Shown here: positions 1-64,000 of the stretch, one piece after another
How positions within the stretch are numbered: the first letter of the stretch is position 1
How the letters are laid out: each line of letters opens with the position of its first letter
From: Mariprofundus ferrooxydans PV-1
GTDB lineage: Bacteria > Pseudomonadota > Zetaproteobacteria > Mariprofundales > Mariprofundaceae
Reading direction: 5' to 3'
Length of the DNA: 64,000 nt
Assembly (NCBI RefSeq): GCF_000153765.1
Contig: NZ_DS022295.1
Location: forward strand, 752,887 to 816,886
The notes under the pieces: generated by a model
Databases searched by the model: none
What the model was told of the DNA's origin: nothing
Seen by the model: only the letters and a program-made list of their open reading frames with translations
Made by a program: the position numbers and the translations under genes

Positions 1-1
1 T

Positions 2-1021
2 GACCTGAATACACAGGAACTAATACATCAGTGGCATTTTGATGTGGACCCACTATGGGAACAGACTGATATAAAAACTAATTTGAATGATTTAAAAACG
101 AATAATAATACTAAACGATTTATTCCAATGCATGATATTTTATTGGAGAATGGTAATTTAATTTTACGCGGGCAAGGGTATACCCCGCTGTTAAAGAGTG
201 ACCTTTGCTCGAATTTGACAATATTTAAAGATGATGATTTGTACCACCACTCTATTGAAATGGATGATGATGGTAACTTATGGGTGCCTAAAGTAATAGA
301 ACCAAAAACCGTAGAACTAGGAACGGTTAATTTTCATGACGATGCAATTACACAGATTGCTCCTGATGGCAGCATACTTTTTGAAAAATCGGTAGTGCAG
401 ATCTTTAAAGATAATGATATGGAAGCACTGGTTTTTGGTGAAGTAGAAAATGATGATCCGATCCATTTAAATGATATTCAGCCTGTATTGGAAGATGGCC
501 CTTATTGGAAAAAAGGTGATGTATTTTTAAGTATGCGGAATCAATCAATGTTAATGCTTTATAGACCATCAACAAATAAAGTACTTTGGTATCAACAAGG
601 GCCTTGGCTTCATCAGCATGATGTTGATATTGTTAATGATCATGTGATTGAAGTTTTTGATAACAATCACATATCAACTGGCATTCCAGGTGGTCGTGTC
701 AAAGGATCCAGTCAAATAGACCTATATAATTTTCAAACAAAAACACTTAGCAAGCCGTTTAAAGATGTTTTTAATAAATTGGATATACATACGGAAACAA
801 GAGGTCGATCCGACCTGGTAGGAGAAAATGAACTTTTTGTTGAAGAAACAAACAGCGGACGTTTACTGCAGTTCGATACAAATGGAAGCATTACATGGCA
901 ACATATCGCTCGAGAATCAGACAACAGGGTATATTCAGGTGGATGGAGCCGATTAATTCCAAGAGAATTAGGTGACAAGGTGCGCGAAAAAGTTAAAGAC
1001 GTAAAATGCGATCAACAATAA
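2..1021 (+). CDS. Arylsulfotransferase (ASST)-like protein, 5'-partial
   Basis: The reading frame is open to the left edge of the window, so the gene starts upstream; the GTG at 44 is only the first in-window start codon. The roughly 340 visible residues look like the C-terminal part of the arylsulfotransferase/PQQ-type beta-propeller family: repeated Asp/His-rich blades, a histidine-aspartate pair in LHQHDVDIV (about residue 190 from the GTG), and N-x-D-I-x-P style blade motifs. ASST enzymes transfer sulfate between phenolic compounds, usually in the periplasm, but the N-terminus and any signal peptide are out of view. The gene is clearly more AT-rich than hrpA next door, which suggests acquisition. 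It could be a non-enzymatic propeller. Family assignment is fairly good, substrate unknown. Confidence 0.7.
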   Translation, partial: DLNTQELIHQWHFDVDPLWEQTDIKTNLNDLKTNNNTKRFIPMHDILLENGNLILRGQGYTPLLKSDLCSNLTIFKDDDLYHHSIEMDDDGNLWVPKVIEPKTVELGTVNFHDDAITQIAPDGSILFEKSVVQIFKDNDMEALVFGEVENDDPIHLNDIQPVLEDGPYWKKGDVFLSMRNQSMLMLYRPSTNKVLWYQQGPWLHQHDVDIVNDHVIEVFDNNHISTGIPGGRVKGSSQIDLYNFQTKTLSKPFKDVFNKLDIHTETRGRSDLVGENELFVEETNSGRLLQFDTNGSITWQHIARESDNRVYSGGWSRLIPRELGDKVREKVKDVKCDQQ

Positions 1022-1553
1022 AGACGGACTATCCCTCAAGTATCGGGCGATGTGATGGGTACGTTCAATGGACTTCCATAAGTTCAGGTTATTGAGATTT
1101 CGACTGTTTCTGGTGCTCTTCTAAATTCGCATTGCTTGCAAGCCGATAGTCATCGGCGGTACCACTCGCACGGCAACCTGCAATGTTCAGCCAGTGGCAG
1201 AGCAGAAGTAACACGGGAGCCTACGGATACATGACCCCAAACCTTTCGAAGGTTTCTCTATAGCGTAAATATGTGAGTTATGTGCATTACTGGTGATTAT
1301 CAGGACACTTCATGCCTGCTACCGTCCAGACACGGCTCCCCAAACAGAACTAGAACAAGTGACCGCTGCTACCCAATTTCTGCCGGTCATCTATCCCTGC
1401 AACCTTGCTCGCCCTCCCCATCTGAGGTGACAGAGTCACACAATTATTGCCATACCTGTGAGTCGGGAACCAGCAACCTGTAAATTGTGCCCGAGTTGAA
1501 TCAACAACGGAGCGGACAATTGGCGCGGGGTTACTATAGAGTGCCCCGCTCCG
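1022..1553. other. Intergenic region without a recognisable gene
   Basis: About 530 bases between the sulfotransferase-like gene and hrpA. Short open frames occur on both strands but none has a ribosome-binding site or a recognisable product. A 17-base palindrome at 1239-1255 (AAACCTTTCGAAGGTTT) can form a hairpin, though it lies over 200 bases past the upstream stop and has no good U-run. Base composition changes from AT-rich to GC-rich across this stretch, marking a possible boundary between acquired and core DNA. Confidence 0.5.
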
Positions 1554-4500
1554 ATGAGCGACCACACACACATGATCGATGAGCTATCCGGCCAACTGGC
1601 CGAATGCATGATTGCCGAGCGACGTAAGCTGAGCAAGCGGCTGCACGGATTGCGCCGTCGCCTGCAACAGAAAAAACCGGTGGACCGCGCCCTGGCAGCG
1701 CTGACCGCTGAGATTGCGGCATCATCAGCCTGCCATGCCAGGCGGCGTCAGGCCTGCCCGGCAGTCAGCTATCCGGCAGAGCTGCCGGTGTCGGAAAAGC
1801 GGGAGACGATTGCCGCAGCCATTGCCAAGCACCAGGTGGTGATCATCGCCGGTGAGACCGGCTCGGGCAAAACCACCCAGATCCCGAAGATATGTCTGGA
1901 GCTGGGCCGCGGCATGGCAGGCCTGATCGGTCATACCCAGCCGCGCCGTATCGCCGCCCGCTCGGTAGCAACCCGTATTGCCGAAGAGATGGGCAGCCCG
2001 ATCGGCGAGCATGTCGGTTACAAGGTGCGTTTCTCCGATCACACCGGCACAGATGCCTATATCAAGTTGATGACCGACGGCATCCTGCTGGCCGAGATTC
2101 AGTCCGACCCGCTACTGCTGGCCTATGACACCATCATCATTGATGAAGCGCACGAGCGCAGCCTCAATATCGATTTCCTGCTCGGTTACCTCAAGCAACT
2201 GCTGCCGAAACGACGCGATCTGAAAATCATCATCACATCGGCCACAATCAATACCGGGCGCTTCTCCGCCTTTTTTAACGAGGCGCCGGTCATCGAGGTC
2301 TCCGGTCGCACCCATCCGGTCGAGATACGCTACCGCCCGTTGCAGGGAGACGATGACGATCGTGATCGCGATCTGCCGCAGGCGATTATGGATGCGGTCG
2401 ATGAAGCGGCCCTGATCGACAGATTTGGCGATATTCTGATCTTCCTGCCGGGCGAGCGGGAGATCCGCGCGGTAACGGAGGCGCTGCACCAGCACAAGAT
2501 GACGCAAACCGAGGTCATCCCGCTGCTCTCACGCCTCTCACCTGCCGAGCAGGATCGGGTATTTCAGAAACATACCGGACGCCGCATCGTGCTGGCCACC
2601 AATGTGGCGGAAACATCCCTGACCGTGCCCGGCATTCGTTTCGTCATCGATTCGGGGCTGGCCCGTATCAGCCGCTATAGCACACGCACCAAAGTGCAGC
2701 GCCTGCCGATCGAGCCGGTCTCTCAGGCCTCCGCCAACCAGCGGGCCGGTCGTTGCGGCCGTGTCGCTGCCGGTATCTGTATCCGTCTCTACTCCGAGGA
2801 GAGCTTTGATAACCGGCCCGAGCAGACCGATCCGGAAATTCGCCGCACCAACCTTGCCAGCGTCATTCTGCAGATGAGTAATCTGGGACTCGGTGATGTC
2901 GCCGCTTTCCCGTTCATGGATGCACCGGAGAAGCCGGCCATCCGCGACGGCTATCTGCTGCTGGAGGAGTTACAGGCGGTCGATAGCAAGAGAGAGCTGA
3001 CATTGATCGGTAAAAAACTGGTACGCCTGCCGGTTGACCCGCGCATCGGCCGCATGTTGTTGCAGGCCGATAGCGAGCGCTCACTACACGAGGTGCTGAT
3101 TATCGCCTCCGCCCTCTCCGTGCAGGACCCGCGCACAAGGCCGATGGATATGCAGCAGCAGGCCGATGAAAAGCACCGCCTGTTTGCCGATCCGGCATCC
3201 GATTTCCTGGTCTGGCTGAAACTGTGGGATTGGTATCACGAACAGGCACGCCACCTCTCCCGCTCCAAACTGCGCAAGCTCTGCCATGATCGCTTCCTCT
3301 CCTATATCAGGCTGCGCGAATGGCATGATCTGCATAGCCAGCTGCTGGCTGTCGTGCGCGAAATGAAGATGACGCCGAACAAACAACCGGCCACGGCCGA
3401 TGCGATCCATCGTGCCCTGCTTGCCGGCCTGCTCAGCCATGTCGGCCTCTATGATGAGAAGAAGAAGCAGTATCTGGGTGCACGTAATCTGCGCTTCTCA
3501 CTCTTTCCCGGCTCGGCACTATGCAAAAAACCGCCGAAATGGGTGATCTGCGGAGAGCTGGTCGAGACCTCCCGTCTGTTCGGTCGCACTGCTGCAGTGA
3601 TCAATCCGGCATGGTTGGAGGAGCTGGCGCCGCATCTGGTTAATCGCAGCTACAGTGAGCCGCACTGGTCGCGCAAACGCGCCCAGGTCGCCGCTTATGA
3701 AAAACTGAGTCTCTACGGCATACCGATCATAGCCAGCCGGCTGATCCATTACGGGCCTGTCGACCCGGTCGTGGCGCGCGAGCTGTTTATCCGCCATGCG
3801 CTGGTCCAGCACGAGTTCCATACGCATGCCAAAGCGATCCTGCATAACCGGCGGCTGATCAGCGAGCTGGAGAGGCTGGAGGCCAAGCAGCGCCGACGCG
3901 ATCTGCTGGCCGAAGAGCAGGTGGTTTTCGATTTCTTCGATGCGATTATTCCCGCCCACGTATTCACCGGCAAACTCTTCGAGCAGTGGCGCCTGCAGGC
4001 GGAGAAAAAGCAGCCGAAACTGCTCTACCTGCAGCAACAGGAGCTGCTGCATAGCGATGCCGCTCAAATCGATGCGGCCGCCTTCCCCGACACATTCATC
4101 GATGGTCTGCTGAAACTGAAATACCGTTATCACTTCGATCCGGCGCACAAGGCCGACGGCATTACGCTGCTTGTGCCGTTGCCGGTACTCGGACAACTCG
4201 ATGCCGAGCGTTTCGAGTGGCTGGTGCCCGGCATGCTGCAGGAGAAGTTGTTACTGCTGATTAAAAGCCTGCCCAAAGCGATGCGCCGCCACTTTGTCCC
4301 GGCCCCCGACTTCGCCCGTGCGGCAGCTGAAAATATGCCCTTCGGCCAGGGCCGCCTGATTGATATGCTGGCCCGCGAGCTCGGCCGCATGACCGGGGTC
4401 ACGCCTCATCACACCGACTGGCATAGTGATAACCTGCCTGCCCATATGCGTATGCAGTTCTGCCTGCTCGATGAGCAGGGTAAAGAGGTGGAGAGCAGTC

Positions 4501-5441
4501 GCGATCTGCGTGCGCTGCAACATAAGTATGCAGGCCACTCCCGCCGCAGCCTGCAGGCGGTCGATGCCGTACAAGCGCTTGAGCGCTCCGGCATCACCCG
4601 CTGGGATTTCGGTGAGCTGCCGACTGTCGTCAGCACACTGCGCAGAGGTATGCAGCTGCAGCTCTTTCCCGCCCTGCAGGACGATGGTGATAAAGTCTCC
4701 ATACGGGTATTCGAAAGCCGTCATGAAGCCGATACAATCACCCGCAAGGGCCTGCTCAGACTATTTATGCTGCACCTGCATCAACAGGTGCAGATGCTGA
4801 AGAAGAGCACGCCGCAGCTGCAGCAGATGTCGATGCGCTATGCATTGATTGGTGATCCATCCACCTTAAAGGATGACCTGATCACAGCAGCCTTTACCGC
4901 CCAGTTTATGCATGAGCCGCTGCCGCGCAGCGAGTCGGCATTTAACCAGCGACTGGAGCAGGGACGATCCCGCATTGTTGCCCGTGCCGCAGAGCTGGCC
5001 GGCCATATCACTGCAGCACTCACCGCCCACACAGAGCTGATTACAGCGCTGGAAAACAGCCGTGCAGCCCCGTTAAAGCCGGTCGTTGATGATATCCGCG
5101 AGCAGATAGAGCGGCTTGTCTCTGCGGGCTTTATCGCCGATACCCCGGCCGAGTGGCTGGCCCATTATCCCCGCTTTATACAGGCTGCAACCATTCGACT
5201 GGGCAAGGCCGGCCGCAACCTCAAACAGGATCAGCTGCACCGCGAAGCGCTTTCCCGCCTCTGGTCACTCTATGTCGCCCGCCGTGCCGATCTTGAGCAT
5301 CAGCAGGCCGATACCTCGGCCATCGACGATTTCCGCTGGCAGATCGAAGAGCTGCGTGTCTCGCTGTTTGCGCAGGACCTGAAAACGTCGATTCCTGTAT
5401 CGCTGAAAAAACTGGAGTCCCTCTGGCAGACGCTGCGCTGA
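1554..5441 (+). CDS. hrpA: ATP-dependent RNA helicase HrpA (DEAH box)
   Basis: A DEAH/RHA helicase of 1295 residues, the usual length for HrpA (about 1300). Walker A GETGSGKT is at residues 100-107 and the DEAH box at 197-200, followed by an SAT motif near 230 and the C-terminal helicase motif with QRAGRCGR. The long C-terminal half matches the HrpA-specific region (HA2, OB-fold and DUF3418). HrpA acts in RNA metabolism and resolves stalled ribosomes in enteric bacteria. The ATG at 1554 gives full family length. The TGA stop is followed at once by the stop of a broken copy of the convergent HAD phosphatase gene. Identification is secure. Confidence 0.96.
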   Translation: MSDHTHMIDELSGQLAECMIAERRKLSKRLHGLRRRLQQKKPVDRALAALTAEIAASSACHARRRQACPAVSYPAELPVSEKRETIAAAIAKHQVVIIAGETGSGKTTQIPKICLELGRGMAGLIGHTQPRRIAARSVATRIAEEMGSPIGEHVGYKVRFSDHTGTDAYIKLMTDGILLAEIQSDPLLLAYDTIIIDEAHERSLNIDFLLGYLKQLLPKRRDLKIIITSATINTGRFSAFFNEAPVIEVSGRTHPVEIRYRPLQGDDDDRDRDLPQAIMDAVDEAALIDRFGDILIFLPGEREIRAVTEALHQHKMTQTEVIPLLSRLSPAEQDRVFQKHTGRRIVLATNVAETSLTVPGIRFVIDSGLARISRYSTRTKVQRLPIEPVSQASANQRAGRCGRVAAGICIRLYSEESFDNRPEQTDPEIRRTNLASVILQMSNLGLGDVAAFPFMDAPEKPAIRDGYLLLEELQAVDSKRELTLIGKKLVRLPVDPRIGRMLLQADSERSLHEVLIIASALSVQDPRTRPMDMQQQADEKHRLFADPASDFLVWLKLWDWYHEQARHLSRSKLRKLCHDRFLSYIRLREWHDLHSQLLAVVREMKMTPNKQPATADAIHRALLAGLLSHVGLYDEKKKQYLGARNLRFSLFPGSALCKKPPKWVICGELVETSRLFGRTAAVINPAWLEELAPHLVNRSYSEPHWSRKRAQVAAYEKLSLYGIPIIASRLIHYGPVDPVVARELFIRHALVQHEFHTHAKAILHNRRLISELERLEAKQRRRDLLAEEQVVFDFFDAIIPAHVFTGKLFEQWRLQAEKKQPKLLYLQQQELLHSDAAQIDAAAFPDTFIDGLLKLKYRYHFDPAHKADGITLLVPLPVLGQLDAERFEWLVPGMLQEKLLLLIKSLPKAMRRHFVPAPDFARAAAENMPFGQGRLIDMLARELGRMTGVTPHHTDWHSDNLPAHMRMQFCLLDEQGKEVESSRDLRALQHKYAGHSRRSLQAVDAVQALERSGITRWDFGELPTVVSTLRRGMQLQLFPALQDDGDKVSIRVFESRHEADTITRKGLLRLFMLHLHQQVQMLKKSTPQLQQMSMRYALIGDPSTLKDDLITAAFTAQFMHEPLPRSESAFNQRLEQGRSRIVARAAELAGHITAALTAHTELITALENSRAAPLKPVVDDIREQIERLVSAGFIADTPAEWLAHYPRFIQAATIRLGKAGRNLKQDQLHREALSRLWSLYVARRADLEHQQADTSAIDDFRWQIEELRVSLFAQDLKTSIPVSLKKLESLWQTLR

Positions 5442-5561
5442 TTATCCCTGATAGGTACTAGCGGATACCGCGATCTGCTGGGCCAGACTGCGCACGGCCA
5501 TGGAGAGAAAGTTGGTCAGATCCGAACCCGCCTGATAGTTGGCCGAGTGCAGGTTGGATAC
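5442..5561 (-). pseudogene. 3'-end fragment of HAD phosphatase gene (partial copy)
   Basis: These 120 bases are about 95% identical (6 differences seen) to 13387-13506, the 3' end of the intact HAD phosphatase gene, in the same orientation. On the minus strand they encode about the last 39 codons including the stop, ending ...SASTYQG. Five of the six differences are synonymous and one is Gln/His. Homology stops abruptly at 5561. Its stop codon abuts the hrpA stop, the convergent arrangement expected for an ancestral hrpA-HAD pair. See the repeat entry for the inference on how it arose. Confidence 0.9.
5442..5561 (+). repeat. Direct repeat, left copy (120 bp)
   Basis: Left copy of a 120-bp direct repeat whose right copy is 13387-13506. 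The pair brackets the four-gene second-messenger block and the IS element. Similarity ends at GGATAC in both copies. Confidence 0.9.
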
Positions 5562-5770
5562 CGTCCCGTTCCCAAGCACATGCTCCTTACAACAAGCATG
5601 TCGTCATTCAACGCCGTGCGTCCGCCACATCAGGATTATGCCGTCCTAAACATACGCTACGCCATTTATTCCACATGCAGTCAGTCATATATAACGCTGC
5701 AATTTGTGCTATGATAGTGGAACCAGCTTCACCGGTTATTCCGCACATCGGTCAGGGCCTGGAGGGTTTC

Positions 5771-7378
5771 ATGAAAATGAATAAGAAAAAAATGCTCAAG
5801 TGCATCAATGACCTGAATGAACTCGGCATTGCCCTGTCCAGAGACAAGGATATGCCCCACCTGCTGGAGCTGATATTAATCAAGGCCAAAGAACTAACCT
5901 GCGCTGATGCAGGAACACTGTTTATGGTTACTGATGACAACAGATTACGTTTTGAAGTCATGCGCACAGATAGCCTGAATTTCGCCATGGGCGGCACCAG
6001 CGGGGAGCCTATTCCGTTTGAAGCACTGCCTTTATATGATGTACAGGGCAATCCGAATCTGAAACATGTGGCCGCCAACACCGTACTCAGTGGCAAAACC
6101 ATCAATATTCCCGATGCCTATTCGGCAACAACATTCGATTTTTCCGGCACCCGTGCGTTCGATGCAAAAACCGGCTATCGCTCAACCTCATTTTTGACCG
6201 TACCGATGAAAAACCACGAAAACAAGATTATCGGCGTCCTTGAACTGATCAATGCAACAGACCCTGATAGCCACATGACCATCCCCTTTTCAGAGGATGA
6301 TGAGATGCTTGCCGAATCGCTGGCCTCACAGGCCGCAGTAGCTCTGACAAACAAACAGTTGCTGGATGAGATGAAGCATCTTTTTGAATCGCTAATCAAA
6401 TTGATTGCTACCGCTATTGACGCAAAATCACCTTATACCGGCGGTCACTGTAACCGGGTACCTGTCCTCACAATGTTGCTGGCTATGGCAGCAGACAAAC
6501 AGCTGGAACATTTTACCCTGGATGAACAAAGCCGTTATGAGCTGGAAATCGCGGCCTGGCTGCATGACTGCGGCAAGGTTACAACGCCGGAGTATATTGT
6601 TGATAAGGCGACCAAACTGGAAACCATTTTTGATCGCATCCATATTATTGATGGCCGGTTTGCCCTGCTTCGACGCGAAGCCGAACTGAAATATGAATTC
6701 GCCAGAAAACAGGCAACTCCCGATGAGAGCGCAATAGCGGCGGCAGAAAATATTTTCCATCAAACCATTCAACAACTCGAAGACGACAGGGCTTTCCTGC
6801 ATCACATCAATACAGGCGGCGAGTTTATGCAAGAAGAGGATCAGCAAAGGGTCCGTCAGATCGCCTTGCAGACATGCCGGGATGCAAACGGAGAGATTAT
6901 TCCTTTGCTCAACAGCGATGAAGTTGAAAACCTGACCATTGCCAAAGGCACGTTAACCTCGTCCGAACGAGAGGTCATCAATAACCATGCTGTCATGACA
7001 ATCAAAATGCTCGAGGAGCTCCCCTTTCCGGAATATTTAAAGAAAGTACCTGAGTTTGCGGGTGGGCACCACGAACGTATGGATGGCAAGGGCTACCCCA
7101 AAGGCCTGAGCGCAGATCAGCTGCCGATGCAAGCGCGTATCATGGCCATTGCAGACATATTTGAAGCACTGACAGGTAATCGGCCTTACAAAAAAGCCAT
7201 GACGCTCTCTACAGCATTGAAGGTGCTTGGCTATATGAAGCTCGACAACCATATTGATCCGGAACTGTTCGACATATTTATTCGCGACAAGGTATACGAA
7301 GAATACGTCCAAAAGTATTTGAAGCCCGAGCAGATTGATCATGTAGATGAATCAAATATCCCCGGCTTTCAGCAATGA
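5771..7378 (+). CDS. GAF-HD-GYP domain protein, putative c-di-GMP phosphodiesterase
   Basis: A soluble protein of 535 residues. GGAGG at 5761-5765 sits at good spacing before ATG 5771, so I prefer this start to one about 32 codons upstream. The N-terminal 195 residues or so form a GAF sensor domain. The C-terminal half is an HD-GYP domain: the HD pair is in WLHDCGK (His near 265) and GGHHERMDGKGYPKG lies near 430-444. HD-GYP enzymes hydrolyse cyclic di-GMP; the metal-binding and GYP residues are present, so activity is likely. Unusually, about 90 extra residues lie between the HD motif and the LTSSERE segment. The stop overlaps the next start by four bases, so it is co-translated with the TPR/barrel gene. 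Confidence 0.9.
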   Translation: MKMNKKKMLKCINDLNELGIALSRDKDMPHLLELILIKAKELTCADAGTLFMVTDDNRLRFEVMRTDSLNFAMGGTSGEPIPFEALPLYDVQGNPNLKHVAANTVLSGKTINIPDAYSATTFDFSGTRAFDAKTGYRSTSFLTVPMKNHENKIIGVLELINATDPDSHMTIPFSEDDEMLAESLASQAAVALTNKQLLDEMKHLFESLIKLIATAIDAKSPYTGGHCNRVPVLTMLLAMAADKQLEHFTLDEQSRYELEIAAWLHDCGKVTTPEYIVDKATKLETIFDRIHIIDGRFALLRREAELKYEFARKQATPDESAIAAAENIFHQTIQQLEDDRAFLHHINTGGEFMQEEDQQRVRQIALQTCRDANGEIIPLLNSDEVENLTIAKGTLTSSEREVINNHAVMTIKMLEELPFPEYLKKVPEFAGGHHERMDGKGYPKGLSADQLPMQARIMAIADIFEALTGNRPYKKAMTLSTALKVLGYMKLDNHIDPELFDIFIRDKVYEEYVQKYLKPEQIDHVDESNIPGFQQ

Positions 7379-8994
7379 GGAAATCCGGAATATTCATACG
7401 GCAGGGGTTGATCTTCATGCTGACTCTATCCGGCCCGGGCATAACTCTGGCGCTAAATCCGGCTGCTGCCGAAGCTCAGGTAGTCGTGATATTTGATCTG
7501 GATCATCCTCCCGGGAAATCGCAACCGAACACAGCGGATGAGCGGCATGACTATGCACCTCAGGGTGAGAGTGCATCCGGAGTTATTCAGGCGCATGACA
7601 GCTATAACAAGGGTGATTTTGAAGAAGCGCTGTCACAACTGCGGAAGCTGATAGCTGATAATCCCAAAAGTGCCCCGCTTTACTATCAACTGGGACTGAC
7701 CTATCAGGGAATGCTCAGATATCCGGAAGCAGTAACAGCCTTTTCCAGATCAGCAGAGCTGGATCCATCCAGAGGAGATGTCTATACACATCTGGGTGAG
7801 ATGCTATACAGGCTGGGGCGATATCCCGAAGCCCTGACAGCACTGGAGTCTGGTGCAAGCAAGGGCGCGCAACCGGCGTACACCGCCTATATGAAGGGTC
7901 TGGTTCTTATAGAGCTGGCAGACTATCCGGCCGCCATTGATGCTTTACAACAGGCGCAGTCGCTCGACCCGGAATTCACCCAGAAGGTCACCTATTCTAT
8001 CGGTGTGGCCTACAGCAGACAGAAAGATCCGCTGGCTGCGGAGGAGACGTTCAGAAATGCAATCGCTATGGATGCGGGATCACCTGCCGGGGTTTATTCC
8101 GACCTGAGCCTGCAGCAATTGCTGGATAAACAAGCAGCTCGTCCGCTGCATCTGGATATAGCCTATGGACTGCATTACGATGATAACGTGGTACTTAAAC
8201 CGGGACCGACGGTTTCAGCCGTCTTCCCGTCGGGGCAACGGGACTTCGTGCATGTGCTTTCCATGCATGCCGGATATATGCCGGAATCCGGTGGCACATC
8301 CGGTTTTCGCGCCGATGGCTGGTATTATAAAAGCATCCACAACAAACTCTCCGCCATGGATGTGGACGGGGCCAGTATGTCACTGACACCCTATATGAAG
8401 ACTGGCGCGGGCACCCTGCTGGTCGAGGGACGGACAGATTATTACTGGATTGGCCGCAAACGTTACCTGAACATTATCGGTATAAATCCGAGCTTCAGTT
8501 TCTCCATAAACGCAACGTATCACGGCATCGTTCATGCGGGCTATCAAAGCAAACAGTTCCTGCAACAGCCACTCAATATATTTGAAGACCGCGATGCTGT
8601 GAACGGATCAGTCGGCTATACGCATTATATCTACAGCGACGACAAGCGTGCCTACCTCTCTGTTGATTACACCTTTGATACAGATAACGCCCGTGGCGAC
8701 AACTGGGACTACCTGGGCCATCGGCTCTCCCTCTCGGCTCTGTATTTCTTCAACAATGATTTCACCTTGCGTTTCAACGGTGAATATTATCGCCAGAACT
8801 ACTCAAATATTCATACTGTTTTCGGCCAGAAACGGCGGGACAGTATATTCACTCTGGCCCCCATACTAAGATATAACCTGACGCATGAGGCGAAACTGCT
8901 GCTCCAGTATACGCACGTTCAGGCGCATTCGAATCTACGTGTCTATCAGTATGCCAGAAATATCACGGGGATGGGCTTTGAATACGCTTATTAG
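7375..8994 (+). CDS. Exported TPR protein with C-terminal outer-membrane beta-barrel-like region
   Basis: 539 residues with an N-terminal signal segment (about 10-33), several tetratricopeptide repeats (about 70-250) with alternating patterns such as YPEAVTAFSRSAELDP, and from about residue 258 a region of alternating aromatic strands typical of outer-membrane barrels. The last residues, GMGFEYAY, end in an aromatic as barrel proteins do. The arrangement resembles TPR-plus-barrel proteins related to Slam/DUF560, but I cannot confirm that family. The gene overlaps the HD-GYP gene (ATGA) and precedes a FecR-domain gene, suggesting an envelope-located sensory or assembly role. Exact function unknown. 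Confidence 0.75.
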   Translation: MRKSGIFIRQGLIFMLTLSGPGITLALNPAAAEAQVVVIFDLDHPPGKSQPNTADERHDYAPQGESASGVIQAHDSYNKGDFEEALSQLRKLIADNPKSAPLYYQLGLTYQGMLRYPEAVTAFSRSAELDPSRGDVYTHLGEMLYRLGRYPEALTALESGASKGAQPAYTAYMKGLVLIELADYPAAIDALQQAQSLDPEFTQKVTYSIGVAYSRQKDPLAAEETFRNAIAMDAGSPAGVYSDLSLQQLLDKQAARPLHLDIAYGLHYDDNVVLKPGPTVSAVFPSGQRDFVHVLSMHAGYMPESGGTSGFRADGWYYKSIHNKLSAMDVDGASMSLTPYMKTGAGTLLVEGRTDYYWIGRKRYLNIIGINPSFSFSINATYHGIVHAGYQSKQFLQQPLNIFEDRDAVNGSVGYTHYIYSDDKRAYLSVDYTFDTDNARGDNWDYLGHRLSLSALYFFNNDFTLRFNGEYYRQNYSNIHTVFGQKRRDSIFTLAPILRYNLTHEAKLLLQYTHVQAHSNLRVYQYARNITGMGFEYAY

Positions 8995-9907
8995 AGCACC
9001 TCGCTTATTATTCGCTATCGTTGCATTTGCGAGCTTGCTAACGGGTTTCGCAACGCATGCCGGCGAGATCGGCAGATTTACAGCTGTCAGCGGCTCGGTC
9101 GATACCCTGAGGCAGGTGGCCGCAGCGCCGGTACCGGCATATGTCGGTATGGGCTCCTTTATGCGAGATATCATCCGCACCAAACACCGCTCCCGTACCC
9201 AACTCAGATTTATTGATGACAGCATGCTCAACATGGGGCCGGACTATATGCTCGAAATAAAGGAGTACATCTTCGATGCCGACAGGAAAGTACGCAGCGG
9301 CGTGCTGCACTCCCTGCGGGGGAAGATGCGGGCTATCGTTGCGAAGGCAGGAGATAATGCAAATTCACGCTTTGAAGTAGAAACACCGACAGCCATCGCG
9401 GCGGCTCGCGGAACTGATTTCATCGTGAATATATTGTCCTCGCTGGTAACTGAGGTGGTGGTACTGGAGGGCGTTGTCGAAGTCAGAAATATTGATCGCA
9501 CAGTCCACGGCCATATTCTGCTGCAGGCCGGACAACGTACGCTTGTTGCATGGGGCAAACCGCCAGCAGCACCGACATTTACCCCACCGGCATATGCCCA
9601 GCTTCTGATCAATGAAACCAAACCGGAAAACGTTCATTCGCCCGACCAGCACAGGCTTGCGAGCATCGCCGAGATCGCGCCTGTCCCGCCGCCACCACAG
9701 ATGGTTGATTTGCACACCATGCGCTTTATGTCCGGCTTGATGTTCGGCAGGTCTGGCTCTATGCGTGGCATGCCCGTTGGAAGCGGGTTACCCGTGGTAC
9801 AGCCCGCGGTAACCCAGACGGCACCCGCACTGCTGAATGCCTCACGCACGCCACCCGCACCACCCGCACCACCCGGCTCAAATTCGGATTGTTCCAGTGG
9901 GTGTTAA
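8951..9907 (+). CDS. FecR-domain periplasmic protein
   Basis: About 318 residues: a signal peptide or membrane anchor near 14-35, a FecR domain (about 45-200) with the typical RTQLRFIDDSMLNMGPD segment and AARGTDF motif, and a Pro-rich C-terminus with PPAP repeats ending in a Cys-containing tail. The start is uncertain: ATG 8951 gives a plausible N-terminus, but TTG 8978 follows a GGGG-rich stretch and would start just before the hydrophobic segment. The gene overlaps the end of the TPR/barrel gene. FecR domains sense or scaffold at the inner face of the envelope. Such proteins are often found beside CHASE2 adenylate cyclases, as here. Confidence 0.8.
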   Translation: MPEISRGWALNTLIRAPRLLFAIVAFASLLTGFATHAGEIGRFTAVSGSVDTLRQVAAAPVPAYVGMGSFMRDIIRTKHRSRTQLRFIDDSMLNMGPDYMLEIKEYIFDADRKVRSGVLHSLRGKMRAIVAKAGDNANSRFEVETPTAIAAARGTDFIVNILSSLVTEVVVLEGVVEVRNIDRTVHGHILLQAGQRTLVAWGKPPAAPTFTPPAYAQLLINETKPENVHSPDQHRLASIAEIAPVPPPPQMVDLHTMRFMSGLMFGRSGSMRGMPVGSGLPVVQPAVTQTAPALLNASRTPPAPPAPPGSNSDCSSGC

Positions 9908-10006
9908 TGTTTCGATGCCGGCACTGGTTCGATGTGCTGCATACGACAAGCTTAATGCGGCTCGTAACAGTCCATTTCAGCGCGGCTACGCGTAAACGGT
10001 GGAGGG

Positions 10007-11079
10007 ATGGATTCCCGGCTCGTGAAAACTGCCCATAAACGCCTGCCTTATCTAATTATCGCCGGGGCAGTTCTCCTTGTTGCAACCTTGTTTATCATTC
10101 AGCCTCCTCTTTTTGTCCAGTTCATGGAAAACAAAACCTTCGACTTCCGTTTTTTGTTGCGCGGTGAGCGTCCCGTCGGCAATGAAATCGTTATTGTCGG
10201 CATTGATGAAGAGAGTATTGCCGGCGTAGGTCGATGGCCGTGGCCAAGAGAGAAGATCGCGGAGCTGATTAGCAAGTGTGCCGAAGCCGGAGCCAAAACC
10301 ATCGGCGTGGACATACTCTTTACCGAACCCGAAAAAGATCATGGCAATGCAGTGGTAAACGATATTTTGCAGCAGTATCTGCGGAGCAGTCATACCGACA
10401 ACGGATTTCTCTCTTATCTGAAAAACAGGGCCAATGAAACCAGTGGCGATGCAAAACTGGCCCAATCCATTGCCGCTGCAGGCAATGTAATTCTGCCCTT
10501 TGCCGTACAGGTTCCGATGACAGGTGAGCATACAACGGATTCAGCCAATATCCCCGAAGAACTTTTTTTTTACCCCTTCATGGTCGTCAAGGAGAAACCC
10601 TTCAGGCGCCCGATTATCGCCAATAGCGTATTACTTCCGATTCAGGCACTGACGCAGGCAGCCTGGTCACTGGGCAGCGCCTATACCCAGTACGACAGGG
10701 ATGGCGCTATCCGCTGGGAACCTTTATCCATACAACTTGAACAATATTATTTTCCCAGTTTCGGACTTGAGATAGCCAGGAACTATCTGGGCCTTGCCAG
10801 AGAGGATGTACAGCTCGTGGCGGGAGAAGGTATTGTCATGGGTAAACAGATCATCAGCACCGATGCTTCTGGCAGGGTACTGATCAATTACGCAGGCAAA
10901 GGCCACACCTTTCCTGCCGTCTCGGCCCTGCATGTGCTGGATGGAGAAGTGAAGGCATCGGCACTGCGGGGTAAAATCGTCCTGATCGGCACAACCGCAC
11001 TGGGTACATCCGATACCCATATCACTCCCTTTGCGCAACTTTCCGGCATAGAAAAGCAGGCCAACGTTATCGAGAACAT
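10007..11079 (+). pseudogene. CHASE2 adenylate cyclase, 5' part (split by IS element)
   Basis: N-terminal part of a class III cyclase: an N-terminal membrane segment (about 11-32) then a CHASE2 sensory domain with FRGE-like FLLRGERPVGNEIVIVGIDEESI and the RWPWPREKIAEL motif. A GGAGGG run directly precedes ATG 10007. The coding sequence is cut at 11079 by the IS; reading into the element adds foreign residues. Joining 10007-11079 to 12368-13361 gives one uninterrupted 688-residue frame (reading NVIENIIHQ at the joint), so the interruption is precise. The truncated N-terminal product is probably not functional for signalling. Confidence 0.9.
11071..11079 (+). repeat. IS target-site duplication, left copy
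   Basis: CGAGAACAT is repeated at 12359-12367 on the other side of the IS. The match can be read as up to 11 bases because the IS end shares bases with the target. Confidence 0.85.
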
Positions 11080-12358
11080 CACTGTTGTCCGGTTAAGCAT
11101 TGATGAGGCACATTTGTCGCTGATTTATGGCGAATCGTCGCTTTGGCGGCGGTGGGGAATCAGCCAGCAATTCGAGCAAGTTTCGTCGCTGCATGAGGTT
11201 GACGGAAACGAGTCTCGCCAGTTGTTGCATGGATCGGCTTGCAGGCAGGATCCTTCTTGCCATGTGCAGCAGCAGATAGGCGATCATGGCAATGATAATC
11301 TGGATTTTGACAGCGTTCTCGGATGTGCCGATGAAGCGTTTGATCTTCAGGTTCTGTTTAATCCACCTGAAGAACAGTTCAATTTGCCAGCGCTGTTTGT
11401 ACAGGGCTGCGATGGCTCCGGCGGAGCGCTTCAGGTCATTGGTGATAAAGACAAGCTTCTTGCCATCTTCCTCATGCACGAAGCAGATGCGGCGCAGGAT
11501 GGTCGGACATTCCTTCCTGCCTTTGGCCGATGACAGACGGATATGCTGGTCTTCCAATACACCGTCATCTGATACAGGGAGCGTTGCCACTACCTCGAAT
11601 TCCGCGTTGCGCTTCATGCGGCTGACGAAGCGGATATCCCTTTGTGTCAGGTCATGGAACCATGCGTAATCGTTGTAGGCCCTGTCGAACACATAAGTGG
11701 CGCCGGGCAACAGGGGCATGTGCTCCGCAGCCTTCTTGTCATGCTTTTTGGCTGCGGTGATGGAAAAGAAGGTGGGAACCTGCGCATCAGGGTCATACAC
11801 CGTATGCACCTTCACGCCCGATTTGCCGGTGCGGAAGCTCGCCCATTCAAACTGATGCTTGCACAGGTCAATCGTCGTGGAGTCAATCAGCCGAACGGCA
11901 TCCTTGCGGTGGATGCCCTTGCCGCGAAACTGATGCAAAAGCCAGTAAAACAGCTCCAGATACATGCCCGCAGAGCGCTTCACATTGGCATCAGCAAGCG
12001 TGGAACGCCTCACCGAGCCTGCTCCCAGGTGATAGTGCCTGCTGGCGTGACTTTCCCATGCCGAAACCACATCCCGCAGAGACTGCCGGGAGCAAAGCTG
12101 CGCATAGAGCATGACGCAAAACTGCGTCCAGCAGGACAAACTGCGGATACGCCTGTCACCATCATAACGCCTGACAACCTCCTCAAAACGGTGACGCGGA
12201 ATCACTCTGAGCAATTGATGAAAAACCGTGTTAGCATGCTTCATGGTCTGAATTCTCCGGGGCGTAGATTTGCTGTCTCAATCACAATAAATCTACCATA
12301 TCCCTTGGGAATTCAGACCTTTTTTTATCCCTCCGGATTCCTTAACCGGACAGCCGTG
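11080..12358 (-). mobile_element. IS4-family insertion sequence (1279 bp)
   Basis: The element ends in imperfect inverted repeats: CACTGTTGTCCGGTTAAG at the left matches CACGGCTGTCCGGTTAAG read inwards from the right. It is flanked by a 9-bp direct duplication (CGAGAACAT) and holds one transposase gene. Removing the element and one duplication copy restores the cyclase frame exactly, so insertion was a single clean event. The transposase frame is intact, so the element may still be active. Confidence 0.92.
11093..12244 (-). CDS. IS4-family transposase (DDE)
   Basis: 383 residues, full length for this group, with an N-terminal DUF4372-like region (FHQLLRVIPRHRFEEVV). Catalytic DDE residues appear as LIDSTTIDL (first Asp), YVFDRAYNDY (second Asp) and the YREK-like segment YKQRWQIELFFRWIKQ (Glu). 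The stop codon lies inside the left terminal inverted repeat. Catalyses movement of the surrounding IS, which lies antisense to the cyclase gene it interrupts. Confidence 0.93.
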   Translation of the reverse strand: MKHANTVFHQLLRVIPRHRFEEVVRRYDGDRRIRSLSCWTQFCVMLYAQLCSRQSLRDVVSAWESHASRHYHLGAGSVRRSTLADANVKRSAGMYLELFYWLLHQFRGKGIHRKDAVRLIDSTTIDLCKHQFEWASFRTGKSGVKVHTVYDPDAQVPTFFSITAAKKHDKKAAEHMPLLPGATYVFDRAYNDYAWFHDLTQRDIRFVSRMKRNAEFEVVATLPVSDDGVLEDQHIRLSSAKGRKECPTILRRICFVHEEDGKKLVFITNDLKRSAGAIAALYKQRWQIELFFRWIKQNLKIKRFIGTSENAVKIQIIIAMIAYLLLHMARRILPASRSMQQLARLVSVNLMQRRNLLELLADSPPPPKRRFAINQRQMCLINA

Positions 12359-12367
12359 CGAGAACAT
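12359..12367 (+). repeat. IS target-site duplication, right copy
   Basis: CGAGAACAT, identical to 11071-11079, directly after the right terminal inverted repeat of the IS. Confidence 0.85.
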
Positions 12368-13361
12368 CATTCATCAGCAGTTCTTCACCAGGGAAGAGTT
12401 GATCAAACTGCTCAATTTTTCCTTTGTCCTGTTGTTCTGCCTGGTTGCAGTTGTTGCCCTGCCCCGGCTAAAGGCATTCGGAGGAGCCCTGCTTGCGAGC
12501 GGCTTCATACTGGTTTATCTGCTGGTGACGCAATACCTGTTTGTCAGCTACCGCTGGTGGGTTGACCTGCTGATTCCTACAGGCTCGGTATTCGTGCTCT
12601 ATTCAGCCATGACAGCTTATCGATTCCTGACAGAGGAACGACACGCCAGAGAAATAAAATCCATGTTTTCTCACTATACTACTGAAAAAGTAGTCAACGA
12701 ACTGTTGGAACATCCGGAGCTGGCCAGACTTGGCGGCATCCGGCGTGAAGTAACCGTACTTTTCTCGGATGTGAGGAGCTTTACGACCTATTCGGAACAC
12801 CACACACCGGAGGAAGTTGTCTCGGCACTCAATGAGTTATTATCAGCCATGACCGATGTGATCATGCATTGGGACGGCACACTGGATAAGTTTGTCGGAG
12901 ATGAAATCATGGCCTTCTGGGGCGCTCCGGGAAATCAGCAAAACCATGCTGAACTGGCAACACAATGCTCGCTGCACATGTTGCAACGTCTCGGAGAGCT
13001 ACAACACAAGTGGCAGATGGAAGGAAAGGAGATACTGGATATTGGTATCGGCTTAAATACAGGTGAAGTTATAGTTGGTAATATCGGTTCTGAAACAAAA
13101 AAACTCGATTATACCATCATCGGCGATGCCGTGAATCTGGGTGCCAGAGTCGAAGCACTGACACGCAACTATAATGTCCATTTTATGATGACCGAATACA
13201 CATTACAGAAAATAGAACACCTGCTGCCCGTGCAGGGCCAAAAACCGGTGTCAGGCGGTTTGGGACATATCCGGGTAACGCGGCTGGATGAGGTCACAGT
13301 CAAAGGAAAAACGAAGCCTGTTGTGGTATACGAAGTGACGGATTCCGAGTTAAACAAATAG
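12368..13361 (+). pseudogene. CHASE2 adenylate cyclase, 3' part with catalytic domain
   Basis: C-terminal part of the split cyclase: transmembrane segments, then a class III cyclase domain. The first metal-binding Asp is in VLFSDVRSFTTYSE, then KFVGDEIMAFWGAP and GLNTGEVIVGNIG, then LDYTIIGDAVNLGARVE. The Lys and Asp in these motifs fit ATP rather than GTP as substrate. A shorter frame opening at 12399 could still yield a membrane-anchored catalytic domain lacking CHASE2 if it is transcribed. Upstream genes (FecR, TPR/barrel) suggest an envelope sensing unit that made cAMP. Confidence 0.88.
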
Positions 13362-13386
13362 CCTCATGCGGCACAACGCAGTCACT

Positions 13387-13506
13387 TTATCCCTGATAGG
13401 TACTGGCAGATACCGCGATGTGCTGGGCCAGACTGCGAACAGCCATGGAGAGAAAGTTGGTCAGATCCGAACCCGCCTGATAGTTGGCCGAGTGCAGATT
13501 GGATAC
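13387..13506 (+). repeat. Direct repeat, right copy (120 bp)
   Basis: Right copy of the 120-bp repeat seen at 5442-5561, forming the 3' end of the intact HAD gene. Together the two copies enclose about 7.8 kb. Confidence 0.9.
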
Positions 13507-14232
13507 GCGTCCGTCGGCGACGAACTGGAAGGCATTGCCCCACTTCTCCACATGCCGCTGATCATAGACGGCGATCGGGATACCGCCCTCTTTCTTGATC
13601 AGCGAAAAACAGGGGATATCGGTATATCCGTCTCCGACAAAGATCATCTGATTCAGCGGTATACGCAGCTGATCCGACGGCACCTTCATGTTCACGGCAA
13701 ACGGTTTGGCACGGGAAGCCGGGCCTATCACGCCCTTCTGGATCTGGAACAGATAACGTGTCTTGTCGGTAAAGCTGATAATCCGCTTCGGCGCTACCGC
13801 ATGCCCCTGCTCGTCGTAGTGAAACTCGGAAGCCCAGATATCGGTAAACTCGTCCGCGATACTCATCTGGCGCAGCACATCGCCGATACCGGAGCTGATC
13901 AGATAAAATTCCAGCGACACACGCGGATTGGCATCCGCCACCACATCGCGCAATTGTGAGAAGACCTGCTCAACCCCCTCAAACAACGGCAGCGTTTTCC
14001 CCCAGGCCATCAGCGCATCACACGTCATCGGTTTAATCCGGCCGCTGCGGGAGGCATGGATCATGTGATGCAGATAGGCAGGCACCGGGTCCCACCCCTC
14101 CGCCATCATACCACCGACCTCTTTCCAGAAGCCTTCAATATCGGTAATGCCTGCATGAGCGAGAAAGCCCGAGGTGCTGTCCGGTCCCAGCGTATCGTCA
14201 AAATCAAAGACTACGGCAATTCTTTCCTGCAT
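13387..14232 (-). CDS. HAD-superfamily phosphatase/hydrolase
   Basis: 281 residues. HAD motif I is VFDFDDTLGPD near residues 8-18, motif II LISSGIG near 108, and the acidic motif VGDGYTDIP near 197-205, so the hydrolase core is complete. The substrate cannot be told; phosphoserine-phosphatase-like enzymes share this layout. The last 40 or so codons are duplicated at 5442-5561 beside hrpA. The gene converges with the cyclase gene. Because the differences between the copies are nearly all synonymous, this gene has probably been under selection in two separate lineages. Confidence 0.85.
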   Translation of the reverse strand: MQERIAVVFDFDDTLGPDSTSGFLAHAGITDIEGFWKEVGGMMAEGWDPVPAYLHHMIHASRSGRIKPMTCDALMAWGKTLPLFEGVEQVFSQLRDVVADANPRVSLEFYLISSGIGDVLRQMSIADEFTDIWASEFHYDEQGHAVAPKRIISFTDKTRYLFQIQKGVIGPASRAKPFAVNMKVPSDQLRIPLNQMIFVGDGYTDIPCFSLIKKEGGIPIAVYDQRHVEKWGNAFQFVADGRVSNLHSANYQAGSDLTNFLSMAVRSLAQHIAVSASTYQG

Positions 14233-14361
14233 CGATCCCTCTCCATTCAGCCCGTTCAGGCGCCGGTTATGCGGCTGTCACAACCCGCCGCAAGCCTAGC
14301 GTAACAGCAGCTGTTACCATAAGGAATCATCACTGATGGGTAGCAGCAGAGGCAAGTGCGC

Positions 14362-15219
14362 TTATTCCTCGCGCGATGACGGGTGAGCATCCTGCTCCGA
14401 CTGCCAGATACTCCATGTAAAACCGGCTGCGATAATCAGGTAATTGCGGTCGCGTACCAAAGGACTTGCAGCAATCACACCCGGGCTGAGATTGCGATAA
14501 CGCAGCGTGCCGAACAGCCGCAGATGATCCGTGATGCCGTAACTCATCGTTGCCGCCGCAGATAATGAGTGAAGACCGCCGCCGGCCCTGTAGGCCGCCC
14601 TGGTCGGCGTGACATACTGCGGGGCAACCGAATAATAGGTCTCATTATACCGGCGCGAGGCATACAGTGCTCCTGCATTAAAGCGCAGGTTCAAACGATC
14701 TGTCGGCCGCCAGCGCCACTGCACATCCGGCTCAATCAGCCAGCCCAGTGTGCTACCGGAGACATCGATGATACCGCGCCATGGCAGCCGTAACTTCACA
14801 TCGGCATGGTCGGTTTCAATCATATGCCAGTTCAGGCGCGGACCCGCCTGAAAGTTGAATTTCAACTCCGGCATGCCGGCGCGGGCACGGTTGGAGTTAC
14901 GCACCGGCAAACCCGCCCCGAACGAGGCATCGAGCGTCAACTGCTTCAGCCCGAACAGCTCGGCCCGGATACCATTGCGATCCACCTTTACCCGTTTACC
15001 ACGATAAACCAGATACGGAATCGGAATCGCCAGCGTATAACGCTCGTCACTACCCATATATTGCGGCAGTGATACCACGCCCGCACCGACACCCACTTCC
15101 CACGCAGGCTTGGGCCGTTGCTCATCGGCATGCGCAGATGCTGCTGCCGTAATCAGCATGATCAGTAGCGCCGGGTAGCGCATGCGTCCGGAAAATATTC
15201 TCTTCTTATGACTCATCAT
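14362..15219 (-). CDS. MipA/OmpV family outer-membrane protein
   Basis: 285 residues with a signal peptide (about 13-31, ending ASAHA) followed by the family's opening pattern WEVGVGAGVVSLPQYMGSDE and alternating beta strands through to the C-terminus. MipA/OmpV proteins are outer-membrane barrels; MipA in E. coli scaffolds murein synthesis and hydrolysis enzymes, but many members have no known role. It stands alone between the HAD gene and cca. Family call is good, function uncertain. Confidence 0.85.
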   Translation of the reverse strand: MMSHKKRIFSGRMRYPALLIMLITAAASAHADEQRPKPAWEVGVGAGVVSLPQYMGSDERYTLAIPIPYLVYRGKRVKVDRNGIRAELFGLKQLTLDASFGAGLPVRNSNRARAGMPELKFNFQAGPRLNWHMIETDHADVKLRLPWRGIIDVSGSTLGWLIEPDVQWRWRPTDRLNLRFNAGALYASRRYNETYYSVAPQYVTPTRAAYRAGGGLHSLSAAATMSYGITDHLRLFGTLRYRNLSPGVIAASPLVRDRNYLIIAAGFTWSIWQSEQDAHPSSREE

Positions 15220-15579
15220 ATCTGTCGGTGCGACCGGTCCCGGACACGCCTGTCAATGCAGCAGAGTTGCTGCATATTGCATGGCTGTCTGAACGGCCGA
15301 ATACCGCTACTCCCTTAAAGTCCGTATCCTGGTGCCGGTTTGCAGGAGATACCTGCCCATGACCGGGCGCTCTATCTCATCACTGCCCGTCAACATACAG
15401 CCTTGCGAATCATGATGCCAAAAACTGAACTCAAACTGAAACGGGAGCAGCGTAGCGCAGAAAGCTGTAACAGCTGCGTAATACGACAGGTCGTTTTATT
15501 TTCATCACCTCCGGCATTATAAGCCCCGCCGTACACGCCGGCAGTTGCAATTCTCGGCATATCGCCGTGAAATAGCCCT
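15220..15579. other. Intergenic region, no gene seen
   Basis: 360 bases between the divergent mipA-like and cca genes, so it should hold promoters for both. I see no convincing promoter, RNA gene or coding frame. Confidence 0.4.
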
Positions 15580-16986
15580 GTGCAACACTCAAACCCCACT
15601 CACCCCGCCGGTGCCATAGACCCGGACCTGCTGCCGCCGGAGATCCTGTTTCTCTGTCGACACCTTGCCACTGCAGGCGGCGATGCCTGGCTGGTCGGCG
15701 GTTGCGTGCGCGATCTGATGCTGCATATCAATCCCAAGGATTATGATCTGGAGGTTTACGGCCTGACTGAGGCTGCACTTAGCGACGCTCTGCAGCAACT
15801 CGGCCGCTGTGAAATGGTCGGCAAACAGTTCGGCGTGCACAAGCTGTGGTTCCGGCAGATGGAGATCGATGTGGCGCTGCCGCGCACGGAGTCCAAGTCC
15901 GGCAGCGGCCACCGCGGTTTTGTTGTCCATACCGACCCGCACCTGACACCGGAGATCGCCACACTGCGCAGGGATTTCACGATCAATGCCATGATGTATG
16001 ACCCGTTGCAACACAGGCTGCTCGATTTGCACGGCGGACAGTCCGATCTGGATGAAGGCATCCTGCGTCATGTCAGCCCGGCCTTTGCCGAAGATCCGCT
16101 GCGTCCGCTGCGCGCCATGCAGTTTGCTGCACGCTTCAGGTTTCATCTGGCGCCTGAAACTGCCGCCATGTGCCGGACACTGGTAGCCGAAGCCGACACC
16201 CTGCCGGCCTCCCGCATCTGGATCGAATGGCAGAAATGGAGCCATGCCCGCTCTCCATCCTGTGGACTGATCGCACTGCATGACAGCGGCTGGCTGGCAT
16301 GCTACCCCGAACTACAGGCCCTGCAGCAGTGCCCGCAGGATCCACGCTGGCATCCGGAAGGCGATGTCTGGGTGCATACCCTGCAAGTCGTGGATCAGGC
16401 GGCTGAGATGGCGAAAAAACATCACCTGAGCAGGCCTGATCGTGAGCACCTGCTCTTTGCCGCCCTGTGCCATGATTTGGGCAAGCCTGAAACAACGGTA
16501 CAACAGCCGGACGGACGTATCGGCTCCCCCGGCCATAGCAAAGCGGGCGTACCGCTGACTCGCCGGCTACTACAGCGGATGCATGCGCCCGGCGCTATCG
16601 GTAAAATAGTAGTGCCACTGGTACAGGAGCACATCACCCATTTATTCGGCGATCCGACTGCGCGCGCGGTGCGCCGGCTGGCCTGGCGTCTGCAGCCAGC
16701 TCATATTGAGCTGTGGGAGATGCTGGTTGAAGCCGATGCTTCCGGTCGTGCGCCGGCTCCCCCCTCGCGCCCGGCGCTACCCTGGTTGCAGCTGGCGCAG
16801 TCGATGCAGCAGCACCGGCAGGCTGCAGCCCGCATTGTCGATGGCGATATGTTGATGCAGCTGGGGATTGAGCCCGGGCCGGTCTTGGGAGAGATGCTTG
16901 CCAAGGCCTATCAGGCCCAGCTTAACGGTGAATTTAATGATGCACAGGGCGCCCGCTTGTGGTGTATCGCCCATATCGGAAGCTGA
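15580..16986 (+). CDS. cca: CCA-adding tRNA nucleotidyltransferase / poly(A) polymerase family with HD domain
   Basis: 468 residues. The nucleotidyltransferase head has GGCVRDLML (about 40-48) and the DxD metal ligands in DYDLEVYG (Asp 54 and 56), followed by RRDFTINAM and EDPLRPLRAMQFAARF motifs. An HD domain (LCHDLGKPETT, near 295) follows, as in bacterial CCA enzymes with extra phosphohydrolase activity. It adds or repairs the CCA end of tRNAs. GTG 15580 is the only good start at the right distance. Poly(A) polymerase I is the alternative, but its usual extra C-terminal tail is absent. Confidence 0.9.
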   Translation: MQHSNPTHPAGAIDPDLLPPEILFLCRHLATAGGDAWLVGGCVRDLMLHINPKDYDLEVYGLTEAALSDALQQLGRCEMVGKQFGVHKLWFRQMEIDVALPRTESKSGSGHRGFVVHTDPHLTPEIATLRRDFTINAMMYDPLQHRLLDLHGGQSDLDEGILRHVSPAFAEDPLRPLRAMQFAARFRFHLAPETAAMCRTLVAEADTLPASRIWIEWQKWSHARSPSCGLIALHDSGWLACYPELQALQQCPQDPRWHPEGDVWVHTLQVVDQAAEMAKKHHLSRPDREHLLFAALCHDLGKPETTVQQPDGRIGSPGHSKAGVPLTRRLLQRMHAPGAIGKIVVPLVQEHITHLFGDPTARAVRRLAWRLQPAHIELWEMLVEADASGRAPAPPSRPALPWLQLAQSMQQHRQAAARIVDGDMLMQLGIEPGPVLGEMLAKAYQAQLNGEFNDAQGARLWCIAHIGS

Positions 16987-17037
16987 TCCCTTTCATGGCA
17001 ATGCACGGTCAGGTCGGACCCTGATCGCATCGCTTAC

Positions 17038-18441
17038 TTACGCCAGGTGAGCAGCTCTCTTACCTCTACCCCTGAAAATCACAAAGAGTAGCAATCCTGC
17101 CAGCATACCGGGCAGCACTTCATAAACCATCTGCGAGAGCCCGTACCAGCGCCACAGTAGAAATACGGCCACTCCGCCTCCCAGCATGATCAGCGCAACC
17201 CTCTCCGACGGCCGCCCTCCCAGGGCATAGACGGTGAGCAATGGCACGAAAGCTGTGGCGAGCAACCCCCAGGCGATGAGCACCAGCGCAAAGACACTCT
17301 GATTACCGGAGAGCGACAAACCCAGTCCCACCAGCACAATCACAGCCGTAGCCACTTTGGTGACTGTATAGCTGGCCTTGTGCTCGGGTAACAGATCACG
17401 GGTGAGTGAGGCGGAACATGAAAGCACCAGCGAATCGGCTGTGGACATCGTTGCGGCAAACAGACCGGCCAGCACCAGCCCGACCCAGATTTCCGGCAGC
17501 AGTTGCATCGACATCATCGGCAGCGCCAGCTCGGCATCGAAACTGCCTGCATCAGGGAGAACCAGCCGTGCAAGCAGCCCCACCACGATCGTGGCTGCAT
17601 AAAACAACGTGAACCAGGTGTAGTAGTAAACACGAAAGCGGCCCAGATTTTCCGAGTGATCGAGCGCCATGTAGCGGATCACAATATGCGGCTGACCGGC
17701 TACGCCAAATCCGGCAAATACCCACCCGGCAATAAACAGCAGCACGCCCAGCCATGACGTGTCGGGAAACCAGTGCATGAATTGTGGCGAAACAGCGATC
17801 AGCTGCTCGGAGATCTCGCTGCCTGAGCCCAGGCTTGCCGCCGCCGTCCACATCAGGGCACACATGGCCCCGAGCATGACAAAGGACTGCGCGGCATCCG
17901 TCCAGATCGAAGCGCGGATACCACCGCTATAACTATACAGCAGCACCAATCCGGCACCGATGATTGCGCCGGTGGATGCATCCCACCCGAACAGCACATG
18001 CAGTGCCTTGCTGCCTGCGGTGAACTGGGCTGCGGCGTAGGCACCAAGAAACAGTATTGTGAGCACGCCGGAGACCCGGCGCAGCATGTTGTAGTCGGTG
18101 CCATGCCACTGCGCAAGCAGGCCACCGAATGAGTGCACATGCTCTGCTTCAGCGGTATCCCTCAGTTTTTTCATGATCAACAAAGAAGCAGTCAGGTCAC
18201 CGATAATCCAGCCGATCATCAACCAGACCGAGGAGAGACCCGTGCTATAGGTCAAACCGATCATGCCGATAAACATGTAACCACTGTTGTTGGTGGCAAC
18301 GGCCGACAGTCCGGCCAGCCACGGCGGCACATTGCGTCCGGCAATCAGATAATCGCTGGTAGTAGGCTGACGCTTGAGCATCGATAAGGCACCGATTACA
18401 GCAAACAGCAACAGGCAGACGATAAAGCTGATCATTGCCAT
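17038..18441 (-). CDS. Sodium/solute symporter family protein (PutP-like)
   Basis: 467 residues with about 12-13 hydrophobic segments. The N-terminal pattern SDYLIAGRNVPPWLAGLSAVATNNSGYMFIG and the SGGIRASIWTDAAQSFVML segment are typical of the sodium:solute symporter family, closest in feel to proline/pantothenate transporters. It sits in the inner membrane and uses the Na+ gradient to import a small solute. It converges with cca, with about 50 bases between stops. Substrate is not determinable here. Confidence 0.88.
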   Translation of the reverse strand: MAMISFIVCLLLFAVIGALSMLKRQPTTSDYLIAGRNVPPWLAGLSAVATNNSGYMFIGMIGLTYSTGLSSVWLMIGWIIGDLTASLLIMKKLRDTAEAEHVHSFGGLLAQWHGTDYNMLRRVSGVLTILFLGAYAAAQFTAGSKALHVLFGWDASTGAIIGAGLVLLYSYSGGIRASIWTDAAQSFVMLGAMCALMWTAAASLGSGSEISEQLIAVSPQFMHWFPDTSWLGVLLFIAGWVFAGFGVAGQPHIVIRYMALDHSENLGRFRVYYYTWFTLFYAATIVVGLLARLVLPDAGSFDAELALPMMSMQLLPEIWVGLVLAGLFAATMSTADSLVLSCSASLTRDLLPEHKASYTVTKVATAVIVLVGLGLSLSGNQSVFALVLIAWGLLATAFVPLLTVYALGGRPSERVALIMLGGGVAVFLLWRWYGLSQMVYEVLPGMLAGLLLFVIFRGRGKRAAHLA

Positions 18442-18797
18442 GGTGTTAAACTGTTACTTCGGATTGCGGAGGACAGGCAGCCATGAAGGCAGACGCTACT
18501 TCACACTCTGCCACCAGAGAGATGAAAGAGAGGTGTTCGCATAAATCAGATAACAGTACCGAGAGTTGAGATCCGGCGGCTTGCTCTGTTCCACAAGCGC
18601 ATAAAAAACCGGATTCATCAGACGTAACAGGTTTACGAAAAGACAAACGGCCTGCATTACTGGTTGCCTTACAGGTTCCGGTAAGCATTGACGGTGACCC
18701 TAGGGGTAGAAACTCAAATTGCAAATGACGTCCCGGTGACCCGAAAAACACTGATTTATGCTCTTGTCGTATCACTCACTCATATGCGATGAATAAA
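18442..18797. other. Intergenic region, no gene supported
   Basis: About 356 bases upstream of the symporter gene. A 109-codon frame on the minus strand (18446-18775) has no ribosome-binding site and no recognisable sequence, so I do not call it. Probably holds the symporter promoter. Confidence 0.4.
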
Positions 18798-18832
18798 AAA
18801 AGGGCCGGTTCTTGTTTAAGAACCGGCCCTTT
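18798..18832 (-). terminator. Rho-independent terminator of hflK-hflC-yjeT
   Basis: A near-perfect inverted repeat (AAAGGGCCGGTTCTT / AAGAACCGGCCCTTT, 5-base loop). Read on the minus strand it is followed by a run of T, and it starts four bases past the stop of the DUF2065 gene. Confidence 0.9.
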
Positions 18833-18836
18833 ATCT

Positions 18837-19022
18837 TTAGTTGCGTACTACCTTGACGATCACCCAACCGATAGCAACGGCTACAATACCCATCAGCCGC
18901 AATGAGGCCGGTGGTATATCTGGTATGCGCCTCATCATATTGATCATCCCCTGCGGGAATAGCGCATAGAAAGCACCTTCCAGCACGAGCACCAGTCCCA
19001 GCGCCGCCAGCAAATCATCCAT
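18837..19022 (-). CDS. yjeT: DUF2065 family small membrane protein (YjeT-like)
   Basis: 61 residues with two hydrophobic segments (about 5-23 and 42-58) and the family hallmark ALGLVLVLEGAFYALFP. DUF2065/YjeT genes follow hflC in many proteobacteria, as here (12-base gap). Likely an inner-membrane partner or accessory of HflKC; function unproven. Last gene before the terminator. Confidence 0.88.
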   Translation of the reverse strand: MDDLLAALGLVLVLEGAFYALFPQGMINMMRRIPDIPPASLRLMGIVAVAIGWVIVKVVRN

Positions 19023-19034
19023 CAGATATTTCGA

Positions 19035-19907
19035 TCAGCGATGTGATTGCTGGAAGAAGTGGAAAAACTCCGTATCCGGAGAAATCACCAGGCGCGAACC
19101 CTTGTTGATTGAGGCGCGATAGGCCTGCAATGAACGGGTAAATGCATAGAAATCCGGATCTTTCTTGTACGCCTTGGCATAGATGGCGGTTGATTCGGCA
19201 TCGGCATGACCACGCAGGATCTCCGACTGCCTGTAAGCATCAGCCAAAATCACCTTACGCTGCTTTTCTGCCTCGGCACGAATCTCCTTGGCAGCTTCCT
19301 CACCCTCGGAACGATACTCCTTGGCAATCCGGTTACGCTCGGCCTTCATGCGCTGGAATACAGCCTCTGAGTTTTCCAGCGGCAGGTCGGCACGTTTGAT
19401 GCGTACATCTATAATTCGCAGACCCAGATCGCGAACTTCCTTGTCGGCCCGATCCCGAATACTCTGCATCAATTTGATACGCAGCGTGGCATCGTCACCA
19501 CCGGAGACGATCTCATAGAGGGTGTGCTGACCCAACACCTCGCGCACCTTGCCGCGTACCACATCTTCCATGCGGGATTCCACACCTACCTGCGTACGTG
19601 CCACCTGATAGACTTTCAACGGATCGGCAATCTTCCAGCGGGTATAGTTATCCACCATGATCGATTTCTTGTCCATCGTAATCACTTCATTCGGTTGCGC
19701 ATCGGACTCCAGCAGACGATGGTCAAAAGTCTTCACACTCTCCCATGGCCATTTGAAATGCAGACCCGCTTTTTTCACCACATCCTTCGGATTACCGAAC
19801 TGCAGCACCAGCACCTGCTCACGCTGGTCAACAACAAATGCGCTTGTGCCGACCAGAGCAGCCGCAACAACCAGAATAATTGCAATCATAGCCTGTTTGG
19901 GACTCAT
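19035..19907 (-). CDS. hflC: HflC, SPFH/prohibitin-family regulator of FtsH
   Basis: 290 residues: an N-terminal membrane anchor (about 7-25), the SPFH domain with VVDQREQVLVLQFGNPK, and an Ala/Glu-rich coiled coil (about 205-255, SEGEEAAKEIRAEAEKQRK). HflC with HflK forms a membrane cage around the FtsH protease and modulates membrane-protein degradation. Its start overlaps the hflK stop by four bases, so the two are translationally coupled. Secure. Confidence 0.95.
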   Translation of the reverse strand: MSPKQAMIAIILVVAAALVGTSAFVVDQREQVLVLQFGNPKDVVKKAGLHFKWPWESVKTFDHRLLESDAQPNEVITMDKKSIMVDNYTRWKIADPLKVYQVARTQVGVESRMEDVVRGKVREVLGQHTLYEIVSGGDDATLRIKLMQSIRDRADKEVRDLGLRIIDVRIKRADLPLENSEAVFQRMKAERNRIAKEYRSEGEEAAKEIRAEAEKQRKVILADAYRQSEILRGHADAESTAIYAKAYKKDPDFYAFTRSLQAYRASINKGSRLVISPDTEFFHFFQQSHR

Positions 19908-21025
19908 TTAGTCACCTCCGCCTTGGCTGGCTGTTTATCTAGTGGCAGATAAGGCAGCACGTTTTTTGCCACGGAGCCATCAACAATCACCTTGTCCGCG
20001 TTGGTCATCACTTCCTGCATGGTGTCCAGATAGAGGCGCTTGCGCGTCACTTCCGGGGCCTGCCTGTAAGCTGCCAGCAGACTGTCAAAGCGGGATGCCT
20101 CACCCTTGGCTTTCTCCACCACTTCCTTGGCATAACCCTGAGCCTCAAGCACTATCTTTTTGGCCTCACCACGGGATTTCGGCGTAATATCATTGGCATA
20201 GGCCTGAGCCTCGTTCTTGGCGCGCTCCTTGTCTTCACGCGCACTGGCTACGTCCTTGAACTCCTTGATCACACGCTCAGGCGGCTGTACATCCTGCAGC
20301 TTGACCGTCGTCACCGAAATACCGGCCGAATAGGAGTCCAGAATAGACTGGATCAGCTGCTCGGTCTCCACTTCCACCTCGGCCTTCTTCGTTGTCAGTA
20401 CATCATCGATCAACGTACGGCCGATCACTTCGCGAATCGCCGATTCGGCGGCATCACGCACGGTCTTTTCAGGATTATCGATGTTGAACAGATAATCTTC
20501 GGCACTCTTGATCTTGTACTGCACAATAAACGAGATATCGACGATATTCTCATCCTTGGTCAGCATCAGTGATTCGTTGGTGCGCTTGCGCAGCGTGCCA
20601 TCGGCAAAGTGACGGAAACCGATCTCCTGACGCTGAATACTGGTCACAGGCAGCTTCTGAACCGTCTCTACCGGATACGGGATATGCCAATTCAGGCCCG
20701 GCCCCTTGGTTGCCACATGCTGGCCAAAGCGCAGCACAATCGCCTCTTCATCGGCAGCGACCTTATAAAAACCGGATACACCCCAGACCAGCATCACAAG
20801 GGCCAGAAAGCCGGTAATCATACCTTTGCTGAGCTCAGGGCCACCATTGCCCCTGTTGCCGCCGTGACCACCGCGGCCGCCAAACAGGCTGCCGAAGCGC
20901 TCCTGCAATCTGCGGATCACCTCATCCAGATCAGGCGGTGTCTGGTTACCGCCTCCACCGCCAGGGGGTTTCCCCCACGGGTTCTGGTTGTCGTTGTTGG
21001 AACCATTCTGGTTACTCCAGGGCAT
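19904..21025 (-). CDS. hflK: HflK, SPFH/prohibitin-family regulator of FtsH
   Basis: 373 residues. A Gly/Asn-rich N-terminus (QNPWGKPPGGGGGNQTPP) with the DLDEVIRRLQERFGSLFGG segment is diagnostic for HflK; a membrane segment (about 72-91) and SPFH domain follow, with a coiled-coil tail. First gene of hflK-hflC-yjeT, partner of HflC in the FtsH complex. Confidence 0.96.
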   Translation of the reverse strand: MPWSNQNGSNNDNQNPWGKPPGGGGGNQTPPDLDEVIRRLQERFGSLFGGRGGHGGNRGNGGPELSKGMITGFLALVMLVWGVSGFYKVAADEEAIVLRFGQHVATKGPGLNWHIPYPVETVQKLPVTSIQRQEIGFRHFADGTLRKRTNESLMLTKDENIVDISFIVQYKIKSAEDYLFNIDNPEKTVRDAAESAIREVIGRTLIDDVLTTKKAEVEVETEQLIQSILDSYSAGISVTTVKLQDVQPPERVIKEFKDVASAREDKERAKNEAQAYANDITPKSRGEAKKIVLEAQGYAKEVVEKAKGEASRFDSLLAAYRQAPEVTRKRLYLDTMQEVMTNADKVIVDGSVAKNVLPYLPLDKQPAKAEVTK

Positions 21026-21156
21026 GCATGACCTCCGAAAGTCAAAAACGCGGCGGAGTGTATCAGTTCATCAGACCAATGCACCCCCTATTCACACAAG
21101 GGCATCTATTTTGACACAAATAAAACGTTATTTTTTCACATAATCCACAAACTCAT

Positions 21157-21184
21157 ACATTAGTATATGATGATTACCTGTCAA
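21157..21184 (-). promoter_or_regulatory. Possible sigma-70 promoter of hflK operon
   Basis: On the minus strand TTGACA (21184-21179) is followed after 16 bases by TAATGT (21162-21157), about 130 bases upstream of hflK, in an AT-rich stretch. The -35 box is perfect and the -10 box weak. Prediction by eye only. Confidence 0.45.
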
Positions 21185-21272
21185 CACAGCGTGCAAAACC
21201 ATCCACTGATTTCTCATCCGGCTCTTTGCCCGGGCCATTGCCGCGCAATCCACTTGGGGTGCATCGCACCTG

Positions 21273-22226
21273 CTATGTTTCAACCGCCTCGGTGAGTAGT
21301 AACAGCGCAGCTACAACTGTCTTCGCCTGAATTTCATGGCGTGCCCCGCTCAACTGCAGACAGCGACTGACACTATCACACCCGGCCATTGAAACGGCAA
21401 TCCATACCGTGCCGACCGGCTTGCCCGGCGAACCACCGCCGGGACCTGCAATACCGCTGACCGCCACACTGACGCAACCTAAAGCTGCACAGCCTTCAGC
21501 CATCGCCCGCACCACCTGCTCACTGACCGCGCCATGTTGCCGGATCAACGACTCCGGTACGCCGGCCATATCCTGTTTTGCCGCATTGGTATAGGTCACC
21601 CAGCCGCGATCCACCACATCCGATGCACCCGGCACCCGACACAGGCGCGCGGCAATCAGTCCTCCCGTGCAGGACTCAACCGTGCGCAGTGAAAGCGCAT
21701 GCTCACGCAGCAGCGCAATCACCTGCTCCTCGATCAGCAGACCGGAGTGATTGACCAAAGCCGGTGAAGTCGTCGGCTCAAGCGTTGCTGAAAGTCCGGT
21801 CTCAAGCGGCAGACCCTGAGTTTCATCAGCACATACATATAACGGCCGCATTGGCTTGTTATCATTGAGTAAATTCAGATATATCTGGCGCTGAAAAGCG
21901 ATATCGCCCGGCGGCATCAGCACGCTAATCACGCCCCCGTGACGAAAGCAATTACCGCGACGGAGCGGGTTATCCAGCTTAAAGGAAGTCTGCGTTGCCG
22001 TCGACGGCAGGCTGTCTCGCACGCTCTCCAGCTCGCTCTCTGTGGCAAAAAACAGCTGCCAGTCATCATTTTCATGCTGCCAGTCACCGGCCTCCAGCAG
22101 GCTGAGAGTCACTTCATCGGCACCTGCCGTATGCAGCCAGGCCCGCAACCAGCCGGTCGTTATACCCGCGCCGGAGAGGCTCTGCAGGCCGCATTCGCTG
22201 ATCACCCAGCGGGCGCGAATGGTCAT
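21273..22226 (-). CDS. CinA/PncC-type nicotinamide-nucleotide amidase with extra N-terminal region
   Basis: 317 residues from ATG 22226, which overlaps the pgpA stop (ATGA). The C-terminal 155 residues are a CinA C-terminal (PncC) domain: ESCTGGLIAARLCRVPGASD, YTNAAKQ, and SGIAGPGGGSPGKPVGTVW. These enzymes deamidate NMN for pyridine-nucleotide recycling. The N-terminal half (about 1-155) is not the usual CinA molybdopterin-binding domain and I do not recognise it. Last gene of an rsmB-thiL-pgpA-cinA operon. Confidence 0.85.
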   Translation of the reverse strand: MTIRARWVISECGLQSLSGAGITTGWLRAWLHTAGADEVTLSLLEAGDWQHENDDWQLFFATESELESVRDSLPSTATQTSFKLDNPLRRGNCFRHGGVISVLMPPGDIAFQRQIYLNLLNDNKPMRPLYVCADETQGLPLETGLSATLEPTTSPALVNHSGLLIEEQVIALLREHALSLRTVESCTGGLIAARLCRVPGASDVVDRGWVTYTNAAKQDMAGVPESLIRQHGAVSEQVVRAMAEGCAALGCVSVAVSGIAGPGGGSPGKPVGTVWIAVSMAGCDSVSRCLQLSGARHEIQAKTVVAALLLLTEAVET

Positions 22227-22717
22227 ACCACCCAACCTGTCATCATGACGCCGGCAACGATAACACCACCACCAATCAGACCTGCGAGCATGTCATCGGC
22301 CATAATCGACCACCAAGGCGGACCGACCCGCTCAGCCAGTGATACAGGCCAGGGCTTCAGAATATCCAGCGCGCGAAAAGCCACAAATGCCAGCACAAAA
22401 GCAACGACTCCATCCCCCATCCGGAAGGAGATCAGAGCCAGACATAACCACTGTCCGGCCCACTCATCAATGACAATCCAGCCCGGATCCTTGTCCGTCA
22501 TCCGGGGCAGCACCGACGCGCAGACCAGACAACCGATCACCCAGGCCAGCAGCGATGCAACCAGCAGGCCGGCAGAGCCCGAGAAGTGCAACAACAACCA
22601 TGCCGGCGGCAATGCAGCCAGTGAGCCCCATGTGCCGGGCGCTTTCGGCAACCAGCCGCTGCCGAAACCTGCTGCAACCCAGCCCCCCGGGCCGTATGAT
22701 CTATTGGAAATGGTCAT
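22223..22717 (-). CDS. pgpA: Phosphatidylglycerophosphatase A
   Basis: 164 residues with several membrane segments. Signature features: GFGSGWLPKAPGTWGSL near the N-terminus, then DPGWIVIDEWAGQWL and AFRALDILKPWP. PgpA dephosphorylates phosphatidylglycerol phosphate in the inner membrane. The start lies inside the end of thiL and the stop overlaps the cinA start, so the four genes are tightly coupled, as in many gammaproteobacteria where thiL-pgpA are neighbours. Confidence 0.94.
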   Translation of the reverse strand: MTISNRSYGPGGWVAAGFGSGWLPKAPGTWGSLAALPPAWLLLHFSGSAGLLVASLLAWVIGCLVCASVLPRMTDKDPGWIVIDEWAGQWLCLALISFRMGDGVVAFVLAFVAFRALDILKPWPVSLAERVGPPWWSIMADDMLAGLIGGGVIVAGVMMTGWVV

Positions 22718-23618
22718 ACCCCCCCTTCTCTACCGAAACAGGCTGCCCGCCCAGCATCAGGCTGACACCCGGCAGCTCCCGGCAACGGCCGATCATACAG
22801 GCATCGGTAAAGCGCATCGAAGCGGGGGCTGTGAACAGCAGCGCATAATCCTCGCCGCCATGAGCCGCATTCTGCAGCGCCTGCGCCTCGCCGATTTCGT
22901 CCACCAGCTGCGGCCAGTCAGGCAGCAGCGATAACTCGATCTCCATGCCCACATCTGAAGCGCAAGCCAGATGAGTCGCGTCCTGCAACAGCCCGTCGGA
23001 GATATCCATACAGCATTGCACCCCCTGCTCGCGCAGGCGCACACCTTGTTTCAACATCGGCACAACACCTGTAAAGTATTCAACAAAACTGCCGTCTTTA
23101 CAGTCATTTATCCACTGCTTTAAACCTGATGCATGAAAGCCGACACAGCCGCACAACCAGATATTATCACCCGCCTGCGCCCCGCTCCGGCGCATGGCAC
23201 TCCCCGCAGGCAACTGACCTGCCACCGTTACGGCCAGCGCATTACAGGATGAGCGCGTGGTATCGCCGCCGACCAGCTCCACATCAAAACGTGCCAGCGC
23301 CGCCGTAGCGCCATCTCCCATCTGCGCCACCGCCCCGGCATCCTCAGCCATGACATTGAGCCAGCAGCAGAGCGCCTCTGCCCCCATCGCGGCAAGATCG
23401 GAGAGGGCTGCACAGACAGCACGATCAGCGGCAACAGCCAGCGGTAAATCCGTCGGCCAGTGTACGCCGGCAAGCGACGTATCGGTACTGACCACCAGCT
23501 CCATCCCCGCAGCCGGCTGATGAACCGATGCATCATCGCCAATGCCCAGACGGGTAAATGTGCGCGGTTGCCCGCCCCTGCCGGCAAAACAGCGATCGAT
23601 CAGGTCAAACTCACCCAT
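22701..23618 (-). CDS. thiL: Thiamine-monophosphate kinase
   Basis: 305 residues from ATG 23618 (MGEFDLIDRCF), the start typical of ThiL; an upstream in-frame start would add 27 unlike residues. GIGDDASV, STDTSLAGVHWP, GGDTTRS and DISDGLLQDATHL motifs bind ATP and metals. Catalyses phosphorylation of thiamine monophosphate to thiamine pyrophosphate. It begins two bases past the rsmB stop and overlaps pgpA. Confidence 0.94.
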   Translation of the reverse strand: MGEFDLIDRCFAGRGGQPRTFTRLGIGDDASVHQPAAGMELVVSTDTSLAGVHWPTDLPLAVAADRAVCAALSDLAAMGAEALCCWLNVMAEDAGAVAQMGDGATAALARFDVELVGGDTTRSSCNALAVTVAGQLPAGSAMRRSGAQAGDNIWLCGCVGFHASGLKQWINDCKDGSFVEYFTGVVPMLKQGVRLREQGVQCCMDISDGLLQDATHLACASDVGMEIELSLLPDWPQLVDEIGEAQALQNAAHGGEDYALLFTAPASMRFTDACMIGRCRELPGVSLMLGGQPVSVEKGGYDHFQ

Positions 23619-23620
23619 GA

Positions 23621-24835
23621 TCAGGCTCCGTCCCGGCAACGCACGGCATGAAAAAATCCGTCGCACGCGATATCGGGAAAGCGCCGCTGCATATCCCACA
23701 GTGCCCCGCTCTCTGCCAGCACCTGTTCATTTTCCTGCGGATGAATGGAACAGACTGCATAGACCATGGCCGCATCGGGCTTGAGTACGCGCAGTGACTC
23801 GCTCAACAAACGGCGTTGCAGCGCGGCCAGCGTCTCAACCGCCTGCTCATCATGCAAAAACTTCGCATCCGGATGGCGGCGCAAAATGCCCGAAGCCGAA
23901 CAGGGGGCATCGAGCAGCAGTGCATCCACGCTTAAAGATGGCAGAGGCAGATTTAAACCGTCGGCCTGAATCACCTGCACATTGCTACAGCCCAGCCGTT
24001 GCAGATTTTCGTTCAGGCGCGGAATACGACGTGCATTGAGCTCTATCGCCAGAATCGTCGCTTCGGGAAAGCGGTGCGACAGCATAGCGGTCTTGCCGCC
24101 GGGAGCCGCGCATATATCCAGAATCACGCCGTTTCGGCACACAGGTTCCAGCGCCATGACCGCCGCCTGTGCCGCCTGATCGATGACGGTAAACGCACCC
24201 TCTTCATAACCGGGAAGAGTCGTGACATCGGTGCCGGCAGGCAGCAGTACGGCACAGGGGGTAAGCTCACCGGCAACCGCATCGATACCCATACCCGTCA
24301 CCTGCTCCAGCCACTTATCCCTGTCGGTAAACAGCGCCAGCGAGAGTTGCGGCACCGTTTTCAGCGCTTCACTGCATGCAGTGACCTGTTCGGCACCGAA
24401 CGCATCGCGCCAACCGGCATAGATCCAGCGAGGCAATTCGGCCCGCTGATTGGGTTTGAGTTTTTGCGGCGGTTCATGCTCACTCACCCGGCGCAACACG
24501 GCATTGACGAATCCACCGGCCTTGGGATTCGACTGCATAACAGCCGCAACCGTTTCGGAGAGTGCTGCATGGGCGGGTACACGCATATAGCGCAGCTGGT
24601 AGGTGCCAATCAGCAGCGCCATACGCGCCGTATCATCCGGCTTGCTGCGACAAAAGCGCGAATAATCGGCCTCCAGCGAGTAAAAACGGCGCAATACCCC
24701 GTAGACCAGCTCATGCAACAGACCGCGCCCGCGCGCATCCAGGCGCACACCATAGCGCTCCATGGCCTGCTCCGCCTTGCGCTGCCGGACAAGGATATCC
24801 GCCAGGCTCTCTATTGCCGCTTTACGTACTTGCAT
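23621..24835 (-). CDS. rsmB: 16S rRNA m5C967 methyltransferase RsmB (Sun/Fmu)
   Basis: 404 residues. The N-terminal 130 residues form a NusB-like RNA-binding domain (HELVYGVLRRFYSLE). The C-terminal Rossmann methyltransferase has the SAM motif DICAAPGGKTAML and the two catalytic Cys in LLLDAPCSASGILRRHPD and YAVCSIHPQENEQV. Methylates C967 of 16S rRNA. First gene of the four-gene operon. Two Cys of the motif pair are intact. Confidence 0.94.
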   Translation of the reverse strand: MQVRKAAIESLADILVRQRKAEQAMERYGVRLDARGRGLLHELVYGVLRRFYSLEADYSRFCRSKPDDTARMALLIGTYQLRYMRVPAHAALSETVAAVMQSNPKAGGFVNAVLRRVSEHEPPQKLKPNQRAELPRWIYAGWRDAFGAEQVTACSEALKTVPQLSLALFTDRDKWLEQVTGMGIDAVAGELTPCAVLLPAGTDVTTLPGYEEGAFTVIDQAAQAAVMALEPVCRNGVILDICAAPGGKTAMLSHRFPEATILAIELNARRIPRLNENLQRLGCSNVQVIQADGLNLPLPSLSVDALLLDAPCSASGILRRHPDAKFLHDEQAVETLAALQRRLLSESLRVLKPDAAMVYAVCSIHPQENEQVLAESGALWDMQRRFPDIACDGFFHAVRCRDGA

Positions 24836-24897
24836 ATCAGTTGGTCCGCCGGTGTGCAGGTGTGGAAAACGCCTGCATTAATGATGAGCAAAACAGA

Positions 24898-25656
24898 TTA
24901 AGGTTCGAGAATCAGCCGGAAACCACTGTTATTGTCGAATTTATCCGCATCATTCCACAATCGGCTGCTGGTGGTAATCATTTCCGCTGCATCATACCAG
25001 GAGCCGCCGCGCAGCACTCTGGCCGTACACTGCCCTTCTGTCTGCGCTGAAGCATCTTTCGGTGCGGCTTCGAGATGCTCGTTCCAGCAGTCCTGCATCC
25101 ACTCCCATACATTGCCGCTCATGTCATACAGGCCCAACGCATTAGGCTTCTTTTCACCCACAGGGTGGGACGTGTATTTGCTGTTGGCCATATACCAGGC
25201 AACCTGATCCGGTTTGCCTGCGGCACCATAGCGCTGCGTTTTACCGCCGCTGCGTGCGGCATATTCCCACTCCGCCTCGCTCGGCAGGCGAAAATGCTTG
25301 CCCGAGGCCTTGTTCAACTTGCGGATAAACTGGATGGCATCAAACCAGCGTACGCGCTCCACCGGATAGCGACCGCCTTTTTTGAAACCGGAGGGATTGG
25401 TACCCATGATCTTGCTGTATTCGGCCTGCGTGACTTCATAAGCCCCCATCCAGATATCGGATGGCAGGCAAATATCACCCTTGCCGGAGGGCGCCTTGTT
25501 CCCGGCGGCGGCAGTGGAGAGTGCGGCAAACTGAAAACATCCGGCAGGCACGCGCACGAACGTCATCCCTGTTGTCGGTTCGGTCATCGTATCTGCGGCC
25601 CATGACACTCCGACAACAGACATCATCGCCAGCAATACAGCACAAAACCTGAACAT
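24898..25656 (-). CDS. Exported SUMF1/formylglycine-generating-enzyme-like protein
   Basis: 252 residues: signal peptide (about 1-20, ending SWAAD), then an FGE-sulfatase fold with FVRVPAGCFQFA, YEVTQAEYSKIMG, FRLPSEAEWEYAARSGGKTQRYG, GLYDMSGNVWEWMQDCW, VLRGGSWYDAAEMITTSSR and the terminal SGFRL. Most such bacterial proteins are not true formylglycine enzymes, and the copper-binding Cys pair cannot be confirmed here. Periplasmic location is expected. Possible link with the sulfotransferase-like gene at the left edge is not supported by context. Confidence 0.85.
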   Translation of the reverse strand: MFRFCAVLLAMMSVVGVSWAADTMTEPTTGMTFVRVPAGCFQFAALSTAAAGNKAPSGKGDICLPSDIWMGAYEVTQAEYSKIMGTNPSGFKKGGRYPVERVRWFDAIQFIRKLNKASGKHFRLPSEAEWEYAARSGGKTQRYGAAGKPDQVAWYMANSKYTSHPVGEKKPNALGLYDMSGNVWEWMQDCWNEHLEAAPKDASAQTEGQCTARVLRGGSWYDAAEMITTSSRLWNDADKFDNNSGFRLILEP

Positions 25657-25778
25657 CAGCCCCTCCCATCTGGCATGCAGCCATGAATGGATGCAGCTTA
25701 GAAGCTGGCGGCAAACTGCGCAAGTTTTAGCCCCGATCCGGCAAGAAATCTCTCAAGTATCTGTTCGTAACTACCTGT

Positions 25779-26972
25779 TCAGATGGTGATAAATCCGTCG
25801 AAGAGCAGGTAGTCGCCCTTAGCCGCCCGCCTGGCCGCGCGTTTGATATGCGCCTGTGCCTGCGACGTCATATCAGCAGAGAGCAGCCTGCGGTAGACAC
25901 CCTGATAGAACTTATCCGGCACCACGGTAATGCGGTAGTGCACGCGGGTTGTGGCGGCCGGTAACGGCGAAGCAGTGAAGTCGCGCTTCTCACCCGGCAT
26001 CAGGCGCGTATCGCGCAACTCCTTCCAGCCCCGGTCATAGGCAACCTCACGCCCCACCTTCCACTGCCAGTTTTGCAGCACCTTACCGGCCGCATTCAGC
26101 GCCTCGGCACGCACAATGATTTCCGGCGTCACATAGGTCGGAAAGGCGTGGCCGATCCACTTCGAAGTCATGCGAAGCCGCACGCCGTCCGCCTGCCTGA
26201 GCAGGGTAATATCCAGCCCCTTGCGCACCATCTCCGGATCATGAATACCGCGAAACTCATGCCTGCGATCCGGCATATGACACTGCTGACAGGTAATGCC
26301 TTTTTCACCAAAACTACTGTTTTTCCATTCAGTTAGTGTATTTTCCAGAGGTTTTCCATTAATAGCTTTCGATTGCGGAAACTGATGACAGGAGGCGCAA
26401 AAGCCTGATCGCTCAAAGGCACTGGTGGCGACAAAGCCGCCATGGGCCGCTGCATCCAGATGACCGGTAGCACTGCCGCCTTTAGGCGGTGGCCCGAAAC
26501 GTTGCCACCCCCGCACATGACAGGCTGCACATGTCACGCCGGCATGACGCAGCGGCAGTGTCGCCTTATCAATATCCGCCTCCCGGTCAAAACCGGAGTC
26601 ATGTTTCAGACGCAGCTTCAGCGAGTGCCGCATCGATTTATCATCGGGATACGCCTGTTCGGCCAGCAGCGCATGGCAGGCAAGACAGCCGTTAGCCTTC
26701 TGATATCCCATAGCGGGAAATTGGCCGATCATACCGGGTGAATAGGCATGTGCGTGCAGACTATCCTTCCACGCATCGAACTGTGCCTCATGGCACTGGC
26801 CGCAGGCTTCCGGATGCAGATTCGCCTCCAGCTCCGACCAGCGTGCCGGCGGTGATCCGGCTGTAGCCGCCGGCTTATGCCAGTAACCCTTCGGCAGGCC
26901 GGGATCTATGGACGCAGCCATCAGCAACAACCCCGCCACAAGCATTCCCGCCGCCACGATCTTCTGCTTCAT
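25779..26972 (-). CDS. Pentahaem c-type cytochrome (cytochrome c554-like)
   Basis: 397 residues with an N-terminal signal/anchor (about 4-20) and five CXXCH haem-binding motifs: CGQCH, CLACH, CAACH, CASCH and CQQCH. The order and the following Tyr/His-rich C-terminal beta region resemble the cytochrome c554/NrfB-like multihaem family. It would carry electrons in the periplasm. No reductase or oxidase gene is adjacent, so the partner is unknown. Haem count is read directly from the sequence. Confidence 0.88.
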   Translation of the reverse strand: MKQKIVAAGMLVAGLLLMAASIDPGLPKGYWHKPAATAGSPPARWSELEANLHPEACGQCHEAQFDAWKDSLHAHAYSPGMIGQFPAMGYQKANGCLACHALLAEQAYPDDKSMRHSLKLRLKHDSGFDREADIDKATLPLRHAGVTCAACHVRGWQRFGPPPKGGSATGHLDAAAHGGFVATSAFERSGFCASCHQFPQSKAINGKPLENTLTEWKNSSFGEKGITCQQCHMPDRRHEFRGIHDPEMVRKGLDITLLRQADGVRLRMTSKWIGHAFPTYVTPEIIVRAEALNAAGKVLQNWQWKVGREVAYDRGWKELRDTRLMPGEKRDFTASPLPAATTRVHYRITVVPDKFYQGVYRRLLSADMTSQAQAHIKRAARRAAKGDYLLFDGFITI

Positions 26973-27147
26973 ACCTGCTCCTGTGATCCGCAGCTTAAAC
27001 CCGCCGGGAGCCCTTGATACTGATAGAGATCAGATGACGCCGCCAGCTATTGATGCAGGGGCATTCGGTTCGGCCGGGTTAGCCGGCTCTTCTGTTATTT
27101 AAGGAGTGATTTCTGGCCGGTTACACAGTCATGGCCATGGGTATGAT

Positions 27148-27669
27148 TTACAAGCTGTTATATTGCCCGAATCCGCTGGTCCGAACTGTCCCTAAACTTT
27201 TCCCCGGCTTGGCCTCAGATTCTTTCGCGGTAGAATAGTTGATAGAAGAGACAATCCCTTTCTCATCCATATTAATAACAGGCGTATCCTTATACTGATC
27301 ATAAACCAGTTGCTCCGACTTGCCTGTTCCGGACAAGGTTATATTTGTTTTGCCCGGTTCTCCCCAGGACTTGAGCACATCCTGTTTGCTCATACCTACA
27401 GCGACTTTTCTGAATCTTATAAACTCGCTTGCCTGAGCGGCCGTAAACTGGCCATGACCAACTGTTGATGCATCCTCTTTTGAGTAGTCATGCAACTTTC
27501 GGTGCTCCACTTCCTCACCGGCCTTGCATGGGATATCCTGCCAGACAGGCGTATCAAATTTCCCCGGCCCCTTGCATTGATACATTTCGTCAGCCTTCGT
27601 AACCGGAAAACCGATGCATGACGCGAAAACGCCAACAATCACAGCCGATGCCAATCCCAACTTATTCAC
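27148..27669 (-). CDS. Exported DUF4124/SmpA-like small protein
   Basis: 173 residues from GTG 27669, which has AAGGAGGGG five bases upstream; the ATG five codons earlier overlaps that ribosome-binding site and is less likely. A signal peptide (about 1-25) is followed by a DUF4124-like MYQCKGPGKFDTPVWQDIPC segment and a BamE/SmpA-like GMSKQDVLKSWGEPGKTNIT motif. DUF4124 occurs in periplasmic proteins of unknown role. Monocistronic. Confidence 0.7.
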   Translation of the reverse strand: MNKLGLASAVIVGVFASCIGFPVTKADEMYQCKGPGKFDTPVWQDIPCKAGEEVEHRKLHDYSKEDASTVGHGQFTAAQASEFIRFRKVAVGMSKQDVLKSWGEPGKTNITLSGTGKSEQLVYDQYKDTPVINMDEKGIVSSINYSTAKESEAKPGKSLGTVRTSGFGQYNSL

Positions 27670-27772
27670 GATCCCCTCCTTCATACAGAAGCCCCTTGGA
27701 CGCGCCTAGTAAATTAGTGGCGATTCATACTGGACTACCCACATTTCTGTAACCCTTCCACCATAATGATTA

Positions 27773-28675
27773 TTAATACGATTGGATACCATGTTTTAAC
27801 AGGAGCCTTGGCAATACGTCATCCAGATTAATTACATCAGCATCATTCAATTGAATAAGTTTAAAATCATACTTCTCATATATTTCGATTTTGGTTTTCT
27901 TTCTGTGTAAATACTTAGAGTCATTCTCGTACCCCCAGTATTCGATATACACTTTCCCGCCGGGCAAATAGAAGTCGCAATATACTTCCTCTTCTACAGG
28001 TAACTTCCTTTCGTAGGCATGGACAATTTCAGCCATATATAGCCAATTATCAATTAACATCTCTGCCTTTGACCTGACATAATGGCCATCTGTACTACGG
28101 AATTTTGCCTCGAACTTATCTCTGAAACCGGATACATTGGAGCTCTTTTCCTGCAACTCTGTAGTGGAACCTTCGCTTTCCTGACCCTGTGTTTGCTTAA
28201 TAGAATCCAGAAGCGTCTTGTTCGTCACAATTGATTCAGGCCATGAAACATAAGGTACACCAGACCTGTTATTTTCAAGCTGAATACCTCCGACCTTTTC
28301 ACCTTGTTTTGTGAGTTCCCAGCCTTTCAGTCCTTTCTTGATCCAACCTAGTTCAGAAAAAATCAGGTTTATCTTCTGATTAGAGACATCAAAAGTCTTA
28401 CCCAGGGACGTTGCTGTAAGAATATTGCTCGCCTGCTTGGGCGAAGCGACATTTGAACCAATGCTTATTTTACTTTTTATTTCACTGGGCCAGACGATAT
28501 AGGTTCCGAACCGCTTATCGCTTTTATAATCCCCGCCTAATTGCTTACCGGCATCAGTCAGCTTTCTTTCACCGCCATTTTCTACAATCCAACCGTTTGC
28601 AACCAGGATGGCAAACAATTCTCGGGTTGTAGCTCCAAGCTCTTTCGCCAATGCTGAAGTCGAAATTAATTTCAT
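27773..28675 (-). CDS. Putative PD-(D/E)XK nuclease-like protein with N-terminal repeat domains
   Basis: 300 residues, preceded by GGAGGTG. The N-terminal 160 residues hold two related modules (SALAKELGATTRELFAILVANGWI and SLGKTFDVSNQKINLIFSELGWI), each a likely helix-turn-helix. The C-terminal third reads like a Vsr/DUF559-type nuclease: RSKAEMLIDNWL, YERKLPVEEEVYCDFYLP and YIEYWGYENDSKYLHRKKTK, giving candidate E-D-E-K active-site residues. Probably a defence or mobile-DNA gene. Composition is AT-richer than the core. Function inferred only. Confidence 0.55.
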   Translation of the reverse strand: MKLISTSALAKELGATTRELFAILVANGWIVENGGERKLTDAGKQLGGDYKSDKRFGTYIVWPSEIKSKISIGSNVASPKQASNILTATSLGKTFDVSNQKINLIFSELGWIKKGLKGWELTKQGEKVGGIQLENNRSGVPYVSWPESIVTNKTLLDSIKQTQGQESEGSTTELQEKSSNVSGFRDKFEAKFRSTDGHYVRSKAEMLIDNWLYMAEIVHAYERKLPVEEEVYCDFYLPGGKVYIEYWGYENDSKYLHRKKTKIEIYEKYDFKLIQLNDADVINLDDVLPRLLLKHGIQSY

Positions 28676-28837
28676 AGATTTTCACACCTCCGGCTCGCAG
28701 TATAGTCAGGGAAATAACAACCGATACCTTCGGGTGACTTGCGATATTTTTCGCCCATCAATCAGAACCAATACCAATTACGAGTCGGCAATCGACAATT
28801 GCCTGGCTCCATCATTTGGCAAGTTAAACCAACTCTC

Positions 28838-29863
28838 TCACGCCATTTCAGGCTTATACTTTAAAGTGACTCTGCACCTTGGATAACTCCGGCAGCCCCA
28901 AAATTCATTGCCTGCATTTTTACCCGAGCTAACTTTCTTCAGAGTCAGCTTAGTGTCGCACCGGGGACAAGTCGGCGTTGTATAGTCGCCCTCTGTAGCG
29001 ACTTGTAATAGTTTGCTCTGTATCTCGTCAGGCATCTCCAATATCGACTTAACCAGATCTTCCCCTGAAATCAGCAAAAGCTTTTTGCCTTTGGCAAAAG
29101 CCACTGCTTCTCGGGTATAAGAGCCTGTGTTCATGAATATCCCTGTAGAAACACCTTCGGCCGCCATAACCCCGAACAACTCCCGCACGGGCTTTACGCC
29201 GACCTTATACGCATTCCATGCCTTGCACTGAACAATTGCAAAAGGCTTGTCTGACTTATCTTTAAAAAGGTTTATATCAACACCACCGTCCGGGCCGATC
29301 TTGGTTGTTTCAGCCCTTCCTCCCTTTACCTCAAGATAGGCACGACACAACTCTTCAAAACGCTTCCATTCAATTTTCCATATCAAATCAAGGCTGATTG
29401 ATTGGGGCTTCTGCGGCTCATGATAACCCTCAGCCTCTCGCAACGACTCAAGCTCTTGCAAACCATCACTGGTTCCCGGCGACAATTGCCTCTCGTCAGC
29501 CGGAAACACTAGCTCTTTTCCAACCGGTTGCTGTTGCGCCCATGGATCTGGCGGCCCTGACCTGCCGGAAGGTTTCTTCACCTTCATAGATACCGGATAT
29601 ACTGGCGGATAGCTCTTTCTCGCTTTGTATGCACTTGTCGCAGACATTACGGTCGGGACTAAAAATATAAAAGCTACAAGCGGTGCAAAATTGGGAGCTG
29701 CAGTCAAAAGCCCACGCATTACTATGGACTGCGCATCAATTAAGGGGGGAATATATTTAATACCAAAGAACGCTACAACCATGACAACGGCGTTTACCTG
29801 CCAGGGTAGTTCAGCCATATCATCAATAAAGTTTGCCTTCTTTTTACGCCGTCTCGCTGCCAT
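28838..29863 (-). CDS. Membrane-anchored Mrr-type restriction endonuclease with zinc ribbon
   Basis: 341 residues from ATG 29863 (SD AGGGAG). Two hydrophobic segments (about 20-75) anchor the N-terminus. An Mrr catalytic domain follows: RFEELCRAYLEVKGG, then GPDGGVDINLF and IVQCKAW supply the D-Q/E-x-K active site. The C-terminus is a topoisomerase-type zinc ribbon with four cysteines (CPRCDTKL ... FWGCRSYPRC). Mrr enzymes cut methylated DNA. It lies next to the ICE attachment site, in accessory DNA. Confidence 0.82.
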   Translation of the reverse strand: MAARRRKKKANFIDDMAELPWQVNAVVMVVAFFGIKYIPPLIDAQSIVMRGLLTAAPNFAPLVAFIFLVPTVMSATSAYKARKSYPPVYPVSMKVKKPSGRSGPPDPWAQQQPVGKELVFPADERQLSPGTSDGLQELESLREAEGYHEPQKPQSISLDLIWKIEWKRFEELCRAYLEVKGGRAETTKIGPDGGVDINLFKDKSDKPFAIVQCKAWNAYKVGVKPVRELFGVMAAEGVSTGIFMNTGSYTREAVAFAKGKKLLLISGEDLVKSILEMPDEIQSKLLQVATEGDYTTPTCPRCDTKLTLKKVSSGKNAGNEFWGCRSYPRCRVTLKYKPEMA

Positions 29864-29956
29864 CCCCACTCCCTCAAATACAATGACTGGCGATTATAGC
29901 ACAAATATTCAAATATCTATTCTGCGTGAACGGTTAAGTCGGGAGGAGCCTAACGC

Positions 29957-29995
29957 GAAAGAGCCGCATGACATTAAGTCACGCGGCTCTTTCTT
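29957..29995 (-). terminator. Terminator downstream of the truncated tRNA gene
   Basis: Inverted repeat with arms AAAGAGCCGC and GCGGCTCTTT, starting three bases past the tRNA CCA end on the minus strand. Its position suggests it is the native terminator of the interrupted tRNA gene. Confidence 0.8.
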
Positions 29996-29997
29996 GT

Positions 29998-30043
29998 TGG
30001 TGGCGCTTCAGGGACTCGAACCCCGGGCACGCGGATTATGATC
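29998..30043 (-). tRNA. 3' half of tRNA-Met-like gene (CAT), ICE attachment site
   Basis: On the minus strand the sequence runs from an anticodon loop with CAT (30040-30038) through an intact T arm (GGGGTTCGAGTCCC-like) to an encoded CCA end. The 5' half is missing: bases upstream do not pair beyond three anticodon-stem positions and no D arm is present. This is the expected result of a tyrosine integrase inserting an element within a tRNA gene, with the chromosome on the left and the element on the right. The intact copy should lie beyond the right end of the window. tRNA-Ile2 (also CAT) is an alternative. Confidence 0.85.
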
Positions 30044-30182
30044 CCTTCTTCGGGCTCAACAATATCAATGCACGCTCATCTATCATATTAATAATAAAGG
30101 AATTTTGTTCCCGTTGATTCCCGCTCGATCCCTGTTATTCTGCAGCTTCACACACCGCACACACACCGCAGGAGAGCGTGGG

Positions 30183-31178
30183 ATGGCGATCCAGAAAAGA
30201 AAATGGAAGAACGGGCGAACAACTTACCGTGTCCAAGTGTATCATCGCGGAAAGGTAGTAGCTGACGCGACTTTTGATTTTCGTCGGGATGCGCAACTGT
30301 TCGAAGCCGAGGTGAAAACGAAGCTGCAAAGGGGCGACTTCGTGGATACTCGTCTGGCTGAACGAACGCTGTTCGGTGAAGCGTTGGAACGATATGCAGA
30401 GAATATCGTTCCGAGGAAAAAGGGAGCAAGACAAGAGATGTCTCGAGTGCGCACGCTGTCCCGCTCGTCACTGGTTCGCCTCCCTTTGTCGAAAATCAGA
30501 ACGCCAGATATCATCAAATATCGTGATAGCCGACTGAAAGAAGTTGGTCCGAACTCTGTTCGTTTGGAACTGGCAGTTATTTCCCACTTATTCACCGTTG
30601 CATCCAGAGACTGGGGCATGAACTACCTGAGCAACCCCGTCGCCCGTGGTGTGATGCCATCGGTCAAGCAGACTGCAAGGGATCGGCGCCTACAACCCGG
30701 TGAAGAAGATCAGCTGATGCAAGCTTGCAAAGAATACGGCGGTGTGATCGGCGACATTGTGATGTTCGCTTTAGAAACAGCCATGAGGCGCGCAGAAATT
30801 GCCAGTCTCCGATGGGAGGACATCCATGGCAACATCGCAAGACTACATGACACGAAGAATGGCGAACGCCGGGATGTTCCATTGTCTAGTCGCGCGCGTG
30901 AAATCATTCATCGCCGGGCAAAGGTACGATCATTGAATGATAAGCGGGTATTCGGCATTGCGCCAAACGGGATCTCGCAGGCGTTCTCACGCGTTTGCAA
31001 GCATGCTGGGATTGTAGATCTGCGTTTTCATGATTTGAGGCACGAAGCGACCAGCCGCTTATTCGAACGAGGGTTAAACCCAATGCAAGTTGCCTCAATT
31101 ACTGGACATAAAACACTCCAGATGCTCAAACGCTACACCCACCTCCGTGCTGAGGATCTAGTGGCCCTGCTGGACTAG
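30183..31178 (+). CDS. int: Tyrosine recombinase, ICE integrase
   Basis: 331 residues from ATG 30183 (AGGAG upstream); longer in-frame starts lack a ribosome-binding site. An N-terminal SAM-like core-binding domain (about 55-150) is followed by the catalytic domain: first Arg in ALETAMRRAEIASLRW (about residue 202), HxxR in FHDLRHE, and the nucleophilic Tyr in LKRYTHL (about 317). It lies about 140 bases from the tRNA 3' half, so it is the likely enzyme that integrates the element there. Confidence 0.93.
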   Translation: MAIQKRKWKNGRTTYRVQVYHRGKVVADATFDFRRDAQLFEAEVKTKLQRGDFVDTRLAERTLFGEALERYAENIVPRKKGARQEMSRVRTLSRSSLVRLPLSKIRTPDIIKYRDSRLKEVGPNSVRLELAVISHLFTVASRDWGMNYLSNPVARGVMPSVKQTARDRRLQPGEEDQLMQACKEYGGVIGDIVMFALETAMRRAEIASLRWEDIHGNIARLHDTKNGERRDVPLSSRAREIIHRRAKVRSLNDKRVFGIAPNGISQAFSRVCKHAGIVDLRFHDLRHEATSRLFERGLNPMQVASITGHKTLQMLKRYTHLRAEDLVALLD

Positions 31179-31441
31179 GTTTGGCAATCTGATTATTCCT
31201 CCAGTATCCATTTGGACTTGGGCGGTAGTATCCGCCCTACTTTCCACATTTTTCCGCGTAAGAAAAACCCTGCTGCCGTATCAGCAAGGCCACGCAAGCT
31301 CTAGGCTCACGATTCGCCCCCGTATCGCCGGGACTGATCACGCGCTTCAACTTGATCTGGCGGTTGAAGACCACCTTTGCCATGGATCACAGTTCATGGC
31401 GGCTGCTCCCTGATTTAACTGGCGGAGCGCCAGCAAAAATG

Positions 31442-31464
31442 GACCCTCCGTTACGGAGGATCGT
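31442..31464 (-). terminator. Hairpin with U-run ending the 10-codon ORF
   Basis: In the minus-strand RNA, GAUCCUCCG and CGGAGGGUC pair over nine positions (one G-U) around a UAA loop, followed by CAUUUUUG. The loop is the stop codon of the 10-codon reading frame. Looks like an intrinsic terminator or attenuator. Confidence 0.6.
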
Positions 31465-31483
31465 GTTGATTCATGCGTTTCAT
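31451..31483 (-). CDS. Possible 10-residue leader peptide MKRMNQHDPP
   Basis: A perfect AAAGGAGGTG at 31500-31491 precedes ATG at 31483 by a good spacing, and the 10-codon frame ends with TAA placed in the hairpin loop at 31442-31464. The strong start signal and the stop/hairpin overlap make it more than a chance frame, but no regulated gene follows closely on this strand. Could instead be a leftover start region of a broken gene. Confidence 0.35.
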   Translation of the reverse strand: MKRMNQHDPP

Positions 31484-31571
31484 TTTGAACACCTCCTTTG
31501 GTTGGAATGGAGTGGAGACGATCACACCTCCACCATGTTTCACCGTGCCCCAATGCGGGACCGGATAACGA

Positions 31572-31787
31572 TCAGCCTATCGTGATATTGGACTGGCCGA
31601 CCTTTTCTTCATACACATTCGCGTAAGCCACCGAATCCCCGTCACCAACTGGCGTAAGCTCGGTTGCGGATGTGTCGCTAACATCGTAATCCACAATTAC
31701 GACCTTGATGTCCTTGAAGTCCTCTGGCGCACCGGAAAGAGCGGCCTGCACCAGGCCTCCGCGGACCAGTATTTGCAATTCTTTCAT
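31572..31787 (-). CDS. Small conserved-looking protein of unknown function
   Basis: 71 residues from ATG 31787, which has GGAGG at good distance; the longer frame from 31811 lacks one. MKELQILVRGGLVQAAL, then an acidic middle with DIKVVIVDYDVSD and a C-terminus rich in Asp/Glu. Cytoplasmic, acidic, no motif I know. It sits between the integrase and the Ehr cargo on the opposite strand from int. I do not recognise the family. Confidence 0.6.
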   Translation of the reverse strand: MKELQILVRGGLVQAALSGAPEDFKDIKVVIVDYDVSDTSATELTPVGDGDSVAYANVYEEKVGQSNITIG

Positions 31788-32078
31788 CGTATCCTCCTTG
31801 AAATGCGGCAAGCAAAACGAACCGGAACCGCCGTAGCGGAGTCCGATTTGTACGCATGCCTGTTTTGAATGGTGGTTGTTTTAATATGCTGGTGCGCGTT
31901 CGCGCATTTGAAAGAATGCCCCGTGCCTCCGTGGAGACAATGCATCACCATGGCCGTGGCCACAGTTCGGGGCGGATGCAATCAACAAGCGTTTTATAGA
32001 CTTTCTTTCTGCCCTACGCAGGAAACCGGTTCCTTTCCCGCGTAGCGTTTATTGGTTGTGCCGTCTATCATTTGGAAC

Positions 32079-32309
32079 ATGAAACAGTCATACATCAAGG
32101 AAATGGCTATCGCCTTGCTGGCCGCAATCGCCGTCGGCTGGGTAACCCATAGCCTTCTTGGCGTGATTGCCTTTTTCGTCATCGGTGCTTTCCTGTCGAA
32201 AGGATCGGTGCCCGAAAATGAAATGCGGAAGATAGCCAAGTCGGAGGAAGACGAGCTGGGGTGTGGTCACTCTCTGGACTTGGGACTTGAATACACTCGC
32301 CCGGACTGA
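32079..32309 (+). CDS. Small membrane protein of unknown function
   Basis: 76 residues from ATG 32079 (no strong ribosome-binding site). One long or two short membrane segments at about 8-45 (AIALLAAIAVGWVTHSLLGVIAFFVIG) followed by a charged tail. Its last codons lie in the left copy of the 49-bp repeat, so before the cargo inserted it probably converged with traG. Family unknown. Confidence 0.5.
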   Translation: MKQSYIKEMAIALLAAIAVGWVTHSLLGVIAFFVIGAFLSKGSVPENEMRKIAKSEEDELGCGHSLDLGLEYTRPD

Positions 32310-32347
32310 TTAGCCCTTTTCATCCTTTTTCTCTGGCGGCTCGACAT
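32299..32347 (+). repeat. 49-bp direct repeat, left copy (traG 3' end)
   Basis: Identical over 49 bases to 40396-40444. On the minus strand it encodes the last 12 or so codons of traG (VEPPEKKDEKG and stop). The pair brackets the Ehr-like operon and its regulator, so a piece of traG is left here detached from the gene. Confidence 0.95.
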
Positions 32348-32379
32348 TGGATGCTGATGGACATTGTTGGGCCGTTACC

Positions 32380-32889
32380 TTATCGCATTTCAGCGGCGGC
32401 CAGGATGCCCCGGATGATGTCCGTCGGTGTCGGTGGGCAGCCGTGAATGACAACATCTACGGGAATGATATCCGATACCGCGCCGGCGATCGCGTAGTTG
32501 TCCCTTCCGAATACGCCGCAGTTGACCGCGCAGTCGCCCATGGCCACCACCAGCTTCGGATCGGACGTGGCATTATAGGTCATCTCAAGCGCCTTCCTCA
32601 TATTCACCGAAACCGGGCCGGTCACCAGCAGCATATCGGCGAAACGCGGAGAGGCGGTGAAATGAATACCGAAGCGCTCGATATCGTAATAAGCATTGTT
32701 CGTGGCATGGATTTCCAGCTCGCAGCCGTTACAGGAGCCGGCATCCACGGCCCGGATAGTCAGCGAGCCCGCAAAATGATTGCGAATGACCGACTCAAGT
32801 CGTTTACCCATCACTTTGAACTGATCGCTTGCCGCCAGCGGTTCGGTGATGGTACCGATTCTGGTGATCTGCCTGAGGATTCCCAGCAT
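32380..32889 (-). CDS. HyfI/NuoB-like small subunit of Ehr-like complex
   Basis: 169 residues of the NADH dehydrogenase 20 kDa/hydrogenase small-subunit family. Four cysteines that ligate the proximal 4Fe-4S (N2-type) cluster are present: Cys53 and Cys56 in GSCNGCELE, Cys120 in GDCAVNCG and Cys151 in HGCPPTP. It would receive electrons close to the large subunit. Last gene of the operon, ten bases after hyfG. The stop lies close to the left 49-bp repeat. Confidence 0.9.
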   Translation of the reverse strand: MLGILRQITRIGTITEPLAASDQFKVMGKRLESVIRNHFAGSLTIRAVDAGSCNGCELEIHATNNAYYDIERFGIHFTASPRFADMLLVTGPVSVNMRKALEMTYNATSDPKLVVAMGDCAVNCGVFGRDNYAIAGAVSDIIPVDVVIHGCPPTPTDIIRGILAAAEMR

Positions 32890-32899
32890 ACTTGTCTCC

Positions 32900-34498
32900 C
32901 TACAGATCGTTGCCCGAATACGAACAGTTGAAGGATTTGTTGTTCAGCGGAAAGTCGGGCACCGGCACCTCCCGCACGGCCAGCTCCAGTCCCAGCCAGT
33001 TGATCACCGAGGGATCGCGTACGAAACAGCGGTCGATCTGCCCGCCTTCGCCGAAGCGCACCCATGCGGCGATCTCGCCACGCCAACCCTCGATGGCGGC
33101 AAAGCCGGACACGCCGGGCTCCGGCGGTAGCCAGTTCGCAACGATCGGACCTTCGGGCATCTTCTCCAGCAACTCCGAAATCAGGCGCGAGGACTCGGCA
33201 ATCTCCTCGAAGCGCACCCAGACCCGCGTGGCGACGTCGCCGAGCTTGCCTTGTGGTACATTGACTTCGAGTTCGTCATAGGGGGCATAGGCTTCCTCGA
33301 TGCGTTCATCCGGGTAGTGGCCAGACGCCCGGCCGACATAGCCGAGCAATCCGATGTCCTGTGCATCCTCGACCGGCACCATGCCCGAGCCAATCACACG
33401 CCCCTGAATCGAGGGGTGGTCGGCATAGATGGCACGCAGATGTTCGACCTCGTTGGCAATGGCAAGTGTCTGCTCCCGAAGCAGGCCGATTGCCCGCTCA
33501 CCGAGGTCGACGAGAACGCCGCCCGGGATCAGCGTGTTCATCAGCAGGCGATGACCGAATAGCTCCAGATGCAGGCGCGCCATGTCCTCGCGCAGACGGT
33601 GCATCTGATGGAGCATGAAGGCGAACGCGGCATCGTTGCAGACGGCGCCGATATCGCCGATATGGTTGGCGATACGTTCCCGCTCGCAAAGGATGGCGCG
33701 GATGAAGCTGGCGCGGCGAGGCACATCGATCTGGCCGGCGTATTCGCAGGCCTGGGCGAAGGCCCATGCATGCGCCACCGTGCTGTCGCCGGAGATGCGC
33801 GAAGCAACCTTGAGCCCTTCTTCCGCCGACTTGCTTTGCATGGCGCGCTCGATGCCCTTGTGCACGTAGCCTAGCCGCTCCTCCATGTTCAGGATATGTT
33901 CGCCGACGGCCAGAAAACGGAAATGTCCAGGCTCAATGATGCCGGCATGCACCGGCCCGACCGGAATTTCGTAAACGCCCTCGCTGCCCGAGCGCACATA
34001 GTCGTAATCGCCATGCGCCTCCGCCAGCAGGGGGGGGCGCGCGTCGAAATCCACGCGCAACGGATACGCCTCGCGCGGCCAGTGCTCATGCTTGATCCAC
34101 GGGCGCGGATCGGGGATATCGGTGATGTGGATCCCGAACATGTCCTGCATGTGTCGCTCCATGCGGCAGGCGGCGATGTAGTGCCCGCTGATGCTCGGCA
34201 GCTCGGGATTCTCCGCCGCCAGCGGCGTGCGCAGCAGCGTGTGCCGGTGTTCGGGGTGCGCGAACGCCATGTAGGCATACATAGCATGGGCGTCCCGATC
34301 GTGGCATCCCGCTTCGGCGCCCCAGAGTGCGACCAGCCGCATGCCGAGCCGGCGCGCCTCGCAGGCTGCGTGCGCCCAGTCCAGTCGGCGGATCTCCAGG
34401 CACGGCATGTGCTCCGGGCGGTGGTCGTTCAGCCAGATCGAGTGAATGTCGCAGTCGCCGAGGTGTTCGACAAACCAGGTATTGATCGGTTGCGTCAT
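32900..34498 (-). CDS. HyfG/NuoCD-like large subunit lacking NiFe ligands
   Basis: 532 residues: N-terminal NuoC-like part (about 1-160) fused to a NuoD/hydrogenase large-subunit domain. True group 4 hydrogenases have CxxC near both ends of the large subunit. Here the first site reads RISGDSTVAHAWAF (234-247) and the last SFNCSYSGNDL (522-532), so the four ligands are missing. It therefore probably cannot bind a NiFe centre, which places the complex with the energy-converting hydrogenase-related (Ehr) enzymes between hydrogenases and complex I. Substrate unknown. Start overlaps hyfF stop (ATGA). Confidence 0.88.
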   Translation of the reverse strand: MTQPINTWFVEHLGDCDIHSIWLNDHRPEHMPCLEIRRLDWAHAACEARRLGMRLVALWGAEAGCHDRDAHAMYAYMAFAHPEHRHTLLRTPLAAENPELPSISGHYIAACRMERHMQDMFGIHITDIPDPRPWIKHEHWPREAYPLRVDFDARPPLLAEAHGDYDYVRSGSEGVYEIPVGPVHAGIIEPGHFRFLAVGEHILNMEERLGYVHKGIERAMQSKSAEEGLKVASRISGDSTVAHAWAFAQACEYAGQIDVPRRASFIRAILCERERIANHIGDIGAVCNDAAFAFMLHQMHRLREDMARLHLELFGHRLLMNTLIPGGVLVDLGERAIGLLREQTLAIANEVEHLRAIYADHPSIQGRVIGSGMVPVEDAQDIGLLGYVGRASGHYPDERIEEAYAPYDELEVNVPQGKLGDVATRVWVRFEEIAESSRLISELLEKMPEGPIVANWLPPEPGVSGFAAIEGWRGEIAAWVRFGEGGQIDRCFVRDPSVINWLGLELAVREVPVPDFPLNNKSFNCSYSGNDL

Positions 34499-35970
34499 AC
34501 GCCGCCTCCTGCGGAAACCGCCGCGATCAGGGTCGCCGCCTGCTCATACCAGCCGGCCAGAAAGCCCGGGATCGACAGACCAAGCACCAATGCCAATGCC
34601 AGATGGATATAAACCGGCAGCATGTTGACCTGCACCGAAACCGCCTGCTCTGCGGTTTCACCATAGACCATCGGTTGCACGAAGCGCAGCAGACCAGCCA
34701 TCGCGATCAGCAGACCCAGCAGTAGTGGAATCGTTGTCCATGGGTTTGATTCGAGCGCGGCGGTGAACAGCAGGAACTCGCTGGTGAACACGCCGAACGG
34801 CGGGAAACCGGCAATGGCCACTGTGCCAATCATAAGCCCCCAGCCGATGCCGGGATGATGGCGAATCAACCCGCGTATTTCAGACATCTTCTGCGTGCGC
34901 ATGGCTTGCGCAGCATGGCCGACTGTGAAAAAGATGCCGGACTTGACCAGTGAATGGACGGTCATGTGCAGCAATGCGGCAACACCGGCCAGCTGGGTGC
35001 CGAGGCCGAAGGCGAAGGTCATCAGCCCCATGTGCTCGATCGAGGAGAAAGAGAACATGCGCTTGATGTCCCGCTGCCTGTGCAGGGAGAACGCGGCCAC
35101 GAACAGTGACAGTATGCCGAATGCCATCATCATATGTCCGGCCAGACCGGTTCCGGTTGCGCCATCTACCAGCATTTTCAGCCGCACCAGCGCATATAGT
35201 GCAAGATTAAGCAAGAGTCCGGAAAGCACGGCTGAGACCGGTGTCGGCCCCTCGCCGTGGGCATCCGGCAGCCAGGCATGCATCGGCGCAAGCCCCACCT
35301 TAGTGCCGTAGCCGACCATCAAAAAGCAGAAGGCAATCGTCATGACGAAGGGATCGAGCGCGCCGGCATGCTCATGCAACAGCGTCCAGGTCAGCGCTTC
35401 ATTACCGTGTCCGAGCACACTGGAGGAAGTGAAAAATACCAGTACTGTCCCGAACAGCGCCAGTGCGATGCCCATGCCGCAGAGAATAAAGTACTTCCAC
35501 GCAGCGGCGATTGAGGCTGGTGTTCGATATAGAGAAACCAGCAGTACCGTCGCTAATGTGGCCAGCTCCAGCGAAACCCATAGCACGCCGATATTGTTCG
35601 TGGTAAAGCCGAGCAACATGCCGAACTGGAAGAGTTGGAACATGCTGTGGTATAGCCTCATTTGGCGAGCATTGACACGGCCGGCGTCGAATTCGTGTCG
35701 CATATAGGGGGCGGAAAAGATGGCTGTGGTCATGCCGACGAATGCGGTCAGTGCAACCAGAAAAGCATTGTAGGCATCCAGATGGAACCAGCCATCCAGA
35801 GTGTTGAAACCACGCGCATTGAGCACCTGCATGGCAAGCCCCAGGCTGAACGTGAATGTGACCATGCCGATGGCGATATTGGCGCGAGCGGCCCATCGAG
35901 GGTGGCGGATCCCGGCGAGTAGAAGGCCGCCGAGTAGCGGGGTGAACAGCACGATGAGAAACAGATTCAT
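34495..35970 (-). CDS. HyfF/NuoN-type antiporter-like membrane subunit
   Basis: 491 residues, about 13-14 hydrophobic segments, in the complex I/Mrp antiporter-like subunit family. The LAPMHAWLPDAHGEGPTPVSAVLSGLLLNLALYALVR region carries the conserved Lys and His of the proton pathway. One of two such subunits in the cluster (with hyfB), so the complex likely pumps ions. Overlaps hyfE and hyfG by four bases each. Confidence 0.9.
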   Translation of the reverse strand: MNLFLIVLFTPLLGGLLLAGIRHPRWAARANIAIGMVTFTFSLGLAMQVLNARGFNTLDGWFHLDAYNAFLVALTAFVGMTTAIFSAPYMRHEFDAGRVNARQMRLYHSMFQLFQFGMLLGFTTNNIGVLWVSLELATLATVLLVSLYRTPASIAAAWKYFILCGMGIALALFGTVLVFFTSSSVLGHGNEALTWTLLHEHAGALDPFVMTIAFCFLMVGYGTKVGLAPMHAWLPDAHGEGPTPVSAVLSGLLLNLALYALVRLKMLVDGATGTGLAGHMMMAFGILSLFVAAFSLHRQRDIKRMFSFSSIEHMGLMTFAFGLGTQLAGVAALLHMTVHSLVKSGIFFTVGHAAQAMRTQKMSEIRGLIRHHPGIGWGLMIGTVAIAGFPPFGVFTSEFLLFTAALESNPWTTIPLLLGLLIAMAGLLRFVQPMVYGETAEQAVSVQVNMLPVYIHLALALVLGLSIPGFLAGWYEQAATLIAAVSAGGGV

Positions 35971-36644
35971 TCGTTCTCATCCTCCTGGATCAGGTGCGAC
36001 TGCATGATATCCACTTCCAGAGAGTCGAAAGTTTCTCTGATCTGAAAAAAGAATAGGCCGAAGATCAACGCGGCAATGAGTACATCGAAGGCGATACCAA
36101 TCTCCACCACCAGTGGCATGCCGTTGGTCGAACCGATGGCGGCGAAGAACAGTGCGTTCTCGACGGCCAGGAAACCGATCACCTGGGTGATGGCCTTTCT
36201 GCGCGTGATCATCATCAGCATGCCCAGTAGTACGCAGGCGGTGGCGATGGCCATCGAGTCGCGTGTCAAAAGCTCCGAAATTTTTTCGATGGGTTGAATA
36301 ATGTGAAACGAGAAGAGCGTGACGGCCAGCGCAATGAGCATGGTCAGCGGCATATTCATCAGTGGTTCGACCTCACGGTGGACATGCAGTTCCTTGATGA
36401 CGCGCCACAATAGCCATGGCAGCAGCAGTCCCTTGAGCAGAAAGGTCATCACCGCTGAGATATAAAGTTCATGATTGTCGGTGCCATAGGCGACCACAAC
36501 GGCAGTCACCGCCAGCAGCACGCCCTGCGCCGCGAACCAGTTGAGCACCGAGAGCATGCGGTGTTGCGCCAGCAGCGCAAAGGAGACTAACAGCATCAAG
36601 GCAGCCAAACTGTCGACCAGTTGTTGGAGAAATGCGCCGCTCAT
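35967..36644 (-). CDS. HyfE/NuoK-like membrane subunit
   Basis: 225 residues from ATG 36644, which overlaps the hyfC stop; the longer open frame upstream is a shadow of hyfC. Multiple membrane segments in the HyfE/HycP pattern (LKGLLLPWLLWRVIKELH, then AVENALFFAAIGSTNGMPLVVEIGIAFDVLIAA). HyfE is a NuoK-like small subunit of the membrane arm. Confidence 0.85.
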   Translation of the reverse strand: MSGAFLQQLVDSLAALMLLVSFALLAQHRMLSVLNWFAAQGVLLAVTAVVVAYGTDNHELYISAVMTFLLKGLLLPWLLWRVIKELHVHREVEPLMNMPLTMLIALAVTLFSFHIIQPIEKISELLTRDSMAIATACVLLGMLMMITRRKAITQVIGFLAVENALFFAAIGSTNGMPLVVEIGIAFDVLIAALIFGLFFFQIRETFDSLEVDIMQSHLIQEDENE

Positions 36645-37588
36645 GCGCCGACCTCCAGCATGTAGTGTGTGAGCAGCCCCAGAAAAGCGATGACAAACGC
36701 GCCTGAGAGGTATTCCGGCGCCTCGAATAGACGCATTTTTGCCAGCCCCGTTTCTGCCAGTGCCAGCATAAGCAACAAACCGAAGAGCTTGGCAACCCAC
36801 AGCGCCAACGCCAATGTCAGCGCTAAGATGCCGGCATCGGTTGCCATGCCCCAAGGCAGGAACAGATCGATGAGCAGTGTGGCGAACAGCAGTAGTTTAA
36901 TCATCGCGGCCCACTCCATCAGCGCTAGGTGACGCCCGGAATATTCCAGGATCATGGCTTCGTGGATCATCGTCAGTTCCAGATGCGTGGTCGGATTGTC
37001 GATCGGGATGCGTCCGTTCTCGGCGATGGCGATCATCACCATCGCCGCCAGCGCGAATGCCAGCGACGGTTGCAAGACCAACGGCGCATTTAGCGCGTGA
37101 TTGATCATTGTCGTCAGGTTGGTGCTGTGCGCGGAAAGTGAGAGTACGAATACGCTCATCAGCATGGCCGGCTCGGCTAGCGCTGAAAACGTCATTTCGC
37201 GGCTGGCACCCATGCCGCCGAATGCCGTACCGATGTCCATGCCGGCCAATGCAAGGAAGAAACGGGCCAGCGCCAGAAGTGCCACCAGCGCAATAACATC
37301 GGCAGTGAGCGACAAGGGGGTGTTGACCAGCACGGCTGGCACGCAGCTGGCCGCCATGACCGTGGCCGTGAAGACCACATAGGGAGCGAAGCGGAAAATC
37401 CACGAGGCATGTTCCGCCATGACCACTTCTTTGGCGATCAGCTTGCGCAGGTTCCGCCATGGCTGCATTACGCCCCCGCCGCGGCGGTTCTGCAGCCTGG
37501 CCTTGCATGTGGCCACGAAGCCTGCGGCAAGTGGTGCCAGTACGATCAGCAGTACTGCCTGCAGGAATTGGATGAGAAATGCGTTCAT
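36641..37588 (-). CDS. HyfC/NuoH-like membrane subunit
   Basis: 315 residues with about eight membrane segments of the NuoH/HycD family. RGGGVMQPWRNLRKLIAKE near 35-53, then ENGRIPIDNPTTHLELTMIHEAMILEYSGRHLALMEWA is the family's conserved acidic loop that links the quinone or substrate site to the membrane arm. Overlaps hyfB and hyfE. Confidence 0.9.
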   Translation of the reverse strand: MNAFLIQFLQAVLLIVLAPLAAGFVATCKARLQNRRGGGVMQPWRNLRKLIAKEVVMAEHASWIFRFAPYVVFTATVMAASCVPAVLVNTPLSLTADVIALVALLALARFFLALAGMDIGTAFGGMGASREMTFSALAEPAMLMSVFVLSLSAHSTNLTTMINHALNAPLVLQPSLAFALAAMVMIAIAENGRIPIDNPTTHLELTMIHEAMILEYSGRHLALMEWAAMIKLLLFATLLIDLFLPWGMATDAGILALTLALALWVAKLFGLLLMLALAETGLAKMRLFEAPEYLSGAFVIAFLGLLTHYMLEVGA

Positions 37589-39591
37589 GCGAACGCCACC
37601 AGCAGGAAGAGGATCGTGGCAAAGGTCCAGGCGAGATAGGCATGGATTCCGCGCTGATGTTCATGCCGAACCCGTTTGGCAAGGCCCAGCGTTAGCCGAG
37701 CCAGCGGCTGATAGAGATGTCTGACGGCCGGATCGCCAACGTGCACGGTATAACGAACCCTGCGCGTGAGAAGCTTGTGCGCCGGGCGCTCGACATGGAT
37801 ATGCTCCTCGGGCCGCAACACGCCGGCGAAGATGCGGCGCAACGGTTGCGAAAAAGCGGTCGCGTTGTACTGCATGCGGGCATGGATATGCGGATTGCCG
37901 CAGCTCCACAATGCGCCACGCCGAATGCGGCAACCCTTCGGGTGCAACCACCAGTAAACCAGACCACCGACGCCCAGCATGCCGGCCAGCGCCACAGGCG
38001 CCGAATAGGAAGCATGCGTCGCATCGACCGGAGTCAGCCAGAGCCAACCGTGCTCGTACAGATGCGCGCCCAGCGAGACATGGAGCAGGGAAGCCGGAAT
38101 GGCATCCATGAGCGGAATGAACATCACCGGCAGTAGGCCGAGCAGCAGACAAAGCAGCGCGGGAATCGCCATGCCGAGTTTCATCCAGCCATCCACTTCG
38201 TGCGCTCCGGCCACATGTTCACTGCGTGCATGCCCCAAAAAGACCACGCCGAATACCTTGACGAAACAGGCTGCGGCCAAGGCTCCCGCCAAGGCCAGCA
38301 TGGCGGCGGAAAACGGAACGATGGCGGTAAGCAGCGCACCACCCAGTTGCGGCGCCATCAGCGCGGTCTGGAAGGTCAGCCATTCCGACACGAAACCATT
38401 GAACGGTGGCAAGGCCGAGATCGAGACACAGGCAACGAGGAAGAACAACGCGGTGGCGGGCATGCGATGGATCAATCCTCCCATGGTTTCCATGTCGCGC
38501 GTGCCGGTGACATGCAGCACGGCGCCCGCCCCCATGAACAGGAGACCCTTGAACAGGGCATGATTGATCGTGTGATAAAGCCCGGCGATCAGTCCGAGCG
38601 CCGCGAGCAACGGGTGACCGAAATGCGCGAGCAGCATGCCCAGCCCCAGTCCGATCAGAATGATGCCGATGTTCTCGATCGAGTGGTAGGCCAAAAGCCG
38701 CTTCAGATCGTGTTGTTGCAGCGCGAAAAGCACGCCGGATACCGCAGAGGCGGAACCGGCGGTGAGCACCAGCGCACCCCACCACCACTGGAAATCGCCC
38801 GGGCCGATCAGATCCCAGACCACGCGGAGAAAACCGAAGACGGCCACTTTGAGCATGATGCCGCTCATCAGCGCGGAAACATTGCTGGGCGCGACCGGAT
38901 GGGCATCGGGCAGCCAGCCGTGCATCGGCACCACACCGGCCTTCGTGCCAAAACCAAAGGCCACAAGCAGAAACGCGGCCGTGGCCCAGAACGGGAAGAG
39001 GTGTGCTGCACGCATGACGGAAAACTCGAATGAACCGCTGGCCGCGTAGAGCACTGCGAAGCCGCCGAGAATCAGCAGCCCGGCCAGATGCGCCATCAGC
39101 AAATAGATGAAGCCTGCCTTGCGGTTCTCAAGACGCTCATGCTCAAACGTGACGAGGAAATAGGACGACACGCTCATCATCTCCCAGAACAGCATGAAGG
39201 TGAAGGCATCATCGGCGATTACCACACCCAGCATGCCGAGCACGAACAGCGGCAGGAACACGGCCAGCGCGCCCAGCCGTTTCTCTCCTTTAAGATAGCC
39301 TTGTGAATAAATGGCCACTGGCAGCAACAGAGTGCCAATGACCAGCAGAAAGAAGGCACTTAGCCCATCTACGCGGAAATGCATTGGCAGCCAGGGCAGG
39401 CCGAGGGGAAGAATCAACGAGGTTGGTTCAGTCAGTAGCCCTTGAATGCCGCCAATCATGGCTGATAAGCCGCTGATGGCCAGCAAAAGACAAAGTATGC
39501 TACGCCGTGCATCTCCTCCCAATGCGGGAGCTATAGCTGAGGCCAACAGAGGTGTTCCACAGGCGGTGATGGCAAGTGCCATCGCTGTCAT
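37585..39591 (-). CDS. HyfB/NuoL-type antiporter-like membrane subunit
   Basis: 668 residues, about 14-16 membrane segments. LPMHFRVDGLSAFFLL, then KAGVVPMHGWLPDAHPVAPSNVSALMSGIMLKVAVFG shows the antiporter-family channel signature with conserved Lys, and the extended C-terminus is typical of HyfB. First structural gene, overlapping the XRE/cupin regulator by four bases (ATGA), so regulator and complex are made together. Confidence 0.92.
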   Translation of the reverse strand: MTAMALAITACGTPLLASAIAPALGGDARRSILCLLLAISGLSAMIGGIQGLLTEPTSLILPLGLPWLPMHFRVDGLSAFFLLVIGTLLLPVAIYSQGYLKGEKRLGALAVFLPLFVLGMLGVVIADDAFTFMLFWEMMSVSSYFLVTFEHERLENRKAGFIYLLMAHLAGLLILGGFAVLYAASGSFEFSVMRAAHLFPFWATAAFLLVAFGFGTKAGVVPMHGWLPDAHPVAPSNVSALMSGIMLKVAVFGFLRVVWDLIGPGDFQWWWGALVLTAGSASAVSGVLFALQQHDLKRLLAYHSIENIGIILIGLGLGMLLAHFGHPLLAALGLIAGLYHTINHALFKGLLFMGAGAVLHVTGTRDMETMGGLIHRMPATALFFLVACVSISALPPFNGFVSEWLTFQTALMAPQLGGALLTAIVPFSAAMLALAGALAAACFVKVFGVVFLGHARSEHVAGAHEVDGWMKLGMAIPALLCLLLGLLPVMFIPLMDAIPASLLHVSLGAHLYEHGWLWLTPVDATHASYSAPVALAGMLGVGGLVYWWLHPKGCRIRRGALWSCGNPHIHARMQYNATAFSQPLRRIFAGVLRPEEHIHVERPAHKLLTRRVRYTVHVGDPAVRHLYQPLARLTLGLAKRVRHEHQRGIHAYLAWTFATILFLLVAFA

Positions 39592-40130
39592 CGGGAACGC
39601 ACCATAAGGATTTCACAGCGCGTATCGGAGATATTCCGCCAGTTGTGCGGCTTACGCGCATCGTAATAGACTGATTGCATTTCACACAACTCATAGCTGC
39701 GTTCATCATATTCCAGCACCGCCCTGCCCTTGCGCATCCATACGAAGGCATGTGGACTCTTGATGCCGTATTTGTTTTCATCGAAACAGCCGCCGGGATC
39801 CAGTTGCACCAGCATCGGCTCGAACCCGGCCGGTTGATGCATGGCCGTCAGCGGCACAAAGCGTCCGCCTTGGCCGAGCGGTACCGATGGTCGCTCATTC
39901 AGATCGAAAATTTCAATGTCGGCAGGATTGCCTGAATCCAGAAAGAAGGCGGCGATGGCAATGCCCAACCCATCGGCCAGCTTTTCCAGCGTGGCCACCG
40001 ACGGCGAGGTTTGCCCGGCCTCCAGTTGCGACAGGGCCGCCGCGCTGATACCGGCGGCCTCCGCCAGCGCGCGCTGGGAAAGGCCCTGTTGCTCTCTGAG
40101 CGATCTGATTGTACCCCCGATGTTTTGCAT
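39588..40130 (-). CDS. XRE-family regulator with C-terminal cupin domain
   Basis: 180 residues: an HTH_3 domain (about 6-60, SLREQQGLSQRALAEAAGISAAALSQLEAGQTSPS) and a cupin domain (about 105-178, LDPGGCFDENKYGIKSPHAFVWMRKGRAVLEYDE). Cupins of such regulators bind small ligands. As first gene of the Ehr-like operon it is the natural candidate to control it. A strong predicted promoter (40139-40166) ends almost at the start codon, so the mRNA may be leaderless, and no ribosome-binding site is seen. Confidence 0.9.
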   Translation of the reverse strand: MQNIGGTIRSLREQQGLSQRALAEAAGISAAALSQLEAGQTSPSVATLEKLADGLGIAIAAFFLDSGNPADIEIFDLNERPSVPLGQGGRFVPLTAMHQPAGFEPMLVQLDPGGCFDENKYGIKSPHAFVWMRKGRAVLEYDERSYELCEMQSVYYDARKPHNWRNISDTRCEILMVRSR

Positions 40131-40138
40131 GCGGCGGT

Positions 40139-40166
40139 ATTATTCACTATTCTAATCTACTGTCAA
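40139..40166 (-). promoter_or_regulatory. Sigma-70-like promoter of the Ehr-like operon
   Basis: On the minus strand TTGACA (40166-40161), 16 bases, then AATAAT (40144-40139), which differs from TATAAT at one position. Transcription from here would start within a few bases of the ATG at 40130, implying a leaderless or nearly leaderless transcript. Confidence 0.6.
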
Positions 40167-40335
40167 TTATTTCGATCACCCCTTCTCCCAGATCAGCGAT
40201 CGGACACATTACCGGGCAATGTGTTCGCTGCCGCCGGTGCAGGTTGCGGAGGACAATGATTTCGATCGCAAATGGCGGACAATGCACGATATATTCCATA
40301 TCCTGTTATCGAGGCATATCATCCGAGGAGAACCC

Positions 40336-40410
40336 ATGAGCGGATTTCCCCATTGCCCGGAATGCAATTCCGAATACATCTATGAAAATCGCGGTGCCCG
40401 GACTGATTAG
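40336..40410 (+). pseudogene. Truncated PhnA/YjdM-like gene, 5' fragment
   Basis: ATG 40336 follows a GAGGAG-like ribosome-binding site and encodes MSGFPHCPECNSEYIYENRG, the zinc-ribbon start of PhnA/YjdM proteins (normally about 110 residues). The likeness ends where the 49-bp repeat begins at 40396; the frame then stops after 24 residues. It marks the right edge of the inserted cargo and shows the cargo was cut out of a context where phnA lay divergent from the Ehr regulator. Confidence 0.75.
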
Positions 40411-40444
40411 CCCTTTTCATCCTTTTTCTCTGGCGGCTCGACAT
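40396..40444 (+). repeat. 49-bp direct repeat, right copy (within traG 3' end)
   Basis: Right copy of the repeat at 32299-32347, identical over 49 bases. It contains the true 3' end of traG and about 11 bases past the stop. Confidence 0.95.
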
Positions 40445-43331
40445 GCACGCCCGGCTCCTCGCCGCCAAGCCGACCCGGACTTCCCTTGAGCACGCCTACA
40501 TCGCGGGTCACATCCGGCGTTTCAAACAATGGCGTGCCCGGTACATGATGGTCTTTCAGCGTCACGCCATTGCCATCTGACATCCCGGCGATGAATCCTC
40601 CGGCCGCCTCAGGCAACTGATCCTTGATGTTTTGCCAGGTGTTGGCAGCAACACGTCCCCCTAAGTGGGTAGATTGCCCGTCCACATCGTCTTTGAGGCT
40701 CTGCAACTTTCCGGATACCTCAGACTGACCGTGTTCAACGGCCGTCTGATTGGCTTGGCTCCTACGTTCAGCGTCACTTATCTTCTGATCCACGTGCGGC
40801 AAGGCTGGTTGCTTCGAGGGATCCAAATCAGCCTCCCGCTGCTTGTGATCGACGGTGCCCGTCGGATCTGAAACACGGTGTCCGGGCTCGAGAGTCCCGG
40901 TCGCCTCCTGCATCTCCGCTTCCCAGCCGGCCACCCTGCCATCGCCATCAATGTCGATGTCCATACCGCTTCGGTGCATGACATATTCGGAGAACTCCTC
41001 GCTTGCGGCCAATTGCTCGATCTTGCCGCGGTTTGCCGTGTCATGCACATCGATACCCTTCGATGCGGCAAACTGCTCCAGATAATCGTTGGCTGTCGCT
41101 TGGATATCGCGTGAATGTGCTTTCCCGAATTCCTCGGCCTGGCGCAATTCTTCTGTTCGTCGATGGGCGGCGCTGTATTGCTCCTGCTCCTGAGAAAGAC
41201 GCGTGTGCGTATCCACAAGGCTCTTTCCAGCGTCCGTGCTGTGCATGGACGATGTATCGCGGCTTGCCGCCTCGGCCAAGCGGTTTTCCACCTGTTGGGC
41301 GTGCGTGAATGTCTGCGCTATCTTGCCGGTCGTGGCATCCTTGTAGGCTTCTTGAAGCTTGGAATCTGAAACGCCCTCAATTCTTGCCTGTGCGCTTACC
41401 TTCCCGCCCGTTCCAAACAACTCGAAGCCACCACTCATGGATGCGCTGGCGTTGGCCAGAATCCGGGCAGCCTGTTCATCGGTCAGGCCATGCTCCCTGG
41501 CAAAGTTGTGGGCAATTTCACGGCTACTCTGGAAGCTCTTCGTATCGCCGACAATACTGCTCACCTCTTTGCGTAGCGCGCTGCTCTCACTGTACCGGGC
41601 GGTCTCCACAAGTTGCTCCGCAGCCGCGCTCTGCGCGGTTTGTGCTACCATAACGTTCTTCGCATGCGTTCGCTCCACCGCCTCGGCATGATTTCGGGCA
41701 TTGGAAACATTGTGCATCAGCGCCTGCCTGCTCGATACTCCCACGCCGAGGTCGCTGTTGATCAGCTGGCTGGCCACACGCCCGCCAGGGCTGAAGTGGT
41801 CCGTAAAGGCGCCGTTGGAGTATTGCGCGCCCAGATTCATGTTCGGCGCCATCTGCTGCTGCATGACGGACTGGTTGCCGGCTTGCAGATTGCCGGTGCT
41901 GATATTGCCGCGTGCCATTTCGCCACCCATCTGGTTAGCCGCCTGGGTGGCTGGCATGAACAGCTGCTGCGCCAGTTGCGAGAAGGCGAATCCGCCTGCC
42001 GTCACAAGTCCCCAGGCCAAAAGCGGAATAGACAGTGCGAGGTATCCCGCGATGATCACCATGTCCGAATTCACCTGAGTCATGCCTTGCAAGCCCGCCA
42101 TGCTCGCGGGCGACAGAACGCCGTCTGCGATGCTTCGCGTGGCGGACTTGTCGTAGAGCGACACCACCATGTTCAGTATGGCGTACAGCACGGGCCATAG
42201 CTGAATCCAGATCATCATCTTGAGGTATGTGGCCAGCGCCTTGCCGGACACGGTGACCGGCAGTAGCAACGCCAGGAACACAACAAAGAATGTGCCATAG
42301 ATAATGACCTGGAAAACCGTCTGCATGATCGGCAGCGCCCGGGCGGCAATCTCGCCCATGGTTCGGTAGGCGCTCCGTTGCTGGCGTTCCGTGACGGTCA
42401 CGGCCCAAGCCGTCGCGGCGGCCGTGGCGTTTGCCATCGAAGCCACCTGGCCGTAGGAATCACGGAAGAAGTTTGCCAGCGCGGACTGTGTCACCATCTG
42501 ACTGGCCGTCGTAGAGATATTCGCCAGATAACCGTAAGTGGCGGGCAGCGCGGAAAGCAGACGCGCGCGCATTACGGCTGGCGCCTGGCCAGTGTTCCCG
42601 AACAAAGCGTTTGCGAACCTTCCGATCATGCTGTCCACCACGGGCGTGATGTCCGTTTTCAGACGCGTTGCCGCCTGCTTGCAGGTCAGAAATGTCGAGG
42701 CTCCGTTGCCAGGATCGTAGAACATTCCGCGAATGCCCGAATTGAGGGCCGGCGACAGGATCAGGGACAGAAGATTCGATGAATAGTAGATATCCTTCAT
42801 GGAATAGAAGCCATAGGCGACGTTGTAGTAAACGCACTGCCGGGCGTACTCGGTCAGGTTCTTGTTCAGCAATGGATCGTCAAACATGGCGTTGTTGATA
42901 GCCAACACCAGTTTGGAGCCGAAGACCATGCCGGTGTTGTGATACAGCATGTCGTTCGGCGGCGTGAATACCGCCTCGGTCATCGTCGTCAACCCGTCTC
43001 CGATGGTGGAGAACAGCCAGGCCGGCGCGGCCAGACCGAACGGAACATTGGCCACCACTCGGGTTGCAGCCGGATTCAACCGGTCCATGATGACCACGTT
43101 CATCTTCGGCACGAAGAAGATGTTGAACATCAGCATGAACATGACGAACCAGTGCCAGTTGATGGTGCGCCGCAACACGCCCATCTCGATCACCACCCAG
43201 AACAGAGACAATATGCCGAACAGACGAATCAACGTCAGATAGTCTCCTCCGCCCATCAAGGACGCGATTGCATTGAAGACCTCGTAGAGCGCCTCGCCGC
43301 CGCCGTAGGTGTATACCGTGTAGGAAGTCAT
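40407..43331 (-). CDS. traG: TraG, F-type conjugative transfer protein (mating-pair stabilisation)
   Basis: 974 residues, the usual size. An N-terminal TraG_N domain with several membrane segments (about 30-60, 330-370, 420-460) and a long hydrophilic, Gln/Ala-rich C-terminal region. In F, TraG acts in pilus assembly and, through its C-terminal part, in mating-pair stabilisation and entry exclusion. Last gene of the transfer operon; its 3' end is duplicated 8 kb away by the cargo insertion. Confidence 0.9.
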   Translation of the reverse strand: MTSYTVYTYGGGEALYEVFNAIASLMGGGDYLTLIRLFGILSLFWVVIEMGVLRRTINWHWFVMFMLMFNIFFVPKMNVVIMDRLNPAATRVVANVPFGLAAPAWLFSTIGDGLTTMTEAVFTPPNDMLYHNTGMVFGSKLVLAINNAMFDDPLLNKNLTEYARQCVYYNVAYGFYSMKDIYYSSNLLSLILSPALNSGIRGMFYDPGNGASTFLTCKQAATRLKTDITPVVDSMIGRFANALFGNTGQAPAVMRARLLSALPATYGYLANISTTASQMVTQSALANFFRDSYGQVASMANATAAATAWAVTVTERQQRSAYRTMGEIAARALPIMQTVFQVIIYGTFFVVFLALLLPVTVSGKALATYLKMMIWIQLWPVLYAILNMVVSLYDKSATRSIADGVLSPASMAGLQGMTQVNSDMVIIAGYLALSIPLLAWGLVTAGGFAFSQLAQQLFMPATQAANQMGGEMARGNISTGNLQAGNQSVMQQQMAPNMNLGAQYSNGAFTDHFSPGGRVASQLINSDLGVGVSSRQALMHNVSNARNHAEAVERTHAKNVMVAQTAQSAAAEQLVETARYSESSALRKEVSSIVGDTKSFQSSREIAHNFAREHGLTDEQAARILANASASMSGGFELFGTGGKVSAQARIEGVSDSKLQEAYKDATTGKIAQTFTHAQQVENRLAEAASRDTSSMHSTDAGKSLVDTHTRLSQEQEQYSAAHRRTEELRQAEEFGKAHSRDIQATANDYLEQFAASKGIDVHDTANRGKIEQLAASEEFSEYVMHRSGMDIDIDGDGRVAGWEAEMQEATGTLEPGHRVSDPTGTVDHKQREADLDPSKQPALPHVDQKISDAERRSQANQTAVEHGQSEVSGKLQSLKDDVDGQSTHLGGRVAANTWQNIKDQLPEAAGGFIAGMSDGNGVTLKDHHVPGTPLFETPDVTRDVGVLKGSPGRLGGEEPGVHVEPPEKKDEKG

Positions 43332-43343
43332 GTCATGCCGGCA

Positions 43344-44735
43344 TCAATGGGCGCGCGCATACTGGAAGACCTCCTGAAAATGCGGCGTCAGATTGCTGAT
43401 GAGCACCTGATCCAGGAACCTGGCCTTTTGCAGAATCTCCGTAGCCGCCATGAAATTCCTGTTCTTCGTGATTTCCCGGAACTCCCTGTTCCTGGAATCC
43501 ACGCTCGCCATCAGCGCTCCCCACAGCTCCTTTGGAGCCGTAGCCGCAACCTGTCTGGCAGAGTCCACCGCAGCCTTGTAAGCCCAGTCGAGATATGTGG
43601 CGACCATGTCGAACGCCACCGGTTCCACCAGCTCGTTTTCCACCTGAAGCGCGACCGAGGGCCCAAGCGCCACGGCCGTAGTCATCATCTTCAGCACGGG
43701 CAGTCTGCTGATGCCGATCAGCTTGCGCGTGTTGGCGGTGAGCTGCGCCGGTGCGCCGAATCGCTCGGAGGACAGCTTGGTGCGGATCTCATCCAGCGCC
43801 GCCTGCACCTGCTTGCGATAACCATCCAGAGGAATCTTCACCTTCGCCGGTTTCAGGCAATCCGTAGCAGTGTCGCACTTGTAGACCTCGGCCGCGGCGA
43901 CTCCGCCCGTGCCGTTGACCAGTTGCTCCAACTTCAACGCGGTGGGAGCCAGATAACGAACATCCGGCTGGCCTCCCGCGGCAGTCTCGATCACGTACGT
44001 GCCGACCAGAGACATCAGAAACTCCTTCATCGAGGCGGAAAGGCCCGTGTAGGTCTGTTTCTTCATGCCCGTCCAGAGCAGGTTCTTGCGGGCCATCTGT
44101 TGCTCCTTTTCCTGCGGCGTCAATGGCATTCCGTAGTAGATGTTCCGCCGGGCGCCGCCGCTCTGGCAATAACGCTCCGCATCCTTGTAGTCGGAAACGA
44201 TACCCCTGGCCATGGCGATCGCCTGGCAGCCCTTGGCGCTGTTCTCTGTGAGCACGCCGACCAGTCCGTTCACAGCGGTCTGCGCCGCATGACAGGAATT
44301 GATGGAGGCCTGGTTGATCTTCTGAATGACCTTTTGCAAATCCTGCATGGTGCTGTAGATCTGGGGTGCGAAGGTTTGCAGTGCCAGATTGAATGCGTAG
44401 CCGACGGCGTTGTTCCCGATGTTGCGCAGCATCTGCGTAAACTGGGCTTTGTTGATGAAGGAGAAGCCGCCAAGATAGAGATCGATGCCGCCGCATCCCT
44501 CGCTGATCGAGGGAGGCGTGATGGACAGCAACTGGTAGCTGCGCACCGGCGCCTTGATGAACATGCCGCCACCGGTGAAATAGCCACCGGCCTGGGACTG
44601 GTAGACGCCCGCAGGCGTGACGTTGCCGCTCATGCCCAGACTGGAGTAGAAGTTTCGCATGTCCTGATTGATTCCGGCGCTTGCCTCCGTGGCCAGGCAA
44701 GCCACTGCCAACAGGGCGCAAAGGATCCGCTTCAT
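43344..44735 (-). CDS. traH: TraH, F-type pilus assembly protein
   Basis: 463 residues from ATG 44735, preceded by GGAGGTGGGAA; the longer open frame upstream lies over traF and is not used. Signal peptide (about 1-20, ATEASA) then the TraH pattern: GGYFTGGGMFIKAPVRSYQLLSITPPSISEGCGGIDLYLGGFSFI. A coiled-coil-rich middle follows. Periplasmic/outer-membrane-associated assembly factor. Lies twelve bases from traG and overlaps traF. Confidence 0.93.
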   Translation of the reverse strand: MKRILCALLAVACLATEASAGINQDMRNFYSSLGMSGNVTPAGVYQSQAGGYFTGGGMFIKAPVRSYQLLSITPPSISEGCGGIDLYLGGFSFINKAQFTQMLRNIGNNAVGYAFNLALQTFAPQIYSTMQDLQKVIQKINQASINSCHAAQTAVNGLVGVLTENSAKGCQAIAMARGIVSDYKDAERYCQSGGARRNIYYGMPLTPQEKEQQMARKNLLWTGMKKQTYTGLSASMKEFLMSLVGTYVIETAAGGQPDVRYLAPTALKLEQLVNGTGGVAAAEVYKCDTATDCLKPAKVKIPLDGYRKQVQAALDEIRTKLSSERFGAPAQLTANTRKLIGISRLPVLKMMTTAVALGPSVALQVENELVEPVAFDMVATYLDWAYKAAVDSARQVAATAPKELWGALMASVDSRNREFREITKNRNFMAATEILQKARFLDQVLISNLTPHFQEVFQYARAH

Positions 44736-45514
44736 TTCCCACCTCCATCTTCGCGGGCGTTGACGATGGAGACGATCCGGCGCGCAAGCTCCGACTCGCT
44801 GATCATCCCGAATGCGACGGGAAACACCTCGCGGCGGCGTGGATTCACCAGGAACAACGCTGGAACGCTCTGTACGCCAAACTGCGAAGATATGCCGTGA
44901 TCCATCTCGGGCCGCGGATAGTCCGGCAAACCGATGCCGTCCTGACTGACAGGAATCACGCTGAAGCCGTGCTTTGCGGCGAAGTGGCGGAGCATGGGAG
45001 CCTCTGCATGGCAATACGGGCAGGTGGAGCGAAACATGAAGATCATCCCGTAACGCCCGGCGATCTCGTTCAGACGTTGCCTGTAGTGTGCGTCTTTCTC
45101 CTCGCGCCGGATCAACAACGCGCGTCCGTCGATCGGATGATCGATGGAATAGTCCAGCCCGGGATGAGTCCAGAGAACCCTTTGCCACGCATTGGCGAAG
45201 GCATCGGACTTGTCGTTCACCCAGTTTTGCAGGCGAATGTAGGCCACCATGTTCCTATCAGTGGGATGCATGACGGCCCTCTCCTTCAGCGACTTCAACT
45301 GCCTGCGGGCCTCCTCGATGGTCTTTGGTGGAAACGCATACGATTCTTCCCGCTGCCGTTTCTCCTGCTTCGGCGGCCTCTCATACCAAAACCAGCCGCG
45401 TTCATGATCGAAAAAAAACGATGCATCTGTGGTCTTCGCGTGAATCGCGCATGGCGGAAAGAGAATGGCGAACACCAGTACAATCCATTGCATCTGCCAC
45501 ACAGTCCGGTTCAT
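44732..45514 (-). CDS. traF: TraF, F-type thioredoxin-like assembly protein
   Basis: 260 residues: signal peptide (about 8-26) and a C-terminal thioredoxin-like domain with CPYC at residues 165-168. F TraF itself lacks CXXC in some plasmids but many TraF/TrbB-like homologues keep it. It would help fold Cys-rich TraU and TraN in the periplasm. Overlaps traH and traN by four bases. Confidence 0.9.
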   Translation of the reverse strand: MNRTVWQMQWIVLVFAILFPPCAIHAKTTDASFFFDHERGWFWYERPPKQEKRQREESYAFPPKTIEEARRQLKSLKERAVMHPTDRNMVAYIRLQNWVNDKSDAFANAWQRVLWTHPGLDYSIDHPIDGRALLIRREEKDAHYRQRLNEIAGRYGMIFMFRSTCPYCHAEAPMLRHFAAKHGFSVIPVSQDGIGLPDYPRPEMDHGISSQFGVQSVPALFLVNPRRREVFPVAFGMISESELARRIVSIVNAREDGGGK

Positions 45515-46500
45515 GGAGCGATCCTGCCGCCGTTCGGCGCGCCGGAGTTGTAGTAATTACGCATGCGCGTCTGGATACGATTGCCGAGCTTGGTTCCATT
45601 CATCGGCGTCATTCGGTTCATGATGTCCGAATAGAATTCGGACAGGTTCATCTTCGAAAAGTCCAGGCGCTGAAATTCTTGCGGTGTGAATCCGCGACAA
45701 TTGGGGGCTTGAGCGGCGCCCCAGCCGATGCCCAGCTGAGGGCGTCCCTGCTCCTGTATGATGCGCGCCAGTTTGGACGGGAAAACACACCAGACTTCCT
45801 GTATGCGCAGACAAATACCGAAAAGTCCTTTGGCGGCGCAGAAAGAACCGATGAAGTGCCCCGTAGCCGCCTGCCTGGCCTGGGCCAGCTTTTTCGCGCT
45901 TGCCGGGCACCCCTTGATGATATTTTTACCCCAGCCGGAAGGTGATGCCGTGCAGCAGTTCTTCGCTCCGAGGATGGTGCGGTTGCAATGTTCGGGGCCT
46001 CCCTTGAAGATACTGATCCCGCCGGAGGCGCTGGCCGAGGCGCCAGCCGCGGCCGCCGCCGCAAACCGCGACACGACATAGGCGAAATCGTTGGCCGGCG
46101 GCGTGTTGGTCTTGAAACAGGTGCCGGCCACGCACATGGCGGCGTTGCCGCACACTTGTCTTGTCACTGTCGTTCCCTTCTTGATGATGCACTGGTAGGT
46201 GTTTTGAAAGGTGGCGCATGAGCCATCCGGTTGCCTGCTGATGCACGCGCTGGATACCTGCTGACACCCTTTGGCAATCAGCGGCTTGCAAGTGTCCACC
46301 ATCGCGCCAGGGCATTGGTATCTGTCGCGCCAGCGCCAGCATGGACGCAGCACCTTTTGCCCGGCAATGAATCGAGGGGTCTTGTCCACGCAAACATGCG
46401 TTTTCCGCACGCAATTGGGATCCGTGCGAGGATTGATTGCAGCCTGCGCTTCCGAAACGCACGCAAGCACAAGGAACAGTCCCACAACGATTATCGGCAT
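45511..46500 (-). CDS. TraN-like Cys-rich protein, C-terminal partner
   Basis: 329 residues from ATG 46500 with its own signal peptide (MPIIVVGLFLVLACVSEAQA). More than 20 cysteines, including VRPCWRWRDRYQC-like and CFKTNTP segments found in the C-terminal half of TraN. In F a single TraN (602 residues) binds the recipient surface. Here the family is carried by two genes, this one following the N-terminal piece with a few bases of overlap. A separate signal peptide argues for a real second protein rather than a recent frameshift. Confidence 0.8.
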   Translation of the reverse strand: MPIIVVGLFLVLACVSEAQAAINPRTDPNCVRKTHVCVDKTPRFIAGQKVLRPCWRWRDRYQCPGAMVDTCKPLIAKGCQQVSSACISRQPDGSCATFQNTYQCIIKKGTTVTRQVCGNAAMCVAGTCFKTNTPPANDFAYVVSRFAAAAAAGASASASGGISIFKGGPEHCNRTILGAKNCCTASPSGWGKNIIKGCPASAKKLAQARQAATGHFIGSFCAAKGLFGICLRIQEVWCVFPSKLARIIQEQGRPQLGIGWGAAQAPNCRGFTPQEFQRLDFSKMNLSEFYSDIMNRMTPMNGTKLGNRIQTRMRNYYNSGAPNGGRIAP

Positions 46501-47720
46501 GGCTGGTTCACCCACTGATCGCGGAATGTCACCGCATCGTGATTACGCGTAAATTTCAGTGTTGCATATCGATAGTCGGGAACCTGAACAGCTTGAACGG
46601 GTTGGATGCAGTATCGGCCGTATCGCCACCACCGTCCCTGCCTGTGCCAACCATAGCCCCATCGGCTGCACCGAGGTTGACACATGGAACCCCACATCAC
46701 TGATCCGCAGCAATATCCCGTACGCCACTGTCGGCCGCGTCTGTAACGGTAAGAGGCGCCCGGGCCGCCATCCGAGCATGCCGTGTGCGTCGTGCCCATG
46801 TTTACGCGGAATTTCACGGAACACCGATTCCCATTGCAGCCGTTGCTCTTCATCAGAATCGGGGGCGCGGCAAAGCAATAGAAGTACCCCGACCATCCAA
46901 CATAATAGATGGAACCGATGTTTTTCCAGCCTGTCGCCCAAGGTTGCGCGCGAGTGAAAAAATGGCCGAGATTGCGGTACCATTTGAACCAGTCGCAGTT
47001 TCCAAGACCATCGGAACCGCTGACCTTGATCCGCGTCGCCTGACCGGGAGCCGAACAGATGGCCTGGAACATTATATGTCCTGAATACCACCCATATTGA
47101 TACGGCACGGTGATCCCGGAAATGGTGGTGGATGCGAGCGGAGTGCCAATGGCGCAAAACGGCCTGCTCCTGGCCGTCACGGTGAGAACCCGATCGCATG
47201 TGTTGCTGGTTACGGAGCGGCTTTTGGTACAGGTGAACGTGCCGTAGGTATCCGGCGTGGTCGTGGTCACGTTGCGGCAGGCGCCGGTTGCTCCCGGATT
47301 GACCCCGGCGATAGCTTGCGCGTTCTTCTGGATGGATTGCGCGCCCCGGATCAGGGGATCCTTTGCGGTGATATTGAACTGGGGGCGTGTTGCGGCCGAA
47401 TGCTGGATAAATACGCCCGCACCGGTTTTATCCGACGTCACGGCCGTGCTTCCGGTTCCGGCATTGGAGAGCGCGGCGGGGTTGCGGTAGAGGGATGTCT
47501 GCGATGGATTGGCCGTGCTGAAGCCGGGTACACTGGCGTTTGTCGGCTGCGCTCGTGCGGATGATGTTGCCCTGTTCATCTGCGCATGCCCAAATGCCTG
47601 CGCGTCCTGGAAAGGTCCGGCATGGGCGCTGGCCATCAGCCATGCCATGAGCGCGCAGACCAAGCCGATGATCGCCCATCCGGAGATGGGCATTTTCCCC
47701 CGACCATTCAGATGGCTCAT
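46491..47720 (-). CDS. traN: TraN-like Cys-rich protein, N-terminal partner
   Basis: 409 residues. Signal peptide near 10-34 (ending MASAHA) then GPFQDAQAFGHAQMN, the usual beginning of mature TraN, and Cys-rich stretches (CRNVTTTTPDTYGTFTC, then CSDGGPGASYRYRRGRQ). ATG 47720 overlaps the trbC stop; ATG 47693 follows GGGGG and is an equally good start. Outer-membrane mating-pair stabilisation protein by family. It lacks the C-terminal half, which is the next gene. Confidence 0.82.
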   Translation of the reverse strand: MSHLNGRGKMPISGWAIIGLVCALMAWLMASAHAGPFQDAQAFGHAQMNRATSSARAQPTNASVPGFSTANPSQTSLYRNPAALSNAGTGSTAVTSDKTGAGVFIQHSAATRPQFNITAKDPLIRGAQSIQKNAQAIAGVNPGATGACRNVTTTTPDTYGTFTCTKSRSVTSNTCDRVLTVTARSRPFCAIGTPLASTTISGITVPYQYGWYSGHIMFQAICSAPGQATRIKVSGSDGLGNCDWFKWYRNLGHFFTRAQPWATGWKNIGSIYYVGWSGYFYCFAAPPILMKSNGCNGNRCSVKFRVNMGTTHTACSDGGPGASYRYRRGRQWRTGYCCGSVMWGSMCQPRCSRWGYGWHRQGRWWRYGRYCIQPVQAVQVPDYRYATLKFTRNHDAVTFRDQWVNQPCR

Positions 47721-48466
47721 CGCCTGCTTTCCCTGCCCCGCGCGAAAAACCCGGTCTTGAGCCGGTCCAGATATGCATCCGCGCGGGATTGGGCCTCCGG
47801 CCTGCGCGTCTTCATGGCGCGCAGGGCGTAGTCCATGCTCACATCGCCGGAAATCTTCAGGTGCCTCGGGATGAAACCGTCACCGCATGACGGGCACTCG
47901 TCCTCCAGCAGCAGAACAAAACTCGGAACATTTGATACATGGAATCGTTCAAAAGCGACAGGATTGATGGAGACACCATCGACCCCCGATCGGCGAACGG
48001 CATCAGCGGTGGCGCGAAACGATGGTCTGCCACTTGAGTCCGATACCAATCCGCGCAGCAGTATGGCTGCGTGGGCCTGCTCAGCCTGGCGGACAAGGCG
48101 CTTCAGGCTTTCCGCCGGCATGGAAAACGACACGAACACCAGAAGGCCGGGGGATGCGCGCTGCGCGTCTCGCCCAAGCCCCGCCTTTTGGGCGTTGCGA
48201 ACCACTTCATTGAAATCCGCATGCACGGAGGGCTGCCTTGTCAGGGATGGAAATGACGGAACAGCCACGCGGTCCGGATTGAATTGGAACAACTTCCCGC
48301 GTGCGCGGCGCGCGGCGTCACGCACATCGTCCGCGGATGGCAGGTCTGACCCGGCCTGCTGCGTCTTTTTCATTGCCATATCTGACGGGAACGGCGGCGC
48401 ATCCGCGGCCCACGCCGCATGCACAGCCAGCAGCGCCACGACCACTCCCGCCCGACTAAAACGCAC
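47717..48466 (-). CDS. trbC: TrbC, F-type pilin assembly protein
   Basis: 249 residues from GTG 48466 (AAAGGGA upstream); a longer frame from 48508 is possible. Signal peptide (about 5-21, HAAWAAD) and a TrbC_Ftype domain with LLVFVSFSMPAESLKRLVRQAEQAHAAILLRGLV, then FVLLLEDECPSCGDG. TrbC is a periplasmic protein needed for pilus formation. Overlaps the end of traU. Confidence 0.88.
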   Translation of the reverse strand: MRFSRAGVVVALLAVHAAWAADAPPFPSDMAMKKTQQAGSDLPSADDVRDAARRARGKLFQFNPDRVAVPSFPSLTRQPSVHADFNEVVRNAQKAGLGRDAQRASPGLLVFVSFSMPAESLKRLVRQAEQAHAAILLRGLVSDSSGRPSFRATADAVRRSGVDGVSINPVAFERFHVSNVPSFVLLLEDECPSCGDGFIPRHLKISGDVSMDYALRAMKTRRPEAQSRADAYLDRLKTGFFARGRESRR

Positions 48467-49466
48467 AACAGTCCCTTTTCCGCCAGGATTGCCAAACGAA
48501 ATCCTCACCTTTGACGGGGAACTCCTTGCCCGGCGAAACGATGGTCTCAGTCCGCCCGAATGGGAGTGATGGCACGGTGCTTTGCCGTATGGGCAAAACC
48601 AGCTGATAGCGATACTGGTCCTTCACGACGATGGGAAATGGATAGGGTTGGCATTGTCCAACGCGCGCACTTGAGAAATCCGCGAGCAATTCCCGGTGCA
48701 TCTTGGCCTGGAAGCGTTCCACGAGCAGGAGCGAGGCCATGACACCACCGACATGATCCGTCACCGTGCCAGTGAACGGATACAGCCCACCCTGGCATCC
48801 CGCACACCAGAACAACGGATTCAACGGCAGATCGGCGGTAGCGGCGGCGCAATCCGCCGCACACGCGGCCTGGGCAATCGGATTGCCGAACAGCAAGGCT
48901 TCCGGATTGAGGATGAGAGCCAGCTCGTCGTCGGACCACAGCGGATCCAGTTCGGTGACATAGAGAATGTCGAACGATTCCTTCTGCAGGCAGACGACAT
49001 CCGTGATGATGTTCAGAATGAACAACAAGGGGTTGGCCAACCAATGCACATGGTAAAACGATGCCTTGCCACCATCTTTGTCTGCCTTGCGTGCGCCATG
49101 CGGCAATGTCATCCCGATGGATGACCCTAAATCCAACCCTCCCAGGGAAGGAAAACACAGCGGCTTTCTCACCACCTCGCCCAGACGAAGCGGCTCCCAA
49201 AAGGCGATGGGAATGCCGATTCGAACATACGGCGGAACAGATAACGGACAATGGCACAGCAGTTTCTTGCCGCTATCGCGTCGGGTATCGGGCAGAGATG
49301 GCGGTGCCTTGGCCACCACATAACCGCCTATTCTGATTGGGAACAGATTCTTCCAGTTGATATCGGCAATCGGATCGATGAACCTGCCGGAACAGGCGGC
49401 ATTGGCAATGCCGGGAGCATGCGACAGCACGATGCCAGCGACCAGGAGAAACGCCATCCTCTTCAT
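48456..49466 (-). CDS. traU: TraU, F-type conjugative transfer protein
   Basis: 336 residues from ATG 49466. Signal peptide (about 3-24) followed by CSGRFIDPIADINWKNLFPIRIGGY, the TraU beginning, and many conserved cysteines (CHCPLS, CAADCAAA, CAGCQGGLYPFTG). Needed for DNA transfer in F. In related operons traW directly precedes traU; here 2.5 kb of unrelated DNA separates them, so traU to traG may need another promoter. Confidence 0.93.
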   Translation of the reverse strand: MKRMAFLLVAGIVLSHAPGIANAACSGRFIDPIADINWKNLFPIRIGGYVVAKAPPSLPDTRRDSGKKLLCHCPLSVPPYVRIGIPIAFWEPLRLGEVVRKPLCFPSLGGLDLGSSIGMTLPHGARKADKDGGKASFYHVHWLANPLLFILNIITDVVCLQKESFDILYVTELDPLWSDDELALILNPEALLFGNPIAQAACAADCAAATADLPLNPLFWCAGCQGGLYPFTGTVTDHVGGVMASLLLVERFQAKMHRELLADFSSARVGQCQPYPFPIVVKDQYRYQLVLPIRQSTVPSLPFGRTETIVSPGKEFPVKGEDFVWQSWRKRDCCAF

Positions 49467-49782
49467 GCGATGCACGTTACTGCTCCATCCCCGCACGCGC
49501 AGAAAACCCGCTGGATCCAATTGCGGGTTTCAAAAATCGACCCAAGGTTTGCATGAGCAGTTAGCGATGCTAAGTGCTAAGCACGCATCATGCTTGACCG
49601 CCTTCGCTGCTCGCACCATACTTTTGCTCGCACCATACTTTTGCTCGCACAGCAGAGGCATGGCGAAAACATCAATAGATCAGCGGTGGAATTGCCATAC
49701 CAAGAATATGGATAACCACTAATTGTGAATTAACAACCCATGTGGGCTGGCGAGAAATGAAATCTTATTAGTGGGGGGGGAT
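49467..49782. other. Intergenic region with hairpin and 17-bp tandem repeats
   Basis: No gene. AAACCCGC and GCGGGTTT (49504-49530) form an eight-pair hairpin, a possible terminator on the minus strand before traU. At 49608-49650 a 17-base unit (TTGCTCGCACCATACTT) occurs about two and a half times in tandem. Composition turns AT-rich towards the lipoprotein gene. Confidence 0.5.
49608..49650 (+). repeat. 17-bp tandem repeat
   Basis: Two and a half copies of TTGCTCGCACCATACTT, identical apart from the first base of the first copy. Near the left edge of the DNA inserted between traU and traW. Confidence 0.85.
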
Positions 49783-50184
49783 GTGAAAACGCTAATAACA
49801 TTATTGGCTATCACGAGTATTTTGTCTGCATGCATGCCTTCAGCGGCAGAACATTCAAAAGCGCTTCAGTCGAGCACTGAGCGAGAGACTACAGTTGGAT
49901 TAGTTCAAAAAGAGATTACGAAAGGAATGTCGCAAGCTGAGGTAGCTTCAGTTTTAGGTTCACCCAACATTGTTTCAAAGGATAAGAACGGGCTTGAAAC
50001 CTGGATATACGACAAGATCGCCACGGAGGTGTCCTACTCGGCCTCAAAAGAAGGTTTAGCATCAATCCTAATTGGCCCTAGGGCAAGTGGCGCAATCTCA
50101 CAAACCCAGAAAACGCTGACAGTAATTATTAAATTCAAAGATAATGCCGTAGAAGAATTTAGCTATCACAGTAGTAAATTCTAA
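49783..50184 (+). CDS. Lipoprotein with BamE/SmpA-like domain
   Basis: 133 residues from GTG 49783, with a run of G as ribosome-binding site. A signal peptide ends in the lipobox LSAC, then the domain GMSQAEVASVLGSPNIVSKDKNGLETWIY is of the SmpA/OmlA type. AT-rich and on the opposite strand from the surrounding transfer genes, so it belongs to inserted DNA. Precedes a second lipoprotein gene by about 30 bases. Confidence 0.75.
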   Translation: MKTLITLLAITSILSACMPSAAEHSKALQSSTERETTVGLVQKEITKGMSQAEVASVLGSPNIVSKDKNGLETWIYDKIATEVSYSASKEGLASILIGPRASGAISQTQKTLTVIIKFKDNAVEEFSYHSSKF

Positions 50185-50215
50185 TTACTATATTACTACA
50201 AAAAAGGAGGGGGCC

Positions 50216-50743
50216 ATGAAGGGGATAAAGTATTTTGGTGTTGCAGGTGTGTTGCTTCTAATTGCCAGCTTAATGGGATGTGCCACGCAACAGCCTATTC
50301 CAGAAAAAACTCAGTTGCAAATTAGAGAATTCCAAACGAGAACGTATGATACGAATGATTACAAGATGGTAATGAAGGCTGTTTTAAATACTTTACAGGA
50401 TGATGGATACATCATCCAACAAGCAAATGTGGATTTGGGGCTGCTAACAGCCAAAAAAGAAATAGATACGACCGATAAGGTTATGGCTGGTCTCAGTGCA
50501 TTATCAGCAGCGCTTGGAGGTCACGGAAATGATGCCCGGTAGGAGAAAGAAACAATTATTGAAGCCACTGCTTATATCACTCCATTTGGAGAAGTAACTA
50601 AGGTCCGGGTTAATTTCTTAAAAAAGAAACTAAATAATAGAAATGAAGCTATGTCTGTTGAGCAAATCGTAGATGAACAATTTTACCAGAAATTCTTTTC
50701 GAAGGTAGACAAGGGCATCTTTATTGGTAAAGAAGGCCTTTGA
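50216..50743 (+). pseudogene. Lipoprotein gene interrupted by an in-frame amber codon
   Basis: AAAGGAGGGGG before ATG 50216. Signal peptide with lipobox LMGC, then a domain (YDTNDYKMVMKAVLNTLQDDGYIIQQ) I know only as a family of small lipoproteins. The frame stops at TAG 50540-50542 after 108 residues, but the same frame stays open past it for 66 further codons (EKETIIEATAYITPFG...) to TGA 50741. The continuation looks like the missing half of the domain. A single nonsense change is the simplest reading; readthrough or a base-calling error are possible. Confidence 0.75.
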
Positions 50744-50751
50744 GGCCTTCT
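50731..50751 (+). terminator. Hairpin at the end of the lipoprotein gene
   Basis: AGAAGGCC and GGCCTTCT pair perfectly around a TTTGA loop that holds the stop codon of the extended lipoprotein frame. The following bases (ATATAA) are AT-rich but not a clear U-run. Confidence 0.4.
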
Positions 50752-51265
50752 ATATAACCAACATTCTTTCCACACATTGCAACCGTGTGTATGGTTGAGA
50801 GAGGAAGGAAGCCTTTGAGATGAGCAACTGCTCCGGTATCGAAGAGACTTGCGCGGCAGCGTTTGACCGCGCTGCAGTTGGCGGAGGTGTTGGAGAATAT
50901 GTTGAAGACCTGCCACCGGCGGGACATCTTCCGTTCGCAGTTTTACGAGCACAAGCGCCGCTTCCAGACGCATGGGTTGGAAGGTCTGAAAGACCATTTC
51001 AACGCCGACGGATTTTGTTCTGTAATCACCGAAATTGATTTGGGTTTCACCCCAATCCATGGAAGTGAGTATGGCAGCCTGCCGGAGCTTGCTGCAAAGG
51101 CTGTTCAGCCTGTTTCGGTGGGGGGGAAAGCGTTTGCTATGGCCGTCAGGGCAGTGAAGAGGTATGTGATGACGCGCTGTCTAACAAGGAGCACGTTCGG
51201 ACGCAAACTACGCTGTGCTTCGTTTGCGCAGCACAGCTTGATCACTATGCCGCGATAACAGAGAG
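50752..51265. other. Non-coding stretch with transposase remnant and possible recombination site
   Basis: No intact gene. It contains an IS481-like transposase remnant (50848-50995). GTCTAAC at 51179-51185 and nested inverted repeats at 51202-51237 could be a damaged integron attC site in front of the 216-residue gene. Confidence 0.4.
50848..50995 (+). pseudogene. Transposase remnant (helix-turn-helix part)
   Basis: Encodes RLTALQLAEVLENMLKTC, then FRSQFYEHKRRFQTHGLEGLKD, which matches the N-terminal helix-turn-helix region of IS481-type transposases. The likeness ends near 50995 and no DDE domain follows, so only a fragment remains. Evidence that mobile elements have acted in this insertion. 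Confidence 0.55.
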
Positions 51266-51916
51266 ATGAAACAAAAGGGTAAGATCGAAGACAAACCAGG
51301 ATCATTGGTGCCCGTTAATAGGGGTCTCTGGAATTATGCCTTTGAGAAGCTTGTGGAAGCGAAAGCTGGAATCCAGCAAATGGATTCTGCTTCGGATCGA
51401 GTTGCGTTTGAAGCAGGATGGATTCGGTTTGTGGACTCTCTTGAAGAGTTCTGGACAAGCTTTTTTGATGAAGGAAAGGAAAAGTTCTCCTCTTTCCAGC
51501 CCTGGGCCGGTAAGTTTAGAAAAGAACGGAAGGACGACCCTCTTCTTCAGTATCTAATTCAAGCAAGGCATCAAAGCCAGCATGGAAGAATCCCTCTCAA
51601 ATGGCAGGAGGGTGCAATTGCAATCGCGCCTGGATACTTCGGGCATATAAGAAATATGAAAATCTTTCAGGACGGTAGTTTTGAAGTGGAGACCAATCCA
51701 TTGGGGAAAGCCCACAACCAAGTGAAACTGGTCCATGAACCAGGAAAGCCGCTGCTACCAGTTATAGAAAACAAGAAGCATAAGCAGAGGTTCGATCCAC
51801 CTAGCAGCCATCTTGGGCAACCAATCGGGAACACATCTCCCATATATGTTGCAAGTCTTGGGCTCAAATACTACGAGACAGTACTTCGTAGTGCATTGGC
51901 GAAGTTTAATGGCTGA
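51266..51916 (+). CDS. Unknown 216-residue protein, possibly cassette-borne, HEPN-like motif
   Basis: 216 residues; the ATG follows AGAGAGATG with a weak ribosome-binding site. A helical N-terminal half contains RHQSQH (about 103-108), which fits the RX4H pattern of HEPN ribonucleases; the C-terminal half is beta-rich. This is only a motif match. A palindromic site follows the gene (51926-51970). AT-richer than the ICE backbone, opposite strand to the transfer genes. I do not recognise the family. Confidence 0.55.
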   Translation: MKQKGKIEDKPGSLVPVNRGLWNYAFEKLVEAKAGIQQMDSASDRVAFEAGWIRFVDSLEEFWTSFFDEGKEKFSSFQPWAGKFRKERKDDPLLQYLIQARHQSQHGRIPLKWQEGAIAIAPGYFGHIRNMKIFQDGSFEVETNPLGKAHNQVKLVHEPGKPLLPVIENKKHKQRFDPPSSHLGQPIGNTSPIYVASLGLKYYETVLRSALAKFNG

Positions 51917-52003
51917 CTGTCGAGAGCATAACCAGCCCTTGGAGCCGACGCTCGTAAACTCGCACGGCTCACGTAAGTTTCCAGTTCATATTTCAGCCTG
52001 ACT

Positions 52004-52690
52004 TTATGGCGCCATCTCCGCTACACGGAGACGCTTTCCATCCTGGCTGACGATGGCCGGCACATGCCGGATATGAAGTTTCCGTGTAAGCACGCCTTGC
52101 TGATCGAAATACACGCGCCGCTTCCACTGCTTCATCAGCTCAGTCGGCGATCCTTTCACGAGTATCGTTTTGACCTGGCCGTCATAGTGTTTGGCCATCG
52201 TTAGCGCCCACGCCACCTGCTCCTTGTCATCGCCATCGATAAACAGCAAATGCTTGCTCATCGCCAGATGGTCGAACGGATTCACCTTCGTACCGGGCAT
52301 GTAGAGGATGCGCCCCTTGGCGTCGCGGATGGCGTGATCCAGCGTGAGCGTCGGATCGATATGAAACACACGCGTTTTCTCCGTGCGCGTGATGCCGGAA
52401 ACCGGTTTGGGTCGTTCGATGCGCTTTTTTGCTATAGCCGCTTCCCGTTCCTGCAAGCGCTGCAGCTCGCCAGACTTCTGCATGGCGGACAGTCGCTTCT
52501 GGATGTATTCCAGAAAGTCCCTTTCGCGTATGGGGTAGGTTGGACCGATCACACCCAAATCGCCTCTATCATTCTGCACAGAGGCGAGAATCGCCATCGG
52601 AACCACCATGGTGAGGCCCAGAATCACATAGGCGGCACGAATGCTGACGCCGTGCTTCAGCCATGCTGGTGCGTTCAACCTGAATGCCAT
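52004..52690 (-). CDS. traW: TraW, F-type conjugative transfer protein
   Basis: 228 residues from ATG 52690, which overlaps the traF(S26) stop. A hydrophobic segment (about 20-37) and the TraW pattern DLGVIGPTYPIRERDFLEYIQKRL, then HIDPTLTLDHAIRDAKGRILYMPGTKVNPF. Periplasmic pilus assembly factor that works with TrbC and TraU. The 2.5-kb insertion begins just after its stop. Confidence 0.92.
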   Translation of the reverse strand: MAFRLNAPAWLKHGVSIRAAYVILGLTMVVPMAILASVQNDRGDLGVIGPTYPIRERDFLEYIQKRLSAMQKSGELQRLQEREAAIAKKRIERPKPVSGITRTEKTRVFHIDPTLTLDHAIRDAKGRILYMPGTKVNPFDHLAMSKHLLFIDGDDKEQVAWALTMAKHYDGQVKTILVKGSPTELMKQWKRRVYFDQQGVLTRKLHIRHVPAIVSQDGKRLRVAEMAP

Positions 52691-53223
52691 CAGAATATTC
52701 TGTAGGCGCGACCGATGATTTGATTCCGTCTGATCCACCCCACAGCCGCATAGCGGGAATCCAGACTGTCCGGATGCGTGCCGGCAACGGCGTATCTGCC
52801 TTGGGGGATTTCTCCGACCGGTCCAAGATTCAGCGGATGGCCATCACGGGTTTTCGCCTTCGCACATCCAATGACCATGACAAAAGTTCGCGTATGTGCG
52901 CGGTACTCGATGCAACCGGCATCCTCGGCGCGCACTTCGTCGCCCGGCATGCCGGCCAGGATTTTCACGAACGTGGCTCCGGCCGGAAAGTACGGCGGAA
53001 ATCCCTGGAAGCGAAAGGCTACGAGCTGCCCCCTTTCGGGCATCTCTCTCTTGTGAATCAGGAACACATGACCGGGCAGAGAATGATCCAGGTTGATGCC
53101 GATAGTGAAAAATGGACGACAGAGCGCAACGGCAAGCGCCACAACGCCCATGGCATAAAGCATGCGCAGCAGCCACCGAATGATGCGGTCGGATGGCCGA
53201 ATACGATCCATGAACGATGACAT
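52690..53223 (-). CDS. Conjugal-transfer signal peptidase (S26 family, TraF-like)
   Basis: 177 residues from ATG 53223 (GTG 53235 overlapping the trbI stop is an alternative). One membrane segment (about 18-38). Catalytic Ser is in DHSLPGHVFLI and catalytic Lys in TFVKILAGMPGDEV, the S26 arrangement. It probably trims the pilin or another transfer protein, as TraF of IncP or TrhF of IncH does. Confidence 0.88.
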   Translation of the reverse strand: MSSFMDRIRPSDRIIRWLLRMLYAMGVVALAVALCRPFFTIGINLDHSLPGHVFLIHKREMPERGQLVAFRFQGFPPYFPAGATFVKILAGMPGDEVRAEDAGCIEYRAHTRTFVMVIGCAKAKTRDGHPLNLGPVGEIPQGRYAVAGTHPDSLDSRYAAVGWIRRNQIIGRAYRIF

Positions 53224-53231
53224 GGCGGCAA

Positions 53232-53531
53232 TCACGGCAACAGCCTCCGACGCAACCGCTCCGTGATGTCCGGCGCGCCGGCTGCCACGGCCTGTCTGGG
53301 CAGGATCACCAGGTGTTCATCGCGGGAGATGCGAACAAGCTCCCCTTGCAACTTCCGGGCAAACGTCCCGATTCTGGATGTGTCATGCAGACGGCTTCTC
53401 GCTTCGTCGGCGAGGCCTGTAAGATCAACCGTGACGATCCGGGGTTGCTGCAGTTGGTGCCACCAGAGCACTCCGGACATGCCCAGCGCCAGAACGCAAG
53501 CCACCGTCAGCACGATCGTCCACCGCGTCAT
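53232..53531 (-). CDS. trbI: TrbI, F-type conjugative transfer protein
   Basis: 99 residues with one N-terminal membrane segment (about 5-23) and a C-terminal region RKLQGELVRISRDEHLVILPRQAV typical of F-type TrbI, an inner-membrane protein that affects pilus retraction. Overlaps the true end of traC by four bases. Confidence 0.82.
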   Translation of the reverse strand: MTRWTIVLTVACVLALGMSGVLWWHQLQQPRIVTVDLTGLADEARSRLHDTSRIGTFARKLQGELVRISRDEHLVILPRQAVAAGAPDITERLRRRLLP

Positions 53532-55958
53532 GCCCGCTCCCTGAGCACCTGTTCAATGGCTGATGTGATATCCATGCCTTCACGGGTCAGTTCCTTGATG
53601 CGAGCGAAGTCCTCGGCCTTGCTCGAATACAAGCAGTGTGGAATATGGATCCACGACAAGACGCCCGATGCCCATGCCCGCTGCCGAGTAGATGAACACC
53701 TCGGAGAACTCTCCATGCGAGGTTTTCAGGCTCATCAGCATCCGCTTCATGGAATCGTCCACCTTGAGCCTGCCGGATTCGGTCAGTTGCTCGACGCTCT
53801 CCTTTTTCTGGCGGAGCAGGAGCAGCCAGTCGGAATTCTCGAAGGCGGCGAGCGATGCGTCGTACTTGTAATAGTCGCCGATGGACTGTGTCGCGGTGAT
53901 GAATGCACCGCCATACTTGCGCACGCGGCGGTATCCGGTCTCGATGAACTCGCCCGCCCCGCTCATCAGATCCCAGGCCTCGTCGATGATGCAGATTTTG
54001 CGCTGACCGCGTTCGCCCAGATACATGGCCTGCTGGATCTGATACATCACAATCATCAGCACCACGGCCTGCAAGTCCTTTTTAGCCTTCAGTTCCTCCA
54101 GCTCCAGCACGACGAAGCGGTTGTCGAAATCCAGCGTATTGCGCCCCTCGAAATAACGGGCGTACATGCCGCGCGCCGTGTATGGCAGCAGCATGCGCGC
54201 GAGGTCACGGGCGCGGTCGTCATCCTGGGCGGCGAGCCAGTCCGCCACATCGGTCACGGTCATGGTGTTGCCCCTGGACTCCCAGGATCGGCGGATGGCC
54301 TCCTCCAGCATTGCGTTTTCCAGGTCGTCCGTTTCTCTGGATGCAGCGGCCATGCGGGCAAGCAATGGCTTGAGCAGCGCCATCTCCTCATCCAGATCGC
54401 GCACATGCGTGAAGGGGTTGATGCAGATGTTGCTATCCGGCGCGAACTCGATGAATTCCCCTTCCAGCAGGCGGCAGAGCTTCTCGTAGCTTCTCCCAAC
54501 ATCGATGATCCAGACGCGCCCGCCGATGCCGAGATAGGAAAGTGTGATTTCATTGAGCAGGAACGACTTCTCCGATCCGCTGGCCGCGGCGACGGCCACG
54601 TTGTAGTTGCCCTCCTTGTTATCGAACAGATCGAAGTGCATCACCTGACCGCGCCTGGAGTAGAGCATCAGCGTCGGTGTGCCGGTGCCTTTCCAGTCGG
54701 CGAGCAGCGGTGCCATGTGCATCGCGTTGCCGGTAGTCTTGGTCGAGTATCGCTCCATGCGCTTGATGTCCGACCACATCTCTTTTGACAGCGTCATCGG
54801 CAACGCCGCGAGCAGGCCCTGCGTCTGCATGAAGCGGTCGAGGCACGATTCCCAGCTCTTCCCGCGAAGCACGGCACGGGCAGCCTGTTCAGCCTGAACA
54901 CCCCGCCCCCTGGGCGCAAACAGCACCAACTGGTGGTAGAGCTGCACCATGCTGTGTCCCTCGGCCAGGGCATGCATCACGATGTCCCAGTCCCGTTTCT
55001 TGAGCGCGAAATCGGGCAGGAACTTTGCCATCGGCGTTTCGGCATCATGCGTGGCTCGGGCCGCCTTCATCTGCGCGCCCGCCTTGGCCGACTCCAGATC
55101 AGGAAGGTGAACGCCCAGCGTGAACAGGAACGGACACGGATACTGGAGATTGGCCTGGTAGAAATCGCCGACAAGGCCGGACATTCCCCACAGTGGAAAT
55201 TCCTCGGGGTAATTCTTGACCGACATCATGCGCACCTCAGTGCGCCCATTGATCAGGATGTGGTCGGGCTTCACATCCAGTGTCGTGCCATAATTCAGGA
55301 TCTGATTGCGAATCAGCCTGCCGGGGTCATAGGCGATGTCCCGGTCGTAGTCCTCCTGATTCAGCATCTCGGCCAGCCAGGTGATGAGCGCGGACGGACT
55401 CATATCCCATGCCGGCAGATGCGCGCCGGCAAGCACGGCCTTTGCTCCCCGGCGCAGCTCGATAAGCCGCGCGCGATTCTCCTCACTCATCCGCCCTGGC
55501 AATGTCACGGAGACAAACACCCTGAAGTCACGAATAAGATACGGCGCGCTGTTGAACAGGGATGCTCTCGCGCCGCTCAGGATGTATTCCACACGGCGTC
55601 GGGCCAATGTCCGGTAGATGCCGCTTGCACGTTGGCTGTCCGATGTCTCGCTTATCCGGATCGAAGCCCAACCGGCCAACATTGAACGGATGTTCGGAGA
55701 TGCGTACATGTGCACCTGGATACCCGTGTCGGGCGGCCAGCCGAGAGTCAGAAGGCTCGTCAGGATACGCGCCATCTCCATGTCCGCGCCAACCTGTGGC
55801 ATGCACTCCATCACGAACCCGTGCGAGTTCTCGTTTTCATAGACGCAATCCGCTGCATCGGCGGCCAGATACGGCAACCAGTGGGAGAAGCGCGGCGCCT
55901 GGTGTGACGCCGGGTCCAGAGCGTCGGGTTCGATCAGCCGGCGCAATGCACGCATCAT
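53528..55958 (-). pseudogene. traC: TraC, F-type transfer ATPase, with frameshift and altered P-loop
   Basis: ATG 55958 overlaps the traV stop. The frame carries a TraC (VirB4-like) ATPase for about 780 residues but ends at 53580 with an unrelated tail. One extra base near 53633 explains this: the adjacent frame gives LYSSKAEDFARIKELTREGM and an ordinary end at 53528. The Walker A reads AASGSEKSF at about 458-466, with Glu (codon 54572-54570, GAG) where the P-loop needs Gly. Walker B (KICIIDEAWDLM) is intact. TraC drives pilus assembly, so both changes could abolish it. Sequencing error is possible for the frameshift. Confidence 0.8.
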
Positions 55959-56419
55959 TGATGCGCCTCCGGCTTGGCGGATGCGGCTGCCCGCGAGGCC
56001 TGTTGCCCGGAGTTCTTCGCGGGCGGAATCACACGCGGCACGAAATGCTTCCGGATGCTCCCCCGCGCCCTGTCGATATACCATCGGCCATGATCCAGCA
56101 CCAGATAAACGTAGGTCTGATCGTGGTAATCGCCGTCCACGTCCACCCATGGCGCCATCCATACACGCAGCACACGCTCCCCGGACCGGATTGGATCTCC
56201 CGGGCGGATGATCGCCGGCATGCCCGTGGGAGAGTCCGGTGACCCCACATGCTGCCGGTGCGCGTTGGCATAAACCTGGGACACTGACCGGCACCCCGGC
56301 CCTGTCATGTCATCCGTGCAGGAAAATTTCGGGGTGGCACACCCCATGAGAAGCACGGCCACGCTCGACACCATCAACATGGATCGAATGGAATGCTTGT
56401 TCAGCCTGAACATTTTCAT
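55955..56419 (-). CDS. traV: TraV, F-type outer-membrane lipoprotein
   Basis: 154 residues from ATG 56419, overlapping the dsbC-like stop; the longer open frame is a shadow. Lipobox LLMGC at about 20-24, then FSCTDDMTGPGCRSVSQVY with the two conserved cysteines of TraV. With TraK and TraB it forms the outer-membrane core of the secretion channel. Confidence 0.9.
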   Translation of the reverse strand: MKMFRLNKHSIRSMLMVSSVAVLLMGCATPKFSCTDDMTGPGCRSVSQVYANAHRQHVGSPDSPTGMPAIIRPGDPIRSGERVLRVWMAPWVDVDGDYHDQTYVYLVLDHGRWYIDRARGSIRKHFVPRVIPPAKNSGQQASRAAASAKPEAHQ

Positions 56420-57153
56420 TGCCCCTTGCCCGGGCCGCGCAGCCACGCCGCAAGCGATGCCGCGGAGTCCGGCGCGCCCTGCATGATGCGCCCATCGGGC
56501 GCAATCAGTCCCGGCGTGCCGTTGATGCCAAGCTTCGCTGCCAACTGGATGTTGCGGTCGATGGGGGTTGCGCAAGCGCCTCTTTTCAGCTGCTTGCCGT
56601 TCAGCATTACGTCCAGCAGTGCCTTGTGACGATCTTTCGCACACCATATGGATTCCGCCTTGGCGCGGGCATCCGGATGAATGGACTCAAGCGGAAACAG
56701 AAAGGTATAGACCCGCACCTTTGGCATCTCCTTCATGATTTTCTCCAGATGCTTGCAGTACGGGCACTCCGGGTCGGTGAAGACGGCGAGCCTCATGCCA
56801 TCCTTTGGCCCCGAAGCGATGGCATCACGAAGCGGCAGATCCTTCCAACTCACCCGGTTGATATCCGCCAGCCGGTTGGCGGTCAGATCCCGGCGCGTAG
56901 CGGGATCATAGATATGGCCCATCAGGAACAGTTTCCCGCGCTTGTCGGTGTAGGCGATGTTTCTGCCCATGACGACCTCATAGACGCCGGCAATGGGCGA
57001 ACGGTTGACTGCCGTCACCGTGGTGCCGGGCAGCGTGGCCATGACCGCCTGGCGCACATCCTTGCATTCCGGGCACTTCCCGCCTTGTGCGAACGCCGCG
57101 CCCCCGTCCGCAACGGAAAGGGCTGCAATCATGATGGCCTGTTTCATTGTCAT
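56416..57153 (-). CDS. DsbC-like periplasmic disulfide isomerase
   Basis: 245 residues from ATG 57153 (AAGGAGA upstream, overlapping the traB stop). Signal peptide (about 1-22), a DsbC-type N-terminal dimer domain, and a thioredoxin domain with CPYC at residues 130-133 (FTDPECPYCKHLEKIM). Placed between traB and traV, it likely rearranges disulfides in Cys-rich transfer proteins such as TraU and TraN. Confidence 0.9.
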   Translation of the reverse strand: MTMKQAIMIAALSVADGGAAFAQGGKCPECKDVRQAVMATLPGTTVTAVNRSPIAGVYEVVMGRNIAYTDKRGKLFLMGHIYDPATRRDLTANRLADINRVSWKDLPLRDAIASGPKDGMRLAVFTDPECPYCKHLEKIMKEMPKVRVYTFLFPLESIHPDARAKAESIWCAKDRHKALLDVMLNGKQLKRGACATPIDRNIQLAAKLGINGTPGLIAPDGRIMQGAPDSAASLAAWLRGPGKGQ

Positions 57154-58487
57154 GGTTGTTTCTCCTTGTGCCACCGGGGCAAACGCACGCCCCGGTTGAT
57201 GATGACATCCACGGCGCGTCCCGCGTCCACCTCGATCACCGGATAGAGCTTGTTCGCCTGCTGGATGTAGAAATCCGCCAGCTTGTTGAGCGCCTTGCCG
57301 ACGCCGGAATAGATGCCGGCGCGTGCGGCGGCGCCCGGCTGGATCGTCGAAGTCACGCCCAGCGGTGAGACCGACTGTGTAGAAAGCGACTGCGTGAAGG
57401 CGTCGCCAATCCCCGAGGCGATTCCGGCGAGCAATGCCTTGGCCAACACCTGCCCCTGCTTGCTCACCAGCCGGCCGCGCATGCCGACCTTGCCGTCCTC
57501 GCCCGTCACATAGCCATCAATCGCCTCCTCGATGGCGTGGCCGTCATCGTCGATGCAGGCGAGCTTCTCCAGCCGGAGATAGGCGCGCTCACTCGATATG
57601 TCGCCGTAGCCCGCGGCCGTGATGAAACACTCCCGGAAATTCTCCCGGTAACGGTTTGGCATCTGCGTCATGTCCGTCACTTCCAGGAGCACCGGCTGCG
57701 GGTTCTGCTGCGCCTGACCGCCGGTGGCCGCGTCCAGGCCATTCAGCAGACGCGCGGGCGTGAAGCTGATGGCCAGCCATGCGCTCCTGTCATCGTTCTC
57801 CTTCGCGGGCTCATCGACGGGAGGACTCATGTGTACCACCAGCATGCCGCCACTTTGCGGAGGGGAGGGATTTTGCGCCGGTGGCATGCCGGTGGTAGCT
57901 GGAGCCTGGCCGCTGGGCAAATTGATCGGCTGAGGCGTAATCGGGGCAATGGTCGTTCCGGTCGGCGCGGTATTGGGGCCGATGGCCGGTATGGATGCCG
58001 GCGCGTTCATCGGTTGCGGCGGCAGGGAGGGAAGCGTCGGATTGAGCAATGAGCCACCATCCTCCACATTGAAATGGCTCTCCCCCACGCCCGCATCCGC
58101 GCGCTCCTGGCGCAGGCGATCGATCTCCTGCCTCAGTTCACGGATCTCCTGTTGCATGTTCCGCATGTCCGATTCGGACTTGGTGATCCAGATATCCTTG
58201 TCCGACACGCCAGCACCTGGCGCGGTAATCGAATGCACCTCGACATCGCCCGGCGCATCGACCGGCTGCATGTCCGCACTTTCTTCGGAACGTTCGCTCA
58301 AAGAGACGCTGATCACAGCCAGAACCAGCAACACCAGCACAATGCCGCCAGCCAGCAGCCATTGCTGCCCACGCCGGCTGCCCTGCTCCGCCAGGTCGCC
58401 GGGAAGCTGATGCTTGTTGTTCAGGTTGAACAACCCGAGAAGCCAGCCCTTGATGGTTCCGGGGTTCCGTTCCGGCGTGTCACTCAT
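57150..58487 (-). CDS. traB: TraB, F-type transfer channel protein (VirB10-like)
   Basis: 445 residues from ATG 58487. One membrane segment (about 41-62), a coiled coil (about 100-135, MRNMQQEIRELRQEIDRLRQE), a Pro/Ala-rich linker and the C-terminal TraB/VirB10 domain (FTPARLLNGLDAATGG, then GRLVSKQGQVLAKALLAG). It spans the envelope and links the inner-membrane machinery to the TraK/TraV core. Confidence 0.93.
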   Translation of the reverse strand: MSDTPERNPGTIKGWLLGLFNLNNKHQLPGDLAEQGSRRGQQWLLAGGIVLVLLVLAVISVSLSERSEESADMQPVDAPGDVEVHSITAPGAGVSDKDIWITKSESDMRNMQQEIRELRQEIDRLRQERADAGVGESHFNVEDGGSLLNPTLPSLPPQPMNAPASIPAIGPNTAPTGTTIAPITPQPINLPSGQAPATTGMPPAQNPSPPQSGGMLVVHMSPPVDEPAKENDDRSAWLAISFTPARLLNGLDAATGGQAQQNPQPVLLEVTDMTQMPNRYRENFRECFITAAGYGDISSERAYLRLEKLACIDDDGHAIEEAIDGYVTGEDGKVGMRGRLVSKQGQVLAKALLAGIASGIGDAFTQSLSTQSVSPLGVTSTIQPGAAARAGIYSGVGKALNKLADFYIQQANKLYPVIEVDAGRAVDVIINRGVRLPRWHKEKQP

Positions 58488-59220
58488 GGCCCACTTCCCG
58501 GACGATGATGACCATCGTGGCATTGCCGGGAGGAATGCTGACCGCTCCTTCCGCATTCAGATGCATGCGCTCCACCGAGACGGCGGCGACGCCATTCGAA
58601 TACAGCTCCTGCTCGGCCATGCGGATCACCTTGTCGCCGCTATTGGCAAGCCGATAGCGCTCCACGTTGAAATCTCCGCAGCGCATGACGCGGTTCAGAT
58701 GGAAATTCGTTCCCTTCCAGAGCGGTACGCGCTTGTCCGTTTCGGAGATCTCACAATGGCGAGGCACATCGCCCAGGGCCATGGCGCGCACCAGGCGTTT
58801 GATCCTCGCCTCCCGCTTCTCGACACCTGCGGGATTGCTTACCTGCGGCCGCTGCCTTCGGGGGCGAATGACCAGGCTTTGTCCGGAAATGCGCGCGGGC
58901 TTCAGCAACAGGGTATAGTCCCGGCCCTCGGCGTCGGTGAGAAACAGGGTGAATGCCTTGTGTTTGTCCGGCACGTTCTCGTTCACTCGGACAAATATCT
59001 GTCCCCGCTTGTCGTCCGTCTCGATGGCGATGCGGCCGCTTCGCGGGCCTACCGCCATCGTGATAAAACCTCCGGCGATGCGGATGCGGTTCGGATCGTG
59101 GTCGGAGATGCGGGCGACCAGGGAGTCAGAATCGGCCGCATCCAGAATCTGGATGGCGAACGCGCTAGTCGGCGCTGCCGTCAGAATCATTGCCGCCAAC
59201 AAGCGCAATACTCGTGACAT
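58480..59220 (-). CDS. traK: TraK, F-type secretin-like core protein
   Basis: 246 residues with signal peptide (about 4-22, TSAFA) and the TraK domain ISDHDPNRIRIAGGFI, then a C-terminal part resembling secretin N1-like folds. Part of the outer-membrane core with TraB and TraV. The start lies 56 bases inside traE, an unusually long overlap. Confidence 0.9.
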   Translation of the reverse strand: MSRVLRLLAAMILTAAPTSAFAIQILDAADSDSLVARISDHDPNRIRIAGGFITMAVGPRSGRIAIETDDKRGQIFVRVNENVPDKHKAFTLFLTDAEGRDYTLLLKPARISGQSLVIRPRRQRPQVSNPAGVEKREARIKRLVRAMALGDVPRHCEISETDKRVPLWKGTNFHLNRVMRCGDFNVERYRLANSGDKVIRMAEQELYSNGVAAVSVERMHLNAEGAVSIPPGNATMVIIVREVGHE

Positions 59221-59749
59221 AAAACCTCCCGTTAATGTTCTTGCAGCCGATATCCAGCTTTCTTGTCTTCGATGATCCGAGCTTCCCGCCGATGAAGGTC
59301 TTCAGCTCGCCCTCCACCTGGATGCGGCAGCGGCTTTTCGACAGGTAGATTTGATTCGGATAAAACATCGTGGACATCTGGTAGCGATCGAAGCGTTCCC
59401 GCTTCGCTTCCAGTTCGGACTGAAGCTCCCCGTAAGCCTCCGGGATTAGATACGGTTTCAGTTGCTCTGCCTGAAACTTCAGGCTTGCCGGCGTGGCATT
59501 GAGCATCATGTAGGCGATGAATGTGCCCATCTGTTCCAGATAGGACGGACTGAAATCCGATGTTGAAACCCAGAAGTCCTTCGCCACCGTCGGCGGAGCC
59601 GCCACCTCCATCCGAATATCCGTGGGCGCCGTCAGCAATCGAACCAGCATAAGCAAGGCGACGGCGATGGAACCAAGCAAGGCGGCGCGCAGGAAACGCA
59701 CCTCGCTGGCGAGTCGCTCGATTCCGTCCGCCAGACGTTCCCGTCTCAT
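59165..59749 (-). CDS. traE: TraE, F-type transfer protein (VirB5/8-like)
   Basis: 194 residues with one N-terminal membrane segment (about 22-42) and the TraE pattern DFWVSTSDFSPSYLEQMGTFIAYMML. VirB8-like inner-membrane component. Overlaps traL by four bases. Confidence 0.92.
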   Translation of the reverse strand: MRRERLADGIERLASEVRFLRAALLGSIAVALLMLVRLLTAPTDIRMEVAAPPTVAKDFWVSTSDFSPSYLEQMGTFIAYMMLNATPASLKFQAEQLKPYLIPEAYGELQSELEAKRERFDRYQMSTMFYPNQIYLSKSRCRIQVEGELKTFIGGKLGSSKTRKLDIGCKNINGRFYVTSIALVGGNDSDGSAD

Positions 59750-60051
59750 CCGACGAACCTCGTCACATACGATGGCGGCGTACGCTTCAGTCCCATGTCC
59801 ACCGGCAGATACCAGTAGGCGGTATGGACCAGATAGCCACGTCCGCGACCGGACTTGAGGCGGCCGATGGCCATGCCGGCAATCACTCCGAGGATGGCGC
59901 CGGCGATAACCATGTTGACCACGATGGAGAAACCGATGATGGCGACGACGATCAGGGCCTGATCAAAGTCCCACCACAGGAATTTCTCCGGGTCGTCCAG
60001 ATGACGCGGCATCCGTAAGCCCAGGCGTTCTTGCGAGTCCATACCGCCCAT
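59746..60051 (-). CDS. traL: TraL, F-type transfer protein (VirB3-like)
   Basis: 101 residues from ATG 60051 (ATG 60042 is an alternative). MPRHLDDPEKFLWWDFDQALIVV is characteristic of TraL, with two membrane segments. The longer open frame upstream is a shadow of the pilin gene. Needed for pilus assembly. Confidence 0.92.
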   Translation of the reverse strand: MGGMDSQERLGLRMPRHLDDPEKFLWWDFDQALIVVAIIGFSIVVNMVIAGAILGVIAGMAIGRLKSGRGRGYLVHTAYWYLPVDMGLKRTPPSYVTRFVG

Positions 60052-60055
60052 GGAA

Positions 60056-60355
60056 TCAGATCGTCGCCGTGGCCACGCCCTGGATAATCGCCACGCCGTA
60101 GGCGACCAAAAACGCAATGCCGATGCCGAGCAGCGGCGGCAGCAGGCTCTTGGTCCATGCGGCCACGCCCAATCCAATGAAAAAGCTAAGCACCGCGAAG
60201 ATCTTGCCACCGTAGCCTTGCACCCATCCAACCAGCGTATTGTAAGCAGTCTGGAAGACCAGACCTGTGGTGCCGGCGTAGGCCTCTGTCGTGGTCACAA
60301 TCAGCATGACCGCCATCATGCCCATCATGGGCAGCATTTTTTGCATCTGTTTCAT
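60056..60355 (-). CDS. traA: TraA-like pilin precursor
   Basis: 99 residues. A leader of about 27 residues (MKQMQKMLPMMGMMAVMLIV ... AYA) is followed by a mature pilin of about 70 residues with two hydrophobic segments, the size and layout of F-type pilins. Probably cleaved by signal peptidase. Lies between an OmpA-like lipoprotein gene (four-base overlap) and traL. Confidence 0.82.
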   Translation of the reverse strand: MKQMQKMLPMMGMMAVMLIVTTTEAYAGTTGLVFQTAYNTLVGWVQGYGGKIFAVLSFFIGLGVAAWTKSLLPPLLGIGIAFLVAYGVAIIQGVATATI

Positions 60356-60948
60356 CGTTTACTCTCCTTTCTGATGTAGATTTCCACTCGCCTGTTTTCA
60401 GGACGGAGTCCGGGTTGCCGCGCATAGCAGCACTTGCCGAATGCGCGGATTTCATATCCAGGTTGGCGCTCCAGGTGCTCGGACAGCCAGCGGCGCACAG
60501 CCTGGGCCCTTCGCCATGCCAGGTGCTGGTTGTACGCCATGCCTCCTGCCGCGTCGGTGTAACCGCGAAGGATGATCGTGGTGTTCCGGCCGATGTCCTT
60601 GAACAGGCCTGCTAGTTTTGTCTTCTCGTTGGGCTTGATTGTCGCGCTGTTGAAATCGAAATGAATAATGGCAGCGGGCTTCCACTGCTTTACTACTGCG
60701 TTTGCCTTCCTGGGTGGGGTGGGCTCCTTATGCGGTGATTCGCCAGTCTCCGCGGTCTTGGGTGTCAGGGATGGGCAAGCACCGCACCAGACGAAGCGCT
60801 CTTTTCCGTTCGCCGTTTCCTGCGCGATGCCATAGACCGCCACGGGCTTTGAGGATGCATCCGCCTTGTTTTGTTGCGGATATGGAGTATCCGTAGCGCA
60901 TCCCGAGATCAGGGCTGTTCCAAGAATAAGAGGCAGAATCCATCGCAT
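60352..60948 (-). CDS. OmpA-domain lipoprotein
   Basis: 198 residues: lipobox LISGC (about 13-17) and an OmpA C-terminal peptidoglycan-binding domain (about 95-195, HFDFNSATIKPNEKTKLAGLF, RGYTDAAGGMAYNQHLAWRRAQAV). It probably anchors the transfer apparatus to the cell wall. First gene of the transfer operon in view. Not part of the canonical F operon. Confidence 0.88.
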   Translation of the reverse strand: MRWILPLILGTALISGCATDTPYPQQNKADASSKPVAVYGIAQETANGKERFVWCGACPSLTPKTAETGESPHKEPTPPRKANAVVKQWKPAAIIHFDFNSATIKPNEKTKLAGLFKDIGRNTTIILRGYTDAAGGMAYNQHLAWRRAQAVRRWLSEHLERQPGYEIRAFGKCCYARQPGLRPENRRVEIYIRKESKR

Positions 60949-61239
60949 GGCGGCAAGTCTTGGTCATGCATCGATGGTTGGCATAAAACCTTCCGGGAAA
61001 CGGTGAGGGTTTCTATCGCCCCCTCTTAAACTACCCCCGTACTACTTTTCAGGGGGCAATGGCAGGCAAGCAATATGGCGACAGGTTGGAGTCAGCATGT
61101 AACCGAGCCATCTGACCTGCTGCGTCTCCTGATTCCATTTCAGCTCTTATCATCTGCACCACGATATATCTCGACCTTGGCAGTCTCTCCATCGCTAGTG
61201 CTCTCCTCGCACAGTGGCGACCTAACCAGTTGGAATTCA
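60949..61239. other. Intergenic region upstream of the transfer operon
   Basis: About 290 bases, probably holding the operon promoter, between the OmpA-like gene and abiEii. A 64-codon minus-strand frame (61049-61243) is weakly supported. I see no convincing -35/-10 pair. Confidence 0.4.
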
Positions 61240-62124
61240 TCATCCATTACCATTTCTCGCAATGTCCACCATACTCATCAACATAGGCCTGATTTCTTCG
61301 ACTGTTTCATGTAGCGTCGCTTTTGCACTGTTTCCAACAGCGGCACGTCTTATAAATGCAGCCCATTGCTTCTGCTTCATATCATCCCTTGAAAACTCAC
61401 CGGTCAGAGCGACCGGCGTATCTGATGGAAGCGCAGTGCCACGCCTCCTGAATGTATTGGCTATCGCCATGGCCAGCGTGTCGCAATCCGGTTTCATGAA
61501 CTTCGATAATGCCCAAATGTCATAGAAATCTTTCATCCTGCTATTGGCAAACCCCAGGTGAACCATGGCCTCAAACTTCTCCGCGATGACGGTCTCGACC
61601 GGATAGGCTTTCAGCTTTGGTGCTGGCATGTCGAGAAGAACCGGATACTCGATTTCCTGTGCCGCTGGCGTAATCACGTCGCCGATACCTATGTCCGCCT
61701 GAATCGAGATACGGGCACCTGATAGCTTTGCTGTCATCGTGATCCGAATGCCACCATAGGCATCTTCTTCTCTGATCTCTTCTGCGCTCACGGACGCAGG
61801 ATCAAATATCAGCCCGTCATCCGGTTCTACAGACTGATTGCATAGATTGGTAAACACTTCTCTGAGGTAATCCATCGATGCTTCTCCGGACTTGAGGAAA
61901 TCAGCGTCTTTCGTAGCCCTGAATGCATCACCACTCCAGTACGAGAAAAGCATCGCACCTTTCAGAACGAATTCATCCCGATACCGGGAGACGGACAATC
62001 GATACAGTAGTCGCTGTAAGCCATAGTCGGTCAGAATACGGTTGAAATTGACCTTCTGCTCACGCGAGATATTCAGCAGTCGTTGCCGAATTGAGGCTGC
62101 CGTATTTGTGCCTTTGCCGCTCAT
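61240..62124 (-). CDS. abiEii: AbiEii-type toxin (nucleotidyltransferase family)
   Basis: 294 residues. An N-terminal nucleotidyltransferase-type segment (FVLKGAMLFSYWSGDAFRATKDADF, with the G-S-x-D-x-D-like acidic pair) and the PVETVIAEKFEAMVHLG motif are typical of AbiEii. AbiE systems are type IV toxin-antitoxin and phage-abortive modules. Start overlaps the antitoxin stop by four bases. Likely aids ICE maintenance. Confidence 0.9.
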   Translation of the reverse strand: MSGKGTNTAASIRQRLLNISREQKVNFNRILTDYGLQRLLYRLSVSRYRDEFVLKGAMLFSYWSGDAFRATKDADFLKSGEASMDYLREVFTNLCNQSVEPDDGLIFDPASVSAEEIREEDAYGGIRITMTAKLSGARISIQADIGIGDVITPAAQEIEYPVLLDMPAPKLKAYPVETVIAEKFEAMVHLGFANSRMKDFYDIWALSKFMKPDCDTLAMAIANTFRRRGTALPSDTPVALTGEFSRDDMKQKQWAAFIRRAAVGNSAKATLHETVEEIRPMLMSMVDIARNGNG

Positions 62125-62741
62125 GCGATGAGCGTCTCAAGGTATGGCCGCATGACATTCTGAACGCGGCAAATGACAGCATACTTCTGAATTTCGTCCA
62201 TTGTGAATTTCCTTGCCTTCCAGCCATCCTTCAGAGCCTCGATGGCCACATCCAGGCCGATCTTGTTTCTGTATTTGAAACAGTCGGCAACCGTCTTTGC
62301 AGGATTATAAACAGGAATGGAAACTCCATCGATCACGCGATGTTCGATGCCGCTCTTAAGGGCGTCTCCTGAGAACCGTACGATCCGGATCGGAAGATCT
62401 TTTACCTGTGGCAGCCAATCTTTCCGATCAATCGCCAGCCAGACTTCAAAGGGTGCCTGTGTCGTCAGCTCATGCATGGCCAGTGCAGAAAGCAAACATA
62501 CCGTACCCTTGGGAATCCGCTTGCAGACCTCTACGACAGTCTGTTTCTCTGAAAGCTCTGCATTGGCCGCCATATATATGCCCCGAGAAGAGCGAAGGAG
62601 GATTCCACGTTCATAAAGGCGACTCAGATAACGGCGTGGAATGTTGTACGCATCAAGATCACGAGGGCGAATCATACCGCGCTCTTTAAGTAGCGATAGA
62701 ATTCGTTCTGTAGCTGTCTGACCACTTTTTGTTCGTCCCAT
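62121..62741 (-). CDS. abiEi: AbiEi-type antitoxin/transcriptional regulator
   Basis: 206 residues with an N-terminal winged-helix region (TERILSLLKERGMIRPRDLDAYNIPRRYLSRLYERGILLRSSRGIY) and a C-terminal AbiEi domain (VIDGVSIPVYNPAKTVADCFKYRNKIGLDVAIEALK). It should repress its own operon and neutralise AbiEii. Confidence 0.9.
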   Translation of the reverse strand: MGRTKSGQTATERILSLLKERGMIRPRDLDAYNIPRRYLSRLYERGILLRSSRGIYMAANAELSEKQTVVEVCKRIPKGTVCLLSALAMHELTTQAPFEVWLAIDRKDWLPQVKDLPIRIVRFSGDALKSGIEHRVIDGVSIPVYNPAKTVADCFKYRNKIGLDVAIEALKDGWKARKFTMDEIQKYAVICRVQNVMRPYLETLIA

Positions 62742-62843
62742 AACCTTGGCCTTTGATAGTAAGTGCCGATACTTTAGGACAGCATGACGAGAATAACAAC
62801 CAGTAATGCGTGGCTAGGTTGATCCCAGATACTCATTGGGACC

Positions 62844-64000
62844 CTAACGTAATAGATAGGCCAGTCTGTCTGCCTCTACAGGTTGGCTAAACAAATATCC
62901 CTGGATCATTTCACAGCCAAATGTTTTCAGTAGATCCGCCTGTTGCTGATGCTCCACACCTTCAGCTACGACGAGTAAATCGAACTCATGAGCAAGCGCG
63001 ATCATTGCTTTAACAAGTTTTTTGTCGCGTTTGCTTTTCAGAATTTCGCCAATGAACCTGCGATCAATTTTTAGCTCGGTCGCGGGTAAATCACTCAAAT
63101 ACGCCATCGAGGAATAACCAGTACCAAAATCATCAATCGCCACACCAAAGCCCTGATCGCGAAGAAAGCTTAACCTCTCAATGGCCAGTGTTGCGTGTTT
63201 CATCACGGCGCTTTCCGTCACTTCTATGATAACCTGGCTCTTGTCGACTTTTCGGGAATCAAAAGCGTCTACAATGAAAGCCGCGATTGATTTATCCAGC
63301 AGATCACGTGTTGAAATATTTATTGCCACTTTTACCTGGATGCCCTGATGTCGCCATTCAAGCATTTGACGAGCAACTTCTGTAACTACCCAACGAGTGA
63401 TTTCACAGATTAAGCCGGTTTTTTCTGCAATGGGGATAAACACATCAGGGGTAATGCCGGAATCAGGCCAGCGCAATAACGCCTCAACACTTCGGATTTC
63501 CCCTGATTGTAAATCTACTTTTGGCTGATAGTTCAGTGTGAGCTCACCATTGCGAACCGCGTGCCGTAAACGCCCAAATACCTCCATATGAAATGATGCG
63601 GAGCGATCCGCAACTCCGTCATGATACACAACCGGAATATGCTCTGCCTTTGCCTGCTTGACCGCTTTCAGAGCCCCTCTGATCAACTCCTCCGCATTAT
63701 TACAGTGGGTTGGATACGATGCGACTCCAATCATGACACCAATATTGATACAAAGCTCGCCGACCTCGATGGGGGCTTCCAGTGCGTTTGTCACTTTCTC
63801 AATGACTATTGATGCTTCGTCGTCGCCAACCGTTGGCATCAAGACCGCGAATTCATCTGCGTCCATTCGGACGACTGTATCGGATTCCCGGACGCTGGCC
63901 ACAAGGCGCTTTGCAATCTGCTTCAGCACCTCATCGCCAATTTTGTAGCCAAACAGATGATCAATATCTGACATGGGAAAGGGATCGAGATGAAATAGCG
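62844..64000 (-). CDS. GGDEF-EAL protein, 5'-partial
   Basis: The frame stays open to the right edge, so the N-terminus lies outside the window. Visible parts: the end of a GGDEF domain whose signature is degenerate (RMDADEFAVL in place of GGDEF) and a full EAL domain with SVEALLRWP, EVTESAVM, and IDDFGTGYSSMAYLSDLPATELKIDRRFI. The EAL residues look intact, so c-di-GMP hydrolysis is plausible, with the GGDEF part perhaps regulatory. Whether it is on the ICE is unknown. Confidence 0.85.
   Translation of the reverse strand, partial: LFHLDPFPMSDIDHLFGYKIGDEVLKQIAKRLVASVRESDTVVRMDADEFAVLMPTVGDDEASIVIEKVTNALEAPIEVGELCINIGVMIGVASYPTHCNNAEELIRGALKAVKQAKAEHIPVVYHDGVADRSASFHMEVFGRLRHAVRNGELTLNYQPKVDLQSGEIRSVEALLRWPDSGITPDVFIPIAEKTGLICEITRWVVTEVARQMLEWRHQGIQVKVAINISTRDLLDKSIAAFIVDAFDSRKVDKSQVIIEVTESAVMKHATLAIERLSFLRDQGFGVAIDDFGTGYSSMAYLSDLPATELKIDRRFIGEILKSKRDKKLVKAMIALAHEFDLLVVAEGVEHQQQADLLKTFGCEMIQGYLFSQPVEADRLAYLLR

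Follow-up and report, generated by a model that had tools for sequence, protein, structure and literature searches.

The displaced tRNA-Met 3′ half and the tyrosine integrase at the left end of a 69-kb ICE-type element in Mariprofundus ferrooxydans PV-1

The window, by which we mean the whole 64,000-nucleotide stretch of M. ferrooxydans PV-1 DNA analysed here, corresponds to positions 752887–816886 of contig C3 (G000:C3:752887-816886). On its chromosomal side lies a DUF27k gene (27148–27684, minus strand), which is the neighbour of the tRNA gene at the empty site described below, where a homologue sharing 63 % identity is found 190 bp from an intact tRNA in the congener G009. Two genes, one KilAC/winged-helix-like and the other for an Mrr-type restriction endonuclease (27773–29869), separate DUF27k from a hairpin terminator (29957–29993, minus strand; −32.1 kcal/mol, z −8.3), the pattern of which is common to relatives. 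To the right of this terminator is the 3′ half of a tRNA-Met gene (29997–30042, minus strand), a 46-bp segment that runs from the anticodon loop to the CCA plus one further nucleotide and reads ATCATAATCCGCGTGCCCGGGGTTCGAGTCCCTGAAGCGCCACCAA on the minus strand. ARAGORN found no complete tRNA in the window, and an Rfam scan of the window gave no match, as expected for half a tRNA. The left part of the element occupies the remainder (30043–64000), and includes a doubled 11-bp motif, TTCACACACCGCACACACACCG (30147–30168, plus strand), and a tyrosine integrase gene (30183–31178, plus strand), with a likely ATG start at 30183, 140 bp to the right of the tRNA fragment. The original prediction, of half a tRNA-Met gene at a chromosome-element junction with its terminator on the chromosomal side and a tyrosine integrase 140 bases away on the element side, thus describes the locus correctly. 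Farther to the left, a CHASE2/cyclase-like gene (10007–13361) is apparently split by an IS4-like transposase gene (11093–12244, minus strand), as judged from the list of open reading frames only.

When the 25-bp 3′ end of the tRNA was used to search the genome allowing up to three mismatches, exactly two copies were found, one in the window and the other at C3:852216–852240, and the same search of the control found none. Hence, the match between the two tRNA segments is not due to chance. The second copy is part of a full 77-nt tRNA-Met gene with the anticodon CAT (C3:852216–852292) that lies on the same strand as the fragment. This is the intact tRNA that was predicted to lie, together with the other end of the element, beyond the right edge of the window; by extension it starts at window position 99330, and the element, from one repeat to the other, is 69,332 bp long. 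The predicted second copy of the 46-bp sequence lies within this gene, with 45 of the 46 positions identical. The single mismatch is at window position 30027, which is position 47 of the tRNA, leaving an exact run of 30 bp (29997–30026). The name tRNA-Met is an ARAGORN call made from the CAT anticodon and covers elongator Met or Ile2 alike; pattern searches of the genome for other CAT tRNAs that bear on this distinction yielded no further candidates. There is no integrase beside the intact tRNA.

In order to establish which of the two halves is native, the sequences following the CCA were compared. The terminator after the intact tRNA at C3:852216–852292 is unrelated to the one after the fragment, and the pattern of the latter is found directly 3′ of an intact tRNA in G005, G006, G009 and G022, and 3′ of a fragment in G020. 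Since the native terminator stands beside the fragment and a different one is found at the intact gene, the fragment in the window is the displaced half of the host's own gene, and the 3′ half and the terminator of the working gene came from the element. An uninterrupted site was found in G009 (locus L118), where the order is cinA-pgpA-thiL-rsmB-FGE-DUF27k-terminator-tRNA-Met-rfaH-rfbB, so that, as also anticipated, a relative lacking the element does have the tRNA whole, with the same neighbours on either side. The KilAC-like and Mrr-type genes are both missing from this empty site. The left flank in the window is therefore no clean empty-site flank, and the pair was gained separately, immediately beyond the end of the element. 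Many further congeners (L115–L134) carry differing sequences with their own hairpins after tRNA-Met, suggesting various elements that each brought a terminator right after the CCA. Because sequences other than the native one follow the CCA of this tRNA in at least nine congeners, tRNA-Met looks like an integration hotspot.

The integrase is intact. It is 331 aa long, includes a PF00589 domain (E 7e-29), and the catalytic residues R202, K225, H283, R286, H309 and Y318 are invariant across 11 aligned relatives, features that make it a canonical tyrosine recombinase of the R-K-H-R-H-Y type. Near the ends of the element it is the only member of its family. The doubled motif between it and the tRNA fragment, a probable arm-type site for the integrase, has an 11-bp period (CACACACCGCACACACACCG) and has exactly two copies in the genome, one at either end of the element and both on the plus strand, the only copy besides that in the window being at C3:852128–852147. 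With the middle of the anticodon loop taken as zero, the arm units lie at +114/+125 at the integrase end and at −125/−114 at the right end. So exact a symmetry links the end that carries the integrase to the opposite end of the element. As other rearrangements can also yield half tRNAs, the fragment might instead have been an old duplication or pseudogene remnant that has nothing to do with integration. However, it is in the same orientation as the intact gene, its boundary runs exactly from the anticodon to the CCA, it has kept the native terminator and it adjoins an integrase, and the empty site in the congener and the matching arms contradict this explanation, to which we assign next to no probability.

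The symmetry of the arms also points to a crossover centred on the anticodon loop. The identity between fragment and intact tRNA ends, on the element side, with the anticodon-loop segment (30036–30042, minus strand; TTATGAT on the plus strand), which would be the 7-bp crossover region, and an identity block that ends at the anticodon arm is the mark of the anticodon-loop subclass of crossovers. In the relatives too the fragments begin at the anticodon arm (positions 27–33), and most have doubled motifs with an 11-bp period between the core and the integrase. For 54 co-oriented loci, the distances from the arm to the centre of the anticodon fall into steps of approximately 10.75 bp (resultant 0.61; none of 5000 simulations was as high, p < 2e-4), and ten loci with an inverted core gave a weaker signal (p about 0.04) with a similar phase. 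Equal arm distances are not a rule for the family, an idea refuted by L083 (+93/+104 and −161/−150) and by phage Ab31 (−126/−115 and +103/+114).

Alternatively, the crossover could lie in the T-arm or at the 3′ terminus of the tRNA, with the longer identity explained by a longer replacement sequence in attP. The mismatch at 30027 would then part host sequence from element sequence, with exact identity confined to 29997–30026, and the T at position 47 of all intact copies that were examined in relatives, with C only in the fragment, is compatible with this. We read the C at position 47 as decay of a displaced half that is no longer expressed, which it cannot prove, and as both accounts fit, the mismatch was set aside as not decisive for locating the crossover. 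The starting points of the fragments in the relatives, the symmetry of the arm units around the centre of the anticodon loop and the phasing of both the co-oriented and the inverted loci all argue against a T-arm crossover, as does the finding that, where the core is inverted, it is the anticodon and not the T-arm that the arm faces. We consider it improbable. Given the repeat boundaries, the arm-site symmetry and the fragments in the relatives, a crossover within the anticodon loop, as had been suggested, is well supported.

With high confidence, an ICE-type element of 69,332 bp has its left junction at this locus, and was inserted in tRNA-Met via its own tyrosine integrase, most likely at the anticodon loop. 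In the circular form, attP would consist of a duplicate tRNA-Met 3′ half between two doubled arm sites. The integrase of the element would have carried out recombination between attP and the tRNA-Met gene of the chromosome, the strands most likely being exchanged inside the 7-bp anticodon loop. This would have joined the 5′ half of the host gene to the 3′ half and the terminator brought by the element, giving the intact gene at C3:852216–852292, and the host's own 3′ half would have stayed with its terminator at the opposite end (29957–30042). As the tRNA core is inverted relative to the integrase when compared to most relatives, the integrase lies beside the displaced half. The element may still be able to excise.

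The original prediction took the position of the integrase beside the fragment as ordinary, and here it needs to be revised. The integrase in the window adjoins the displaced half rather than the rebuilt tRNA, and the core is inverted relative to it, whereas in the relatives, which were drawn from GTDB genomes and the order of the host, a tRNA that is mostly intact usually lies just upstream of the integrase gene and on the same strand. A tree was built from 97 integrases, 84 of which could be labelled by orientation, and the core is co-oriented with the integrase in 73 and inverted in 11. On this tree, at least eight changes of orientation are needed, a figure that is an estimate given the weak support for some of the deep branches and the great length of two rows. 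For the tRNA isotype, 39 changes are needed on the same tree, with at least 15 isotypes as labelled. Besides the window, inverted loci are L032, L040, L047, L056 (second integrase), L077, L083, L122 (in G020), L139 (minus-strand integrase), L144, L145 and L148. At the inverted loci the copy on the integrase side consists of a 3′ half only, lies on the opposite strand and always starts at the anticodon arm. Both ends are in one contig in L083, where the fragment is beside the integrase, an intact tRNA-Thr is approximately 5 kb away and doubled arms are present at both ends. L054 and L082 were initially taken as normal far ends and were dropped, as complete tRNA copies are found at both places. 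In L139 (G020:C1:246466-248960), two divergent integrases surround a single tRNA-Met 3′ half, of the initiator type by eye, and two elements in tandem, one of them co-oriented and the other inverted, apparently meet there.

Because the layout in the window is the opposite of that in most relatives, it could be argued that the integrase is a passenger derived from another element and that a different recombinase inserted the 69-kb element. A second, divergent frame resembling tyrosine recombinases does lie within the element (L004:4900-5832), with a weak match to phrog_1 (E 2e-6) and none to Pfam. This is very unlikely, in that the arm motif on the integrase side recurs just once in the genome, at the other end of the element and at the mirror distance, the intact tRNA has no integrase adjoining it, and the inverted layout accompanies related integrases elsewhere, L083 with its two ends included. 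We therefore retain the adjoining integrase as the probable agent. The near-palindromic anticodon stem, together with co-oriented arm sites, may have allowed the tRNA half to be captured either way. Whether the orientation of the attP core relative to the integrase is more generally labile in evolution, with at least eight flips during which the arms keep their place and helical register since the near-palindrome of the anticodon stem reads both ways, is in our judgement evenly balanced. If so, flipping of the core would be a route to new attachment sites, alongside swapping of the tRNA isotype.

The designation ICE, which formed part of the original prediction, holds for the origin of the element but less well for its present abilities. 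F-type conjugation genes for TraG, TraH, TraF, TraN, TrbC, TraU, TraC, TraB, TraK and TraE (40407–59749, minus strand) are present, together with a TraD of the TOL/SXT type, providing both the type IV secretion system and the coupling protein by which an ICE is recognized. The element also encodes a ParB of the PFGI-1 type and a ParA. Directly before TraD is a frame for a MobH/TraI-like relaxase (L004:6260-7018) that is 252 aa long and has matches in pieces that are far below the NCBIfam cut-offs, and a search of the genome for PF07514 gave nothing over the cut-off. The relaxase gene is apparently truncated and, because only 252 aa of MobH are present, self-transfer is doubtful; from its gene content, the ICE label seems fair for the origin of the element.

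The cargo includes a Hydrogenase-4-like (Hyf) complex adjoining the integrase gene (32380–39591). By eye, its large subunit is without the CxxC nickel-ligand motifs, having RISGDST and NCSYSG instead, and because these motifs are missing the complex may not be a hydrogenase. A defence cluster (L003:5112-18984, L004:10714-12264 and window 61240–62741) contains Gabija (GajA/GajB), type III restriction genes, an SNF2 helicase, a Fic protein and AbiE; its type III methyltransferase gene is split by a transposase frame. Close to the element's right-hand end, GGDEF and EAL frames lie end to end (L004:13109-15106), and may be one interrupted gene.

With the 69-kb ICE-type element delimited to the base at its two ends and the target tRNA kept working, the junction itself is a textbook case of a well-known mode of insertion, and it is the reversed placement of the integrase, recurring in the clade, that merits follow-up. 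A single clade that uses at least 15 tRNA isotypes and both core orientations, with arms phased to the anticodon centre, is a good system for the study of attachment-site change in tyrosine integrases, which bears on the spread of islands and on the design of integration tools.

In Islander, 3′ fragments are listed for 3760 islands and anticodon-centred sites (class 'A') for 2083 (PMC4383910). As in those class 'A' islands, an intact tDNA and a cognate 3′ fragment bracket an integrase-bearing island here: the fragment is in the same orientation, reaches the end of the tRNA and lies downstream of it, the interval of 69,332 bp is within the 2–200 kb range of the Islander definition, and the uninterrupted site is present in a relative (G009). 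There is no difference in kind, but for its own clade an integrase placed next to the fragment is uncommon. The integrases of the Pseudomonas phages YA3, vB_PaeP_Tr60_Ab31 and PAJU2 are 46–47 % identical to that in the window, and these phages also have a tRNA 3′ half in attP; Ab31 and PAJU2 both have co-oriented doubled arms on the two sides, at −126/−115 and +103/+114. Lysogen sequencing placed YA3, a close relative of Ab31 and PAJU2, in a tRNA-Ser gene (PMC7326022). In these phages the tRNA-Ser core is co-oriented with the integrase, whereas the core of the ICE-type element is inverted. Burkholderia phage Paku, with an integrase sharing 36 % identity, has the inverted layout in its own genome: upstream of the integrase gene, the minus strand carries a 3′ half, annotated there as a 65-nt tRNA-Ser. 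Acidithiobacillus integrases fall in the same clade (44–48 % identity) and the title of Castillo et al. 2018, as cited in PMC11476347, names an anticodon stem/loop segment as determining recombination of the ICEs, but the loci examined are all co-oriented. The Rci shufflon recombinase of IncI plasmids is approximately 42 % identical over residues 40–331; it has been placed near the P2-type integrases, inverts shufflon segments and is without an arm-binding domain (PMC8138268). Finally, doubled co-oriented motifs, proposed to be arm sites, flank the crossover on either side in the attP of HE-PICIs (PMC10111431), as they do here, but the motif is different and the spacing is 81 and 132 bp, compared to 119.5 and 119.5 in the element described here.

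Follow-up and report, generated by a model that had tools for sequence, protein, structure and literature searches.

Our analysis points, on balance, to the 8-kb block that carries an Ehr (energy-converting hydrogenase-related, hydrogenase-4-like) cluster in Mariprofundus ferrooxydans PV-1 being a circularly permuted chromosomal segment, captured by an F-type ICE. The window, i.e. the whole stretch of DNA analysed, comprises 64,000 nucleotides (contig NZ_DS022295.1, positions 752,887 to 816,886), and coordinates below are those of the window unless a contig is named. By its gene content and its ends the host element is an F-type ICE of ~69 kb, located in tRNA-Met, with an integrase and with attL and attR at the tRNA gene (46 bp, 97.8% identical, attR lying within tRNA-Met), and family searches detected the F-type mating genes TraU, TraN, TraF, TraH, TraG and TraC. 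A second ORF of the ICE resembles a tyrosine recombinase by eye. Our literature search found no paper on an ICE with Mariprofundus.

29997..30042, unstranded: attL of the ICE, a copy of the tRNA-Met 3' end (attR at G000:C3:852215-852260)
30105..31178, + strand: integrase of the ICE (PF00589)

Judged from its gene families, the cargo is a complete Ehr cluster with an XRE regulator, as it holds hyfB-, hyfC-, hyfE-, hyfF-, hyfG- and hyfI-like genes and its HyfG has no CxxC motif, meaning that the nickel-iron cysteine ligands are absent. The genome has no other Ehr or XRE copy. Expression of the cargo probably depends on a promoter of its own, controlled by XRE, and the gene families suggest that the product would be an ion-translocating redox complex.

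32380..32889, - strand: hyfI-like small subunit (PF01058)
32900..34498, - strand: hyfG-like large subunit of Ehr type
34495..35970, - strand: hyfF-like antiporter-type subunit (PF00361)
35967..36644, - strand: hyfE-like membrane subunit (NF008556, below the NF008556 cut-off)
36641..37588, - strand: hyfC-like subunit (PF00146)
37585..39591, - strand: hyfB-like subunit (NF005086, hydrogenase 4 subunit B, above cut-off)
39588..40130, - strand: XRE-cupin regulator, linked to Ehr in relatives

The block lies between two 49-bp direct repeats with a start-to-start spacing of 8,097. A sequence-only reading had described these as identical, with the right copy in place and the left orphaned beside hyfI, and sequence comparison bore this out: the copies are 100% identical, the right contains the last 38 nt of traG including its stop, and in the left the same 38 nt are severed from traG and adjoin hyfI, whose stop is at 32380. 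An 80-nt query with the repeat matched only two places in the genome (E<=0.001), and because these are the sole matches and the 49-bp match has an E value of 2.4e-19, the repeat is not due to chance.

32299..32347, unstranded: left repeat copy, with the last 11 nt of the small membrane gene and an orphaned duplicate of the 38-nt traG end
40396..40444, unstranded: right repeat copy, in place at the traG 3' end
32052..32309, + strand: small membrane gene, convergent with traG, with an inner ATG at 32082
40407..43331, - strand: traG of the ICE (PF07916)
32348..40395, unstranded: insert between the repeats, 8,048 bp

The stop of the small gene (32307-32309) occupies repeat positions 9-11 and that of traG positions 12-14, so that the two genes would abut gapless, stop to stop, if the empty site is as presumed; the 49-bp duplication leaves both whole. 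Searches for relatives of the small gene found none, and neither an empty-site relative nor a close relative of the ICE was found in the collections searched. The earlier proposal is supported in these points: the Ehr cluster was inserted at the traG 3' end, the duplication spans the end of traG, and the original copy is the right one. That the event was recent, as also proposed, is weakly supported, since zero differences over 49 sites agree with it but bound divergence only at about 6%.

Site-specifically integrating elements typically have perfect repeats of this length at the 3' end of a gene, whose end they restore. We weighed whether a tyrosine recombinase, either that of the ICE or one since lost, inserted a circle into the traG 3' end, with the 49 bp as its core site. 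The ICE does encode an integrase and the second ORF noted above, and the direct repeats do restore the gene end; however, no recombinase family was found among the insert genes, the repeat matches attL and attR no better than shuffles (213/500 and 169/500), the genome has no further 49-bp copy, and a gene cut mid-frame at the border (see below) is unexpected for an evolved element, and we consider this route very unlikely. Repeats of about one k-mer in length can also stem from assembler joins, and a join at a 49-bp overlap could have placed a separate molecule into the ICE. Yet the contigs are 1.42 and 1.47 Mb long, the window lies well inside its contig, and such an artefact would still require the 49-bp sequence to be common to both molecules, which makes it barely credible. 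A transposon with target-site duplication was rejected, as a Pfam search of the insert genes revealed no transposase or integrase and the 60-nt ends showed no terminal inverted repeats above shuffle level (score 11 against a shuffle mean of 12; 362/500).

At the right border of the insert, phnA/yjdM is cut after about 20 codons where the repeat begins, as had been claimed and as its reading frame confirms: it starts at 40336, runs for 20 codons to 40395, and continues into four repeat-encoded codons and TAG. The fragment matches the PhnA zinc ribbon PF08274 (E 3.3e-6, profile positions 2-17 of 30) with a score of 27.4 bits, below the gathering score of 30.8, and it matches the start of intact phnA genes as well (75% over 20 aa). 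The resident yjdM was rejected as source of this stub, since the single yjdM-family match in the genome (C3:697501) is of a distant type, 42% identical to the phnA of G079 over 91 aa, and has no nucleotide match to the insert.

40131..40173, unstranded: XRE-upstream DNA, resembling that of G077, with joint J1 at or after its end
40174..40335, unstranded: phnA upstream DNA, matching the G077 purD-phnA spacer strongly in its phnA-side half and weakly in the other
40336..40395, + strand: first 20 codons of phnA/yjdM, truncated at joint J2

The first of these segments resembled XRE upstream DNA of G077 (3/1000 shuffles), with values of 139/1000 for G076 and 68/1000 for G074. Almost all of the G077 purD-phnA spacer could be aligned with positions 40174-40331 (score 68 against a maximum of 42 in shuffles, 0/300), with the phnA-proximal half at 0/1000 shuffles and the purD-proximal half weak (13/1000 when targeted, 55/1000 against the whole spacer). 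That weak half and several further comparisons count against permutation: the G020 purD-phnA spacer showed no match to this DNA, the phnA upstream DNA of G079 also matched it (score 63, 0/300) with no purD match within the fetched G079 flanks, and XRE-upstream DNA of G074 weakly matched 40188-40261 (16/300).

Among relatives, phnA flanks Ehr on the hyfI side in 3/29 (G074, G076 and G077, all within the clade of the cargo) and on the XRE side in 0/27, the latter counting flanks of 1 kb or more only. The phnA fragment of the window sits on the XRE side, at the opposite end from these linked relatives, and its strand relation to Ehr is the same as theirs, in favour of permutation. Less favourable to that reading, phnA directly adjoins hyfI only in G077, with about 1 kb between them in G074 and G076, G075, the nearest sampled relative of the cargo, has no Ehr-linked phnA, and the Ehr locus of G077 is split across two contigs.

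A tree of HyfI, HyfG, HyfC, HyfE and XRE (34 rows, none dropped, several partial) placed the cargo as sister to G075, inside a clade of genus g24 and G041 (bootstrap 98 and 98). Another tree, in which HyfF and HyfB were mispaired for G077 and perhaps for other fragmentary genomes, likewise put it beside G075. Single-gene nearest neighbours differ (G003, partial, for HyfI; G076 for HyfG; G041 for HyfC; G083/G084 for HyfE; G077 for XRE), and no long DNA match to the insert exceeds about 77% identity. The cargo thus seems, from these sequence relationships, to originate from another genus of the same family. Excision from the host's own purH-purD locus was rejected, because that locus has SulP only, with no Ehr, XRE or phnA, and because the cargo branches with other genera.

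Since the phnA stub is on the XRE side and phnA at the hyfI end in the three relatives that link it to Ehr, the insert looks circularly permuted, with three novel joints, the minimum that such an arrangement needs. The donor would be a lineage near genus g24, in the same family, with a probable order of XRE-Ehr-hyfI-phnA-purD. In a head-to-tail fusion of its segment, the DNA upstream of XRE would have met that upstream of phnA at J1 (about 40172-40238), via a circle, a tandem duplication or the F-prime-like excision of an ICE integrated in phnA. An opening or interruption of the segment between phnA codon 20 and hyfI would have cost it the remainder of phnA. Joints J2 and J3 would set the segment into the ICE and leave 49 bp of the ICE duplicated; the likeliest mechanisms are non-homologous joining and a template switch re-entering the ICE 49 bp behind its exit point. 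As the duplication kept both convergent genes whole, conjugation could survive. No microhomology was found at the joints themselves; near J2 and J3 there are further occurrences of a 7-nt prefix and a 5-nt suffix of the repeat (0.66% and 7% of 20,000 random draws, jointly 0.035%), but neither recurrence is at the joint and, having been noticed post hoc, they were given no weight.

The sequence-only reading had instead pointed to a single insertion from a donor with phnA divergent from XRE. In such a linear capture, a native-order fragment from hyfI to phnA codon 20 would have been joined into the ICE at a staggered break, with fill-in of the 49-nt overhangs. This requires two joints only, the true donor is unsampled given the identity of the best long DNA matches, and phnA upstream DNA matches G079, where purD was not matched within the fetched flanks. 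Moreover, phnA often switches neighbours (13/74 genomes of the family have it, mostly with differing neighbours), so that a separate move of phnA beside XRE in an unsampled donor is possible and argues against permutation. The counts given above oppose it, however: the required arrangement was not found among relatives, and the three in the clade of the cargo have phnA at the opposite end. We regard linear capture as possible but rather unlikely, and favour permuted capture.

In one form of permuted capture, which we put forward tentatively and think improbable, the ICE was once inside phnA at the donor purH-purD locus and left as an F-prime-like 'ICE-prime'. It would have picked up Ehr on one flank and the phnA promoter on the other, having lain away from its tRNA site, and the 49-bp repeats would be scars of that non-standard integration. 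The permuted order expected of an F-prime-like event matches the gene order observed; no integrated precursor was seen, and literature searches found no paper on an F-prime with aberrant excision or on microhomology with ICE cargo. If true, aberrant integration and excision would offer ICEs a route for acquiring intact chromosomal operons without transposons.

Uptake of whole chromosomal operons by ICEs without insertion sequences is rarely legible in sequence. Here the likely donor locus, the donor clade and the three joints can be named, which makes a head-to-tail or F-prime-like route testable. Our results suggest transfer of a redox-complex operon from one genus to another within a family. 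They further suggest that a short duplication can make room for an insertion between abutting genes and harm neither.

Type II F-prime plasmids are conjugative elements that carry, in permuted order, DNA from either side of an integration point. The block described here would be like them in its both-sided, permuted donor DNA, although the vehicle is an ICE with a tRNA site rather than F and the precursor is unseen. SXT likewise has F-type transfer genes. In part of the account in PMC2791158, SXT/R391 ICEs have variable DNA at backbone-gene boundaries with core genes intact, and our element is like these ICEs in its F-type transfer genes and in variable DNA between intact backbone genes; the same part gives hotspot borders as nearly always identical across ICEs with different contents. 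Unlike SXT/R391, one ICE is known here, with a 49-bp duplication and a probably permuted cargo. Cargo with metabolic effects in mostly intergenic backbone sites is also described for P. syringae ICEs carrying Tn6212, which a section of PMC10945833 gives as a tyrosine-recombinase transposon with imperfect terminal repeats, whereas no recombinase was found in the insert here. Finally, Ehr complexes, as partly set out in PMC6349859, are encoded by a group-4-hydrogenase-like cluster without nickel-iron ligands, and the cargo is like them in its ligand-less, group-4-like cluster, here borne by an ICE.

The two 49-bp copies that border the Ehr cargo are identical to each other and have no third match in the 2.99-Mb genome of M. 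ferrooxydans PV-1, which confirms the claim of the sequence-only reading that perfect repeats carry the 3' end of traG. Each copy consists of the final 11 nt of a small reading frame followed by the final 38 nt of traG, and 8,048 bp lie between them, arranged within the ICE as follows.

30105-31178: ICE integrase
32052-32309: small reading frame
32299-32347: left copy of the 49-bp repeat
32348-40395: insert, with the Ehr genes on the minus strand
40396-40444: right copy of the 49-bp repeat
40407-43331, minus strand: traG

At the presumed empty site the small gene and traG converge with their stop codons (TGA then TTA) directly adjoining. An insertion there would normally harm one of the two genes unless sequence were duplicated, and owing to the duplication both are intact. 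The same reading had taken perfect identity to imply a recent event; the zero differences stand, but 49 identical sites bound the divergence of the repeats only at below about 6% (95% confidence) and thus weakly support a recent insertion.

The cargo is a full Ehr cluster, with hyfB, hyfC, hyfE, hyfF, hyfG and hyfI-like genes preceded on the same strand by an XRE-cupin regulator. Its HyfG has no CxxC motif, which fits the Ehr complexes as described in PMC6349859, where they are related to group 4 hydrogenases but lack the nickel- and iron-binding residues. Insert DNA had matches in 36 of the 74 family genomes, PV-1 included (E ≤ 0.001), and within PV-1 there was one match to the Ehr DNA and one XRE match, with no match to phnA of this type at E ≤ 1e-20. 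In a tree built from HyfI, HyfG, HyfC, HyfE and XRE (34 rows, several partial) the cargo was sister to G075 (UFBoot 98) within a clade (support 98) that also holds G074, G076 and G077, all of genus g24, and G041 of genus g19; the genus of PV-1 itself fell elsewhere, in four places. The nearest neighbours of the cargo differ from gene to gene and so do not single out one exact donor, and since long DNA matches to the insert reach about 77% identity at best the true donor is unsampled. Two adjacent hyfB-type genes were seen in the Ehr clusters of G083, G084, G005 and G010 (L040, L043, L044 and L045).

In a number of relatives Ehr sits on the chromosome in the purH-purD interval, with both genes flanking it in G002, G005, G010, G016 and, on two separate contigs, G077, and one of the two seen beside it in G003, G018, G022, G083 and G084. 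Alternative contents were XRE and SulP with phnA in G020 and SulP alone in PV-1 itself (L081), so that the interval acts as a swappable slot in the family (slot loci L081 at G000:C4:860001-876000, L048, L082, L044, L045 and L138). Counting flanks of at least 1 kb (4 XRE-side and 7 hyfI-side loci were shorter and left uncounted; G029 and G273 come from outside the family), phnA lies at the hyfI end in 3 of 29 Ehr loci and on the XRE side in 0 of 27. The three are G077, where it directly adjoins hyfI, and G074 and G076, where it is about 1 kb off, all in the clade of the cargo; in its sister G075 phnA is elsewhere in the genome, with none linked to Ehr. Nor was an XRE match seen near any of the 13 family phnA loci (fetched flanks of about 1.5 kb, two cut by contig ends), and the proposed donor with phnA divergent from XRE was not found. 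These phnA/yjdM loci (L151-L163), in 13 of the 74 family genomes and with mostly differing neighbours, look as if the gene moves as a single-gene unit.

In the window, by comparison with these relatives, the start of phnA and its upstream DNA stand at the XRE side, with phnA on one strand and Ehr on the other as in G074, G076 and G077. Positions 40174-40331 match nearly the whole purD-phnA spacer of G077 (score 68, shuffle maximum 42, 0/300), and phnA upstream DNA of G079 matches as well (score 63, 0/300 shuffles), with no purD match within its fetched flanks; that of G020, G074, G076 and G005 did not match (287, 106, 187 and 95 of 300). When the spacer match was split, the phnA-proximal half was strong (0/1000 shuffles) and the purD-proximal half weak (13/1000 against the corresponding part, 55/1000 against the whole spacer). 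XRE-proximal DNA to about 40171 resembles XRE upstream DNA of G077 (3/1000), whereas its likeness to the G076 and G074 counterparts was not significant (139/1000 and 68/1000); XRE-upstream DNA of G074 matches 40188-40261 weakly (16/300), the sole such stretch to do so. Taken together, the XRE-proximal and spacer matches place the joint of the two upstream regions probably near 40172-40238, where it probably unites ends separated by some 8-9 kb in relatives such as G076. The insert thus has three novel joints: this one, phnA codon 20 to the right repeat, and the left repeat to hyfI. The 3' part of phnA is missing, as is probably the bulk of the phnA-hyfI spacer, and it is in this stretch that the donor would have been broken open. 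Within the phnA stub, 40355-40361 repeats the initial 7 nt of the 49-bp sequence, and two GACATTG copies, 17 nt apart, straddle the hyfI joint (32343-32366); these are possible traces of microhomology or templated filler that do not coincide with the joints themselves.

The window corresponds to G000:C3:752887-816886. The ICE itself has F-type TraU, TraN, TraF, TraH, TraG and TraC, and a tRNA-Met gene at its far side shares 46 bp with 29997-30042 (97.8% identity), which gives it a size of ~69 kb. In 40 other genomes a traG DNA search gave one match (61 bases, 75% identity, E 9.5e-4) and no other, and a scan of the genome contig collection none. At E ≤ 1e-60 PV-1 was the only one of 78 class genomes with a TraG protein match, and in the phylum sample 5 of 398 had one, PV-1 included, the other four being 26-31% identical. 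A TraU scan returned 18 loci (best segments 38-53% identical), and the small gene had no match at E ≤ 0.01 in these or in the phylum TraG-match loci, nor in the plasmid collection searched; a 26-nt piece of the repeat was not present in the viral contig collection. Beyond the window, a second island of the ICE at about G000:C3:821911-835783 (continued numbering 69025-82897) has, judged by eye from translations, genes resembling a UvrD-like helicase, an OLD-like ATPase and type III restriction-modification around a central IS256-like transposase ORF, and within the ICE a second tyrosine-recombinase-like ORF lies at about G000:C3:841599-842531 (continued numbering 88713-89645), also judged by eye.

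Three histories would give the same sequence: a donor segment could have formed a circle captured by the ICE; it could have been tandemly duplicated and part of it copied into the ICE; or the ICE could have inserted itself between phnA codon 20 and hyfI and, on its later departure, carried off flanking DNA from either side. The last is like the formation of type II F-primes, in which the element leaves with DNA from both sides of its integration point. All three would need non-homologous joining; no transposase or integrase was found in the insert, and no inverted ends or att-like similarity for the insert or repeats. The one duplication seen is the 49-bp overlap of ICE sequence, which could come from a staggered break or from a template switch returning 49 bp upstream, neither ranked over the other, and selection for intact traG and its neighbour would favour survivors carrying such an overlap.

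Cargo capture by ICEs as such is well known. ICEs of the SXT/R391 group have intergenic hotspots whose DNA varies and whose borders are conserved (PMC2791158), and the cargo regions of P. syringae ICEs are mostly intergenic (PMC10945833). The open-licence literature searched yielded no paper on a permuted cargo order with a clean border duplication, and it is these two features together that are unusual here.
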